From assembly GCF_900496995.4 (NCBI RefSeq), contig NC_044012.1, positions 24,528,759 through 24,592,758 of the forward strand: DNA of 64,000 nt. The letters are read 5' to 3'. The DNA is from Aquila chrysaetos chrysaetos (Eukaryota > Chordata > Aves > Accipitriformes > Accipitridae). The stretch's first letter is position 1. Every line of letters begins with the position of its first letter. Under the pieces are notes generated by a model that searched no databases, had not been told where the DNA came from, and saw only the letters and a list, made by a program, of their open reading frames with translations. The translations under genes were made by a program, and so were the position numbers. Below are positions 1 to 64,000 of the stretch, in pieces.

Positions 1-2610
1 AAAAATGCATGGCATGTTGTGAAAATGTGTGGGTTGCAGTCTGATGAAGCAGAGCATTGACAGGCTATAGGCGCTGCAAGAGGCAGAGCCAGGCTGAAAG
101 CTGTCCCAGGCAAGCAATACTGAAAGTCTCTGTGCTGCATTTTACAGAAAAGGTTGTACCAGCTACTTCCACATCTCTCTGCAGTAGGAGTTTGCTGGTG
201 AAGGATGGGATTTGCAAACTCCTGCAAAAGGAGTGCCACAAGTCCTGTTCAGAAGCACACATCTATAAAATAAACTCTTTGAGAATTACTGTAAAAGGGC
301 TATGACTGTTCTTAATCCAGAGGGAGAAATCTAGCAATATCCTGCTAGGCTTAGAAAGCAGTGCACAGCCCTAGGAGGCATCACTGTGTCCTTCACCTTT
401 GGAGTGCTGCTGGCTTCATACAGCTGAAGTAGAAGTGTTTAACATTCATATAGCCATGAGGGTGGAAAGATAGCCACTGTTCAGCACTCTGGGTCTTACG
501 GCATTGGCCTGTCAGTCTTGTTTTGTCCAATGTGGATTTACAGTGGTCTTTCATCGAGTGTCCTTACCTTTGGAGATGGTGACATCCTGTACACATTAAA
601 CCTGGTGTTACACTTAAGCCCTGAAGTCCAGTGTGGAGCCCAGTGCCTTAATCCAGGTTGGCCTGGTGCGGCTGAACTCCCCCATGTACAGTGTAGCTCT
701 TCGATGCCTCTTTCTTCTGGCGTCCTTTGCAGTCCCTCCTTATGTTTGCTAGTTTTTCTGACATCCAAGAAAGGTCCCTCTGCTCGGGTCTTCTAGGTCC
801 TAGGTGGACACCATGCTTAATTAAATGGGCTGTTCTAATGCTGTTGAAAAGCCATCCAGAAGTGTCTCCATTACATGTCTGATTTGATATGAGGATAGAA
901 TTTCTTTCCATGTGGTTTACTCTTGCCCAGCATGTCAACTTATTTCATAGTCAATAACATAAGGCTTTAGGCCATTACTGTGCATGCTTTCTCCTTCCAT
1001 CCACGATATTATTTTAACACCTTCTGCTTGCCTTATAGCGACCCTTGATGTAACTGGGACGCAGCTGGTCAGTAATACATTGACTGGTAGCATAGAAGTG
1101 TCTGGCTGTGGTAATGATCCCTCTCCTGACTGTCTTTGTCCCTTGCACTGAAAATGCTGAGATGGATTTCTGCTAAACAAATCACAACTTCCTCCCAGTG
1201 CAGGCAGTTTGATGCTCCTCTCTTACAGAAAAGATCAAGTGTTTGGCTGCTCCCATGTCCGCCTGTCACGTGTTTAAAGTGCTGTTCTGGAAGCCATTTA
1301 ATTACAGCCCTACTGAGATTGGCTAAGCTGTCCTCTCTTCTGATGGAGGTCTCCCCGAGGGCTTCTTTAATGGCGCTGTCAGATGTTTCTGCATTCCTAC
1401 GTGGAGCAATTACTTATCCTGTGTAATTTGCCCACTGATTGAGGAGCTCTTCCACAAGATACAATGCTCGTTCACGTTCCATGGCACTTGGTGTTTTCTT
1501 CCTGCTTTAGTTTGGCAGCTGGTGGCAGCCAGGCTCCTGGTGATCACAGGAGGGGACCCTTCTTCCAAAATTCTTCTCTCCAATACCTCAATCCCTTTAA
1601 TGGAGGCCTCTGCTGTTCCCATGGGTGTTTTGTGACAGTTTAGTCTAGTTTGTATGTAATTCAACCACACTGGTGCCAGGCACTTTGCAGCGTTAGTGGC
1701 TGCTATGGGGCTTTTGGGTGTTCAGTGAGTGGACTGGTGGGGAGAGTAAGTAGCTACTGCTCAGGCACTGTTTCACGGTGCCGAGTTGCCCCGAATCCTA
1801 AAGGTTCCTATTTTCCATAGGTGGGCTGACTTCCCCACATGGAGATGCAAACCTGAGAGGCAGCAGGCATGTCTTGACCTTGTAGGTGCTGCATCAACAA
1901 GATCAACAAGGGCACAGTTTGCTTTTCCTGAGGCACCCATTCCTAGCCTGATGTGTTTTCTAGCTGTTTGGGAGCCATCAGCAGCTCCTCAAGTCTCTTC
2001 TGATGTCAGTACTGTTGGAGCCCCCTCCCTACCTCTGAGTGCTGTATCCCAGTTTGCAGTCCTTAGGAGCTCCCAAAGTCGTCTTTGTGGGTAGAGGCAC
2101 CTCTGGGCCTGGCTTTCTGAGTTGACCCCAGGGAGCCCATGATGCCTTCAGCTCAGCCCTCAGACAGAGACGTGCCTTCTGTCAGGGTCCAGGTTTCAGA
2201 GGTGCCTTTGGTGGCCTCCGTATGTTGAAACCTTGTAATTTCCAGGAGGCTGCTGGTGGGGCCGATTATCTAGCTGGACTTCTCATCCCTCATGTGGAAT
2301 TTGCAGCCACTGCACATTTGTATGGCAGGAGCCTGGGTATGGGGGATGGCTTTAATTAGCTTGTTTCTCGGCTGGGACATGGAGGCCTCCAGAGCCTGAA
2401 GAAGTCATTGGAAATCACCAGAGCCCCAGGATCAGATACGGGAGGTTGTGTTTAAGGAAAAGACCTGCATGGACCAGCAGATTTTTCCTCTAGATTGGTG
2501 GTTAGCAAGGCGGAAACAAGCTGCAGCGCTGGTCTGGCACCTCCCAAACGCTTAGGAGTGTGGCTCCTCCCTTGGCAAGCTTGCTTTCTCCCCCCCACCC
2601 CTTTGCCTTG
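1..2610. other. 5' flank of SELENBP1-like copy 1, no gene seen
   Basis: No gene could be supported in these 2.6 kb. Several short open frames occur on the minus strand between about 650 and 1,670, but they match no family I recognise and are interrupted. The same sequence recurs at 16,040-18,645, so it is part of the duplicated unit. The last 100 bases, with a pyrimidine- and C-rich stretch just before the TATA box, resemble the region upstream of the third SELENBP1 gene near 27,560-27,655. The core promoter was therefore duplicated together with the gene. Confidence 0.7.
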
Positions 2611-2618
2611 TATATAAG
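2611..2618 (+). promoter_or_regulatory. TATA box of SELENBP1-like copy 1
   Basis: A TATATAAG motif lies 118 bases upstream of the predicted ATG, in a position homologous to TATA-like motifs before the other two SELENBP1 genes. Transcription would be expected to start about 30 bases downstream, near 2,640. Confidence 0.7.
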
Positions 2619-2735
2619 GCCCCCTCGGAGCAGCCTTGGCACAACACAGCCCCACTCCAGCGAGGCAGGGAGCAAGCTGCACCTCCAGTTCCAGCACCTC
2701 TGCTCTTGAGGAGAGTGAACCAGAAGGCCTTCAGC

Positions 2736-5700
2736 ATGGGTAAGAGATACTCTGCAGCCTCCCCGCAGCCCACATGCAGCTCCAAGCCTTGTAGCCGCAT
2801 CCTGGATCTGGCTCCAGCCACTGCCTGGAGGCTGCAGACATCCCACCTTGAAACCCATTTGTGGACTGGTAGGTTTGTTCCTCTGCAGCACTGCAGGAAG
2901 GAGAAGAGTGGGACTGAAGCTTGGCGTGTTGTCTGACTGGTGCCAGAGGTTTCTATTGCCTCGCTACCGTTCTGCTTCCAGGGGCTTCTTTTTGCCTTGA
3001 AAAGCTACTTGCATGTGGCTGTAGCATCCGTGCTGAGGGGGAGCCTCCCCTTCTGCTGCGGAATCGTCAGGGAGACAAGAAACCAGACTTATTTTCCAGG
3101 CTAGACCTTCAATACTGACGTGGTTCTCTGTGTAAGCTCTCTCTCCTTCACTGCTGTTGGAGAAGCGATCAGTGAGGTGCTCAGAGGATGCAGAAGGGAA
3201 CTGAGCAGTGGTTTGATCCATGATACGCCAGGTGGCACTTGAGAGAGGATTCCTCTCCTGCATCTGTGATTTGTCAGTGCCATAACAAGACTAGATGCTG
3301 GTCACAGAGGTCCCCATTGACAGCGGGGGTGGGAGAAGGTCCATCGGGTAGGACAGAGTCTTCTGAATAGGCACCTTTTAGGACGTAGACGTTTCTCATT
3401 TTATTCTTCTCTTCTTCTCGAATCAGACAGATGCAGAGTTCAGTGCTACGAGTACCCCACCTGCCCGGATGTTGTGAAAGGCAAGTCCTCTTGAGCATGT
3501 TTTGGAGTGGGTGGTGTTTGGGAAAGAGCTCCGTGTTAGTGGAGACCACCATTAACTGTGTGTGTTATAGCCTCTCCAAAGGGAGAAGGCTGTAACTATA
3601 TGGAGATCCCACTTTTGTCCTCTATACCTCTGGGTCCGTAATGGAAGCAGGGTTGGACAGTTAACAGTGACCAAGGAGGAAGGTTGTAGCATCCAGAAAA
3701 ATAAGTTCAGTCCTATCTGAGAGTCGTTGAAGCTTTTCTTTTCCTTTCTGGCTGGCTCATGGTGTGTTTTAAAGGAAGCTTTCTATATACCCAGCTCCCA
3801 GAGAGGAGGTTGCCTACGTGACCTGTACCTACAGGGAAACATGCATCGACCAACCTGACTTCCTGGCCACCATCGATCTCAACCCCAGATCTCCATATTA
3901 TTGCCAGGTACCTGTTGTCTTGACTGTGTTTTATTGGGGCTGGTGACTAGCTGCTGGCTCTGTGCTTTATAGTGCCTCCAGATTCAGGGACATCTACTCT
4001 TTTTTGCTGGGGAAAATCAGATTGCTTGATAGCCACTCTGTCATGCCAGCTGTCTGTTATGCCTTACACCTTCTTGTCTTCCTGCATCTTCTGTCTCATC
4101 CACCCTGAACTGACTTTTTTCCCTTGCTGCCTGTTCATAACCTGCCAAGACCCATCTGGGAAACCCCTTGTGAGTTTTGTCATGACAGGTCTACTTCTTG
4201 CTTCTCCACCGGTATTATGCGTGAGATAGGGATGTGTCTGCTAGGAATCTCACCTTCCTGGTCTCTTTCCACTGTCTTGTGTATGCCTCGCTCTAGTTGA
4301 ATCACCTCTGTCTCTGTGTCCCGGGGGACAAGTTGGCTCTGACTCACTTCCCAACTCACTCCCAGAGAATCTTGGTGCTGCTAGTGAGTTTTTGAGCAAA
4401 TGCTCTGAATCACCCCTGTCAGTGGCTGCTCAGCATGGAAAATGGTCTCCAGTGACCCAGGTGGTTTAGGGTATCCAGCACTTTTGCAGAGTTCAGCAAT
4501 TTTCTACTGTGCTGCAATGTTGGCGATGTTCTGTTATGCACTGTACCAACCTGTCTGCTGTCATCCTAAATGGGAAGTTGGAGTTTAACCTGTCTCCAAA
4601 GGCTGCAAAGACACATTATCTACATCTACTGTGCATCTTTGAACTGATCAGTCACATTTAACATTTCCGGAGATCTCCTTTGGTGCGGGCACTGGTGTTA
4701 TCATCTCTATGTTGCTGGTTGCATTAGGGTCCCCATTTCTCCGTGCCTCCCTGTGCGAACCCTAACTCTACCTTGAGTGCCTAGGTGATTCACCGCCTGC
4801 CCATGCCCAACCTCAAAGATGAGCTGCATTCCTCGGGGTGGAGCGCTGGCTGCCCCTGCTTTGACGATACCACAACGAAAAGGACAAGCTGATTCTTCCC
4901 TGTTTGATTTCTTCCCGCATTTACGTGGTGGAGTGGGTTCACAGTGCCGGGCTCCCAAGCTGTGTAAGGTATGCCTGAGGTGATTCAAAGACAAGCTTCT
5001 GGGAAGGAGTTGGGGAACTAGTGCTTCTTGAATAATGTAGAGGGAAGAAGGGTTCTCTCCTCATCTTCTCTCCACCCTGATTTTAGAGAGCTGGGTCACT
5101 TTTTCCCTCTCGGCTCTCTCCTTTTCAGACCAAGGAAGGCTCCGATCATCATTGCGTTCCGTTCTGTGTGCCTGTTGCACAGAGAGAGTCTAATAACGGG
5201 AAGTCACGCAACACACCACACCTGCCCCCCTCCCAAATAGTGAGGCGGACAGACAAGCTGTTATGAGTTAGGTGGTTGCTGCACTCTTGTTGTCTGTTCA
5301 GAGGGGAGCTCAGAGGCTTCTGTGCTCCTCTCGAAGGAGGAGCAGGCCCTAGCAAGTGTGAGTTCTGGGAAAGAAAGCTCCGGCAAGCGTCAGAGATTTT
5401 CAGAAGTCTCTGATGGCCAAAGGCTCTGCCAGGGAGTGTGAAATGAGCTGAGCAGTCAGAGGCTGAAGTGTGTGTGCGTCAACTTTTTTCAGATGATTGA
5501 GCCAGTGGATGTCTTCTGGAAGTGCAACAAGGGATACCTCAATATACCTCGCAGCCTGCCTAATGGCGATATTCTGATTGCCAACACAGGAGATCCATCT
5601 GGCAATGCGAAAGGTACTTTGCCCTTTAATAACTCCATGAACAAACTGATTGGTTGGAAGTGGAGTATGTGATATTTCGTCCATCCCCTTTTTGTATCAC

Positions 5701-8539
5701 AGGTGGATTTATTGTGCTGGATGGAGAGACCTTTGAGCTGAAGGGGAACTGGGAGAATGAGTGTGACAGCCCGCCGAGTGGATATGACTTCTGTTACAAG
5801 CCACGCCACAACGTTCTGGTCAGCTCTGCCGGAGTAGTCCCAAAATGTGTGGGATATGGATTCAGTCCCGATGACTTCAAGAAAGGTGAGGGAATATGGG
5901 TGCAAGTGCTGAGCCAGAACTCACCGAGGTGGTGGGAGGGTGTCGATGCCGTCAAAGAAAGGGCCAGAGCTGGTGAGAGGACACAGGCAGATTTCTTCCC
6001 CAATGGCCCATTTTACAGACACGGCTACAGGACGTGCAGCATCTGTCCTTAAGGCAGGCTGGTTCCTGTCTTCTCCCACTGCTCCCTAAATCACCGCAGT
6101 TTCTCTGCTGATTCTGGCTCGTCGCTGCCATGGCTGTCCCTGCCTGTGAGCATTTTGGGGAGGGATTAGGGTAGCCCTCCCTCTTCTGATGTGGTTTTCC
6201 TTTTCCTCAGGGGTCTTTGGGCGCCGCCTGAACGTGTGGAACTTGTCCTGCCGCAGCCCTCACCCAGTGCTTTGACCTTGGGGGAGGACTCTCTGCCCCT
6301 GAGCGTTAAATTCCTCCACAACCCCGATGCTGCCGAGGGATATGTCAGCTGTGCCCTGAGTGGCATCGTTCTACCGCTTCTACAAGTGCGAGGCAAGTAT
6401 TGTGCCAGCAGCCAGGGGAGACCCCGGCCGTGGTGAGCTACAGAGGGATTGAGAAGCACACAGAAGAAATTTGGGGTAGCAGAGGAGAAAGAAGGAGGCG
6501 TGCGGAGAGGGCACTATCCAGACCCTGCTTTGGATGTGTGTGCTAGAACGAGAGGAGTCTGTTCTTCCACTGAGTGTAAAGGAAGCCCATCATGACCATC
6601 TAGGATGAACATCTGGGGGATTAATTTGAGCGATGAAGACCAGCCTTGCTGTTGGTATCAGACGATGCTGTCCTAATTGTGTCTGCTCATAGTAGCTGGG
6701 TGCAGCGGTTAGCCTTCCTCAGGCAACTTTGCCTAGCTGTGCAGTGTGTGAGTGCAGGGGAGTGCACATCTTGCCTGACCAGCCAGGAACGCTCATGGTG
6801 CGGTGCCTGTGTTTCTTGTGCAGAGAGACAACTGGGCAGTGGAGGAGGTGATTCGGATACCGGCCAAGGACGTGACGGGATGGATTATGCCCAAGATGCC
6901 AGGTTCGTGTGCCCTGAGGTGGTGTTTCCTTTTTCTTCCGGGGCATTGTTTTGCACAGCCTGGCAAAGCCCACTCACTGACCGGCAAAGCCTTGCTGCGT
7001 AAAACACGGCAGAAGGCTCGTTGGAGGGGCTGAGGGGCTGTGCACACCCCCAAGAAGACACTGCTGCCCCAGCTGGAGCCTGTGCACTTGAGCCTGTGAG
7101 ATGTACAGAATGGCAGGGAGAGATGCGAGCTGGGGTTCGATGCAAGGCATGCTTTCTGTTGCTGCTGTCTTCTCTGGAGCTTTTTGTTTCTGTGCCCTAG
7201 CATTCACAGTGGACCTCATCATCTCAATGGATGACAAGTACCTCTATCTCAGCAACTGGCTGCATGGAGACATCCGCCAGTACGAGCTCTCCAAAACCTG
7301 CAAGCCCAGGCTGGTGGGACAGGTAAGGCAGGAGCAGAAAGGCTTGCACTGTTGGTTCCTCGGCAGGATCTGGTGGTGGTTAGATGACAAGGCAACATGT
7401 CTCCCACTGCCTCGCTTACAGGTGTTTGTGGGAGGCAGTATCCTCAGAGGTGGACCCGTGGCTGTGTGTAGAGACGAAGAGCTGAAGTGCCAGCCGGAGC
7501 CCTTGGTGATCAAGGTGAGTTCCGTGGCCTGTTTGCCCTCTGGTGTCCTTTGGACTTTGGCTCTGCTCTGCTAATTCTCTGCCCAGGGTTTCTGGGGTAG
7601 GTCTCCACCACGGAGGTGCCCCCCGTGTCTGCAGCATCTGGTAGCTTGTCTGTGTTGGGAGGGGAGGCAGCCACTCTGCTCTGCTCTGCTCCCCTGCTCC
7701 TGCTTGTGCTTGACTGCTCAAAGAAAGAAGCCAGTAACATCACTGCTGTCTGTTGTGCCTTCAGTGCAAGAGAGTGTACGGCGGCCCTGGTAAAATGCAG
7801 CTCAGCGTGGATGGCAAGAGGCTGTACGTCACCAACTCCTTATACAGCACATGGGACAAGCAGTTCTACCCGAACTTGGTCAAGTAAGAAACATTTGGGA
7901 GACAAGGGGCCTCTTTTGCATGGCCTCTCTGTTAGAAACAGGAAAGGTGCCTCATCAGGGGGCCTACAAGGACGCGTTTGTGATTGCAAGGGGACAGCTC
8001 TTTCTAACACCATCCCCGCAGCTTCCTCATGTTGAATTTCACATTGTGAGTTGACTCACAAACATCTCTGGCTGGGCAAGCTGCAGTGCCAGGGATTGGC
8101 TTGGGAGAGCCTAAGTGTTCAGTCTGAAAGGTGGAGTGAATCCATCTACGGATCTCTGGGAGCCAGGCCACGTCTCTGCTACAGCATCTCCCAGTGTATC
8201 CACCAGAGATGTTTTGATTTAGCAAAGCAGACGATGATCTCCAACACCAAGGCAAGCTCCAGCCTGCCTGTCACATCATGCCTAGCAGATACGGAACAGG
8301 AGGGTGAAGGGCAGGATCTCTTGAACAGGACCATGGTTTGCTTGTCTGTAATAGCTGTGCTCTCGTCCCCTCACAGGGAAGGCTCTGTCATGCTGCAGAT
8401 TGATGTGGACACTGAGAAAGGAGGCCTGACCGTGAACAAGAACTTCCTGGTGGATTTTGGAAAGGAACCCAATGGGCCTTGCCTTGCCCATGACATCCAC
8501 TTCCCTTGTGGGGATTCCACCACCGATATCTTGGCCTAG
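2736..8539 (+). CDS. SELENBP1-like gene, copy 1 (frameshifted as sequenced)
   Basis: This is the same 12-exon gene as copy 2. Exons read 2736-2739, 3427-3480, 3795-3907, 4785-4968, 5493-5613, 5703-5885, 6211-6392, 6824-6902, 7201-7322, 7422-7514, 7765-7883 and 8377-8539 (stop TAG). Splice sites match copy 2, including GC donors after exons 2 and 7. Exon 4 is two bases shorter than in copy 2, and exon 7 has three extra single bases, so as written exon 4 is frameshifted and exon 7 is read in a wrong frame over its middle. Introns carry the same kind of one-base indels at a similar density, which points to consensus error rather than loss of selection. If the errors are artificial, the product is the same cysteine-rich SELENBP1-like protein described for copy 2. 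A genuine very young pseudogene is the alternative. Confidence 0.75.
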
Positions 8540-9197
8540 GCGCCATGTGAAAGACTCCCTTCTTCTCTCCCTTCTGTAGTGCAGCCATTAAGAGCATAGG
8601 GTAATTGGGTCTGGGGGTCCGCATGCATTGCTGGAGTCTAGATTTCTGCTAACATAAGCTATGGAAGCTCTGCCTTGTTGCGAGAGTTTGGTTCAGGCCG
8701 GTGAACAACGACACAGGCATGTTTTCAGTGCAAAGCAATCCCTGGGCATGATTCACAGAGCAGAGCCCAGGGCGATTGCTCAGATACAGACACGTGCAGT
8801 GCGCACAGTGCCTTTCGGCAGACATCTGCATACCCACCGTGCCTTGCCTCATTGCTACAGGCCTGTCGGACACCTGCCTTGATGTCCCCAGGCTGTTAGC
8901 AATCGCTGTCTAGTACCGGGGCCGGTAGCAAGGTGTTGGACTCTCAGTTATGCTTCAGAGCTTGTTCACCCTTGAAAACTAAGGCAAAAGAAAGTGAAGT
9001 GCCCAGTTTGTCTGAGTTACTGTTCTTCAGCCAGGACATTCCTGGATAGTCTTCCCCTGGCACAAGAGCCCTCTTGGCTCGCTTCTCACGTGCTTGGATC
9101 AGTATGCATTATAGCTGAAGGAGTATGAAGTGCTTATTTCAAAAAGAGGTGCCTGTTTCATGACACTGGTTTGCTCTTGTGTTCTGCTTTAAACAAG

Positions 9198-9203
9198 AAT
9201 AAA
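9198..9203 (+). terminator. Poly(A) signal of SELENBP1-like copy 1
   Basis: AATAAA lies about 660 bases after the stop codon, followed by T- and GT-rich sequence. The 8,540-9,200 stretch is then a 3' UTR with no other gene visible. The same signal occurs at the equivalent place in copy 2. Confidence 0.6.
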
Positions 9204-10508
9204 ATTGTTCTTTGCATCAGCTGGATCTTCATGTGTCTTATTTCATTGAAGCCTTTCTATATTGTTTTCAGCAGTGGTTAATGATTAGGTCAGGGTTTTA
9301 GAAATCCCTATGACAGAAACACTGTCTGGTCAGGAGTGCCTGTTAGTCTTCCTGAAACCCAAAGGTTGCAAAAATGTGGATCTAATGTGAATCCTTACAA
9401 ATTTTAGCTTTTTCCCTATTTACCTTGGAAGAAAAGATCTTTGCTTTCTTTCTTCACACTTCCCATGGACAAACACATTGCTACAGCTCTCTTGTGCCCC
9501 CTTAATGGTCCCAGGAGAAAAAACACTCCCTTCTGGAGAACAGTTCCATAGCTTCAATGAAGTGTCCAAGAGGTCTGGGAGAAATTGCCCCCCTTGGGGG
9601 TCCTTTTCTCACTGGCTAGAGAGGACGACATTAGACGAGGTCTTGAGTTTCAGGAGGTGAGAGGCATCCCTGGGGTGCTGCTTGAGGGTGACACGCCGTT
9701 CTGATCCTCCAGAGCTGCCTTGTTGGAAGGCCTTCTTGGGGGATGTCCCTGCTGTTGAGGTGGCTTTGGAATGAGCCTTATCTCACCTGCCTTCAGACCC
9801 TGCAAAGCCTCTATCTCAGTAGAGGTGCCTCCTCCTCTCCCTTGGCTGGAGGGAGACTCTGGCCAGCAGACATCCCTATGCCAGCGTGTGGTCCAGGTGG
9901 CTGGAGGTAGCTGTGCCGAATCCACCCTGGAAACCCCTCCTTGGGGTGGGGCCAGGCACCATCCACCTTAACGCAGGGAAGAACTCCCTTACCGAATGGC
10001 CATCTTTATGGGGTTTGGTCAGAGAGTCTGCTGTCCCTCACACTATCGACTGGCCACCCTCTCTGACTTGCAGGTGGTCGCACAGCAAGGCGAGGACTCA
10101 GCCTGGGCTTTGAGCTGCAGCTGGACCGTGAAGACCAACAGGCAACGGTGCAGAGGTGACCCAGCAACTTGTTCCACCATCAGGCCATGCTATGCCCAAG
10201 CTGGATGGATGCGGACATGTTTCTGCTGGTATGAGCGAATTCCTTCGTCCCCTCCAAGGCCTGTTCCCAGGTCCTTGGGTCCTGATTTCAGTGTTTCAGG
10301 TAGCGTGGGCCTTTCCTCACGCTTGTGCATGAGTTACCCCGAGGAATGTGGAACGCGGTGCATCTGCAGTGGCTGAATGTGCCTTACCTGGGGAGATGGT
10401 GAATTGGGGTGGCTGAAGTTGGATGCTTCGTCTGTTCCCTCTCGTGGTTATTTGGAAGATAGGCTTCTCCCTGGTGCCAGCACCCGCCAAGTCCTTCCCA
10501 GCTTCCAA
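9204..10508. other. Downstream flank inside the duplication
   Basis: No gene, RNA or mobile element was recognised. The sequence is shared with 25,230-26,531 apart from indels, and the shared block ends at 10,508. Confidence 0.6.
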
Positions 10509-12039
10509 CAGCTTCCCAAAAGTGCTTTGTTCTGGGATACAAGCTGGGAGGGAAGATGGCGTTTCATGAGTACCTGAAGGGCATCCTTAGACTGCACTAC
10601 TCGTTAACGTACCAATTTAAGATGAGGGTTGTAGGTGGAAACTAATGTCTCGAAAAAACTTGCTGACAGCGCAGCTGTTGTGAGCGCTCTATTCTGCCCT
10701 GGGTCTTCTTTTCAGAGGAACCTTCAATTTTCTGTCCCCTTCCAGATAGCAGCAGAGGCAAGAAATAATCCCAGCCTATATTCCACTCTAAGCAGCAGAA
10801 GACCCACACATTTGATCTCCTCCCCTCTAGTCTGCAGGCTGCAGCAGATGAATACTGAGATCTCCTAACCCTCCTGAATGCTTTTTGCTGTGCTTTTGTA
10901 GCATTTGCTCATTTCAGTGTTTAGAAGCCTGGCTGAATATGTGGAAATAGCACTGTGTGAATGTGACCTTTGCTTTCTTTAAGGGATGTTGCCAGGGAGA
11001 GGATGCAAATATAACTTTCTGGCTGTTTCTTAAAGTATTTTGCAGAGGAATCATAGATATTGCAGAGAATGGAAAAGGGTATTGATTAGGTTGTTTTACC
11101 ATAGATAAAAATATTGTCTTCTATAATAGATGAAAAAAACACTGATACATATTCTGCCTTTATATTCATAGTAGGATGAATAGCGACTGACCAGAAACTC
11201 ATACAGAGAAGTGTAAATGAGTCCTTGGAGTGGAACCTGAAATGTTTAGGTAAACTGCTCAGCATATGTATTCCTGGTTTGCATTTCCTTCTCCATCACT
11301 GGAGGAAAGTCAGCTGTTCTTGTTTTCAATTGTTACACGGTTGGAGTCTGATTTGCAGTGCTCGTAGGGACTTTTAAGGAAAGTTGCCAATGCCTGTCTT
11401 TAGGCAGAGGCATGGAAGAGGAGAAGAAGCAGGTCCTGCTCGTCCGTCCTCCCCAGCTGCATGGTGCTGCCACTCCTCTTGTGTCAGATGGAGCGATTGT
11501 GCAGTTGTGGGAGGAGTCGGTCGGAGGAGCTGATCCGGCAGAAAACTGCGCTGCCAGAAAAGTGACTCACCGTCCATCTCCCTGTGGCTGCACATGGCAG
11601 GGCCCTTCAGCAGCAGCCTGAAGTCACTTCTCATTACATGGTGTCTGAAATCACAACCTAAGGATGTGGGTGTCGGATGGGTTTGTCCGGTTGCAGCTGT
11701 GGGCTGCAGTGGGGAGGGGTGATCCCACTGCTGCCGTGCTTCTGGCCAGACCTTTCTGTGCCCTCCCCTGTGACTCCGGCTCCAACAGCAAACCACTCAT
11801 TCGGAGGGGAAGGGGCAGCTGAAATAGTAGCGGAGAAAAGGCAGAGAGGTGCCTTGAGGGAGAAGAAGTGTAGTTGTGCTATGCTGATGTTCCCTCCAGC
11901 AAACCTGGTAGCCTGCACATGGAAATGTGTTTTGAAGTGACATGCAGAAGGGCACCACGTGTCCCGGGCGTGAGTCCAGTAGCCCTGTGACATTTGGTTT
12001 GTTTCTGCTCAGTGAGGGGATCGATAGATCCAGGGTGTT
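10509..12039. other. Single-copy spacer, nothing recognised
   Basis: This 1.5 kb has no counterpart elsewhere in the window. It is the left part of the sequence lying between the two duplicated blocks. No exon of SELENBP1 or of another gene could be supported in it. Confidence 0.6.
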
Positions 12040-13860
12040 GGATCTGAGCTTTGCACAGTCTGCTTGCTTTTAAAAACATTTGCCTTTTGTCTTAGATGTG
12101 CCTCTGCACTTCAGGCTGTTTGCGTACCACTTGCACCAAAGTTCTGAGCACTCTGTCTTTCTATCTCACATGCCTTTGGTGGACTCTTCTGTGCTGCCCC
12201 CAGAGTCGTTTGTGTCTTGCTACTGCCTATGTGCAGTGAGCTGTGCCACCTGCCATCGACTTTGTGTTGCTCTGCTGGGGATCCACAGCTGGCAGGGAGG
12301 TTGTCTGCCAGGAATCTCACCGTCCTGCTCCTTTCTGCTCTCTCCTCTGCCCTGGCAAGAGGTGAGCTCAGCTGGTTTTGCTTGGTGTTTGCCTGCACCT
12401 ACAGCTTCTCTGGCTGAGGCTGGGAGCAGTGTCCCCTGAGCCTGGTTCATGAAGTCTAATGGCTCAGCCGCGTAGGGCATCCAGCAGCTTTGGCAGCATG
12501 CCTTGTAACGTCCACGCTGTTGTGTTGTCCACTCTGCTAACCACCCTTTCTCATCATATATGGAAAATCAGATTTGACCTCCTTCATGAGGTTGTAAATT
12601 CTGTTTATCTTCTCAAACCATGCCTCTGAACAGATTAGTTTGCTCTTGCAAAGAGTATTCTATAAACCAATGTGTCTGTGGCAGGATCTGTCTCTCCCAT
12701 CCTTAGAGCAGGAGACTGTGGAGTGGACACATACATTGTTGCCTGCATTGCATTTATGCCTGTGGAGAGAGAAAAGGGCGTCCGGGGAGTATGTTCCAAG
12801 TCATTCAAGTTGGCCATTTCAAATAGGTTAGATGAGTGATACCCAGAAAAATTATCTTCTGATTTATTCTCTCCTGAGGCTGTTTGCCTAAAATGCTTCA
12901 AAGCATTGTGAACTTTGAATCCAGTGTTGAGGGCACTGGAAAAGTCCTATCTCTGGCTTCAAACAGAACATTTACAGCTCTCTTATTTATTTAGATAGTT
13001 GTTGTTCAGGTGTTCATTGGCATGGGATGTGTAATCCAGTTCCTGAAAGAATGTAGGACTTCAGCTTTCAGCTTTCCACATGTCTCAGGCAGAGATGTGC
13101 TACCAAACGGAAGCAGCAAGCACAGTGTTACTCTCCCTCAGTCCCTAGAGGCAGTCTCAGTGCAACAAGGCTTAAGTGACTGTTTGCATTAAGGTCCCCT
13201 TTTCTCTCTGCCTCTCCAAGTGAAATACTTCTGCCTTTGACTGGCTGTGTGATCCACTGCCTATCCATGCCCAACCTGAAAGACGAGTGTCAGCACCTTA
13301 GGGTGGAATGGAGGTATCACATGTTTTGTAGATGTGTCACCAAGGAAAAGGAACAAGCTGATTCTTCTGAGTTTAATTTTTTTCCTGATTTTGTGTGGTG
13401 GATAGGAGAACAAACTTCTGAGCTCTCAAGATGTGTATGCTATGCATGAGGTAACATGCCTCTGAGAAGGAGATGAGAGCTGGAGCTTTTGGAAGAAGAT
13501 ACAAGGAAGAGGAGTTTTGGATTACCCCTCAATGCTTATGTAGGCAAATATGGAACTGGGACTCATCAGTAGTCACTTAAAATACAAGTCATTAAAAAGG
13601 AGATCTTAGATACAGAAAAATAGTAAAAAGTGGGAGACACTTATATTAGGGTATAGTTCCTTTGTCCATAATACCAGCTTTCTTGTTCTTTTTCAGAGGA
13701 GGTTGGTGGATTTTGGAAGGAACTCAACCAGGTTTGCATGCTCATGATACTGGCTTCTCTTGTGGAGACTGCACATCTGATGTCAAGGTGTAGCAATGCA
13801 AGGAAGAGCCCAGATTCCTTTCTCTGTTCTAAAATGTAGTTGTTAGAGAAGGACATAAAG
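12040..13860 (+). pseudogene. Decayed SELENBP1 fragment (intron 3, exon 4, exon 12)
   Basis: From about 12,040 to 13,240 the DNA aligns loosely with intron 3 of copies 1 and 2, including the conserved 'ggaatctcacc' stretch near 12,310. At 13,249-13,436 there is a degraded exon 4 that still reads 'VIHCLSMPNLKDE', but its splice acceptor AG is lost and most downstream residues have changed. Exon 12 follows almost at once, at about 13,700-13,793, with the 'VDFGKE' region out of frame and a 3' UTR-like tail. Exons 5 to 11 are missing, consistent with an internal deletion, and exons 1 to 3 were not found. This is an old, genuinely dead paralogue, unlike copy 1, whose defects are only single-base indels. 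Confidence 0.85.
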
Positions 13861-16039
13861 TGACTTTTTTCAGCAGAGACTTTGTCCACAACTTGAATCA
13901 CCATGGTTTAGTATGTACTGCAGAAGCTGTCTTACTCCAGTGATCAGATTGAGAAAGAACAATTCCTCTGTTGGTCTATATCTGCACCTAACAGACAAGT
14001 GCCAGTGAGGCGACCTCCCATTGTCACCTTCCTTTCTATCAGCAGTGCAATTTCACATTTCTTAGTTGTCATATTTTTCCTCACCCAACAGAAGGTTTCT
14101 GATGAGCACATGTATCAGTCTGCCAGCTTCAAAAAATCATCCCCTTTTTCCTCTCTGTTTCATGTTCACTGCTGATGGGAGAGTTCGGACGCCTTCATAT
14201 ACACATTGGCAATGATTCCTTGGTGCTTGTAGATGAAATGTCAGGCCCCACAGCAGTTCAGGTGGGAATGACAAATGGAAATGGGGGCTCACTCCATGAA
14301 TTTAAATTTGTCAGCAAAGCTCTGCTTCAGAACATCATCAAAACCGACTGGCAGCTGCTTATAATCAGACTCCCTGCAGGTCAGGATCATTAGGCAGTAA
14401 ACACTAATGTGCAGAGCTATGGGGGCTACAATCCAGCACTCTCTAAGCCACATCTTGAAGAAGTTAACAGTACACTTTATTAAGCTTCCCATACCACATC
14501 AGTAGCTTGTAAATTAACCTCCAAACCTTGCCCCTGCTGTTTGAGGTGATAAATTGTGCCTTTTTTGACACAAGGGTTGGATGGTGTGGTTTTCCTTCTG
14601 CTCCTGAAGAGGGGAATGGACTGGAACAGAGTGAAACCCCTGGGAGATGTGGAGCCTGGGAAGGTCTAGGACAATGTACCTCTGCTGGCATTTTTTGCTG
14701 GGGCACTGGCACTGACTACAGCCTTTCCAAACTCTGCTGCTCTCGTGGTGCTTAGTGCCTTGCTGACCTGTTTGAGTGTGGCAGAAAGCTGTAAAGAGAG
14801 TATGGAGGCCAGGACAAAAGTATAGGACGGGGGATTTAAGAATGCAAGATGATGAGCAACACTTAGACATCCTGGAGCACCTCCAGGGTTTTATGGCACG
14901 GTGAGGTGGGAAGCGAGAGAACGTCCTCCCTGGAGAACGAGGGGAAGGTTGGAGGGTGCTCCCATAGTTGGGGTAGGTCTTGCTTGGGTGTTTAGAGCAG
15001 ACGTGGTTTTCTTGGTGAAGCAAGGTCTTCTCCCAATGCATTTAGTGCGCTGGGCCAGTCTGCACCAGGTTGTATCACTTTGTCTTGCCCATTACCAAAA
15101 TTATAGCATGTTCTTCCCTACCAGGGTTGGAAGAGATGGTCAGGAGGAGGGGAGTAGTTGCCACCTGACTGTGGGCTGTCCAGTGAAGCCCACAGTTGCT
15201 TTTCCATGTCATGGCTTCCCATCTCTGCCTGCCATAGGGAGCTTTTCTTGGGCCGAGAGCAGACCACACTGATTGTGTTCTCCGCTAACCATCACTTGCT
15301 TGCTTGTTGGTGTTGCTGAGCCTGCTCTTATCCTTCCTACTATCAGTTTTAATTAGAAAACTCTACACCCCACAGCTTGGTTTTGTGAGAGGTGCCAAAG
15401 ACGTCACCAAGGAAAGCCAAATAGGATAACCAGCAAACTTTGTTAATGAGTGGGAGACTAATGAACTTTTTAATTAGCAGGTGTGCAGGTGCAAGAAGAT
15501 GGTGCAGTGAGACATGCACATTGTGACAGCAGAAGCATGCAAAGAGGCATCAGCTGAGCACCTGAAATTGCCTCTGATGGAGCAGGAGCTTCTCTCATGT
15601 CCTTGGGCCTGGTTGTGCTTCCTGCCCGCCAGGCAAATAAGGACGGCAGCAAGTGAGGTACAATGCCTGATCTCTCTTGGTTTTGATTGGGGAAAGATGG
15701 GCAGTTCTACCCAGCTCAGAGCAGCATGGGAGAGCAATGGTGAGCTCTGTGCAGTCAAGCAGAAGAGAGGGAAGGGTCGTTTTGAGTTGCTCTGAGGAGG
15801 ACAGCTAGCTAGCTCCGGCTTTGCAGCTGCTCATGGACTGAGGGCTTCCTTCTGATTCTTGAGGTGTGAGCTCTTGAAATCTGCCCCGTGATGAGCGGAA
15901 GCCAGGTTGGTTCCCAACACTGTCACCTCTTTGTGAGCCCAGGACAAGCTTGCTGCCCTTAGGAGACATAGAAGAGTTTGCCTCTGAGAATCGGAGATGG
16001 AGACAGATTCTTTGCTTCCACTTGTGCAAGTGTGGCCCA
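13861..16039. other. Spacer with one unidentified open frame
   Basis: Most of this stretch holds nothing recognisable. Around 14,175-14,490 both strands stay open for about 70 codons. The plus-strand frame includes 'GNDSLVLVDEMSG'; the minus-strand frame ends with 'LPVGFDDVLKQSF' shortly before a stop. I do not recognise either product. It may be a remnant of an old insertion or a chance frame. Confidence 0.45.
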
Positions 16040-18645
16040 AAAAATGCATGGCATGTTGTGAAAATGTGTGGGTTGCAGTCTGATGAAGCAGAGCATTGAC
16101 AGGCTATAGGCGCTGCAAGAGGCAGAGCCAGGCTGAAAGCTGTCCCAGGCAAGCAATACTGAAAGTCTCTGTGCTGCATTTTACAGAAAAGGTTGTACCA
16201 GCTACTTCCACATCTCTCTGCAGTAGGAGTTTGCTGGTGAAGGATGGGATTTGCAAACTCCTGCAAAAGGAGTGCCACAAGTCCTGTTCAGAAGCACACA
16301 TCTATAAAATAAACTCTTTGAGAATTACTGTAAAAGGGCTATGACTGTTCTTAATCCAGAGGGAGAAATCTAGCAATATCCTGCTAGGCTTAGAAAGCAG
16401 TGCACAGCCCTAGGAGGCATCACTGTGTCCTTCACCTTTGGAGTGCTGCTGGCTTCATACAGCTGAAGTAGAAGTGTTTAACATTCATATAGCCATGAGG
16501 GTGGAAAGATAGCCACTGTTCAGCACTCTGGGTCTTACGGCATTGGCCTGTCAGTCTTTGTTTTGTCCAATGTGGATTTACAGTGGTCTTTCATCGAGTG
16601 TCCTTACCTTTGGAGATGGTGACATCCTGTACACATTAAACCTGGTGTTACACTTAAGCCCTGAAGTCCAGTGTGGAGCCCAGTGCCTTAATCCAGGTTG
16701 GCCTGGTGCGGCTGAACTCCCCCATGTACAGTGTAGCTCTTCGATGCCTCTTTCTTCTGGCGTCCTTTGCAGTCCCTCCTTATGTTTGCTAGTTTTTCTG
16801 ACATCCAAGAAAGGTCCCTCTGCTCGGGTCTTCTAGGTCCTAGGTGGACACCATGCTTAATTAAATGGGCTGTTCTAATGCTGTTGAAAAGCCATCCAGA
16901 AGTGTCTCCATTACATGTCTGATTTGATATGAGGATAGAATTTCTTTCCATGTGGTTACTCTTGCCCAGCATGTCAACTTATTTCATAGTCAATAACATA
17001 AGGCTTTAGGCCATTACTGTGCATGCTTTCTCCTTCCATCCACGATATTATTTTAACACCTTCTGCTTGCCTTATAGCGACCCTTGATGTAACTGGGACG
17101 CAGCTGGTCAGTAATACATTGACTGGTAGCATAGAAGTGTCTGGCTGTGGTAATGATCCCTCTCCTGACTGTCTTTGTCCCTTGCACTGAAAATGCTGAG
17201 ATGGATTTCTGCTAAACAAATCACAACTTCCTCCCAGTGCAGCAGTTTGATGCTCCTCTCTTACAGAAAAGATCAAGTGTTTGGCTGCTCCCATGTCCGC
17301 CTGTCACGTGTTTAAAGTGCTGTTCTGGAAGCCATTTAATTACAGCCCTACTGAGATTGGCTAAGCTGTCCTCTCTTCTGATGGAGGTCTCCCGAGGGCT
17401 TCTTTAATGGCGCTGTCAGATGTTTCTGCATTCCTACGTGGAGCAATTACTTATCCTGTGTAATTTGCCCACTGATTGAGGAGCTCTTCCACAAGATACA
17501 ATGCTCGTTCACGTTCCATGGCACTTGGTGTTTTCTTCCTGCTTTAGTTTGGCAGCTGGTGGCAGCCAGGCTCCTGGTGATCACAGGAGGGGACCCTTCT
17601 TCCAAAATTCTTCTCTCCAATACCTCAATCCCTTTAATGGAGGCCTCTGCTGTTCCCATGGGTGTTTTGTGACAGTTTAGTCTAGTTTGTATGTAATTCA
17701 ACCACACTGGTGCCAGGCACTTTGCAGCGTTAGTGGCTGCTATGGGGCTTTGGGTGTTCAGTGAGTGGACTGGTGGGGAGAGTAAGTAGCTACTGCTCAG
17801 GCACTGTTTCACGGTGCCGAGTTGCCCCGAATCCTAAAGGTTCCTATTTTCCATAGGTGGGCTGACTTCCCCACATGGAGATGCAAACCTGAGAGGCAGC
17901 AGGCATGTCTTGACCTTGTAGGTGCTGCATCAACAAGATCAACAAGGGCACAGTTTGCTTTTCCTGAGGCACCCATTCCTAGCCTGATGTGTTTTCTAGC
18001 TGTTTGGGAGCCATCAGCAGCTCCTCAAGTCTCTTCTGATGTCAGTACTGTTGGAGCCCCCTCCCTCCTCTGAGTGCTGTATCCCAGTTTGCAGTCCTTA
18101 GGAGCTCCCAAAGTCGTCTTTGTGGGTAGAGGCACCTCTGGGCCTGGCTTTCTGAGTTGACCCCAGGGAGCCCATGATGCCTTCAGCTCAGCCCTCAGAC
18201 AGAGACGTGCCTTCTGTCAGGGTCCAGGTTTCAGAGGTGCCTTTGGTGGCCTCCGTATGTTGAAACCTTGTAATTTCCAGGAGGCTGCTGGTGGGGCCGA
18301 TTATCTAGCTGGACTTCTCATCCCTCATGTGGAATTTGCAGCCACTGCACATTTGTATGGCAGGAGCCTGGGTATGGGGGATGGCTTTAATTAGCTTGTT
18401 TCTCGGCTGGGACATGGAGGCCTCCAGAGCCTGAAGAAGTCATTGGAAATCACCAGAGCCCCAGGATCAGATACGGGAGGTTGTGTTTAAGGAAAAGACC
18501 TGCATGGACCAGCAGATTTTTCCTCTAGATTGGTGGTTAGCAAGGCGGAAACAAGCTGCAGCGCTGGTCTGGCACCTCCCAAACGCTTAGGAGTGATGGC
18601 TCCTCCCTTGGCAGCTTGCTTTCTCCCCCCCACCCCTTTGCCTTG
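16040..18645. other. 5' flank of SELENBP1-like copy 2, no gene seen
   Basis: Same sequence as 1-2,610 apart from small indels. No gene or named element could be supported. Confidence 0.65.
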
Positions 18646-18653
18646 TATATAAG
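18646..18653 (+). promoter_or_regulatory. TATA box of SELENBP1-like copy 2
   Basis: TATATAAG lies 117 bases before the last base preceding the ATG, directly after a C-rich stretch. It is conserved with copy 1 and resembles the TATATATT motif before the third gene. Confidence 0.7.
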
Positions 18654-18769
18654 GCCCCCTCGGAGCAGCCTTGGCACAACACAGCCCACTCCAGCGAGGC
18701 AGGGAGCAAGCTGCACCTCCAGTTCCAGCACCTCTGCTCTTGAGGAGAGTGAACCAGAAGGCCTTCAGC

Positions 18770-21700
18770 ATGGGTAAGAGATACTCTGCAGCCTCCCCGC
18801 AGCCCACAGCAGCTCCAAGCCTTGTAGCCGCATCCTGGATCTGGCTCCAGCCACTGCCTGGAGGCTGCAGACATCCCACCTTGAAACCCATTTGTGGACT
18901 GGTAGGTTTGTTCCTCTGCAGCACTGCAGGAAGGAGAAGAGTGGGACTGAAGCTTGGCGTGTTGTCTGACTGGTGCCAGAGGTTTCTATTGCCTCGCTAC
19001 CGTTCTGCTTCCAGGGGCTTCTTTTTGCCTTGAAAAGCTACTTGCATGTGGCTGTAGCATCCGTGCTGAGGGGAGCCTCCCCTTCTGCTGCGGAATCGTC
19101 AGGGAGACAAGAAACCAGACTTATTTTCCAGGCTAGACCTTCAATACTGACGTGGTTCTCTGTGTAAGCTCTCTCTCCTTCACTGCTGTTGGAGAAGCGA
19201 TCAGTGAGGTGCTCAGAGGATGCAGAAGGGAACTGAGCAGTGGTTTGATCCATGATACGCCAGGTGGCACTTGAGAGAGGATTCCTCTCCTGCATCTGTG
19301 ATTTGTCAGTGCCATAACAAGACTAGATGCTGGTCACAGAGGTCCCCATTGACAGCGGGGGTGGGAGAAGGTCCATCGGGTAGGACAGAGTCTTCTGAAT
19401 AGGCACCTTTTAGGACGTAGACGTTTCTCATTTTATTCTTCTCTTCTTCTCGAATCAGACAGATGCAGAGTTCAGTGCTACGAGTACCCCACCTGCCCGG
19501 ATGTTGTGAAAGGCAAGTCCTCTTGAGCATGTTTTGGAGTGGGTGGTGTTTGGGAAAGAGCTCCGTGTTAGTGGAGACCACCATTAACTGTGTGTGTTAT
19601 AGCCTCTCCAAAGGGAGAAGGCTGTAACTATATGGAGATCCACTTTTGTCCTCTTACCTCTGGGTCCGTAATGGAAGCAGGGTTGGACAGTTAACAGTGA
19701 CCAAGGAGGAAGGTTGTAGCATCCAGAAAAATAAGTTCAGTCCTATCTGAGAGTCTGTTGAAGCTTTTCTTTTCCTTTCTGGCTGGCTCATGGTGTGTTT
19801 TAAAGGAAGCTTTCTATATACCCAGCTCCCAGAGAGGAGGTTGCCTACGTGACCTGTACCTACAGGGAAACATGCATCGACCAACCTGACTTCCTGGCCA
19901 CCATCGATCTCAACCCCAGATCTCCATATTATTGCCAGGTACCTGTGTCTTGACTGTGTTTTTATTGGGCTGGTGACTAGCTGCTGGCTCTGTGCTTTAT
20001 AGTGCCTCCAGATTCAGGACATCTACTCTTTTTTGCTGGGGAAAATCAGATTGCTTGATAGCCACTCTGTCATGCCAGCTGTCTGTTTATGCCTTACACC
20101 TTCTTGTCTTCCTGCATCTTTCTGTCTCATCCACCCTGAACTGACTTTTTTCCCTTGCTGCCTGTTCATAACCTGCCAAGACCCATCTGGGAAACCCCTT
20201 GTGAGTTTTGTCATGACAGGTCTACTTCTTGCTTCTCCACCGGTATTATGCGTGAGATAGGGATGTTGTCTGCTAGGAATCTCACCTTCCTGGTCTCTTT
20301 CCACTGTCTTGTGTATGCCTCGCTCTAGTTGAATCACCTCTGTCTCTGTGTCCCGGGGACAAGTTGGCTCTGACTCACTTCCCAACTCACTCCCAGAGAA
20401 TCTTGGTGCTGCTAGTGAGTTTTTGAGCAAATGCTCTGAATCACCCTGTCAGTGGCTGCTCAGCATGGAAAATGGTCTCCAGTGACCCAGGTGGTTTAGG
20501 GTATCCAGCACTTTTGCAGAGTTCAGCAATTTTCTACTGTGCTGCAATGTTGGCGATGTTCTGTTATGCACTGTACCAACCTGTCTGCTGTCATCCTAAA
20601 TGGGAAGTTGGAGTTTACCTGTCTCCAAAGGTTGCAAAGACACATTATCTACATCTACTGTGCATCTTTGAACTGATCAGTCACATTTAACATTTCCGGA
20701 GATCTCCTTTGGTGCGGGCACTGGTGTTATCATCTCTATGTTGCTGGTTGCATTAGGGTCCCCATTTCTCCGTGCCTCCCTGTGCGAACCCTAACTCTAC
20801 CTTGAGTGCCTAGGTGATTCACCGCCTGCCCATGCCCAACCTCAAAGATGAGCTGCATTCCTCGGGGTGGAGCGCTGGCTGCCCCTGCTTTGACGATACC
20901 ACAACGAAAAGGAACAAGCTGATTCTTCCCTGTTTGATTTCTTCCCGCATTTACGTGGTGGATGTGGGTTCACAGTGCCGGGCTCCCAAGCTGTGTAAGG
21001 TATGCCTGAGGTGATTCAAAGACAAGCTTCTGGGAAGGAGTTGGGAACTAGTGCTTCTTGAATAATGTAGAGGGAAGAAGGGTTCTCTCCTCATCTTCTC
21101 TTCCACCCTGATTTTAGAGAGCTGGGTCACTTTTCCCTCTCGGCTCTCTCCTTTTCAGACCAAGGAAGGCTCCGATCATCATTGCGTTCCGTTCTGTGTG
21201 CCTGTTGCACAGAGAGAGTCTAATAACGGGAAGTCACGCAACACACCACACCTGCCCCCCTCCCAAATAGTGAGGCGGACAGACAAGCTGTTATGAGTTA
21301 GGTGTTGCTGCACTCTTGTTGTCTGTGCAGAGGGGAGCTCAGAGGCTTCTGTGCTCCTCTCGAAGGAGGAGCAGGCCCTAGCAAGTGTGAGTTCTGGGAA
21401 AGAAAGCTCCGGCAAGCGTCAGAGATTTTCAGAAGTCTCTGATGGCCAAAGGCTCTGCCAGGGAGTGTGAAATGAGCTGAGCAGTCAGAGGCTGAAGTGT
21501 GTGTGCGTCAACTTTTTTCAGATGATTGAGCCAGTGGATGTCTTCTGGAAGTGCAACAAGGGATACCTCAATATACCTCGCAGCCTGCCTAATGGCGATA
21601 TTCTGATTGCCAACACAGGAGATCCATCTGGCAATGCGAAAGGTACTTTGCCCTTTAATAACTCCATGAACAAACTGATTGGTTTGGAAGTGGAGTATGT

Positions 21701-24564
21701 GATATTTCGTCCATCCCCTTTTTGTATCACAGGTGGATTTATTGTGCTGGATGGAGAGACCTTTGAGCTGAAGGGGAACTGGGAGAATGAGTGTGACAGC
21801 CCGCCGAGTGGATATGACTTCTGTTACAAGCCACGCCACAACGTTCTGGTCAGCTCTGCCGGAGTAGTCCCAAAATGTGTGGGATATGGATTCAGTCCCG
21901 ATGACTTCAAGAAAGGTGAGGGAATATGGGTGCAAGTGCTGAGCCAGAACTCACCGAGGTGGTGGGAGGGTGTCGATGCCGTCAAAGAAAGGGCCAGAGC
22001 TGGTGAGAGGACACAGGCAGATTTCTTCCCCAATGGCCCATTTTACAGACACGGCTACAGGACGTGCAGCATCTGTCCTTAAGGCAGGCTGGTTCCTGTC
22101 TTCTCCCACTGCTCCCTAAATCACCGCAGTTTCTCTGCTGATTCTGGCTCGTCGCTGCCATGGCTGTCCCTGCCTGTGAGCATTTTGGGGAGGGATTAGG
22201 GTAGCCCTCCCTCTTCTGATGTGGTTTTCCTTTTCCTCAGGGGTCTTTGGGCGCCGCCTGAACGTGTGGAACTTGTCCTGCCGCAGCCTCACCCAGTGCT
22301 TTGACCTGGGGGAGGACTCTCTGCCCCTGAGCGTTAAATTCCTCCACAACCCCGATGCTGCCGAGGGATATGTCAGCTGTGCCCTGAGTGGCATCGTCTA
22401 CCGCTTCTACAAGTGCGAGGCAAGTATTGTGCCAGCAGCCAGGGGAGACCCGGCCGTGGTGAGCTACAGAGGGATTGAGAAGCACACAGAAGAAATTTGG
22501 GGTAGCAGAGAGAAAGAAGGAGGCGTGCGGAGAGGGCACTATCCAGACCCTGCTTTGGATGTGTGTGCTAGAACGAGAGGAGTCTGTTCTTCCACTGAGT
22601 GTAAAGGAAGCCCATCATGACCATCTAGGATGAACATCTGGGGGATTAATTTGAGCGATGAAGACCAGCCTTGCTGTTGGTATCAGACGATGCTGTCCTA
22701 ATTGTGTCTGCTCATAGTAGCTGGGTGCAGCGGTAGCCTTCCTCAGGCAACTTTGCCTAGCTGTGCAAGTGTGTGAGTGCAGGGGAGTGCACATCTTGCC
22801 TGACCAGCCAGGAACGCTCATGGTGCGGTGCCTGTGTTTCTTGTGCAGAGAGACAACTGGGCAGTGGAGGAGGTGATTCGGATACCGGCCAAGGACGTGA
22901 CGGGATGGATTATGCCCAAGATGCCAGGTTCGTGTGCCCTGAGGTGGTGTTTCCTTTTTCTTCCGGGGCATTGTTTTGCACAGCCTGGCAAAGCCCACTC
23001 ACTGACCGGCAAAGCCTTGCTGCGTAAACACGGCAGAAGGCTCGTTGGAGGGGCTGAGGGGCTGTGCACACCCCCAAGAAGACACTGCTGCCCCAGCTGG
23101 AGCCTGTGCACTTGAGCCTGTGAGATGTACAGAATGGCAGGGAGAGATGCGAGCTGGGGTTCGATGCAAGGCATGCTTTCTGTTGCTGCTGTCTTCTCTG
23201 GAGCTTTTTGTTTCTGTGCCCTAGCATTCACAGTGGACCTCATCATCTCAATGGATGACAAGTACCTCTATCTCAGCAACTGGCTGCATGGAGACATCCG
23301 CCAGTACGAGCTCTCCAAAACCTGCAAGCCCAGGCTGGTGGGACAGGTAAGGCAGGAGCAGAAAGGCTTGCACTGTTGGGTTCCTCGGCAGGATCTGGTG
23401 GTGGTTAGATGACAAGGCAACATGTCTCCCACTGCCTCGCTTACAGGTGTTTGTGGGAGGCAGTATCCTCAGAGGTGGACCCGTGGCTGTGTGTAGAGAC
23501 GAAGAGCTGAAGTGCCAGCCGGAGCCCTTGGTGATCAAGGTGAGTTCCGTGGCCTGTTTGCCCTCTGGTGTCCTTTGGACTTTGGCTCTGCTCTGCTAAT
23601 TCTCTGCCCAGGGTTTCTGGGGTAGGTCTCCACCACGGAGGTGCCCCCGTGTCTGCAGCATCTGGTAGCTTGTCTGTGTTGGGAGGGGAGGCAGCCACTC
23701 TGCTCTGCTCTGCTCCCCTGCTCCTGCTTGTGCTTGACTGCTCAAAGAAAGAAGCCAGTAACATCACTGCTGTCTGTTGTGCCTTCAGTGCAAGAGAGTG
23801 TACGGCGGCCCTGGTAAAATGCAGCTCAGCGTGGATGGCAAGAGGCTGTACGTCACCAACTCCTTATACAGCACATGGGACAAGCAGTTCTACCCGAACT
23901 TGGTCAAGTAAGAAACATTTGGGAGACAAGGGGCCTCTTTTGCATGGCCTCTCTGTTAGAAACAGGAAAGGTGCCTCATCAGGGGGCCTACAAGGACGCG
24001 TTTGTGATTGCAAGGGGACAGCTCTTTCTAACACCATCCCCGCAGCTTCCTCATGTTGAATTTCACATTGTGAGTTGACTCACAAACATCTCTGGCTGGG
24101 CAAGCTGCAGTGCCAGGGATTGGCTTGGGAGAGCCTAAGTGTTTCAGTCTGAAAGGTGGAGTGAATCCATCTACGGATCTCTGGGAGCCAGGCCACGTCT
24201 CTGCTACAGCATCTCCCAGTGTATCCACCAGAGATGTTTTGATTTAGCAAAGCAGACGATGATCTCCAACACCAAGGCAAGCTCCAGCCTGCCTGTCACA
24301 TCATGCCTAGCAGATACGGAACAGGAGGGTGAAGGGCAGGATCTCTTGAACAGGACCATGGTTTGCTTGTCTGTAATAGCTGTGCTCTCGTCCCCTCACA
24401 GGGAAGGCTCTGTCATGCTGCAGATTGATGTGGACACTGAGAAAGGAGGCCTGACCGTGAACAAGAACTTCCTGGTGGATTTTGGAAAGGAACCCAATGG
24501 GCCTTGCCTTGCCCATGACATCCACTTCCCTTGTGGGGATTCCACCACCGATATCTTGGCCTAG
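18770..24564 (+). CDS. Cysteine-rich SELENBP1-like protein, intact copy 2
   Basis: Twelve exons (18770-18773, 19459-19512, 19826-19938, 20814-20999, 21522-21642, 21733-21915, 22241-22419, 22849-22927, 23225-23346, 23447-23539, 23789-23907, 24402-24564) join in frame into 471 residues, against 472 in human SELENBP1. Exon 1 codes only ATG plus one base. The family motifs [32 protein letters not shown] and VDFGKEP are present. By family knowledge the fold is a beta-propeller-like methanethiol oxidase of the cytosol. However, HHSGW has become HSSGW (S73), HTSHC has become NIPRS (136-140), and the CSSC pair has become GCPC (79-82). It has 25 cysteines by my count, against 14 in the third gene. Oxidase activity is therefore doubtful. 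Introns 2 and 7 use GC donors. Open exons, splice sites and promoter suggest a working, diverged gene. Confidence 0.9.
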
Positions 24565-25223
24565 GCGCCATGTGAAAGACTCCCTTCTTCTCTCCCTTCT
24601 GTAGTGCAGCCATTAAGAGCATAGGGTAATTGGGTCTGGGGGTCCGCATGCATTGCTGGAGTCTAGATTTCTGCTAACATAAGCTATGGAAGCTCTGCCT
24701 TGTTGCGAGAGTTTGGTTCAGGCCGGTGAACAACGACACAGGCATGTTTTCAGTGCAAAGCAATCCCTGGGCATGATTCACAGAGCAGAGCCCAGGGCGA
24801 TTGCTCAGATACAGACACGTGCAGTGCGCACAGTGCCTTTCGGCAGACATCTGCATACCCACCGTGCCTTGCCTCATTGCTACAGGCCTGTCGGACACCT
24901 GCCTTGATGTCCCCAGGCTGTTAGCAATCGCTGTCTAGTACCGGGGCCGGTAGCAAGGTGTTGGACTCTCAGTTATGCTTCAGAGCTTGTTCACCCTTGA
25001 AAACTAAGGCAAAAGAAAGTGAAGTGCCCAGTTTGTCTGAGTTACTGTTCTTCAGCCAGGACATTCCTGGATAGTCTTCCCCTGGCACAAGAGCCCTCTT
25101 GGCTCGCTTCTCACGTGCTTGGATCAGTATGCATTATAGCTGAAGGAGTATGAAGTGCTTTATTTCAAAAAGAGGTGCCTGTTTCATGACACTGGTTTGC
25201 TCTTGTGTTCTGCTTTAAACAAG

Positions 25224-25229
25224 AATAAA
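25224..25229 (+). terminator. Poly(A) signal of SELENBP1-like copy 2
   Basis: AATAAA lies about 660 bases after the stop, equivalent to the signal at 9,198 in copy 1. The 24,565-25,223 stretch is read as 3' UTR. Confidence 0.6.
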
Positions 25230-27654
25230 ATTGTTCTTTGCATCAGCTGGATCTTCATGTGTCTTATTTCATTGAAGCCTTTCTATATTGTTTTCAGCAG
25301 TGGTTAATGATTAGGTCAGGGTTTTAGAAATCCCTATGACAGAAACACTGTCTGGTCAGGAGTGCCTGTTAGTCTTCCTGAAACCCAAAGGTTGCAAAAA
25401 TGTGGATCTAATGTGAATCCTTACAAATTTTAGCTTTTTCCCTATTTACCTTGGAAGAAAAGATCTTTGCTTTCTTTCTTCACACTTCCCATGGACAAAC
25501 ACATTGCTACAGCTCTCTTGTGCCCCCTTAATGGTCCCAGGAGAAAAACACTCCCTTCTGGAGAACAGTTCCATAGCTTCAATGAAGTGTCCAAGAGGTC
25601 TGGGAGAAATTGCCCCCTTGGGGGTCCTTTTCTCACTGGCTAGAGAGGACGACATTAGACGAGGTCTTGAGTTTCAGGAGGTGAGAGGCATCCCTGGGGT
25701 GCTGCTTGAGGGTGACACGCCGTTCTGATCCTCCAGAGCTGCCTTGTTGGAAGGCCTTCTTGGGGGATGTCCCTGCTGTTGAGGTGGCTTTGGAATGAGC
25801 CTTATCTCACCTGCCTTCAGACCCTGCAAAGCCTCTATCTCAGTAGAGGTGCCTCCTCCTCTCCCTTGGCTGGAGGGAGACTCTGGCCAGCAGACATCCC
25901 TATGCCAGCGTGTGGTCCAGGTGGCTGGAGGTAGCTGTGCCGAATCCACCCTGGAAACCCCTCCTTGGGGTGGGGCCAGGCACCATCCACCTTAACGCAG
26001 GGAAGAACTCCCTTACCGAATGGCCATCTTTATGGGGTTGGTCAGAGAGTCTGCTGTCCCTCACACTATCGACTGGCCACCCTCTCTGACTTGCAGGTGG
26101 TCGCACAGCAAGGCGAGGACTCAGCCTGGGCTTTGAGCTGCAGCTGGACCGTGAAGACCAACAGGCAACGGTGCAGAGGTGACCCAGCAACTTGTTCCAC
26201 CATCAGGCCATGCTATGCCCAAGCTGGATGGATGCGGACATGTTTCTGCTGGTATGAGCGAATTCCTTCGTCCCCTCCAAGGCCTGTTCCCAGGTCCTTG
26301 GGTCCTGATTTCAGTGTTTCAGGTAGCGTGGGCCTTTCCTCACGCTTGTGCATGAGTTACCCCGAGGAATGTGGAACGCGGTGCATCTGCAGTGGCTGAA
26401 TGTGCCTTACCTGGGGAGATGGTGAATTGGGGTGGCTGAAGTTGGATGCTTCGTCTGTTCCCTCTCGTGGTTATTTGGAAGATAGGCTTCTCCCTGGTGC
26501 CAGCACCCGCCAAGTCCTTCCCAGCTTCCAAGAGCTGTCCATGAGGACAGGCACTGCTGGCATCACCTGTCTTACCTAAGGGAAGTAACCCCATTACGGC
26601 AATCTTGCTGAACTGCAGCAGAGACACTTCCGTGTAGGATGACTGGAAGGTGCATGTGAGGTCCAGATGAAGCTGGGGTGCTGCTTAGACATGCCTTGTC
26701 CTTTGGATTTAAGCCCTGAGGCCTCCTGGAGAAGCTTTCCTTGGTCAGAGGCAAGGTGGGACACAGGGGGACATGCTGACCACCGCATTGTGGATCTGCA
26801 GTGTGCTCCATAGACCGTGTTGAGCATCAAATACAAACAGATGAGCCCAAGCAGGTGAATGTGGGAGAGAGTCAGCCAAGGCCATCCGTCTTTTTGCTGG
26901 CAATCTTCAGGTGCAATGGGCTGAGAGCCTCTGATGGCAGAGTGATTGACTGTTTGAGCTTGCTGGTTTCAGAGTCTACATCTGGGGTGAACACTGGAGA
27001 GGACAAGGCAGCAACCTGCCAGCAAAGATGTGCCTGTGAAGGCTGAGCATCCACTGCACAGCCCTTATAAGCCAAGGCGGCTGACGCCCAACTTTGCAGC
27101 CAGAAGCAGTAGCAGGCACTGTGACTAAGTCAGATGTGTCATGGGGAAAACTGTTACATTGCTTCTGCCCTCCTCCCAGCCAGCAAATTAACATCCCACA
27201 GTAAACACTCATCCTGCAATTAAAAGAAACCCAGTCCTCACTTTTCATTTTCAGTTGTGATTAACATCTGCAACCTCATAAAATTATTTCTGTGGTTGGG
27301 AATGCAGTGCTTGCCCGTTCTTCATCAGGGGCACCCTCTCAACCCCATAGGGAAATTCAAGACACTGCTTCTAGCAGGAAATCAGAGCAAAGGAGCAGCC
27401 TGCTTTCCCTTCATGGCTAAAAGCCCTTGTTTTTCCAGTCTGCAGGAATGTGTGCACTATGCAGTACAGAAACAGCCCTGTCCCCTACCGCTGTGGGAGG
27501 GGAGGAGGTTCTGGTAGCACTGAAACAGCTTCCCTGCACGTTTCCACTGCTGTAAGACGCTAAAGGCTGCCCTGGTACCTCCCACATCCCAAGGTGTGTG
27601 GATCCTCCCCTTGGCATCCTTTTTCCAAACCCTCCTTCTCCCTGTCCTGCTCCC
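25230..27654. other. Intergenic region before the third SELENBP1 gene
   Basis: Up to 26,531 this is duplicated flank (equivalent to 9,204-10,508); from 26,532 it is single-copy. No gene was recognised. The last 100 bases are pyrimidine-rich and similar in layout to the promoters of copies 1 and 2. Confidence 0.6.
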
Positions 27655-27662
27655 TATATATT
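27655..27662 (+). promoter_or_regulatory. SELENBP1: TATA-like box of SELENBP1
   Basis: TATATATT lies 60 bases before the predicted ATG, after a C/T-rich stretch homologous to the promoters of the other two copies. Transcription would begin near 27,685. Confidence 0.6.
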
Positions 27663-27714
27663 TGAACCCCCGCAGAGTTGCATCTTCTCTCTTGACTTGC
27701 TCCTAGCAGGCAGA

Positions 27715-30700
27715 ATGCAGGCGGGATCGTCTCCTTCCGCTGCTCATCAGCAGGTGAGATCCAACCCAACCTCCAGCACAGGTAAGACATCTCTCCGTTG
27801 ACTGCAGCTTGCTCTCAAGAGGAGAAGGCTTGGGTCTGTTGGTGGCTTGGTGCCTTCTGGCTGTGGACTTTGCTCCAGAGTCCTCCTAAACTTGTTTGGA
27901 GCTGGGTCTTGTGGGTTTGTTACTCTGACACCCAGAAAGCATAAAGTAAAAAGAAACGTGGGGATGAATGTGGTGTTTTCTCTGGCCAGGAAAGGGTTTC
28001 TTTTCTCGAGCTACTAAAAGTGCCAGGAAATGTTTAGGTAGACTGATGATTAAAAGCCTTCTAACTATTCTCTCATTTATTCAACTGCAACTTGTACAGA
28101 CTGTGCTTGCTATAGTCAGGTATACCATGGCAGGGAGTCCGCAGTGCAAAGTCTGGCTTTGATGGGGCTATTTTTCCAGGAGTAATATAAGGAGTAGGGA
28201 GAAGCAAGCTGAAGGGGTGGTTTCTCAGTTCTTCAGGTAGGAGCGTTTCCCTGGAGGAGCAGGGACACGAGTGATAAATGAGAATAAAAACAAATAAGAA
28301 GCTGATGCAGCAAAGCCAAGTCATACAATTTAGGTGGGGGTTTTCCTCCCTCTCCTCAGGCTTGCTGTCGTAAATGGGGAGAAGGGGTCCTTTTGGTGGT
28401 GGTGGTTGTTTCCTAACAAGCTTTTGTTCAACTGCATTAAGGACAATTTTCTCAGCAGTTTTAAAGTCTTTTGGAGAATGAAGCTGGCAGGTTTCAAAGT
28501 GCCCCGGAGACCCACAGCAGTGTGATGAGCACTCCCAGGATGATGCTAGGGGCTGGTGAGGAGGCTGACGCCTCGAGCACTGAACGTCTTGGGTGGAAAC
28601 AGGCTTTCTGTGCAAAAGCTTTGCATTAATGTCCCCAAACCAAGGCACAGCAAAGTGAAGCCATCCCAAAGAGGGTCAGGAGGAGCCGCAGAGCAGAGCC
28701 TAGGGCTCGGCTTATCCCCCTCCTCACCCCGCAGCAAGGGGATGCTTTCTCCCCACTCAGCTCCCAGGAGAATCCTCTCCCCTCCCTCTGCCCCTGGTGC
28801 AGCAGCCCGGCCATTCTGCCTTTCTTCACTGCTGCCTCCCATCCTCCTCCTCCTTGCAGAAGGACCACAGAGCTTTCAGCATCTCCTTGAGGCCATGCAA
28901 GCCTGGCATTGCCCCTACACATGTTGAGCAACCCTTCCTCTCCACCACAGGGACATGCCGGGAGGCAAAGCGGAGAGACACAGCTGTGAGCCTTGTACCT
29001 TTCTGCACTAGAAATATATCACTGGCCTGTTTGGCTGCCCAGAGCCCCAAACCTTTCTGGGTTCATTTGGATGCATGTGGGCATCCTGGTTCACCTCAGA
29101 CATTGCCATAGAGTGGGAGCATGCACAGCCACTCCAGTGAGTGGTTCCTTTGTAAAAAGGGGATTAAAAAAAGTCACTGTCATCTAATTTCTGTTTGTTT
29201 CTGTTCTTCTCAATGCAGAAAAGTGTGGAGCGTGTGGTCCTGGCTTCGCCTCGCCTCTGGATGCAATGAAAGGCAAGTCTGAAATCCAGGGCAGGCAGGG
29301 AAGAGCCCTGCGCTGTCTGTGATTTAGGTGAAGATTAAAGCAATGCTTTCAAAAGGGCGTTATCAATTAACTCCATTCTCAGAGGATGCTCCCAGCAAGC
29401 GTTAGGGAAGCGATGGTTTCGCTTCTGGCCTGTCCTGAGGCCAAACATCAATTGCATAATGACAGCTTGGTGCCAGAACAAACCTTTTTAGGTTTCATGA
29501 TGGCTTGGGATGGGTCATAGCTTGCAGCAAAGTCACCTGTGTCTTCCTTGTGCAAAACCAAATGGGATTTTTAAGTGTCTCAGAGGCAATTGTATTGCTA
29601 TAGCCCCACGACACCACTACTGGAGCTAAACCTGGGGAGGGAGAGGGGACCATCCTGATTTTTGATTGCACTCTGCTCCTGATGGCTGGGATCACATGAC
29701 AAAACCTCATTCTATAAAAAACAGCCTCACGGGCTGCTTCCTTACATGTCTGGACACTTTGCCTGAGAATCCTTCTTGCCGCATTGCCGAAACACTGGTG
29801 CTCTGATGTGAAGAGACTGATGAATGCATCATCTCCAGCTATCCCTCCCTTAATCCTCTTCTGTAGGGTTTAGCAAACACAACCCTGAAACCTTAGAGTG
29901 CTCTGGAGCTTGCTCATGATCTGTCATTCCTGTCCCTGAACCAAGAAAACAACAATGAGTCTTTAAAACATCCCCGTGTGTTGGCAGGGCTGGACAGTGA
30001 TTTAAATTATTAGCAAATAACACAAAACCTATTGACTCTGCTACTCTGGCAAGTTCCCTTGGGAACTATCTGGTGGCTTCAGTGGTGCTGAGTAACTTTG
30101 GCACCCAAAAAGCTCTTCCATGCAGAAATCTGGCAGGTTGGGCTCCCGAGCAGGTGGTGAGAAGCTCCTTGGTGTCCTTTGGATACCTTGGGAGGTATAT
30201 GAGCTCTGTGGCTGTGTCCCATACCCTGACTTGTGGTGCCACTGCAGCTGCAGGGACAGGATCCCTCAGCGTTTGGCAGCTGCTCTCAAACCCAAGACTG
30301 ACACAGGCACCACTGTATAAAGGTTTATAAAGGCACCATGTTGCAAAGCCAGCTAATACCTGTTTTGGATCAAATCCAAAGGTCCCAAATCACCTCTCTC
30401 TCTGTTTCCCACTGCTCTCTCTTCCTCAGCATTTCCTAAACCAGTTCTTCCCCACTAGCCCTCACTTTGGCAGTACTTTATCCTGACACAACTGAGAGCA
30501 AGTACCACCTCCGCAGTAATAAGCAGACTCTGTGGGGTCTGAATGCCCTTGCTTGAGGGCTGGGTGGTGCTTAGGTCCAGGAGCAAAGCCATTTCCCAGC
30601 AAAGCTGATCACACTTGCTATGGGGAGCAGTGCATGGAGCAGGGAGCATGGCAGACCTGTCGCAGCAAGGACATCCCTGGGGCAGAGCCCTTCTTTTCCC

Positions 30701-33700
30701 AGCGGGATGCCCTGCAGGCAGAGAGCTCTTGCACCACTGTGTCACGGTAGATTTTCGCTGCTTAGTGGGACTATGGGACTGCACAGGAGGTTGGGGGGGC
30801 TTTCTGCCTTTGACTTCAGTCTGGCAAGCACTTCTCATGTGGTTTTAAGGCTTCTCCTGTGTAGATGTGACGGCAACAAGACCCAATGCGCTTTGACTTG
30901 TGTGACTGATAGGATTGGGGAAGGGCTGGCATGTCCTTACAGTCCCAAAGCCGTGGACTTCCTTAGGGACTCTGAGGTCCGGAGATCCCTCCCCAGGGCA
31001 AGGGATCTGAATAAGCCCAAACCCCCACAGGGCACCCCCTGCAAACAGACACCAGCCTAGCGCCTCTGGTACCGCAGAAAGATGGAGATCCACTGCCCCA
31101 TACCTATGGGGAACACACCAGCTCCCTGGGAGGGAGATCTAGGCTGACCAGAGACTCCTGCAAGGTTTTTATTCTGTCAAAGGTGGTTTCTGCTGATGTT
31201 CATGCAACATTTCTGTCTTGAAAGGTCCCCGGGAGGAGATTGTGTATGTGCCCTGCATCTACAGAAACACTGGGAGGAAGAAACCTGACTTTCTGGCCAC
31301 TGTGGATGTCAACCCCAAATCTTCAGACTATTGCCAGGTACCAAATGCTTTATCTCAGTACTAAACTGGCCTGGGAAACAGCTCAGTGCTTGTCCTTCAT
31401 GCTCCACAAAGCTGCTGGCTCAGTACCGAAGGCTGACACCTGTTCAGTTCTCCCCAAGACTCTGAGCCTTCCTGTGCATATGAAATGCATGTAAAATCCA
31501 CTTCACACCCCACCCTTAGGATCCCCTGTGCACCATTGCTCCCCTCTGCAGGGTGAGACTTGCCTGAGGCATCCTGACCCTGTGACAGGGTCTGCGATGC
31601 ACTGAGTTCCCTGGTCTGCCTGTGATCCTGCACTTGGCAGAGGAAAGACCGGTGTAAGCAGGGCTGGGACTTTGCAGGTGATCCACCGCTTGCCCATGCC
31701 CAACCTGGGGGACGAGCTGCACCACTCGGGGTGGAACGCCTGCAGCAGCTGCTTCGGGGATGCCACCAAGAAGCGGAACCGCCTGATCCTCCCCAGCTTC
31801 ATCTCCTCCCGCATCTACGTGGTGGACGTGGGAACTGACCTGCGAGCTCCCAGGCTTTTCAAGGTACCTGGGAGGTGGTGCCAGTACACATTGAAGGCTA
31901 AAGGACTGGGATTGTGGCTTCTGGCTGTGGTGACAGCTTGGCAAAGAGGCTTTAGGGTACATGTAAGAGCTTTGCAGGACCCCAATGCCTGGATGACAGT
32001 ACAGGAAGGCTGTGGAAGGTGGTGGTTCTCCTGCTGATGTGCAAATACCGAGTTCTCCTTCTAGCTCCATGCAGGAGGGAACCAGGGCACACCAGGTGCC
32101 AGGCACAGCACTGCCTGTCAGGTTTACATTCCATGTCTCGCCTGTGGCGTGTCTCTCCAAAGAAGCCCCAGGCATCTGCATGCAGTTTGCCCCAAGCCTG
32201 GGTGTGCGAGGGCCTCGCTGGTGGCCAGTAGCCAGCTTCTTGGGGTGAATGCAGCAGCCACCCCATGTACCGGCATGCCTGGGGATGCAGGACTGTGCAC
32301 GCTCTGCCCCAGCTCACGCGCTCAGCCCCTCTGGCTGCATGGCAAGTCCCATCTTGAGGTCAGGCAGGAGCTGCCCGGCTGCACCACAGAGTAACACCAG
32401 GCTTGCGAACCTGCATTCAGTGCAGCAGTGAACACGCTTCTCACCTGGGATAGCCCGGCACGGAGGATGTGACGGTGCCTGTGAACTCCCGGCAGGTTGT
32501 CAACTCGGAGGACGTCTTCTGGAAGTGCAGCCTGGGCTACCCCCACACCTCCCACTGCCTGGGCAGCGGTGAAATCATGATCAGCACCCTGGGAGACCCG
32601 GCTGGCAGCGGGAAAGGTACCCCAGTCCCCCCAGTCTCCCAGGGAGAGGGTGCCAGGTCAGGAGGAACAGTCCCCACATTCAGAGCTGTCCTGGAGGCTT
32701 CACCTAGGTCTCTCAGCTCATTCAGCAGCCTCATCTGCAGTGGGTCGATTTGTCTGTTGCTGCTTGTTTTATAACATGTAAACTGTTAATGTGGATGATT
32801 TCCTCACTACCAATGTATTTCTGGTTTTGCACCAGGTGGCTTTATTCTGCTGGATGGAGAGACCTTTGAGATCAAGGGGAACTGGGAGAAAGGGGACAAG
32901 ATCCCCCCGATGGGTTATGATTTCTGGTACCAGCCACGCCATAACGTCCTGATCAGCACTGAATGGGGAATCCCAAAATGCCTGGGATATGGGTTTGATC
33001 CAAATGATCTGAAGAAAGGTGAGAAAACAGTTGTTTAAATACTCCAGGAGGGAGATGCTGAGGAGGACTGCAAAAAGGCCAAATTTCAACTCTCTTCTCT
33101 TGCCAGTGAGAGCTGGCATCTACTGGGCATAGATAAAACTGTCCAAGACAGTTTGCTTGCAAAATGAATTTCACACCAGTTCCTAGAGATCCCGTGGATT
33201 TAGAAAAGACAAGCCCAGCCCATTTACTGGAAACACACTTAAGATGCAAGCACCAGAAGTTCAACCCAAGGCAGTACATAAATGCCACTGTTGAGCGGTA
33301 CGTGGGGTTGGATTTCAGCCGTAGGGATGAAAGATGAAGCCCCAGCTCAGCCCAGCTCCTCCCCAAAGGTCACACTGCCCTTCCTACCCCCATCCTAGCG
33401 AGATAGTCACCGTTGGATGCTGGGCATCTTCCCATGGCTTTTGCCAAGGTCCAAAGCAACTGGTGTGTGCTGGTGCAGAGACCATGGGGTTGCCCCTGGG
33501 GAGCTAAAAGGGCTGAGGACTCACCGAACCCATAGCACATCTGCTTGAGACCTTGTGCATCCCCTCTGACCCTGCCTCTGCCCTCCCCTCCCAGGGTGCT
33601 ACGGACGCCGCCTCAACGTGTGGGACTGGACCACTCACACCTACGTCCAGGCCATCGACGTGGGCGAGGATGCGGCCCCCCTGGAGATACGCTTCCTCCA

Positions 33701-35533
33701 CAACCCTGACGCCGCTGAGGGCTACGTCGGCTGCACCATCAGCAGCGCCATCCACCGCTTCTACAAGACCGAGGTACGTGCTCCCCCAGGGTTAGTGGAA
33801 AAGGGGTGCTGCCCCTTGGTTGACCAAGCCACAGGACTATGCGCAGCATCCCGCTTCCCGCACCCCCCACCGTCCTCCCAGCCCAACGCCGGTCCTTGCT
33901 GATGCACACACCACCTCCCGTGCTGTGCAGCTGCCTCCATGCACCCAGAACATGAGCTGGCTTGGGGTAATCTCACCAGAGGACTTGTTCTGACTGGCAG
34001 CAGTTTAGGCTGAAATGATTTAATTTAAAGGAGATTTATTTATACCTTTGTTGTGGATTTACAACAGCCCAAGCAATACTCTTCTTGGTGTCTGTTGTTG
34101 TGCATAATGACGAACTGGGTGAGGAGAGAGAACATCTTTCACCAAACCAGCTAATCTAGCTGGAAAATTAGACAAGTTTTTGGCCCCCAAAGCCCTTCCT
34201 CAGGTCCCAGAGCCCATCTTCCCCATGGCTCTGCAGAGCCAGAGATGGCTGGCAAAGTAGCTGAGCTACAGCCCTAGAGGTGGTGGACGCACACATGCAG
34301 CATCCACCCCAGCACCAGGTCTTATCCTGCCTCCACCATGCACGCTGACCCCCCCGGGGCCGTGCTCTGTCCCGCACCTCCTGCAGCAAGGAGACTGGGC
34401 AGCCGAGAAGGTGATCCAAGTCCCCAGCAAGAAGGTGGAGGGATGGCTTCTCCCAGACATGCCAGGTCAGTGTGTCCCCTGGCTGGGTGCCAAGGTGCTC
34501 CCTGGCTTCCCCAGGCACTGCCGGTGCTGCTGCCGGTGCTGCTGCCGGTGCTGCTGCCTGTTTGTGCAGCTCTGTCATACCCTCCCCAAGGCTTCATCAC
34601 CGACATCCTCATCTCACTGGACGACAGGTTCCTGTACTTCAGCAACTGGCTGCACGGAGACATCCGCCAGTACGACATCTCCAATACCCGCAAGCCCAAG
34701 CTGGTGGGGCAGGTGAGGCAGCAGCAGGCTCCTGGTCACATCCATCTCTTGGGGACAGCTGGAATCAGCCCCTCCTTACTGTCTTGGCCACCCAAACCTT
34801 TGGTCTCCTGCAGGTCTTTCTGGGTGGCAGCATCACCAAGGGAGGACCCGTGACTGTGTGCAGGGACGAAGAGCTGCAGAGCCAGCCAGACCCATTTTTC
34901 ATCAAGGTGAGCCCAGCCATCTCCCCAAAATCCCAGCCTGGGCAGCGGTGGCAAGGCCAGGGAGCGGGTCCTTGCAGTTCTGCTCCACCGCATCCCATGG
35001 GATGGACGTGGCAGCCTGCACCGCTGGTCTTGGGGAGGCAGAGGCGTGTCCCGGTCTGGCACCCTCTGGCAGCATGTCCGCTCCTCTGCCTGCTCCCAGG
35101 GGAAGAGGGTGCCGGGAGGACCCCAGATGATCCAGCTCAGCTTGGACGGGAAGAGGCTGTATGTCACCACGTCCCTCTACAGCGCCTGGGACAGGCAGTT
35201 CTACCCCAACCTCATCAAGTAAGAAAACTTTGATAAAATGAGGATGATCGTACGAGCTCATCAGGCGGGAGGCGCAGACCCCGCAGCTCGGGGACCGAAT
35301 TTCGGCAGCTCCTTGGAGGCAGGAGCAGGTCCCCCCACACCCCAGCCTCCCTGCTCTCGCCCCTCTGCAGGGACGGCTCCGTCATGCTGCAGCTGGACGT
35401 GGACACGGAGCAGGGCGGCCTGACAGTCAACGAGAGCTTCCTGGTGGATTTTGGGAAGGAGCCTGACGGGCCCTGCCTGGCACACGAGATCCGCTACCCC
35501 GGCGGGGACTGCACCTCTGATATTTGGGTTTAG
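27715..35533 (+). CDS. SELENBP1: SELENBP1, methanethiol oxidase (canonical copy)
   Basis: Exons 27715-27781, 29219-29272, 31225-31337, 31678-31863, 32496-32616, 32836-33018, 33595-33773, 34387-34465, 34591-34712, 34814-34906, 35100-35218 and 35371-35533 join in frame into 492 residues. From residue 24 the protein follows human SELENBP1 (KCGACGPG at the start, DIWV at the end). It keeps the motifs HHSGW (93-97), CSSC (100-103), HTSHC (157-161), [20 protein letters not shown] and [10 protein letters not shown]. By family knowledge it is a copper-dependent cytosolic enzyme that oxidises methanethiol to formaldehyde, hydrogen sulfide and hydrogen peroxide. Exon 1 gives about 22 extra N-terminal residues compared with human. 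This start is the only ATG giving the correct phase with the strong donor at 27,782, so the N-terminus is the least certain part. Intron 2 has a GC donor, as in the paralogues. Confidence 0.93.
34521..34560 (+). repeat. 12-bp minisatellite in SELENBP1 intron 8
   Basis: The unit 'ccggtgctgctg' is repeated about three times shortly before the exon 9 acceptor. It is simple sequence with no evident function. Confidence 0.8.
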
Positions 35534-35649
35534 CCACCTCCTGCTGCCCCCGAAGACTCTCCGCACCCCAAAATCCCAGTGCACAAGGGCTTCGGGAGTT
35601 TCACACACTCAGCAAACTGCTGGTGACCCGTGCATCCTGCCCTTGCTTA

Positions 35650-35655
35650 AATAAA
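35650..35655 (+). terminator. SELENBP1: Poly(A) signal of SELENBP1
   Basis: AATAAA lies 117 bases after the stop codon, giving a much shorter 3' UTR than in the diverged paralogues. Confidence 0.75.
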
Positions 35656-35884
35656 ACCAAGATGTTGTCGTCCTCTGCAGGAGCAGCTCTCCTCACCTCA
35701 AATCTTGTTTTTAAACTGTTTTCAGGAGCCAAAAAACAAACCAAGGACGCGACACCGTGAACCTCTCCTTAACAGGCTGGATTTTCCTAACGCGCCCCTT
35801 GTGCCGCCAGGCTCAGCGCCAACAGCGTTTTCTCCCAAAAAAGCAAACTTTGTTCATACGCTGGGAGCGGGAGCCTCTGGCTTG

Positions 35885-36260
35885 CACAGACACGGGCTGC
35901 AGACACAGTGCACGCACCCTGCCCAGCACACGCATGCAGCACACATGTGTATTGTGTGCACACGCATACTGCATACACCCCCAAATGGCACCCACGCGCG
36001 TGCCACGCACACTTGCACACATGCTGTGCACGTACTGCATGAATAAACACACTGCACGCACACCCTGCGTGCACACATTGCAAACACAGGCTGCGTACAC
36101 ACGTGCGTATGTCACATGTGCGCACGCACTGTGCACACCGCATGCCCATACCCTACATGCATGCACACACGCTGCGTGTACACTGAAGGCGCGCTCTGCA
36201 CCCCTTGCACGCACACCCCATGCACACACGTTGCACGCACACGCACTACTCACGCACATG
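35885..36260. repeat. Degenerate CA/TG/CG-rich alternating tract
   Basis: About 375 bases are made of imperfect 'tgcacgcacac'-like units with long purine-pyrimidine alternation (for example 'cacgcgcgtgcc'). It resembles a decayed dinucleotide or minisatellite array. All six frames stay largely open because of the composition, so the long frames here are not genes. It sits directly upstream of the RFX5 promoter and could adopt left-handed DNA. Confidence 0.85.
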
Positions 36261-36294
36261 CTCGTTTACACTCGTGCTTCCTCCTCCCGTCTCA

Positions 36295-36317
36295 CCAATC
36301 AGAAGCCTGTTGCTAGG
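36295..36317 (-). promoter_or_regulatory. X1-box / Y-box composite (RFX and NF-Y)
   Basis: Read on the minus strand, this stretch gives CCTAGCAACAG (36,317-36,307), then four bases, then CTGATTGG (36,302-36,295). The first matches the X1 box bound by RFX, and the second the Y box bound by NF-Y, as found in MHC class II promoters. In the class II DRA promoter, as I recall it, the spacing is longer by about two helical turns, and no X2 (CRE-like) site is seen here. It lies about 300 bp upstream of the first RFX5 splice donor. Confidence 0.55.
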
Positions 36318-36388
36318 CAGACTTCAGCTCGCGCGCGGCCACTCAGGACACTGACCTCGCTTGTATCCGGGTAGGAAAGCCAGAGCAG

Positions 36389-36445
36389 CCAATCGCATTA
36401 AAGGAGAGCGCAGTATCCGGGCTGACCGGCGGCGCCGTACCCAAT
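36389..36445 (+). promoter_or_regulatory. Two CCAAT boxes of the RFX5 promoter
   Basis: CCAAT occurs at 36,389-36,393 and 36,441-36,445, both in the plus orientation within the CpG-rich promoter. With the site at 36,295 this makes three potential NF-Y sites within 150 bp. No TATA box was seen, in keeping with a CpG-island housekeeping promoter. Confidence 0.55.
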
Positions 36446-36539
36446 CAGAAAAAAGCGGCTGGCGGGGCCCGCGGGCGCGTCCCGCTGGGGCGCAGCACTT
36501 TCGGTTCCTGTTGCGCGCGGGGCAGCGGCACGTGGCGGG

Positions 36540-36571
36540 GACCGAACCGGACCGAACTGGACCGAACCGGC
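36540..36571 (+). repeat. 10-bp repeat, three units, in RFX5 5' UTR region
   Basis: 'accgaaccgg' is repeated three times with one change in the middle unit, just before the small upstream frame. Confidence 0.8.
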
Positions 36572-36576
36572 CCGGC

Positions 36577-36603
36577 ATGAGACGGGCCGCGCCCCCGCTG
36601 TAG
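36577..36603 (+). other. RFX5: Upstream open reading frame in RFX5 first exon
   Basis: An ATG followed by eight sense codons in all (MRRAAPPL) and a TAG lies 10 bases before the predicted first splice donor (exon ends at 36,613, 'gcag|gtggg'). The first exon is otherwise non-coding, GC-rich and inside the CpG island. The small frame could reduce translation of RFX5. Confidence 0.5.
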
Positions 36604-37331
36604 CCGCCCGCAGGTGGGTGCGGGTCGGGGCGCTTCGGGCCCGCCGGGCTGCGGGGCCGGGGGCAGGAGCGGGGGGGGGGGGGTTGTCGGTCCGGCCCGA
36701 TGCGACCCCAGCCCCGCCGGGCCTGCCCCGGTGCTCCCCGGCCCGGGACGCGGCTGTCCCTGTCCCCCGTCCCCTCTCCGGCAGCTGGCACTGGCGGGGA
36801 TGCGCTTGTCACGGAGCCCCTGGCACCCCCGTCCCCCGGGGACCTGCCCCGATGGTGGCCCTGGCCCTGGGGACCTCTGCCCTCCTGCTGCCCCACGTCG
36901 CCATTTCACGAGGACCTCCGTCTTCCTGCTGTCCCATGTCCCCATCTCCCTGGGGACCTGCCCTGATGGTGACCTGCCAGGAGCAGGGTACCCAGAGCCG
37001 GCTGCAGTCTGTGCTGCTGGAGACATCCCTCCTAGGACCACTGGGGCCGTTTCCGTGTCCATTGGTGCCTCGTGTCCAGCTGATGGAGCTCAGCCTGCAG
37101 AGCTGGGGCACGTCTTCTGACCAGGATGGACAGGGGCTGAGGACGGGCAAGTTTTTGGCTGCGCCAAGCCCCACAGCCGCCCTGCCTTCCTCCCCGAGCC
37201 CAGCCCAGGGGCAGGTGGCTGGAGGTCAGCCCTGTGGGTGTCCACTCAGGGCTTAACAACTCTGAAGGGTTTCTCTTCTCTTTTTTGTAGTTGAATTTTT
37301 GGTTTTCACCTCCCAACAGGAACCAAATGTC

Positions 37332-40300
37332 ATGGCTGACGAAGAGCTGAGCACCCGAGCCAGCAAAAAGGGAAGTTTGTCACCCAGCAGCTCCCGGGGC
37401 AGCACGACGGAGTCGAGCACACTGCTGCAGGAGCTGAAGAGCACCATCTCGTAAGGGCAGCACTCGCTTTTCCTTGGGCAGCTCTTGAAGTTAATCTGAG
37501 CATTACCAAATGTGTCTTAATTTAACAAGGTTGATTAATTTGCAGCCCCATGACTGAAGGGATAAGTGTTGCGGTGCTTGCAGCGTTGGCGCTGCAGAGT
37601 GGCATGCCCTCAGGCGTGCCCTGCTCGGTCCCGCTGCGCTGCCAGCAGCTTGCTGCCTGTTTTGGGTGCAAAATCAATTCAGGGCTTCACAGTAGCGCAG
37701 ACTGGTCTGCTATGACCTCATGGGATGTGGTTTTACGCCTGCTCTGCTCTCCCTAGGATTAGGGTAGAGCATGCAGCTCTAGAGCTGGGTTGTGGGTGCA
37801 CAGGGAAACTCGGAGCATGGGAAGAAAGGGCTGTGTTGACCCATGGGTGCAGGCAGCCTTCGGCTCTTGGTGCTCCAGTGTCCCCGTCTGGCATTGTCGC
37901 TCACGCCGGGGCGCACATGTGGGGTCTGGAAGGGCCCGGGGACAGCGCTGTCCTCGGGAGCCCTGGGCAGCAGCTGTGGCAGAGAGCTGGGCGGGTTGAG
38001 GAATGCCCCGGCTGCTGTGGTGTTGTCCTGCTCTGCACTAACACCTTTTGTCTCTGTCCCACGCAGCAAATCCGTGCAGAACAAAGTTGACGCCATCCTG
38101 GTGAGTGCCTCTGCGGCACATTGGGCTGAGGGTGAGGGAATGACGTGTCTCCGCCTCTCTCCTATCCTAGCTAAACTGAACCGTGGGCCCCATTTCCCAT
38201 CGGGTCAGGATCTGGCTGCGGGGATTAGCCCTGAGAAACCTGTGAGCACCCTGCCTAGTGGGTGGCACGCAATCCCCCAGCCCTGTGTGGGACAATCCTT
38301 TCCAGTCCCCTCGAGGGGCAGTTCCCGTTACTTCATTTACCTGGTTCCTTTGCGCGCAGGCAGTGTTCATGCTGACAAAGCTGCTCTGGTTTCAGTGCCC
38401 CATCATATTCTGCCGTTCAGAGGGTAACGAGAGCGCCGCCTGCATCAGCTCGTCCTTATTTTGGATCCTTAACCTTTCTTTGTCTCTGGTCCGTTCTCCC
38501 CCTCCCTGTGGACCCTTTGACCGTAGCAAGATGTCCAGAAGTTTTCAGATAGCGACAAGCTCTACCTCTACCTCCAGCTGCCTTCAGGACCAAGCCTGGG
38601 GGAGAAGAGGTGGGTGCTGGAGCGAGCCGGGGCTGTGTCTATGAGAGCAGGGGCTGTCAGGATGATGGTGGGGGATACAGATCGCAAGAGGCCAGGGGGA
38701 GATTGCCACAGCTCCACCTTCTCCTGTCCTGCTTGTGCTGCCTCCCCGCTAATTAAATGTTTGTCTTGGGCTCCCACGGGAGCAGCAGTAGCCTGGACTT
38801 GAGCTCGCTGAGCACAGCCGAGTACATGCATGCGTGCAACTGGATCCGGAACCACCTGGAGGAGCACACGGATACCTGCCTGCCCAAGCAGGACGTCTAC
38901 GACGCCTACAAGTGAGCGCAGGGGCCAGCCTGGCACGAGGAGCGTCTCTCCCCGGGGCCGGGCTTGTCCAGCAAAGCCCGGTGGAGAGGTCGGTTTGGAG
39001 GGCAGCGAGTGCCTGGGATTGTTTGGGAATGGCCCAGCCCAACCTTGGGTTCCTGAAAGGAGCCACATCAGCGGGGAGACACTGGTGCGTCCGGAGGGCA
39101 GCGAGAAGGGCTTGATGGCTTTAACCCGCAGCTCTCCCCGGCAGGCGATACTGCGATAACCTCTGCTGTCGCCCTCTGAGCACCGCCAATTTCGGCAAGA
39201 TCATCCGGGAGATATTCCCAAACATCAAAGCCCGACGGTTGGGAGGCCGAGGACAGTCGAAATATCCTTCCACATGCCCAGCTGGCCAGGGAAGCCCAGG
39301 GAGCTGCTCAAACTGGTGGCAACTGCTGCTGCTTCTCCAGCTTCTCCCATTTATAAGTCTGCATACGAGGTGGTATTTTGTAGCTTCTGAGAGCTTCTGA
39401 GAGGGTCCAGTTCCTGGTTTTTTGGCTCCTGAAGGCTCAGCTCAGTTGTCTGAGAGGGGCTTGGAGTTGCCCCGGCTTTGCCATACACTCGGGGCAGCCT
39501 GGGGGTAGCTCATGGCAGGCAGGGAGCACACTGAGAAGGGAGCAGTTCAGCTTGGCACGGGGCTGGCTGCTGTCACGCCTCCAGGACAAGCCCACCCTGA
39601 GCCCCGTACCCCTTCGAGCTGTGATCCGTTGCCTGTTGCGGCCGTGTTTGTGTGACAGCAAAAGACCTTAACCCTGCCAAACATACTGCTACAGCGGGAT
39701 CCGGAGGAAGACGGTGGTCAGCCTGCCGCCCCTGCCTAGCCTAGACCTCAAAGTGACCGAGACCGTAAGTCCTCTGCTGCCTCCATGGCTTGGGTTTTGC
39801 CCACCTTCTTTTGGCAGGGTAACAAGCCTCCTCGCTCGTTAGATCTAACGAAGGCAGGGGTGGAGGGACACCTTCTCTGGGAGCAGGTTCTGCTCTGTCC
39901 CAGGAACCTCCCCAAGGGTGGACAAGGACCTGCCTGCCTGTGCAGGCTTGTGAGCTGCCGGGGTGTCAGGATCAGGCCCTATTGGCATCCGGGGGCATCC
40001 TGTCCCATGCCGCGAGGTCTCACGGCTCATTCCACCGGCAGCAGTCAGAGCTGACGGACCTGGTGCAGTCCTACAACAGCGAGGTGATGGAGGCGGCCTG
40101 CGCCCTGACCTGCGACTGGGCCGAGAAGATCCTCAAGCGCTCCTTCAACAACATCGTGGAGGTGGCCCAGTTCCTCATCCAGCAGCACATCATCAGCTCC
40201 CGCTCACCTCGCGCCGACCTGGTCATGGCCATGGTGGTCTCAGGTGGGTGGGATGGAGCCCCAGCCCTGCTCAGCCCCCTGTCGGGCTCACTCGGACCCC

Positions 40301-41648
40301 CAAGGGGCACAGAGGGTTTGGAAGACGGGTTCCCCTGGGACACAGTGTCCCCTTCCAGCTGCCCATGGTGCAGCTGAGCTGCTGCCAGCCCTCACCCGTG
40401 GCTGAGCTGCCAAGGGGCCCAGGGGGACGTCCCGCCTTTGTCACCTTCTGTGCACTCGCAGAGAGCACGGAGAAGGTCCACCGCGAGAGTTGGACCCCAT
40501 CGACAGTGAAGAAGAATGGCCTGGACACCTCCGAGAGTGGTGACAGGAGCCAGGGGCAGGTGAGACCCCCACTGGAGCCGCGTGGGGAGCCAGGACCCCC
40601 GGGTCTCCCGTTCAGCCTGGAGGGGGGCACACCTGCGGAAGCAGCCCTACTCCACCACGACATCCCCCCTGCCAGCACCTCTCTCTGTCCGCAGATCAAG
40701 AAGGAGAGCAGCCCCAAGACCCCCGGCCCGCCCCGGCCTGAGAAGAAGAAGCCCCTGGAACCCCCCAAGGCGGCCAGCAGCCCCCAGGTGAACGCCTTGG
40801 TCGCCCGCCTGCCCCTGCTCCTGCCCCGCATCCCGTCGGGGGAGTGCCTGACGGCACCTGGCGCCACAGCCGTCCGCTCCTCCCCTCCCGTCCTGGCCCC
40901 CAAAATCACGGCCGCCCCCCTGGGGGGCACGGTCAAGGTGGCCCTGCCGCTGCCGGTGGGCACAGCCTCCCCCTCCCTACCCCTGGGGCTGGCCCCGGGG
41001 GCCAATGGGCCAGCCGGGCTCCTGAGCCAGCAAGCCGCCGTCCCGGTCCTCAACGTGCTGCTGCCTGGCGTGGGCGTCCCCGCGGCCGAGACCCCCGCCA
41101 ACCCCCGGAGCGCGGGGGGCAGCGAGGGTCCCGGCCCCCAGGACTCGCAGCGCCCCAAGGCCACCAAGCGTCCCCTGGAGCCGGCCAGCGATGCTACGCC
41201 CCAGAAACGGAGACGTGGGCGGCCACGGAAGAGGCCGGAGGAAGGGGCCGTGGGGTCCCCCGGGGAGACGGCAGAGCTTGGCAGCGGGGCGGCTGTGGGT
41301 ACCGATGGCGGCGGCTCTCCCAGAGGTGGCAGTGCCACCGGACCCCTCGGGGACGGCTCGGCCGGGGGGTCCCTGCCCACCCAGGTCAGCGTCATCCAGG
41401 ACGGCAGGACCAGTGCCAAGGTTGTCGACGGCCACGAGCTGGCACCGGAGGAGGAGGAGGCACAGCGGAGCCTGGACGAGGCCGGGTCCCCACTGGGTGA
41501 CACCGGGACTGCCTGGGACCCCCCTGCCGGGGACCCCCCTGCCTCACACCACGACGGACGGACACAGGCAGGCGCCGGTTCCGCTGCTGACACGTCCCAG
41601 GGCGGCTCACCGGGGCGGGCAGGGCTCTGTGCCCACCCTGGCACTTAG
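37332..41648 (+). CDS. RFX5: RFX5, DNA-binding subunit of the RFX complex
   Basis: Coding exons 37332-37450, 38067-38100, 38527-38609, 38786-38911, 39145-39261, 39683-39764, 40042-40243, 40462-40559 and 40695-41648 give 604 residues, against 616 in human. RFX5 with RFXAP and RFXANK binds the X box of MHC class II promoters in the nucleus and recruits CIITA. Visible features are the N-terminal oligomerisation region ([10 protein letters not shown], then [10 protein letters not shown]), the winged-helix DNA-binding domain at about 88-170 ([17 protein letters not shown] to YSGIRRKT), a region [19 protein letters not shown], the conserved [15 protein letters not shown] (318-332), a proline-rich tail and an AT-hook-like [10 protein letters not shown] (458-467). 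The ATG lies in exon 2; exon 1 is non-coding. Acceptors of the exons at 38,786 and 40,042 are NAGNAG, so one residue may vary. Confidence 0.95.
39262..39682 (+). other. RFX5: U12-type AT-AC intron of RFX5
   Basis: The intron begins ATATCCTT, which is the full U12 5' splice consensus, and ends CCAAAC. A branch-site match CCTTAAC lies about 10 bases upstream of the AC. Any GT-AG reading of this boundary would break the conserved [14 protein letters not shown] sequence, while the AT-AC reading keeps it exactly. The intron would be removed by the minor spliceosome. Confidence 0.88.
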
Positions 41649-41702
41649 GGGCTGCTCCCCGGGTGGCCCCCCCCCGCCCCGTGCCTTGCCGTGCATCCTG
41701 CC

Positions 41703-41708
41703 ATTAAA
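41703..41708 (+). terminator. RFX5: Poly(A) signal of RFX5
   Basis: ATTAAA, the common variant signal, lies 54 bases after the stop and is followed by a 'ctgtctgtctgtcctgtctg' stretch that can serve as the GT-rich downstream element. Confidence 0.7.
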
Positions 41709-41739
41709 AACCAAGCGCTCTGTCTGTCTGTCCTGTCTG

Positions 41740-42660
41740 TGACCCGTGGCGGGGGTGGCAGCGCCGGGGCTCCCCCACCCCGCGGGGGGGGTGTGGGGTG
41801 TGTGGGACCCCCCCTCACCAGGGGGTCGGCCCAGCCGCGGCGGGGGGGGTCAAATGGCCGGCGTGGGAGTTGTGCCCCCTCGGCCGGGGGGGGGGCGAGG
41901 CCGGATGCGCGTGGAGCCGTGCCTCAGTTTCCTCTGCGTGGGGCGGGCGCCGGGCTCGGTGCGGGGACCTGCGCTCCCGTTCTGCGCCTCCCGCGGGGGC
42001 GACGATGACGGCGGAGGCGATTTTCAACGGGAAAAAGAGCCAGTTTTCGTCAACCTCCCCTCCGGCGGCACGCCCCGCCCCTCCGCTCGGGCCACGGCCC
42101 TCGGCCACGCCCCCTCCGCCGCGCGGGTGCCGCCGGGCCGGAAGGGGGCGCTCGCGGGCGGCCCGCCCCCTCAGCCCCATCAGGCGGCGCCGCGGGCAGC
42201 CCGGGCCGCCGGGGCCTGCGTGTGCCCGTGCCGCTCCGCCGGCCCGGCCCGGCCCGCTCCGCTCCGCTGCTCCGCCTCCGGCCCCGGCCCCGGCCCCGGC
42301 CCCGCGCAGGTGAGCGCCGCCCCGGTACCGGGAGATCCCGCGCCGGGAGGCACTGGGCTCCCCCCGCGGCCTTCCGCGGCCTCCTGCGGTCCCCCGGCCA
42401 CGGGCCGCGGCGGAACCGTCACCCCGGCGAGGCAGGGAGGGATGGCGGCCGCTCGGGGAGGTCAGTCGGCGGGCCCGGCCTTCGCCCGTCACCGGGGAGC
42501 CGCCCCCTGCTCCTCGGCCGGGCCGCGGGGGTAGACCGGGGCTGGCCGGGGCTCCGCCGCCCCCCCCGGGCCGGGGCTTTGCGGGCCCGGAGGGCAGCGC
42601 CTCGTCGAACAGGAAAATCATCTTTTCTTCTTTTTTTTCTTCCTTTACTCCCTCCCTCAG
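41740..42660 (+). promoter_or_regulatory. PI4KB: CpG-island promoter and first exon of PI4KB
   Basis: This region is extremely GC- and CpG-rich, has no TATA box and lies less than 100 bases after the RFX5 poly(A) signal. A strong splice donor 'gcgcag|gtgagc' after 42,309 marks the end of a probable non-coding first exon. Long open frames on both strands are a by-product of GC content. Assignment to PI4KB rests on gene order and strand. Confidence 0.65.
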
Positions 42661-42780
42661 CAGCAGCCGATTGTCCCCGGAGCCCCACAGAGCCTCTGCC
42701 CAGGATGAGCCGCCCGCGCTGCCCCGTCTGTTGGCATCCCAGACCGGAGACACGGCCGTGCGGGATGGGATTGTACCAGG
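42661..42780 (+). other. Possible alternative 5' exon of PI4KB
   Basis: The segment lies between 'ctccctcag' and a donor-like 'accag|gtacc'. It holds several ATGs, one of which is followed by 20 open codons up to the donor. It could be a second untranslated exon or chance splice-like signals. The leucine run that follows the donor comes from a 'cttctc' simple repeat. Confidence 0.3.
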
Positions 42781-45700
42781 TACCGCTGCTTCTCCTTCTC
42801 CTTCTCCTTCCAGGGGATGCAGGCAATAATCTCTGCCAACCATCTTCCCTAAATCCCGCTGTGCCGGTGGGAACGACACCAACCTCTCTGGCTTCGGTGC
42901 TGGCCCGAAATCACAGCCCCCCTCAGGGATGCAGCCAGGCTTGTGGCCCAGGCTAGCCGGCTGGAGAAGTGTTGCAAGAACCCATTCAGAGACTTTTTCA
43001 GCTGATTTTCTCCATGCTGTTACTGTCATTTCTGACTAGGCTTTGCCACCCCCCCCCTCCCCCAAGCCATCTGGTGCCCCTCGCGCTTTGTAATTGCCTA
43101 AAATATCTACTTAAAGACCGGAGAGGTTATGTAACGTGCTCAGTTGGTGGGCTGCTGAGCAGCGGTTTGTCAAGATACGTGTGTTTGCCGTGGGTTAGTA
43201 ATCCCTCGATGCTTTTTTCCCCCCTGAAACTTCTGCTTCAAGTTGACAGTATCTTTAGGTATGATTAATAATAATATTTAATCACTTTGCTATCCCCTAC
43301 TTCTCTTTAACCCAGGGTGAAACTTTGAGAAGCGTTGTGGGGAAGTAACTGGGTGCAGATTTGGGTGGAAACGCTGGTTTCCAGCTCTTTCACCCAGCAC
43401 TGCTGCCGTCCTGCTCTCAGTGCTGGCTGGAATAGCAGAGGCTTTTCAGCGCCTCTGAGGTTTTTTAACTCCCCTTCGGGACTTCATCACACTCTGTGTG
43501 AACCGCCGTGTCAGAGGCAGCCCTCAACTTGTGTGAATGCCGAGGGATCTGCTCCTGCAGTCAGCCCCAGGACTGGGGCTCAGCCTGCAGTCTCTGCTTG
43601 ACGGCGATAATAGTCTCTGACTTCTTGCTTGCAAATCTGAATGGGATTTCAGTCTGTGCCGCAGCCTTGTGCTCCTTAAATCACAGGCAATTTGTCATCA
43701 CGCAGTTCAGGGTCCGTGCTTGGATCGGCAGCAGAAGAGTTGCTCTTGGAGTCCGAGCCGGGGATGTGGGCTCCTGCTTTTCTCTTCTGTTTTCTGTCGC
43801 ATCTAGACAGCTTATTTCAAGTCACGCTTTAGAGGAAGACTCAGACATGACTGTGGGTAACAACAGCAGCTTGAAATAGTGAATTTACATATCTAAACGA
43901 GTGTGGGAACATTCAGGCACAAAGTACCTTGTGATCACTGGGAGGAAGAAACTTCCCATGGTGGCTGTGCCAGCATGGCTTGCTTAAGGGTTTGGTGTGC
44001 TCAGAAACAGGTTGCTGGGATGGAAGGGTTTGTCGTCCCTTGCTCAGGGATCATAATTAACACTCGTCAGGGGCAGAGAGGTGTGAAGGAAGAGGACAAA
44101 AGGTTGGATGTGTTTGTGTGAGTGACATGTTGGATGAGCCACCACTGTGGTATGCACGGAGTGGGTTTGCGAAGGGCTTCCTTGCTGAATCGATGCCTGT
44201 TGCAGCAGAAGAAACCTTTTCCAAAGGGTTGGGCCACTTCTCAGCACCTCTCAGAGGTGAGAGAGATTTTAGTGCTCCCACAATTTTATTTTTTTTTAAA
44301 TGGGGAAGTTAAATCCAGTGATTTGCTCATAAATTAACTCCTTCCCATGGGGCTGTATCATTTGTGGAGGAGGAAGGAATGAAGGAAGTGCTGGTGGTGC
44401 GGTTCTGGGGCTGGCAGGCTGCGGCTTTCCCTCTTCCCTGTGCCTCTGTCCCCTCTGCAGTGCCGGGACCATTGCTCTACAGTGGGGGAGGAAGGATGCC
44501 ACAGAGACAAATTATGGTTTGATGTGGATGGACATTCGGAGTAGGGAGTTAGTGGCGTCTCCCTTAAGGAGCCAAGAGGCCGAGGAGCGTTGAGAGCCAT
44601 TCTTTAATGTGTTGTGTAGTTTGTCATTCTCCTGCTGCGTTTCTTGCAGCGTGGCTTTTATTTTATTCCAAATTTAGGGGCAAGTCATTGTTTGGCCTGT
44701 GCGAGCCCCAGGGTTATTGCTGTTTCGGGGACACAGGCTTGGCCAAATACAGCTCGGCACCGGGATGCAGAGTCCTTCCAGCAAAAACATCTTGGTGAGG
44801 CTGAACAGGAGCAGAGCGCTCCTGCATCCCATCCTACTGGAGGAGCCAAGCTGTGCCATGCTGTCACCAAGCCGGTGAGCGCCGCTGCTGGGCTGGGGAC
44901 CACGATGGGTTTTAGGAGCTGTGCGTCACGTAGCTAAGGTGTGAGTGAGCTCAGGCCACCCACAGCGGCTGCTTTAGCTGATGCTGTTTCTTCCAGCAGA
45001 GCGTTGCTCGTAACTGCTGTTTTGTTAAGAAAACTGCTGGTCCGGTGTGTCGGGGCTTTGACATACTGGTTTGAGGCACCAATTCAGCTGAGAGGAGCTG
45101 CGCTTGTCCTGCGCTTGTTCTGTTTCCCAAGTAAAGGCTCTCAAAGGCTGCTCCATCCCGAGGCCTGATGTGGGGTGGTTGCATTGGATGGAGGAGCCCA
45201 TGCTGTCTGTCTGTGGTGGCAGCAATTACTCAGTCTCTGGCTCAGGGCCTCCCATTGCCCATTTCCTTGAAAATTCACCTTTTTTGCTTTCCCTCTGCTA
45301 TGCGCTCCATGGTGTGCATCCTTCAAGATGGAAGCGGTGCTGTTCCATGGGAGGAAAGTCCCCAAGCAGTGCCCATGTGCAGCAGGGGAAGTTTACAAGC
45401 AGAGTTTGTCCTCAGGCGATGTCTGGAATGTGGCTTTTTTTTTTTTTTTTGAAGCGGAGTGAGACCTGTATGCTCTGCAGAGGTTGAATCTGCTTCAGCC
45501 AAGTGTGAAAAACAGGTGGGAGCCCATCTGTGTTGGTGCCGAGTCTCTCCTGAAAGGCCTTTTGGACTTGAAAGAGGGTGAAGCGTCCCCCAGGAAGAAT
45601 TATTTGTCCTCTCTTCAGTGGTGTTCACAGCATGCTGCCCATCTCCCCCACGTGAGCAGAGTCATTCACAGTCCCTTTGTGCCTCAGTTTCCCCAGCCTC

Positions 45701-47107
45701 TAAGCTATCACCTAATAAGGGCATTGAGTTGTTCTGCTTGCAGTGGGTCCAGAGGGGCACTCCGAGGAGCAGGGGCTCTCCCCTTAGCGTGGTGAGGGAC
45801 ACTGACAGTGCATCCTTCTCCAGCCTCCAGCGCTGCTGTGATGTTTTCTGCGCCCATCCCAACTCCTGTGGCCTTCCCGAAGGCACAGCAAGATGTCGAA
45901 GGCCCTCAGTGCTGAGCAAAACAAAAAGTAATGCAGCGTAATAGAGACCAGATGTCTTGGTGAGGCTTCATCCTGTCCTCCTGGGTTTTTGCCAGGGCTA
46001 ATATTTCTTATTCAAGTCAGGCAGGAGCGAGACTTTTCTTTTTTTTTTTTCCTGTAAAGCCACAGCTCTGTTCCTGTAGATCTCCCTTTGCTTTTGTCCC
46101 TTCCTGAAGGAACCATGCTCTTGAATTGCTGCACTGACATGCCGCTGCTTCAGCGGTAGTTTCTGTGCTAGTAGGGGCTTCCCTTTATTTTGTATTTAAT
46201 CACTGACTTCAGGGCCATTCCACCAGAGAGAAACTTGGCCCGTTACGGCTGTGGGTGGAGGATGAACCACATGAATTCAGCTCAGCCTGTTTTCCAGACT
46301 GGATTGCTTCATTGTGTGCAGCTGATGGGATTTTTATCCCTGTTGAGACCAGCGATTTGGAATAGGGGAGTTATGCTGAGCCTCGAGAGGTAAATAGTAT
46401 GTTGTGGTATGTTTAACAAATGGTGATGTGAATCACGGAAAAATGCAGAAAGGTACAGGAGGCAGGGAGTGAATTCCCTCACTGGGATTTTAGGGAGCGC
46501 TAGGAGTGGAGACGTGTCCTTGGCGGGCTCCAAACAGCCCGATTGCTGGGATGTCACCGAAGAAGGCAGCTGTGTAAGTGTCGGGGGGGGGGGGAGCTGA
46601 AGAGCAAAATAATAATAATAAAAACAAAAAAGAGCAATGCACTGATTTAAAAAAAAAAAAAAAAAAAGCAATGCACGGATTTCAAAGCCATGCCTGCGGT
46701 GCAGAGGTAACCCTGCAGGCCCGTGGGTGGATTTATCTTGCGCAGTTCCTTAATCCAAGTTTAACCCACTCAGCAGTTGCGAGCTCTGGCCGGATGTCTC
46801 CTCTCCGGTGCTCAGGGCCCCTCCAGGCCTGGCTGGCCACATGAAGGTGGCAAAAGGATCGTGGAGTTTGGGCTGGCAGTGGGAGCGACTCTGCTCGCGG
46901 TGACTGTGACACGGGTGCCTCGGAGTCATCGGGATACCTTGCGTGAGTAGGTCAGGTCGGATCTAGCCTCTCCCGTGGACACGGAGGAGGTTTAACGTCC
47001 AGAATTGTAGCATGTGCCGTCACGCTGCACCAGGCTTCACCTGCATGACCTGTGTTTATGGGGAGGGAGGTTTAACGGGATCCTACGCACTTTTTCTCCC
47101 TCTACAG
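42781..47107. other. PI4KB 5' intron
   Basis: No gene was recognised. Simple sequence includes 16 T at 45,435-45,450, 12 G at 46,583-46,594, short AAT repeats near 46,610, and an A run flanked by direct repeats (46,634-46,682). Confidence 0.55.
46634..46682 (+). repeat. A-run flanked by 15-bp direct repeats
   Basis: 'gcaatgcac[t/g]gattt' occurs at 46,634-46,648 and again at 46,668-46,682, separated by 19 A. The layout resembles target-site duplication around a poly(A) tail with almost no insert, or a slippage duplication. Confidence 0.6.
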
Positions 47108-47204
47108 CCCAGCAAGGAGGATGTCAAAAGCATTTCCCTGCATCGGATAAACAGTCGGGGCTCGGAAGGCCCCCTGCGGGTGACTGAGCTGCCTGGGATC
47201 GCAG
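47108..47204 (+). other. PI4KB: Predicted 5' UTR exon of PI4KB
   Basis: A 97-base segment sits between a strong acceptor ('ctccctctacag') and donor ('gcag|gtactt'). Joined to the exon starting at 49,076, it puts a TGA (47,185-47,187) in frame with and 15 codons before the PI4KB ATG. That supports a non-coding role and the chosen start. In another frame it reads an unbroken peptide (PSKEDVKSISLHRINSRG), but that frame runs into a stop soon after the junction. Confidence 0.5.
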
Positions 47205-49075
47205 GTACTTCTGCACCTGGTGTGTGGCCACACAGCCATGTTTGGGACTCCAGCAGATGCCACCACTGAATTTTTTTATTTTTCATTAGTTTGTAATCCC
47301 AGTTGTCTTGATGCGAACGTTTGAAGGACCCCAGAAGTGCTGGCACAAGCGAAGCTCTGTGCGACTCTTCCTGGGACACAGCTCCACTCCATGCCTCTCC
47401 AAATCCCGCCTTGCCAAGTTACACCGAAGGATCTCGTTTTTGTTGGTGTGGTGTTAAGTTAAAAATTAGATCGTCTGGGCTTTTGTGGGGCAAGGCTGGG
47501 CTCACTAAGAAGGAAAAACAACTTCCTTCAGCTCCCAGGGTCTTTAGGATCTAATGACCACAAATATTTGAAGCTTGTGGGATTTGTACCGAAGGGAATG
47601 GCAAGCACAGAGGAAAACGTTGTGTGTCACTGCCATGCGGACGGGGTGAAAGATGCTATTCATATCAGTTCAGACTGCTGAACTTTGGTCAGCCTTTTTT
47701 CACCTCGTAGTTAGAGCTTAAGTGCTTTGAAAACAAGAGGAAGAAACCGGTCTCTGGGAAGTGGCGCTTGCATCTGGACACACCGACCTCATTTTTACTC
47801 GCTTGGAATATTTAGAAAGAAACGCTGTGGGTTTCCTTGCCCCTTTCTCCCACATCTGGAGCTGTAATGACTTGTAAAAATAAACAGATAAAACAAGGTC
47901 ATTAAATTAACGGGGAAATATCTCATTGCAAGAACCTGCCGGCGCAGCTTCTGCAGGCAAAACAGGGGCTGGGGGTCGTTGGGGGAACAGACAGGCAGAA
48001 AATGGTTCAGTGAACTTACTGTCCAAAGACAGTAATTTTTTCCACCGTGCTGGACGTGAAAGGCAGGAGGGAATTGGCAATCTGCTTGCAGTGCTTAACA
48101 TTTGTAAAAGGCATTGTGCCCTTCTGCTGATCACGAGCTGTCTTGTTGTAGCGTATGAGCAATAAAGGGAAGCAGTCAGAGCCGCAGTAATGATGTTAGA
48201 TTGAATAGAGTGCCTTATTTTATTTTTAGAGGACAATTTCACTTGGCACTGGCCTTCTTTATTCTTGCTGGTTATCCACAGAGATGCACCGCTGCTCTTT
48301 TTATCAAGATGGGAAACCAGGAAGTGTGTTCAATCCCTCATTTATCTTCTTTTTAAAATGTAATTAAGTGCTAATCATTGGTGAGGATACGTAATCTGGG
48401 CAGTGGCATCTGGACTTTGAAAACAGGGACCTTGTTGCAACAAACTTGGTTCTTGCTCCAGCTCTCTGCTCACCCATTGCCCGGCACCGGCGGGGGATTT
48501 CACCATCAAAGTGCTGTGTACCACCCTCACCCTCCGTCCCAAAAGGAGGTTAAAGGAGCAAAAGCTGAGCACGGGGGATAAACTTTATCTTCGCTAGCAA
48601 GAAGCAGAGCCACTGGGTCCACCCAGCCTGTGGCCCTCTAATCCCAAGCGTTGCAGAATGCCTTTGGGGTGGAGAGCATAAAGCAACCTGATACACACCC
48701 CCCCCCCGCCGCTTTCTCTTTTTGGCTTGCTCAATTTTTTTATCGTCATGGTAACAGGGAAATTTTGTGTAATGGCTGATAGATGCTTACAGCTCTCTTT
48801 CAAGTCTGAGTGAAAGGGGCACCGAGAAGACCTTTAAAACCCAACATGACTAGCTTGGCGTTGCGCTGGGCCGGCTTGTGTTGTGTGCGTTGGCTTGGGG
48901 TACCTTCCCTCTCTAGACAAAGGCTTTTTGAAAAGGTTTGCACCAAACCTCATCTCAGCTCTCGTTTCCCTTGAGGTGTATCCTGGCATGGATTCCTGTT
49001 TTCCCACCTTCAGGCTGGAAGCAGGTCTCCTCCACAGATTGTGTCCCTGACTCTTTTTGTCTTGTTTTCTTTCAG
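47205..49075. other. PI4KB intron before the first coding exon
   Basis: No exon, RNA gene or recognisable element was seen in this 1.9 kb stretch. Confidence 0.5.
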
Positions 49076-49103
49076 CTTTGAAGTGTGCAGACCTGCCACT
49101 GCT

Positions 49104-52100
49104 ATGGGAGACTCTGTTGTAGACCCAGCCCGAGGGACAGGCTTGGACCAGGCGCCCAGCTCAGCGCCCCAAGGAAATGGCGGGACGTCTCTCAGCGTCA
49201 TCACAGAAGGTGTTGGGGAGCTGGCAGTCATCGACCCCGAGGTGGCAAAGAAAGCCTGCGAAGAGGTCCTGGAGAAGGTCAAGTTGATGCACGGCATCTC
49301 CTCCGACAGCTTAACAAAACCGGCCGATGGCAGCGAGGCAGAGCATGCACCACGGACTGTGGTGGATTTGGCCAATGGAGACATCAGGGAGGGCTGTGAA
49401 ATCAAGTGCTTGGACGATCCGCCCAGCACGGCCTCTAAAATCCAGGAGGAGGACGAGACCATGGCCAACACAGTGAAAACCGCCCGGAAGCGGCAGAAGA
49501 ATAACTCTGCTAAGCAGTCCTGGCTCCTCCGGCTCTTTGAATCCAAACTCTTTGATATCTCCATGGCCATTTCATACTTATACAATTCAAAGGAACCTGG
49601 TGTGCAGGCTTACATTGGGAATAGGTTGTTCTGCTTTAGGAACGAAGAAGTGGACTTCTACCTGCCGCAGCTGCTGAATATGTACATTCACATGGACGAG
49701 GACGTGGGAGATGCGATCAAGCCATACATCGTGCACCGCTGCCGGCAGAGCATCAACTTCTCCCTGCAGTGTGCCCTGCTGCTGGGCGCCTACTCCTCGG
49801 ACATGCACATCTCCACTCAGCGACACTCCCGTGGGACCAAGCTGCGGAAACTCATCCTCTCGGACGAGTTGAAGCCAGCTTACAAGAAGAGAGAGCTGCC
49901 ATCGCTGAGCCCAGCCCCCGATATGGGGCTGTCTCCTTCCAAAAGAACTCACCAGAGGTCCAAGTCGGACGCCACCGTTACCATCAGCCTGAGCAGCAAT
50001 CTGAAGCGCACAGCCAGCAATCCCAAAGTCGAGAGCGAGGAAGAGGTAATGTTGGGGCTCTCCAAGGCTCAGCCTTCCTTGGAAGGGATGCCCCCAGGGC
50101 TGTGCTCGTGCGGTTGGTTCTCATCTCATAGCTCCTCCTTTACTGCAGAGTATTTTTGTCCTAGTTGCTGCAAATGATTGAAGTTTTGATTCCTGTGTCT
50201 CAAAGCAAACTGACATGCACCGGTGGGTCACGCTTGAGGGTGCTGGGGCTCCAGAGGAGGAGTTTTCTTGGTGTGAGGGGAAGGGAGGGCATTAGAAAGC
50301 TGGGTCAGGAGGACTGAGTCGCTTCCTACACGGCTGAATTCCCGCACGATTTGGGCAACTTGGACGGTGTCTCTGTTTTGCAATCCGCAGCCATCTGATT
50401 GCTGTTGGAAATCTCGTTTTCTCCTTGTCCTGACTTGTTCAGATTTAGCAACGGTGAGGTTTATTCGCAGGCAGAAAAGGCCCCAGGCAGCCGAGAGCTG
50501 GGAGCAGAAGAGAGCAGATAAACCCATCAGCTCCTCTGTCCTAGGGCCCTGGCCAAAACGAGCCTCTCATGCACACACACTTCTGGTTGTAGGGCTGAGA
50601 GCTGCAGCTGTGGGATTTGTCTGCAGCTGCTGCCCTGTGCCGAGCTCTGCTTTGGATTTCTGTCCTCTTTTCGCAGCTCCAAGACAGTGGAAAGCCGGGT
50701 TTTCCCTGCTGGAGGGGGTGGGTTGCGTGGAGGGGACGCTTCCAGTTTCCAGGGTTGGGCACTAATGCAGTTTAATGCCAAAGCAAACAGCAATTAAATA
50801 GGTGAACTGAGGCATATGTGTGTTCTGTGTCTTCCAAACCCAAATAGCTCCCATGGGCTTTGCGGCGTTTACGTTTAAGTGTTGAAAAGTTATCGGCACA
50901 AAGTTGCTTTGGCTTTGGTGCTGAGCTGCTGTATCGGTGCATGGTCACTGGAGAGTGAGCATTTTCGCTTGAGTGGGATTTCTCCCAAAGAAAATGCAAA
51001 TTATTCATTTCACACATCTGCTGACAGAGACTTATGGAGCAAAAGGATGAGCAGCATCCTTGGTAGTGGGCATGCGAGGCTGGAGGGAAAAGAGCTGGAA
51101 ATGGAAATTTTTTATTTTGCTGCTTTGTTTTGAAGAGCTGATGGGTTTTAGCGTAAGCATCAGCCTGAGATGGTGATGCCAAGCGGGAGAGGATGGAGGA
51201 GGTGAGCTGGTGCTAAATGCAAATTTTATGAGCAGTGCTAACCAAATCCGAGAAAAGCAATGCCTCTTCCAGAACTCAAGAAGTTGAAATGCTCCGCTGG
51301 GGAGGTGGTTCACCTCTCCAGCAGGGATGGCCCAGCAGGCTCGGAAATGGCTCGTAAAACCACAGTACCAAAGGTTCAGTCCCGGCGGGGCTTCAGCAGC
51401 CGTTCACCCGGCACCCGGGCAGATCAGCCAGACTCCACCCAGCTCCTTTTCTGGGTCATCCCTGTGCCTTGTGTGGATGAGACCTTGAAAGCAGACTTCC
51501 CTGCGGCTCCATCTAGACATTCGAGATCTCATGACTGTTTTCGTAACGGTGGAGTATTTCTTGGCTTTCCTGCCTTGCCTGAGATTCCCCATTTCCCTCA
51601 GTTCCGCACTGGGTTGTAAATCCTTGGAAGGGGCTGCGTGGTCTCCTGCCTGTCTGCCGGACTTGGGGAAGGCTTCTTTCGATAGGGATTTGAAGGAGGT
51701 TTTGGAGGCATGAAGCAGCAGTCATCCAGGCAGGTTTCAAGTACAAACCACCCTGTCCTGCTCCCTGCAGTTCTTGGGTGAAAACCCAGTTGCGAGCTGG
51801 GGTCACAGCATTTGCTGATGGGTAAATGAAATGTTTCATATCTCTGCCCATCGGCTGCTTGGTGGAAGACAACCGACTGATGGAGAGCAGGATGCACCAA
51901 GGTCTCTCTGCTCATGCTGGCTGCAGCTGCTTGAATAATGGAAACCGAAGCTTTACATAAGTGATGGATGAAAACAGCGCTGCAAAGAGTTTCTCTTGGC
52001 AATGTTTGAAACGTATTTTGATCCAGAGGCCAGGCAAGCTGTTTAAATGGTGCACAGCAATAGGGATACTTGAGGCGCTGTAAGAACTTTCCTGGTCTCC

Positions 52101-55100
52101 AAATATCCCCCACCACCTTCCTGGACTTGTATTATTTTAAGTGCTGAATGTTTTTGCCTCCTGTTTGAAACCAGCAATCCCCTGCAAAAAGCAGCTTCCC
52201 TGGAGCTGGCCAGGTGGTGGTGGGGCTGGGAAGGTCTGGCGTAAATTCCAGCAAATTCTGGAATTCACTACTTTAATCTACAAGTTGCTTGGTCCAGGAA
52301 ACCCGCAGATGTCTGAATGGTGTTGTGCTGGCATCAGCCCTTACCTTGTTCCCCAGACTTTCTCAAAATAGAGATTTTACAGCAATAAAACCTCATGTGT
52401 GCTCATCTGGGAGTTACTTTATTCCCTTTATACTGTTGTGTCTCTGCCGCCGGTGTCTGTGCCATCGAGTGTGGGTCGGGAACCTGCTTCTGCAGCTTCT
52501 GCTGCACCTCCTGAGAAACTTCTGTTTCTCTCTTTGCAAAAAGTTGCAAAACTCGAATGTAAAAGCAAGAAGTCATTTGTCTAGATTAAGGAAGGCTGCA
52601 ATGCTTGAATCTCCTTATCAAGCACTGCCTGCAGTGTCTGGTGTCATGTCGGCCTCAGCCTGCAAACTCATCCAGGGTTCAGCTGTGTGTCTTTCTTTCC
52701 AATCTCTTAAAAAAAAAAAAAAAAAAAAAAGCCAGATATAACCCAGCCAAGGGTAAAACATGACACTTCTTCAGCGGTCCTGTATTGCTAATGCAGCATT
52801 TCTGTGCACTGCAAACGTGGAGCTGGGTTATGAACATGGACAATTCATTGTCTGGTGCAGATGGAGTCAAATCAGCTGGGCCCAGGGGTCGGTCGTGGAG
52901 GATGGAGAAGAGGCTTTGCGGAGAAGTTGGCTGTTTCTGATCTATGGCTGGAGGCTGTTGAAGAGCAGGAGAAATGGAATAAACTCAGTCTGGAAGAGCT
53001 GTAGGGAGGAAAAGCTGAAGTGTTGGGCTGGTGCCTTTGCAGGTGGGTGTAGACCTGAAATACAAGCTGTAGAGGACAGGGCTGGAGATGAGTGGTGCAG
53101 GGAAAGGAGTGGTACAGAGAAGGCAGGTATGTCCCACCCGTCCCTGAAAGACTCTTGTGGAAGTGTCCTGCAAACTCTGCCTGCACCGGAGGCTCTGCAG
53201 CCTGCTGTAGGGCTTACGTCCAGGCTTTTTCCCGGTTACAGTTTCTCACATCCAGGCTTTGTCTCCCCTTTGTTACTGGAGTCCAAAGCCACTTTTTAGC
53301 TCTACCGAGGAGGTGGTGGCACCACATTCCCTTCTCTGCAGCATCCCTCTGTGTCTGGCTGCATTATTTTCCCATCAGTCTTTTCTCCACTGAACAATTT
53401 TGGGGTTACTTTCCCATGTCCCATCAATCTCCTCTCCACTGAACAATTTTGGCTTTTGGCCTGTTCTATGTTTCCCGTAGGTCACCTATTAACAGACCTC
53501 TGGGGTGTTATTTCTCCTCTGGACCTTTGCCTGTTGCTCCACATCTTCCTTGAAGCACAGTGCCAGGTCCTCCCTGTTTCTAGGCTCTTAAAGGTGCCTC
53601 TGTCCTTTGCTGCTGGTCCTTGAGAGGGGCTCCGATACCTGCTGTTCCCAGATTAGCTGAGTCAGACGCAAAGCAGGTATTAATGCTACTTAAGAAAAAA
53701 AAGTCTGCATTGGTTTTAGAGCAGGGGGGGGCGGGCAGCTCTTAGCAAAGTCAGTAGTCACCCCTGGGATGAATCTGTCCTTTCCCCCGCGGCTGCCTGC
53801 AGCTGTGGTGCTTTGTTTCTAGAGAATAATTCTTCCCGCTGAGGTCTCTATGTTCCAGTTGTCACTTCATGCTGCATAACCACTGTAATAATGGGCAGGA
53901 GAGGTTTTATTTCAAGTGCCGTTTGCGCTGTGGGTTTTTAATCCCCCCCGGGTTATGCATCCATAACATAATTCCATGATAGTGTTCTAATGGTATAAAT
54001 TTATTTTGCATTTGTTACTTTTCAATTAATACAAAGGCATGCAAAGGAAAAGCCGCAAGCTCGAAACTTATGTTGTCTTGCGTTCCTCCAGCTTGAGGTG
54101 GATGGACTCAGCTGTTCTTCCAGCCCTGGTATCCAGGGTGGTGGTTGTATTTTGCCAGAATCCAGGTGTGTCCTGTTCTCTGATCCATTTACAGACAAAG
54201 GGTGGATTAAAAGTGCTGGCTGGGGCTGCTCAGCATTGAATTTTCCACCTGCGCAGCTTGAGACCTGGTGGGGACGAACTTGCTGTAACCTGATGCTCAT
54301 GCTGGAAACCAGGGGAGCACTGATAAGTGTTTCATTGTAGGAGATGGTCTGAGATGTCGTGGTTGGGTATCTTTGGCTGCACAGTCCGCTGGGATGCCAG
54401 AAGATGGATAGACTGTGGCTGGGATCCCCATGCTGCAGACGTGGGGGCAGATTGGCATCCCACCGCTGTGCAATGGGGATGCTTTACTTCTTTCTTGCCT
54501 GTTTAAATGTTAAACCTCTAAGACAGGTTCCTTGCTGTCTGCAGCATAAGCTCATCCTGCTGGTGCCTTTGGTTGCGCAATAGTGCTGTTAAGTTGGTCT
54601 TGCTGGGCAGAAATATGGTGGAGTTGGGCTGCGTGGCTGGTGAAACCTCGTTGGGGTGGAAGCTGGCCGTGGGTGGGACATCACGTCTGGCTGCCCAGGG
54701 CTTTGGCAGGGCTGCAGGCAGCAACCTGGAAACAAAACCTCACCCAGGGCAGAGCGGCTGCTTAACCTTCAGTAAAACCATTCACGTCTGGGCCAAGCTA
54801 CCAGAAACTTCTCAAGCTGACCTAGAGGTACCTGTTGGGGTGAGGGAGAGCTGAACTTGGAGCAGAGAAAGTCATCTTGCTGTCTGATCGCCTTCATTTT
54901 ACCTAGCTCTACAAAACTCAAGCGTTGCTGGCTTTGGGGTGGTTGGTTTTTAATGATGCCTCCTCCGTAAACCCAACAGGATTTGCTGTAAAGGTGCAAT
55001 GAGTCCTCGCCAGCATCCGCCCTGGGGGATTTGTTGCACAAACAGGTTGTGCTGCCTTTGCAGCATGCAAATGCCTTTGCCTTGGTTCCTCCTCAGCAGG

Positions 55101-58100
55101 CGGTGACCAGCGATGGCAGCACCTTAACCGCTCCCTGGTTCTCTGTTCTCATCTCCCCCACCTCTCTAGGGGTGGACGAGGACCCCCCGGGGTCTGCGCC
55201 CCTGAGCTGAGCCGAGCCGAGCCGGGGCTTGGCTGAGTTGGCATTTTCAGGGATGAATGTGCCCGGGATGCACTGCTGCTCTGCTGCACCTTTTTGCATT
55301 TCTCATAGGGCTGTTGCTTTTGGAAAATACTTTTCAAATATGAAACCCCACAACTCTGAGTTAAAGCTGAGGCTGGTGGTGAGCTATTTCACTCCCCAGT
55401 TTTCCCATCTGGCGGGCTGGGGTTTGCACCAGTTACCAACATTCAGCCCTTTATCTCCCCTGCAAACCATGCTCCACAATTTGACCCCGGCGTCCCTGCC
55501 AGCGTGGCAGGGTGCAGCGCTGATGGTGCTGAGAAATCCAGGACTGTGATGGCGAATCCTGGAGTTTAAGAAATTTTAATATTAGGGCACAGCGTCAAAC
55601 TTTATAGCTGAGACCTTGTACCTGGATGAAACAGGGAGGATGCTCCCTGTGCCCCACTCTGCCTCCCACCAGTGTTTTAACTCCCGAAGCCTTGGAGGTG
55701 GGAAGAATAAATCACACTGTCTGCCTAGAGACGGGTTCATGTCTCGGATCCCTTCATGAGCTAAGATCAAGGTTCAAAATATGCAGAGCAGGAGGGGAAA
55801 ACCAGCTTTTTAATTTTTTTTTTTTGACCAACTGGATTGAAATCAGCTATTTTTAAATGGGAACAGCTTGCTTTAGCTGTGAGCCTGAACTGAGCTCCTG
55901 CTCAGAGCCAGGCTGATGGTAGAGAGAGCCGGGCAGACTTGCGTCTCAGTGCGAACAGAAACGTTTGGCTGAACTGGTTCCACTAGTCAAGTAAAAAAAT
56001 TTTAATTAGAAAGCTGCTAATTGAATAATCAGTTAAGAATCTAGGCTGGCTGCCGGTAAGGGAGCACTGGAAATGGCAGCTTCTTAAATGCCAGCGCCTC
56101 GCTGTTAACTTGGAGCCATTGCGTGTGGGTGGGTGGTGGAGGAAGAGCAAAGCTTTCATGCGACACAAGCGCTGCCCACAGCGTGGGGTTTTTATTTTTT
56201 TTTAACAGCAGCATCAGTGTTTTCTTGAGAAACAGCAGCGAGGGTTTATATGCAAATCTGTTTACATCTGCGTTTCTGCAGGGATTCGCTTATTGGAGCG
56301 TGTGCGCTGGAAGGCGACTTCTGGATTTGAAAGCTGCGTTTTATTCAAGGTTGCCAAACGTGTCTGACCCCAGTCTTTCACTTTTTAGCCCACGTCCCTG
56401 CCCTGCCTTTGCCAGTCGGGGAGTGGAAGAGCGTTGGCCTTTTACCTTTGGAATTGCACCTTCAGCGATGCTGGCAAATGTGCTTTTTCTGGTAGAGCTT
56501 GTTTCTCTGCTGTGATAACAGCAGCATGGCTACCAGAGAATTGCTTTCAATGCTGTCATGGCAAATTGCTGTGAAGGTGGCGCTGCCAGGTGCGCCACGG
56601 TCCCATGGATGGGTCCAAGTTGGCAGGTTTTGCATCTTTTCTGCATCCTCCCTTTGGATTTGGTAGGGCATCCCTTTGCCTGTTAGGTTTCCACTTGACC
56701 ACAGTGATAGCAGTCACTCAAGCTGCAAAGTCTGACTCCTCCAGGCATCCTGGTTTGTCTTTTAGCTAAAACTTCTACATTTCCCCATAATACAAGCAGT
56801 GTTGGTGAGGCGTTTGCCTCTCAAAAGCTGTCTTGATTTTAAATTATTTTTTAAGATAGAAAACACTGCCATCCATAATACCTGTTTTAGTTTTATAACA
56901 GGTAGGAAAGTCCTTCTGCAAAGGATTTGTGGAGGCAAAAGCAACGTTGGGGCCAAGGCGTGCTGAGCTCACTGTCGAACTCTTTACAAAGAGAGATGAA
57001 GTTATTTTTATCGGTATGACAGTATGTGTTTACTGGGTAGAAACTTGTGCTGAATGTTGCTACACCTTAAGAGAGACCAAGAATTTTAACCTTAAAACCT
57101 CAAAGCAAACCCTGCAGAGATGGTGGCTGCGGATGAGCCTTGTCCCGAGCACAGGGCGGAGTGGTAGGCAATGGGGAGAGAGCGGGTGACGGCCACGACT
57201 GACCGTAAACACCGTTTTGCACCTACGTTTCAGCTGAGACCAGAGTATTAAACATTCAAGGCTTCTTGTTTCCCGAGTGACAGATCTGGAAGCTCGCCCG
57301 TGCTTGGCAAATGGCTCATCCATATGTCGAGTTTGCAAGGGAGAGGAGTCATGCTGCTGGCACCCTTTGAATGTGGTTCATTTTCCTGCTCCTTCCAGCC
57401 CAGTTTCCCAGGGAAATGAGTCTCGTGTGATCCTTGTCTCCTCCAGCAGCAACTTTTTGAAGCATCGACCAAATGCTGCAGAGAGGAGAAGCCAGAAATG
57501 TGCCGAGTTTCTTTATGTTCTGTGGAATCAGCTGCTCTGTGGAGGTTTGTGCCCCTTGCCGAGGCTGGCCAGCGTGCCCTGTGCCGAAGCAGCCCCCCCC
57601 CCGGTCACCAGTGAGGGGATGTGTGAGGTGTCAAGGTGTGGCAGGAAGCTTTGGGGTGGCTGGAGCTGTTGGAGGGCGAGGAAGGTTTGGGGGATGTAGG
57701 ATCCATCTGGAGGAACCCAAACTTTGCTGGGTCTGCTCGCACAATGAGCTGTGTTCCCTATTGCACTTTTTTATTTCAGTTTGCTGGCTGCCTGCCGTAA
57801 AAGTACATGACCTCACTGGGGAAGTCATCAGAAATCGAATAGAATCCCCAAAAATGTCTTTCCTTGGGTGGCCAGTGGGTCTGGCTACCCTGCTGTGTCC
57901 GGACCAGAGCCGTGCTGTGATGAACATGGGGGAATAGGGAATGACCGAGCCCTTGGGGGGCTGCAGCGGGTCCTTCTGCAGCCTTATCCTTTGGGTGAAG
58001 CAAGTGGGTTTAGGCCAAGTTCTGCCCCAGCTTTTCCTGTCCCTGCAGCTTGTCATCCTTCAGAGTTGGAGAGCGAAGCTGCCCATGAAATGGCATTGCT

Positions 58101-60828
58101 GGAAGCGCAGGCAGGTGGGGAAGAACAGGCTCTGAACATGTTGGGAGCTGCTGAGATTATGTCAGAGGGTTAGATGCTAAGCAAAAAAATAAGATGCACT
58201 TAATTCCTCCTCCAAGTTTGTTATTCCTGTTCTCTGGATCCAGGCCTCGTGCTGCGAGCAGGTTTTGTTGCTCACGCCTGGCATGGTGAGCAGGTGATTT
58301 GAGCCACAGCAGATACTGGAGCCTTCCCAGAGAGGAGGTTAAAAAGCCGAGGTCTCGGCTGTGCTCCATCTGGGGAGCAGCTTAATGACAGACCCGGAGC
58401 TGAACCTTGGAGGAACTCGCCTTGCCCCCCTGGGGCCATCTCTGACTCATTTTTCTGCATGATGGTGCAAACCCCTGTTGCATCAGCATGAGGCCGACGG
58501 GGCGGCAGCGTGCTGGCTTCCCAGTACCGTGCAGCACACCCCTGGTTTTGGCAGCTGTGCGTCACACCACAGCCGGGAGAAATCGGCAAAATCCCGGTGC
58601 GAGTAACCTCTGGAGATCAGAGTCCATATTGATACGGGCACCTTCGGTGGTTTTAGGCTCATGCAAGCTGGAAGCTGCCTGGCTCAGCTTAGAAACTGCC
58701 AACGCTGTAGGTTGTCTTCAGGAAGAGCAAAGCTTTAACAGGCCGAGCTGTGGGTTTGCCTGGAGAGTTCGGACACGGCAGCGGGAGCTCCATCTTTCTT
58801 ACTCCGTGATGGTTCGCACCAGCATTCCCATCTCCATGGGGAGGCTGTTGCAGGTGCTGTCCCGAGCACGGCTGTTTCTGCTCCAGTGTTGCAGGTATTT
58901 TTCAGTACACTTTGCAAGTAGATAATTCCTGCCTTGTTTGAAGGTGGACCCTTCATTTAGACGTGTTAATGCACTGACACCTCAAATTCACCGAAGGGCT
59001 TTGGTTTAACAGCAGGTTTTGCTGAGCTGCGTGATGCCTGCATGGGGGGTAGTCTCCACCTCCTGTAGTCGACAGTTACGATTTTCAGAGCCAGCATCTT
59101 TTGATAAAGTTGAAAAATCAATTTTAAAAGTTTCCAGCCAGATTGAAGACCTAATGTCATTGCAGGTGCCGCTTGTGAAGCTGTTGGGGAGCAGAGGCTG
59201 TGCACGGCAAAGGAGAGGGCACGCCTCTGTGCTAGACAAGTTGTGTGTGACTTGATTTAAGACTTTCAAATGAAAATTGGGAGCTTGGGTCCTAAATCCA
59301 AGAAGAATTTGAAAACTACCCTCAATTATTGCAGACTGGCATGGCTTTAGTGGAATAGGCTCTGCTTGAAAATGTACTGGGGACAGGGTCTAGCCCTGGC
59401 TCAGCTTGGCAGGTGCCAGGCTCATGGCTGCCAGAGGTGAAGGAGGAGCAGACCAGATCATCCATGAGATCTGCTTTACAGCAGAAGATGCATGGATGCT
59501 ATGAGAAGATGAGCTTTTGAAATCGTGTTTATTTTAATGGGAGTTGAACTGGGCAAAGTGCATCTGATAGATGTGTTGATATCTTGATTTAAGATACAGG
59601 AATGAGTCTGGTGCCTGTGAAGGAAGGCAGCAACGTGAGCCCAGAGCAGCCTCTGGGCTCCAGATATTTTTTTTCTTGGTGAGCCTTGCGGGGTCTCAGC
59701 ACTGTTAGGGTTTTTATGTGTTCACACAGAAGAGATTAATGTAAATGCTGTTATTTCTTATGGTGAGACTAAGCCTGGTGGAATTAGCGTATCCCTGTAA
59801 CTAACATACTAAACCCAAACCTGTTTGTTTCTTTTGGGGAAGTGAATTTTAAAACCAATTACACACCGCTCCTAAGGGTGTGAAGCTCCATTTTATCTCT
59901 TTTTGGCATGAAAATAAAGGATTTATGGGCTCTAAGCATGGCACTGCTGAAATCATGGGACATCTGGGATAGAGAAGGAAATCACTGTTAGGTTGGATGC
60001 ACAGGGTAGCTTTTGGTGGCTGCAGGAAAACGTGGTTGATGGCTCGTGCTCGTGGTACGCAAGGTTTGCTTGGCTGCACAGGGATGCCGCTTCATAAAAT
60101 AACCCCTCTGCTGATGAAAATGGTCTTGTCAACTTGAAAATAGTTTAATTGTTGGGGTTTTTAATTTTTAGGACAGTTTCCATGGGGTTAATTTTATCTG
60201 CTGAAATTAGAGGCTAAACTAGAGTCCAGGAGAGAAAAATAAAGTGTTTTATTGATGGAGAGAGGCTGGTCTCAGGGTAGATATCAGCACGAGCATCCCT
60301 GCCTGCCCTAGCAGCTCCCACCTCTGCAGCTGATTTAAGCCAAGAAAGTCAGAGCTGAAACCTTAGTTACACTTCTGGGATAGAAGAATATTTTAAAGGA
60401 TGTAAATGGGGAAAATCTGTGGGGATTTTATGGGCGTTTAGTGGTAGGATCTGCCAATGAGCTGTGAGTCCTGCTCCCTGTTTGGTACCACCATAAGCGG
60501 CCTCGATCAGAGGCGGCTCTGGTTTAGACCCGTGAAATTGTTGTCGCGTTACTCTGGAAGCATCATGTGCCAGTTTAGGTGCCGCTTCCTATCCAACAGT
60601 AAAAGGCAGCAAAATTACGATGGGGTGGGGGAAAAAAAAAAAATAATTAAATGAAAAGTGATCGTTATGAACCTGGAGCTAAACTATTGCTTTTTCTCCC
60701 CTTTTCCCTCCTTCCTCTCTCTCCTTTTAAACAAACACCACCACCCAAAACTGCCAACAAACCCCCTTTCCTCCGTTTCCCAGGAGCTCTCCTCGAGTAC
60801 GGAAAGTCTTGATAAGTCATTCTCTCCC
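49104..60828 (+). CDS. PI4KB: PI4KB, phosphatidylinositol 4-kinase beta (5' part)
   Basis: Two coding exons are in the window: 49104-50045 (314 codons; exon begins 49,076) and 60784-60828 (15 codons). The enzyme makes phosphatidylinositol 4-phosphate at the Golgi. Visible parts match human PI4KB closely: the helix around 43-64 ([19 protein letters not shown]), which by family knowledge binds ACBD3; the helical domain at about 134-255 ([19 protein letters not shown] and onward); and [11 protein letters not shown] at 281-291, whose S288 corresponds to the human S294 protein kinase D and 14-3-3 site. The start ATG matches human MGDTVVEP and is preceded by an in-frame stop if the 47,108 exon is used. 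The kinase domain lies beyond 64,000, so the gene is cut by the window edge. Confidence 0.95.
50046..60783. other. PI4KB: PI4KB intron, about 10.7 kb
   Basis: No gene or further exon was recognised on either strand. Simple sequence includes 22 A at 52,709-52,730 and a short 49-bp-period repeat at about 53,384-53,452. Confidence 0.55.
53384..53452 (+). repeat. Short tandem duplication, 49-bp period
   Basis: 'tctccactgaacaattttgg' starts at 53,384 and again at 53,433, with related sequence between. This is an ordinary small intronic duplication. Confidence 0.75.
60784..60828 (+). other. PI4KB: PI4KB 45-base microexon, probably alternative
   Basis: The exon reads [15 protein letters not shown] between 'tttcccag' and 'gtaagt', exactly 15 codons in phase 0, so skipping keeps the frame. 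Human PI4KB has isoforms that differ by 15 residues at this place. The segment is serine-rich and directly follows the S288 phosphorylation region, so inclusion may tune regulation. Confidence 0.8.
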
Positions 60829-63800
60829 GTAAGTGGCCCGTTTCGTTCCTGCGCCCGGGCTGCCTGCCTTCCCCGCGACAGCAGCATTTCCTCTCTGCCA
60901 CGAAAATACTAAACTCTGGCACCCGGCGATGCACCGCAAGCAGCTCTGGTCCCCAGCCGTCCCCCCCCAATGTCTGCACCGCTTGAGCCCCCAGCGAGGG
61001 CAAAGCCAGCATCTCTCCCCACTGCTGCTGGCACCGTGCTGGCCATTTCTCGTGCCGCAGCAGCCGGGGTCGTGGCGGTGCCAGCTTCGTCTGAACATTT
61101 CCTGCTTGTTCAGCGAAATGCCTGTGGAAAGGGAGCTTTGGGCAAATTTGCTTGCACCAGTTTGGCTAAAATAAAGCAGAAAAACTCGAGGGGCTGGGGG
61201 GTGCCCTGGGTGCTCATTCCCTGCCCCCCCCCCCCCCCCAAAAAAGGCAGCGAGGGAGAGAAAAACCCTCGTACCACCGACAAATGGAGGCAGGGGAGGG
61301 ACTTGGCTGATGCTGCCAATTTTGGTCTGAGCAGTCACTGACCTTTGCGTGGCGGCGTCCGCAGATGAAAGAGGAAATGCTGTTTCCTTGAATTTTACTT
61401 AAAAGTTCTCTGCCAGATGGGATTTAATTTGCTTTTTCCACAAATCATTATTTTTCCCCTTCTGTGTGTTAAACTTTGGTCTTTCAATCAAAACCCAGCA
61501 TTTCCCTAATAGAGCATTTTTCTTTCAAAATGAGCCTTTTTCATTATTTTTTTTTTTTAATCAATAGCATCTTCCTCATCTGTGTTGTTTTCCTGCCGGT
61601 GGGTGTGTCTTCTCCATCTGGGATTCCCAGTGGGCTTCCACATGTTGAATATGTAGTCCATGATCAAAACTACTTAACCCTGGCAGCGGTGCCTTCCGTA
61701 GCCCCCATCCTCCAGGACAGGGTTTGTATGGTGAACTCCAGCCTCTTTAGCCTTTATAAAGAGTTATTTGACACGTACACAGCTCTTGTTCCTCTGTCCC
61801 TTCAGAGGGAGAATTTTCACACCTTGTACGCGTGGCATGGTGCGGGCAGGAAGGCAGGCAGGAGCATTGATGCTGCGGTTGTGGACAGATGCCAGGCACA
61901 AGGCTTTTACCCCTAAGACCACCCCAATGGAGACTCCTCCTTTCATTTTTTATAGAACTCCTCCAACTCCACTCTTTTTAAGGGTGCAAGGGACAGTAGG
62001 GTGCTTGGGCAGCCATGGGTACTGGTGGTTGGGTGGGAGGTAGGACACCAGGCTCTGAGTCCCAGTTTGCCACCCAACCTGACTTATGTTGCTTTTTTTT
62101 TTTCCCCCTCCTGCTCCTCCCAGCAAAGGCAGTGACATCTCTTCCTCCGGTGGCTTTTTGAGGCTTGGCACCGGTAGAGCTCTTGAGGCTCCTCAGTCCC
62201 AGGATGTCACAGAAGCATCCTGCAGTCCTCGGGCTGTGGCGATGGTTGTTGCCATCACCTCATCCGCCTTGACCATGTCACCCGTCTTGCCATCACCTGG
62301 GGCCAGGTGGTAGCGAGCGCCCATTCCTCTGCCATGTAGCAGGAGACCTTTTCTTCCAGGCTTTGCACACCCAGGTTGTTTATCCACAGCAGATGGTTAT
62401 TGCAGCAGCTGGGGCTCTTTGCAAGCATTTATGCCAAATGTAGAAACCTGCTGCAGGCACCTCACTGAGCTGAATGGTCGAGGCATTTATAAATCATGCC
62501 AGGTATTGGTTATCAGCGCTGATGCTGAAGTCCTCCTGGCAGGCAGCGAAGCTAAAGGGACCGGGTAGCAGCCCTGCTCTGCACTGCTGAGTAGTTTCCA
62601 ACTCTGAGTAGATCAGGTGGGTCTCACTCCTGTGGAGTGAATGACCATGGACAGTAGAAATGGGGGGTTGCCACAACTTTTCTGTATAAAGCTCTGAAAT
62701 GACAAATTGTGGTGGTTTGAGCAGGGGAGAGGTGGGATGTCAGGGTAAAGGTAGGTAGAACAGCAGAAAGCACTTTGGCAACTGAGGCTGGAAAGTGTCC
62801 CAAATTAACCCCCCTGTTTTTTGAGATGCTTAAACCTCACCCAGACAAAACTGCCCAGATGTGATGGTTGTGCGGAGCTGGACCAGCCTTGCCCGTTCAC
62901 CATGTCATGACACCTCCAGCACCACTCTGAAGCTGTTGGCCGAAGCTGGGTCTCCCTCCTCTGCCAGTCCTTTAGCCACAAACACATCTGTATCATTGTC
63001 CCTGCCCAGTCCTGGGAAGTGTTTTAAACCATGTGGGGAGAAAGATGCTCCTGGAGTGTGTCTTAGCAAAACATAAACACAAAGCCCTGCCTAATTTAAG
63101 AGCAGGAATTTTTTTTTTTTTTCAAAGCCCTGCCAGTGAAATGTTTTGCTGTAGTAGACAGTAAATGGTAGAAAGTAAATATTTATGTTGGCTCAGAGCA
63201 ACAGAAGAATCCTTGGGGTGGTCGGATGAGGGAAGAGCATCTCCCGTCCTCTCTCTTTGCTTGGCTTCAGGACCCTGATATTAATGAGGCGGGGCAAAAG
63301 CAGCCCTCCGCAGCCCAGCTTCAGCATGATGGGCTCTTTGGGCAGGCTGGAGACAGCGTTTCCTGCGATGGCTCAGGCCAGGGACGGCCCCGGTTCAGCT
63401 GATGCCGTTTCCAAAGCTGCTTCTCCATAACAGGATGCGAAACTTCCCATGCCGAGTCCCCCGATAACACCAAAGACTGGAGCAGAGCTCAGTGGGATGG
63501 CTTCGGAGTGCAGTGGGATGGGAAGACATTTCCCAGCCACGTGTTTCAGGCTGGAGGAGCTGAGACCTGAAGGTTTTCAACTGAAGCATGAACAGCAGAG
63601 GTGCAGAATGGGTCACGGAGGCGGCAGGGTGCTCCCAGGGTCGGGACAGCTTTGCTCTGCTCACTGTGAAACTGGGAGAAGATGCATCAGGAGATGCTTT
63701 GGGATCCCTGGAGAAGAAGGGGTTTAAAAAATGCCTGTCTTTGCGATATGCCGATTGATATAAGTCTGAATCAGGAGGACTTTGCTTGCAATCTGCTCCT

Positions 63801-64000
63801 GCATGTGGGCACCTCCTTGCCTGGGCACAATCCCAAATTCTCACCAGTGACTCTGTCATTAAATTATTCTGCCGAGACAAGTAATGCACAGAGACCTCAG
63901 AGTGGGTGAGGGGGCACAGAGCTGTTTTGGGGACATTATCAACTAAGTGCCAAATCTGGAAACCTGCATCGACCAGAGAGCACAAGGCCCTTAGAGGAAT
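60829..64000. other. PI4KB intron running off the window
   Basis: The next expected PI4KB exon (human residues beginning VRLAPEREFIKSL) was not found before 64,000. Apart from 16 C at 61,224-61,239 and short T runs, nothing was recognised. Confidence 0.55.

Follow-up and report, generated by a model that had tools for sequence, protein, structure and literature searches.

An intact 12-exon paralogue of SELENBP1 in Aquila chrysaetos chrysaetos, here termed CysR (positions 18770-24564, forward strand, of the window, the whole 64,000-nucleotide stretch of DNA analyzed), has lost most of the copper active site of its family and gained many cysteines, and because of these two changes its sequence suggests a different and probably non-enzymatic job. 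CysR is not decaying; it is under purifying selection on an accelerated branch. An initial annotation of this DNA had proposed a new role for the gene, and a changed role is likely for an intact, selected gene with such a shifted sequence, although the metal, selenium and redox kinds of role that it had named were not supported.

The spliced CysR frame is open, contains no stop and encodes 471 amino acids with 25 cysteines (5.3%), exactly the counts given initially. Nine of its 11 introns are GT-AG and two (introns 2 and 7) are GC-AG, which bears out the earlier description of 12 open exons with good splice sites, and the TATA promoter described with them is present as a motif. CysR is flanked by two canonical SELENBP1 copies, canL, to the left of and outside the window, and canR, both of which share the intron-2 GC donor. 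The features are as follows, with active-site residues in human numbering:

2736..8539, forward strand: window copy 1, the middle tandem unit, with the same 12 exons and a broken frame
18646..18652, forward strand: TATA box TATATAA, 124 nt 5' of the CysR ATG, motif only
18770..18773, forward strand: CysR exon 1 (ATGG); the candidate canL exon 1 has the same ATGG/gtaagag
19459..19512, forward strand: CysR exon 2; new Cys 8 and 14; GC donor
19826..19938, forward strand: CysR exon 3; new Cys 36
20814..20999, forward strand: CysR exon 4; new Cys 80, 97, 112 and 118; active-site His74 replaced by Ser; Cys of human position 80 lost
21522..21642, forward strand: CysR exon 5; copper ligands His137 replaced by Asn and His140 by Arg; Cys of human position 141 lost
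21733..21915, forward strand: CysR exon 6; new Cys 180 and 190; active-site Asp189 retained
22241..22419, forward strand: CysR exon 7; new Cys 234, 240 and 279; GC donor; active-site Glu252 replaced by Ser
22849..22927, forward strand: CysR exon 8
23225..23346, forward strand: CysR exon 9; new Cys 340
23447..23539, forward strand: CysR exon 10; Cys 363 also in canR, Cys 370 also in canL
23789..23907, forward strand: CysR exon 11; new Cys 379
24402..24564, forward strand: CysR exon 12 and stop; new Cys 462
25224..25229, forward strand: AATAAA, polyadenylation-like signal, motif only
29219..35533, forward strand: canR, exons 2-12; 14 Cys; all six active-site residues

CysR arose from SELENBP1 by an old duplication. 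It shares its exon plan with the canonical copies of the same genome and is identical to canL at 298 and to canR at 295 of 471 residues, and the distance that separates it from the canonical copies is about that between canL and canR (dS about 1.0). Because of this equal distance, the earlier suggestion that the paralogue is perhaps lineage-specific is unlikely to hold. The canonical neighbor had been described as carrying 14 cysteines in 492 residues; the cysteine count stands, but we obtained a length of 471 residues, a value that depends on an assumed ATGG as exon 1, which was not found in canR. canL has 11 cysteines. A sister relationship of CysR and canR, with which it shares C130, C208, C363 and C453, was considered and dropped: the three branching orders were indistinguishable (AU values of 0.47, 0.60 and 0.35 in IQ-TREE, from 1000 replicates, too few according to the program's own warning), and the sites bearing on the order were evenly divided (29 vs 32).

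Human SELENBP1 oxidizes methanethiol in a copper-dependent manner that requires six residues (His73, His74, His137, His140, Asp189 and Glu252), and single mutation of each lowers activity by about 90% or more (PMC10362175). CysR has replaced four of the six (H74S, H137N, H140R and E252S), the main feature of the gene and one that the initial annotation had overlooked, retaining only His73 and Asp189, and thus falls short of the six-residue set of a copper-dependent thiol oxidase, which canL and canR each retain in full. Among 16 bacterial loci, three of them partial, the same positions were conserved, in the order listed above, in 14/14, 14/14, 14/15, 14/15, 15/15 and 15/15 of the rows that cover them, and none of the six varied among the 11 full-length rows. 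The surrounding family motifs had been described as intact; most invariant positions are, but CysR departs from the family at 16 of 72 invariant alignment positions and no longer has the HHSGW and HTSH motifs.

The cysteines with proposed functions in the human protein fared similarly. PMC10362175 ascribes selenium binding mainly to Cys5 and Cys8 and proposes Cys80 and Cys141 as a possible disulfide. In CysR the human-type N-terminal Cys5-x-x-Cys8 pair is broken, with Cys5 retained and Cys8 replaced by Gln, and a new cysteine one residue past the lost position gives C-x3-C; the Cys80/Cys141 pair is missing at both ends. The replacement of four of six active-site residues and the break in the Cys5-x-x-Cys8 pair weaken the metal, selenium and redox readings. 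We therefore regard it as unlikely that CysR is an altered enzyme with a copper site rebuilt from cysteine or other residues (e.g. Trp190 to Cys), acting on another substrate, as a thiol-disulfide enzyme or as a metal buffer. The two retained active-site residues would suit such an enzyme, as would a dN/dS (omega) below 1 and the position of Cys190, two residues from the retained Asp188 (bird numbering) and in the same strand; but Asn and Arg are non-ligands at the copper HxxH motif, and the loss of any one of the four replaced residues is already severe in the human enzyme. None of the human single mutants was completely copper-free (PMC10362175), and residual copper binding in CysR is possible.

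We estimated omega at 0.41 on the CysR branch, compared with ~0.10 on the canonical branches. Omega = 1 was rejected for the CysR branch as a whole (2dlnL 15.5, p=8e-5), and the branch also differed from the canonical value of 0.10 (2dlnL 36.4, p=1.6e-9). The dN/dS check proposed in the initial annotation thus returned no value near 1, and its argument against random decay agrees with the open, 12-exon spliced frame, features at odds with a processed or decaying pseudogene. An omega of 0.41 could nevertheless average older constraint and recent neutral drift in a relaxed, nearly dead gene whose cysteines arose by mutation without selection against them. The fourfold higher omega than in the canonical copies and the altered family-invariant positions are what such relaxation would leave; however, at 0.4-0.6 substitutions per site a branch evolving neutrally should carry about 18-32 nonsense changes, and none is present, all 11 introns keep usable ends, and omega = 1 is rejected over the whole branch. 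We consider a relaxed gene improbable.

The broken frame of window copy 1 might also seem to favor relaxation. CysR is one among three near-identical ~16 kb tandem units, of which the outer copies, C1 and C3, encode an identical protein, and the middle unit is interrupted by single-base indels, two in exon 4 and three in exon 7. However, the events that set this unit apart over 9292 columns are 41 single-base indels and 3 substitutions, with 5 of the 41 indels in exons vs 6.2 expected. Since indels dominate and are spread between exons and introns like errors, we rejected window copy 1 as a pseudogene, and its frame breaks are probably unpolished assembly error. The true number of tandem copies is uncertain and could be one, two or three.

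Fifteen CysR cysteines are absent from both canL and canR, while C7, C79 and C140, common to both canonical copies, have been lost. The gains had been placed in nearly all exons, which is slightly generous for a broad spread over 8 of 12 (exons 2, 3, 4, 6, 7, 9, 11 and 12), and the cysteine of the LKC motif (C370), counted among them, is not an unambiguous gain, as canL also carries a cysteine at that position. At the 384 sites where canL and canR agree, CysR differs at 118, and 12 of these changes are to cysteine, compared with a single-step mutational expectation of 3.4-4.3% (P 0.0007-0.005, for an amino acid picked after the fact). Mutation-only multi-step simulation from canR gave a mean of 6.6-6.8 new cysteines against 16 observed, a number reached in 3/3000 runs at kappa 2 and 4/3000 at kappa 4; from canL, the 19 observed were reached in 0/3000 runs at each kappa. 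Under LG+G, the mean was 2.0 and the maximum 8 in 1000 runs against 15 observed. Compared with the canonical copies' own changes, of which 2 of 61 were to cysteine, the excess is suggestive (Fisher one-sided p=0.086), a result that also leaves some room for relaxation.

The new cysteines showed no significant geometric order. C-x5-C spacing occurs four times, but some spacing of 1-12 is equally frequent in 31% of random placements. A concentration on one propeller face was likewise dropped: strand C-D turns hold 3 of the 15 (P=0.15) and strands hold 4 vs 6.2 expected, neither of which is significant; both placements rest on a modelled Thauera relative, whose secondary structure served as a proxy for CysR. 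This lack of order would suit a pseudoenzyme that serves in regulation or binding, in which a dead propeller binds a partner, a thiol or a selenium compound and the cysteines are mostly incidental or reduced. Active-site loss, our strongest result, points the same way, purifying selection on a folded propeller fits binding, Cys57 is retained, and the new Cys8 lies near the lost CXXC cysteine. Against this, the cysteine excess over mutational and LG+G expectation wants some reason, and the main selenium-binding pair of the human protein (PMC10362175) is broken. Such a binding role is conceivable, but we lean away from it.

We give about an even chance to the reading that CysR is a pseudoenzyme turned folded, thiol-rich, disulfide-linking structural or scaffold protein, most likely of cornifying epidermis. 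An old SELENBP1 duplicate would have lost most of its methanethiol-oxidizing copper center, kept the propeller scaffold and gained cysteines, of which many lie outside the strands of the propeller. We infer that the product has lost activity and may form disulfide links as a folded structural or scaffold protein, with feather, claw, beak or scale our guess at the tissue. More specifically, and only tentatively, what began as a metabolic copper enzyme may have become a structural protein that forms disulfide links in feathers or other cornified tissue, its active site dismantled as cysteines were added.

SELENBP1 is usually viewed as a single thiol oxidase, conserved from bacteria to humans, and a long-retained vertebrate paralogue with the fold but without the copper site would offer a natural test of non-catalytic function. 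It also calls for caution, since bird genes annotated "methanethiol oxidase" by similarity may not be oxidases. If CysR were a feather or claw protein, cornified tissues would be seen to draw on folded enzymes for their cross-links, and hard skin appendages would have a source other than keratins or repetitive epidermal genes.

The SELENBP1 cluster (24.49-24.56 Mb) lies about 1.05 Mb from beta-keratin matches (25.61-25.97 Mb) on the same contig (C9), which places CysR outside the beta-keratin block and, as far as these matches mark its extent, outside the epidermal differentiation complex. This linkage may be ancestral, as we presume from the human arrangement. Among the papers listed in literature searches, none dealt with SELENBP1 in feather or feather proteomes, or in connection with chicken, skin and keratin together, and none described an avian SELENBP1 paralogue; the human hair-shaft proteome includes SELENBP1 by one unique peptide (PMC5065217). 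Precedents for cysteine gain in cornification proteins are EDCRP in birds (PMC4423139) and HAS/HBS keratins in sauropsids (PMC7086170), and these and EDDM are bird or reptile genes that gained cysteines and serve in disulfide cross-linking (PMC4423139, PMC11816140, PMC7086170). Their sequences are unrelated to CysR, and EDCRP is repetitive with a very high cysteine content of 36% (PMC4423139), in contrast with the folded propeller predicted for CysR and its much lower content.

CysR instead belongs to the SBP56/SELENBP1 family, with a full-length match to Pfam SBP56 (PF05694; E=9.1e-171, residues 11-469, 569 bits vs a cut-off of 34), as do the methanethiol oxidases human SELENBP1 and C. elegans SEMO-1, and from this family fit we infer a conserved seven-bladed propeller scaffold. 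The sole solved clear relative found by sequence, the archaeal SBP56 protein ST0059 of Sulfolobus tokodaii (PDB 2ece), is matched by the modelled Thauera relative at a TM of 0.93 and has the active-site residues that CysR lost, as judged from the canL-2ece alignment. From SELENBP1 and its fellow oxidases CysR differs in the four replaced oxidase residues, the broken Cys5-x-x-Cys8 pair and its 25 cysteines vs 11-14 in canL and canR.

Within the 1.23-Gb A. chrysaetos genome, all 36 matches to SBP56 (PF05694), from the best 40 candidates scored, fell within a single 65-kb stretch of contig NC_044012.1 (C9); weak remnants may lie elsewhere below that cut. Five SELENBP1 copies lie there in tandem on the + strand, in the order canL (the left canonical copy), C1, C2, and C3 (copies of the cysteine-rich paralogue, CysR), and canR (the right canonical copy). 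The features of this region are as follows.

Window 1245-26540 and C9:24513984-24539274: three near-identical ~16 kb units, one CysR copy each
Window 2736-8539, + strand: CysR C2
Window 18770-24564, + strand: CysR C3, the subject of study
Window 29219-35533, + strand: canR
Window 49041-50174, + strand: PI4KB-like exon, an open frame with a PI4KB accessory domain (PF21245, E=3.9e-39); a conserved neighbour gene

C1, C2, and C3 each occupy their own unit at a spacing of ~16.03 kb, with the longest self-match extending over 25 kb at 99.5%. In a three-copy alignment of 9.3 kb, the events private to C2 were 41 single-base indels and 3 substitutions; those private to C3 were 2 substitutions and 1 indel, and C1 was distinct at its left edge only. 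The spacers between units were 8 single-base indels and 0 substitutions apart when alignment ends were excluded. Five of the 41 C2 indels fell in exons, compared with 6.2 expected by chance. We read the middle unit, C2, as poorly polished sequence that resembles an unpolished long-read assembly; the triplication itself is either very recent or in part an assembly artefact. The active-site codons in exons 4 and 5 are the same in C2 as in C3. The left flank of C1 (C9:24511926-24513984, compared with window -4835 to 1244) holds the 1192- and 629-bp blocks seen upstream of C2 and C3, without the ~2.2 and 2.1 kb that separate them there, a deficit that may reflect rearrangement or assembly compression.

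Spliced, the 12 exons of CysR C3 encode 471 aa with 25 cysteines; canL and canR are also 471 aa each, with 11 and 14 cysteines, respectively. Of the 11 CysR C3 introns, nine have GT-AG ends and two have GC-AG ends, the GC donors being:

Window 19513: intron 2, common to CysR, canL, and canR
Window 22420: intron 7, in CysR alone (gtaag in canL, gtacg in canR)

The sharing of the intron 2 GC donor with both canonical copies supports the CysR gene model. The exon 1 candidate of canL (ATGG followed by gtaagag) is identical to that of CysR; a search for exon 1 of canR did not find it, and ATGG was taken as exon 1 in both canonical models.

In human SELENBP1, mutating any of His73, His74, His137, His140, Asp189, or Glu252 decreases activity by ~90% or more, and four of these six changes lower copper content, according to excerpts of PMC10362175. 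At 14/14 checked positions, the residue in canL and canR is the one named for human SELENBP1, at an offset of one, so human numbering can safely be applied to them. CysR keeps His73 and Asp189, with Ser74, Asn137, Arg140, and Ser252 replacing the rest. Across 16 bacterial relatives, the six residues are present in 14/14, 14/14, 14/15, 14/15, 15/15, and 15/15 of the rows with a residue, and they are invariant in all 11 full-length rows. More broadly, CysR is altered at 16 of the 72 positions invariant in the rest of the family set. The same excerpts describe human Cys80/Cys141 as a possible disulfide and Cys5-x-x-Cys8 as selenium-binding (PMC10362175). CysR has neither Cys80 nor Cys141, and its Cys5-x-x-Cys8 motif is disrupted, with a new cysteine one residue beyond; both changes are consistent with a dismantled site. 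Gly225 and His329, where human variants abolish activity, are retained.

Maximum-likelihood pairwise dS was ~1.0 in all three pairs among CysR, canL, and canR, which are therefore old paralogues. By three methods, pairwise dN/dS was 0.17-0.31 for CysR vs the canonical copies and 0.08-0.10 for canL vs canR. Using a purpose-written codon-likelihood script (three taxa, 470 codons), we obtained a branch omega of 0.41 for CysR (dN 0.20, dS 0.50), an average in which recent relaxation can be hidden, compared with 0.10 in one canonical copy and 0.09 in the other. Both a single shared omega (p=1.6e-9) and omega=1 for CysR (p=8e-5) were rejected, under a stationary model despite differing third-position GC (0.68 CysR, 0.51 canL, 0.79 canR) and with dS near saturation. 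The protein branch length of CysR was 0.49, compared with 0.12 and 0.09. The canonical copies both have all six active-site residues and an omega of ~0.1, at dS ~1.0 apart and with very unlike third-position GC.

Fifteen CysR cysteines are absent from both canonical copies, and five are common to all three. Simulated average protein evolution yielded a mean of 2.0 new cysteines (maximum 8 in 1000 runs), while mutation-only simulations reached the observed gain in 3/3000 and 4/3000 runs from canR (~1 in 1000) and in 0/3000 from canL. Measured against the canonical copies' own changes, the weakest of these tests, the gain gave p=0.086; in all of them the amino acid was chosen post hoc, after the sequence had been seen. 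Tests of how the new cysteines are spaced and where they lie on the fold gave no significant pattern.

Long retained, with its fold probably kept, its bacteria-to-bird catalytic centre lost, and thiols gained, CysR is best read as a pseudoenzyme that has acquired a new function, either structural or in binding. We consider the pseudoenzyme part, taken alone, highly probable. A role in skin is a guess, and we give the whole explanation, a pseudoenzyme that is also a structural protein of cornifying skin, roughly even chances.

The genome contains 146 feather-type beta-keratin matches, and a dense beta-keratin gene block with repeated units occupies C9:25.61-25.97 Mb, ~1.05 Mb from the SELENBP1 cluster. 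This proximity is no evidence of recruitment, since the PI4KB-like exon suggests that the cluster sits in its ancestral neighbourhood, a reading based on the human gene order. Birds have earlier recruited cysteine-rich proteins for cornified appendages, as two papers describe (PMC4423139; PMC7086170). A human hair-shaft proteome includes SELENBP1 by one peptide (PMC5065217), and the gene is among the rat hair-cycle genes listed (PMC2695260). SELENBP1 is unmentioned in the main text of a chicken egg-tooth proteome paper (PMC12821399) and in excerpts of a review of skin-appendage proteins (PMC11816140).

The model of a Thauera relative (L014; mean pLDDT 80.6, pTM 0.86) superposes on 2ece, the structure of archaeal SBP56 from Sulfolobus tokodaii, at TM 0.93, with copper thiocyanate dehydrogenases among its next structural matches (TM ~0.5). 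The archaeal protein has all six active-site residues, four of which are replaced in CysR.
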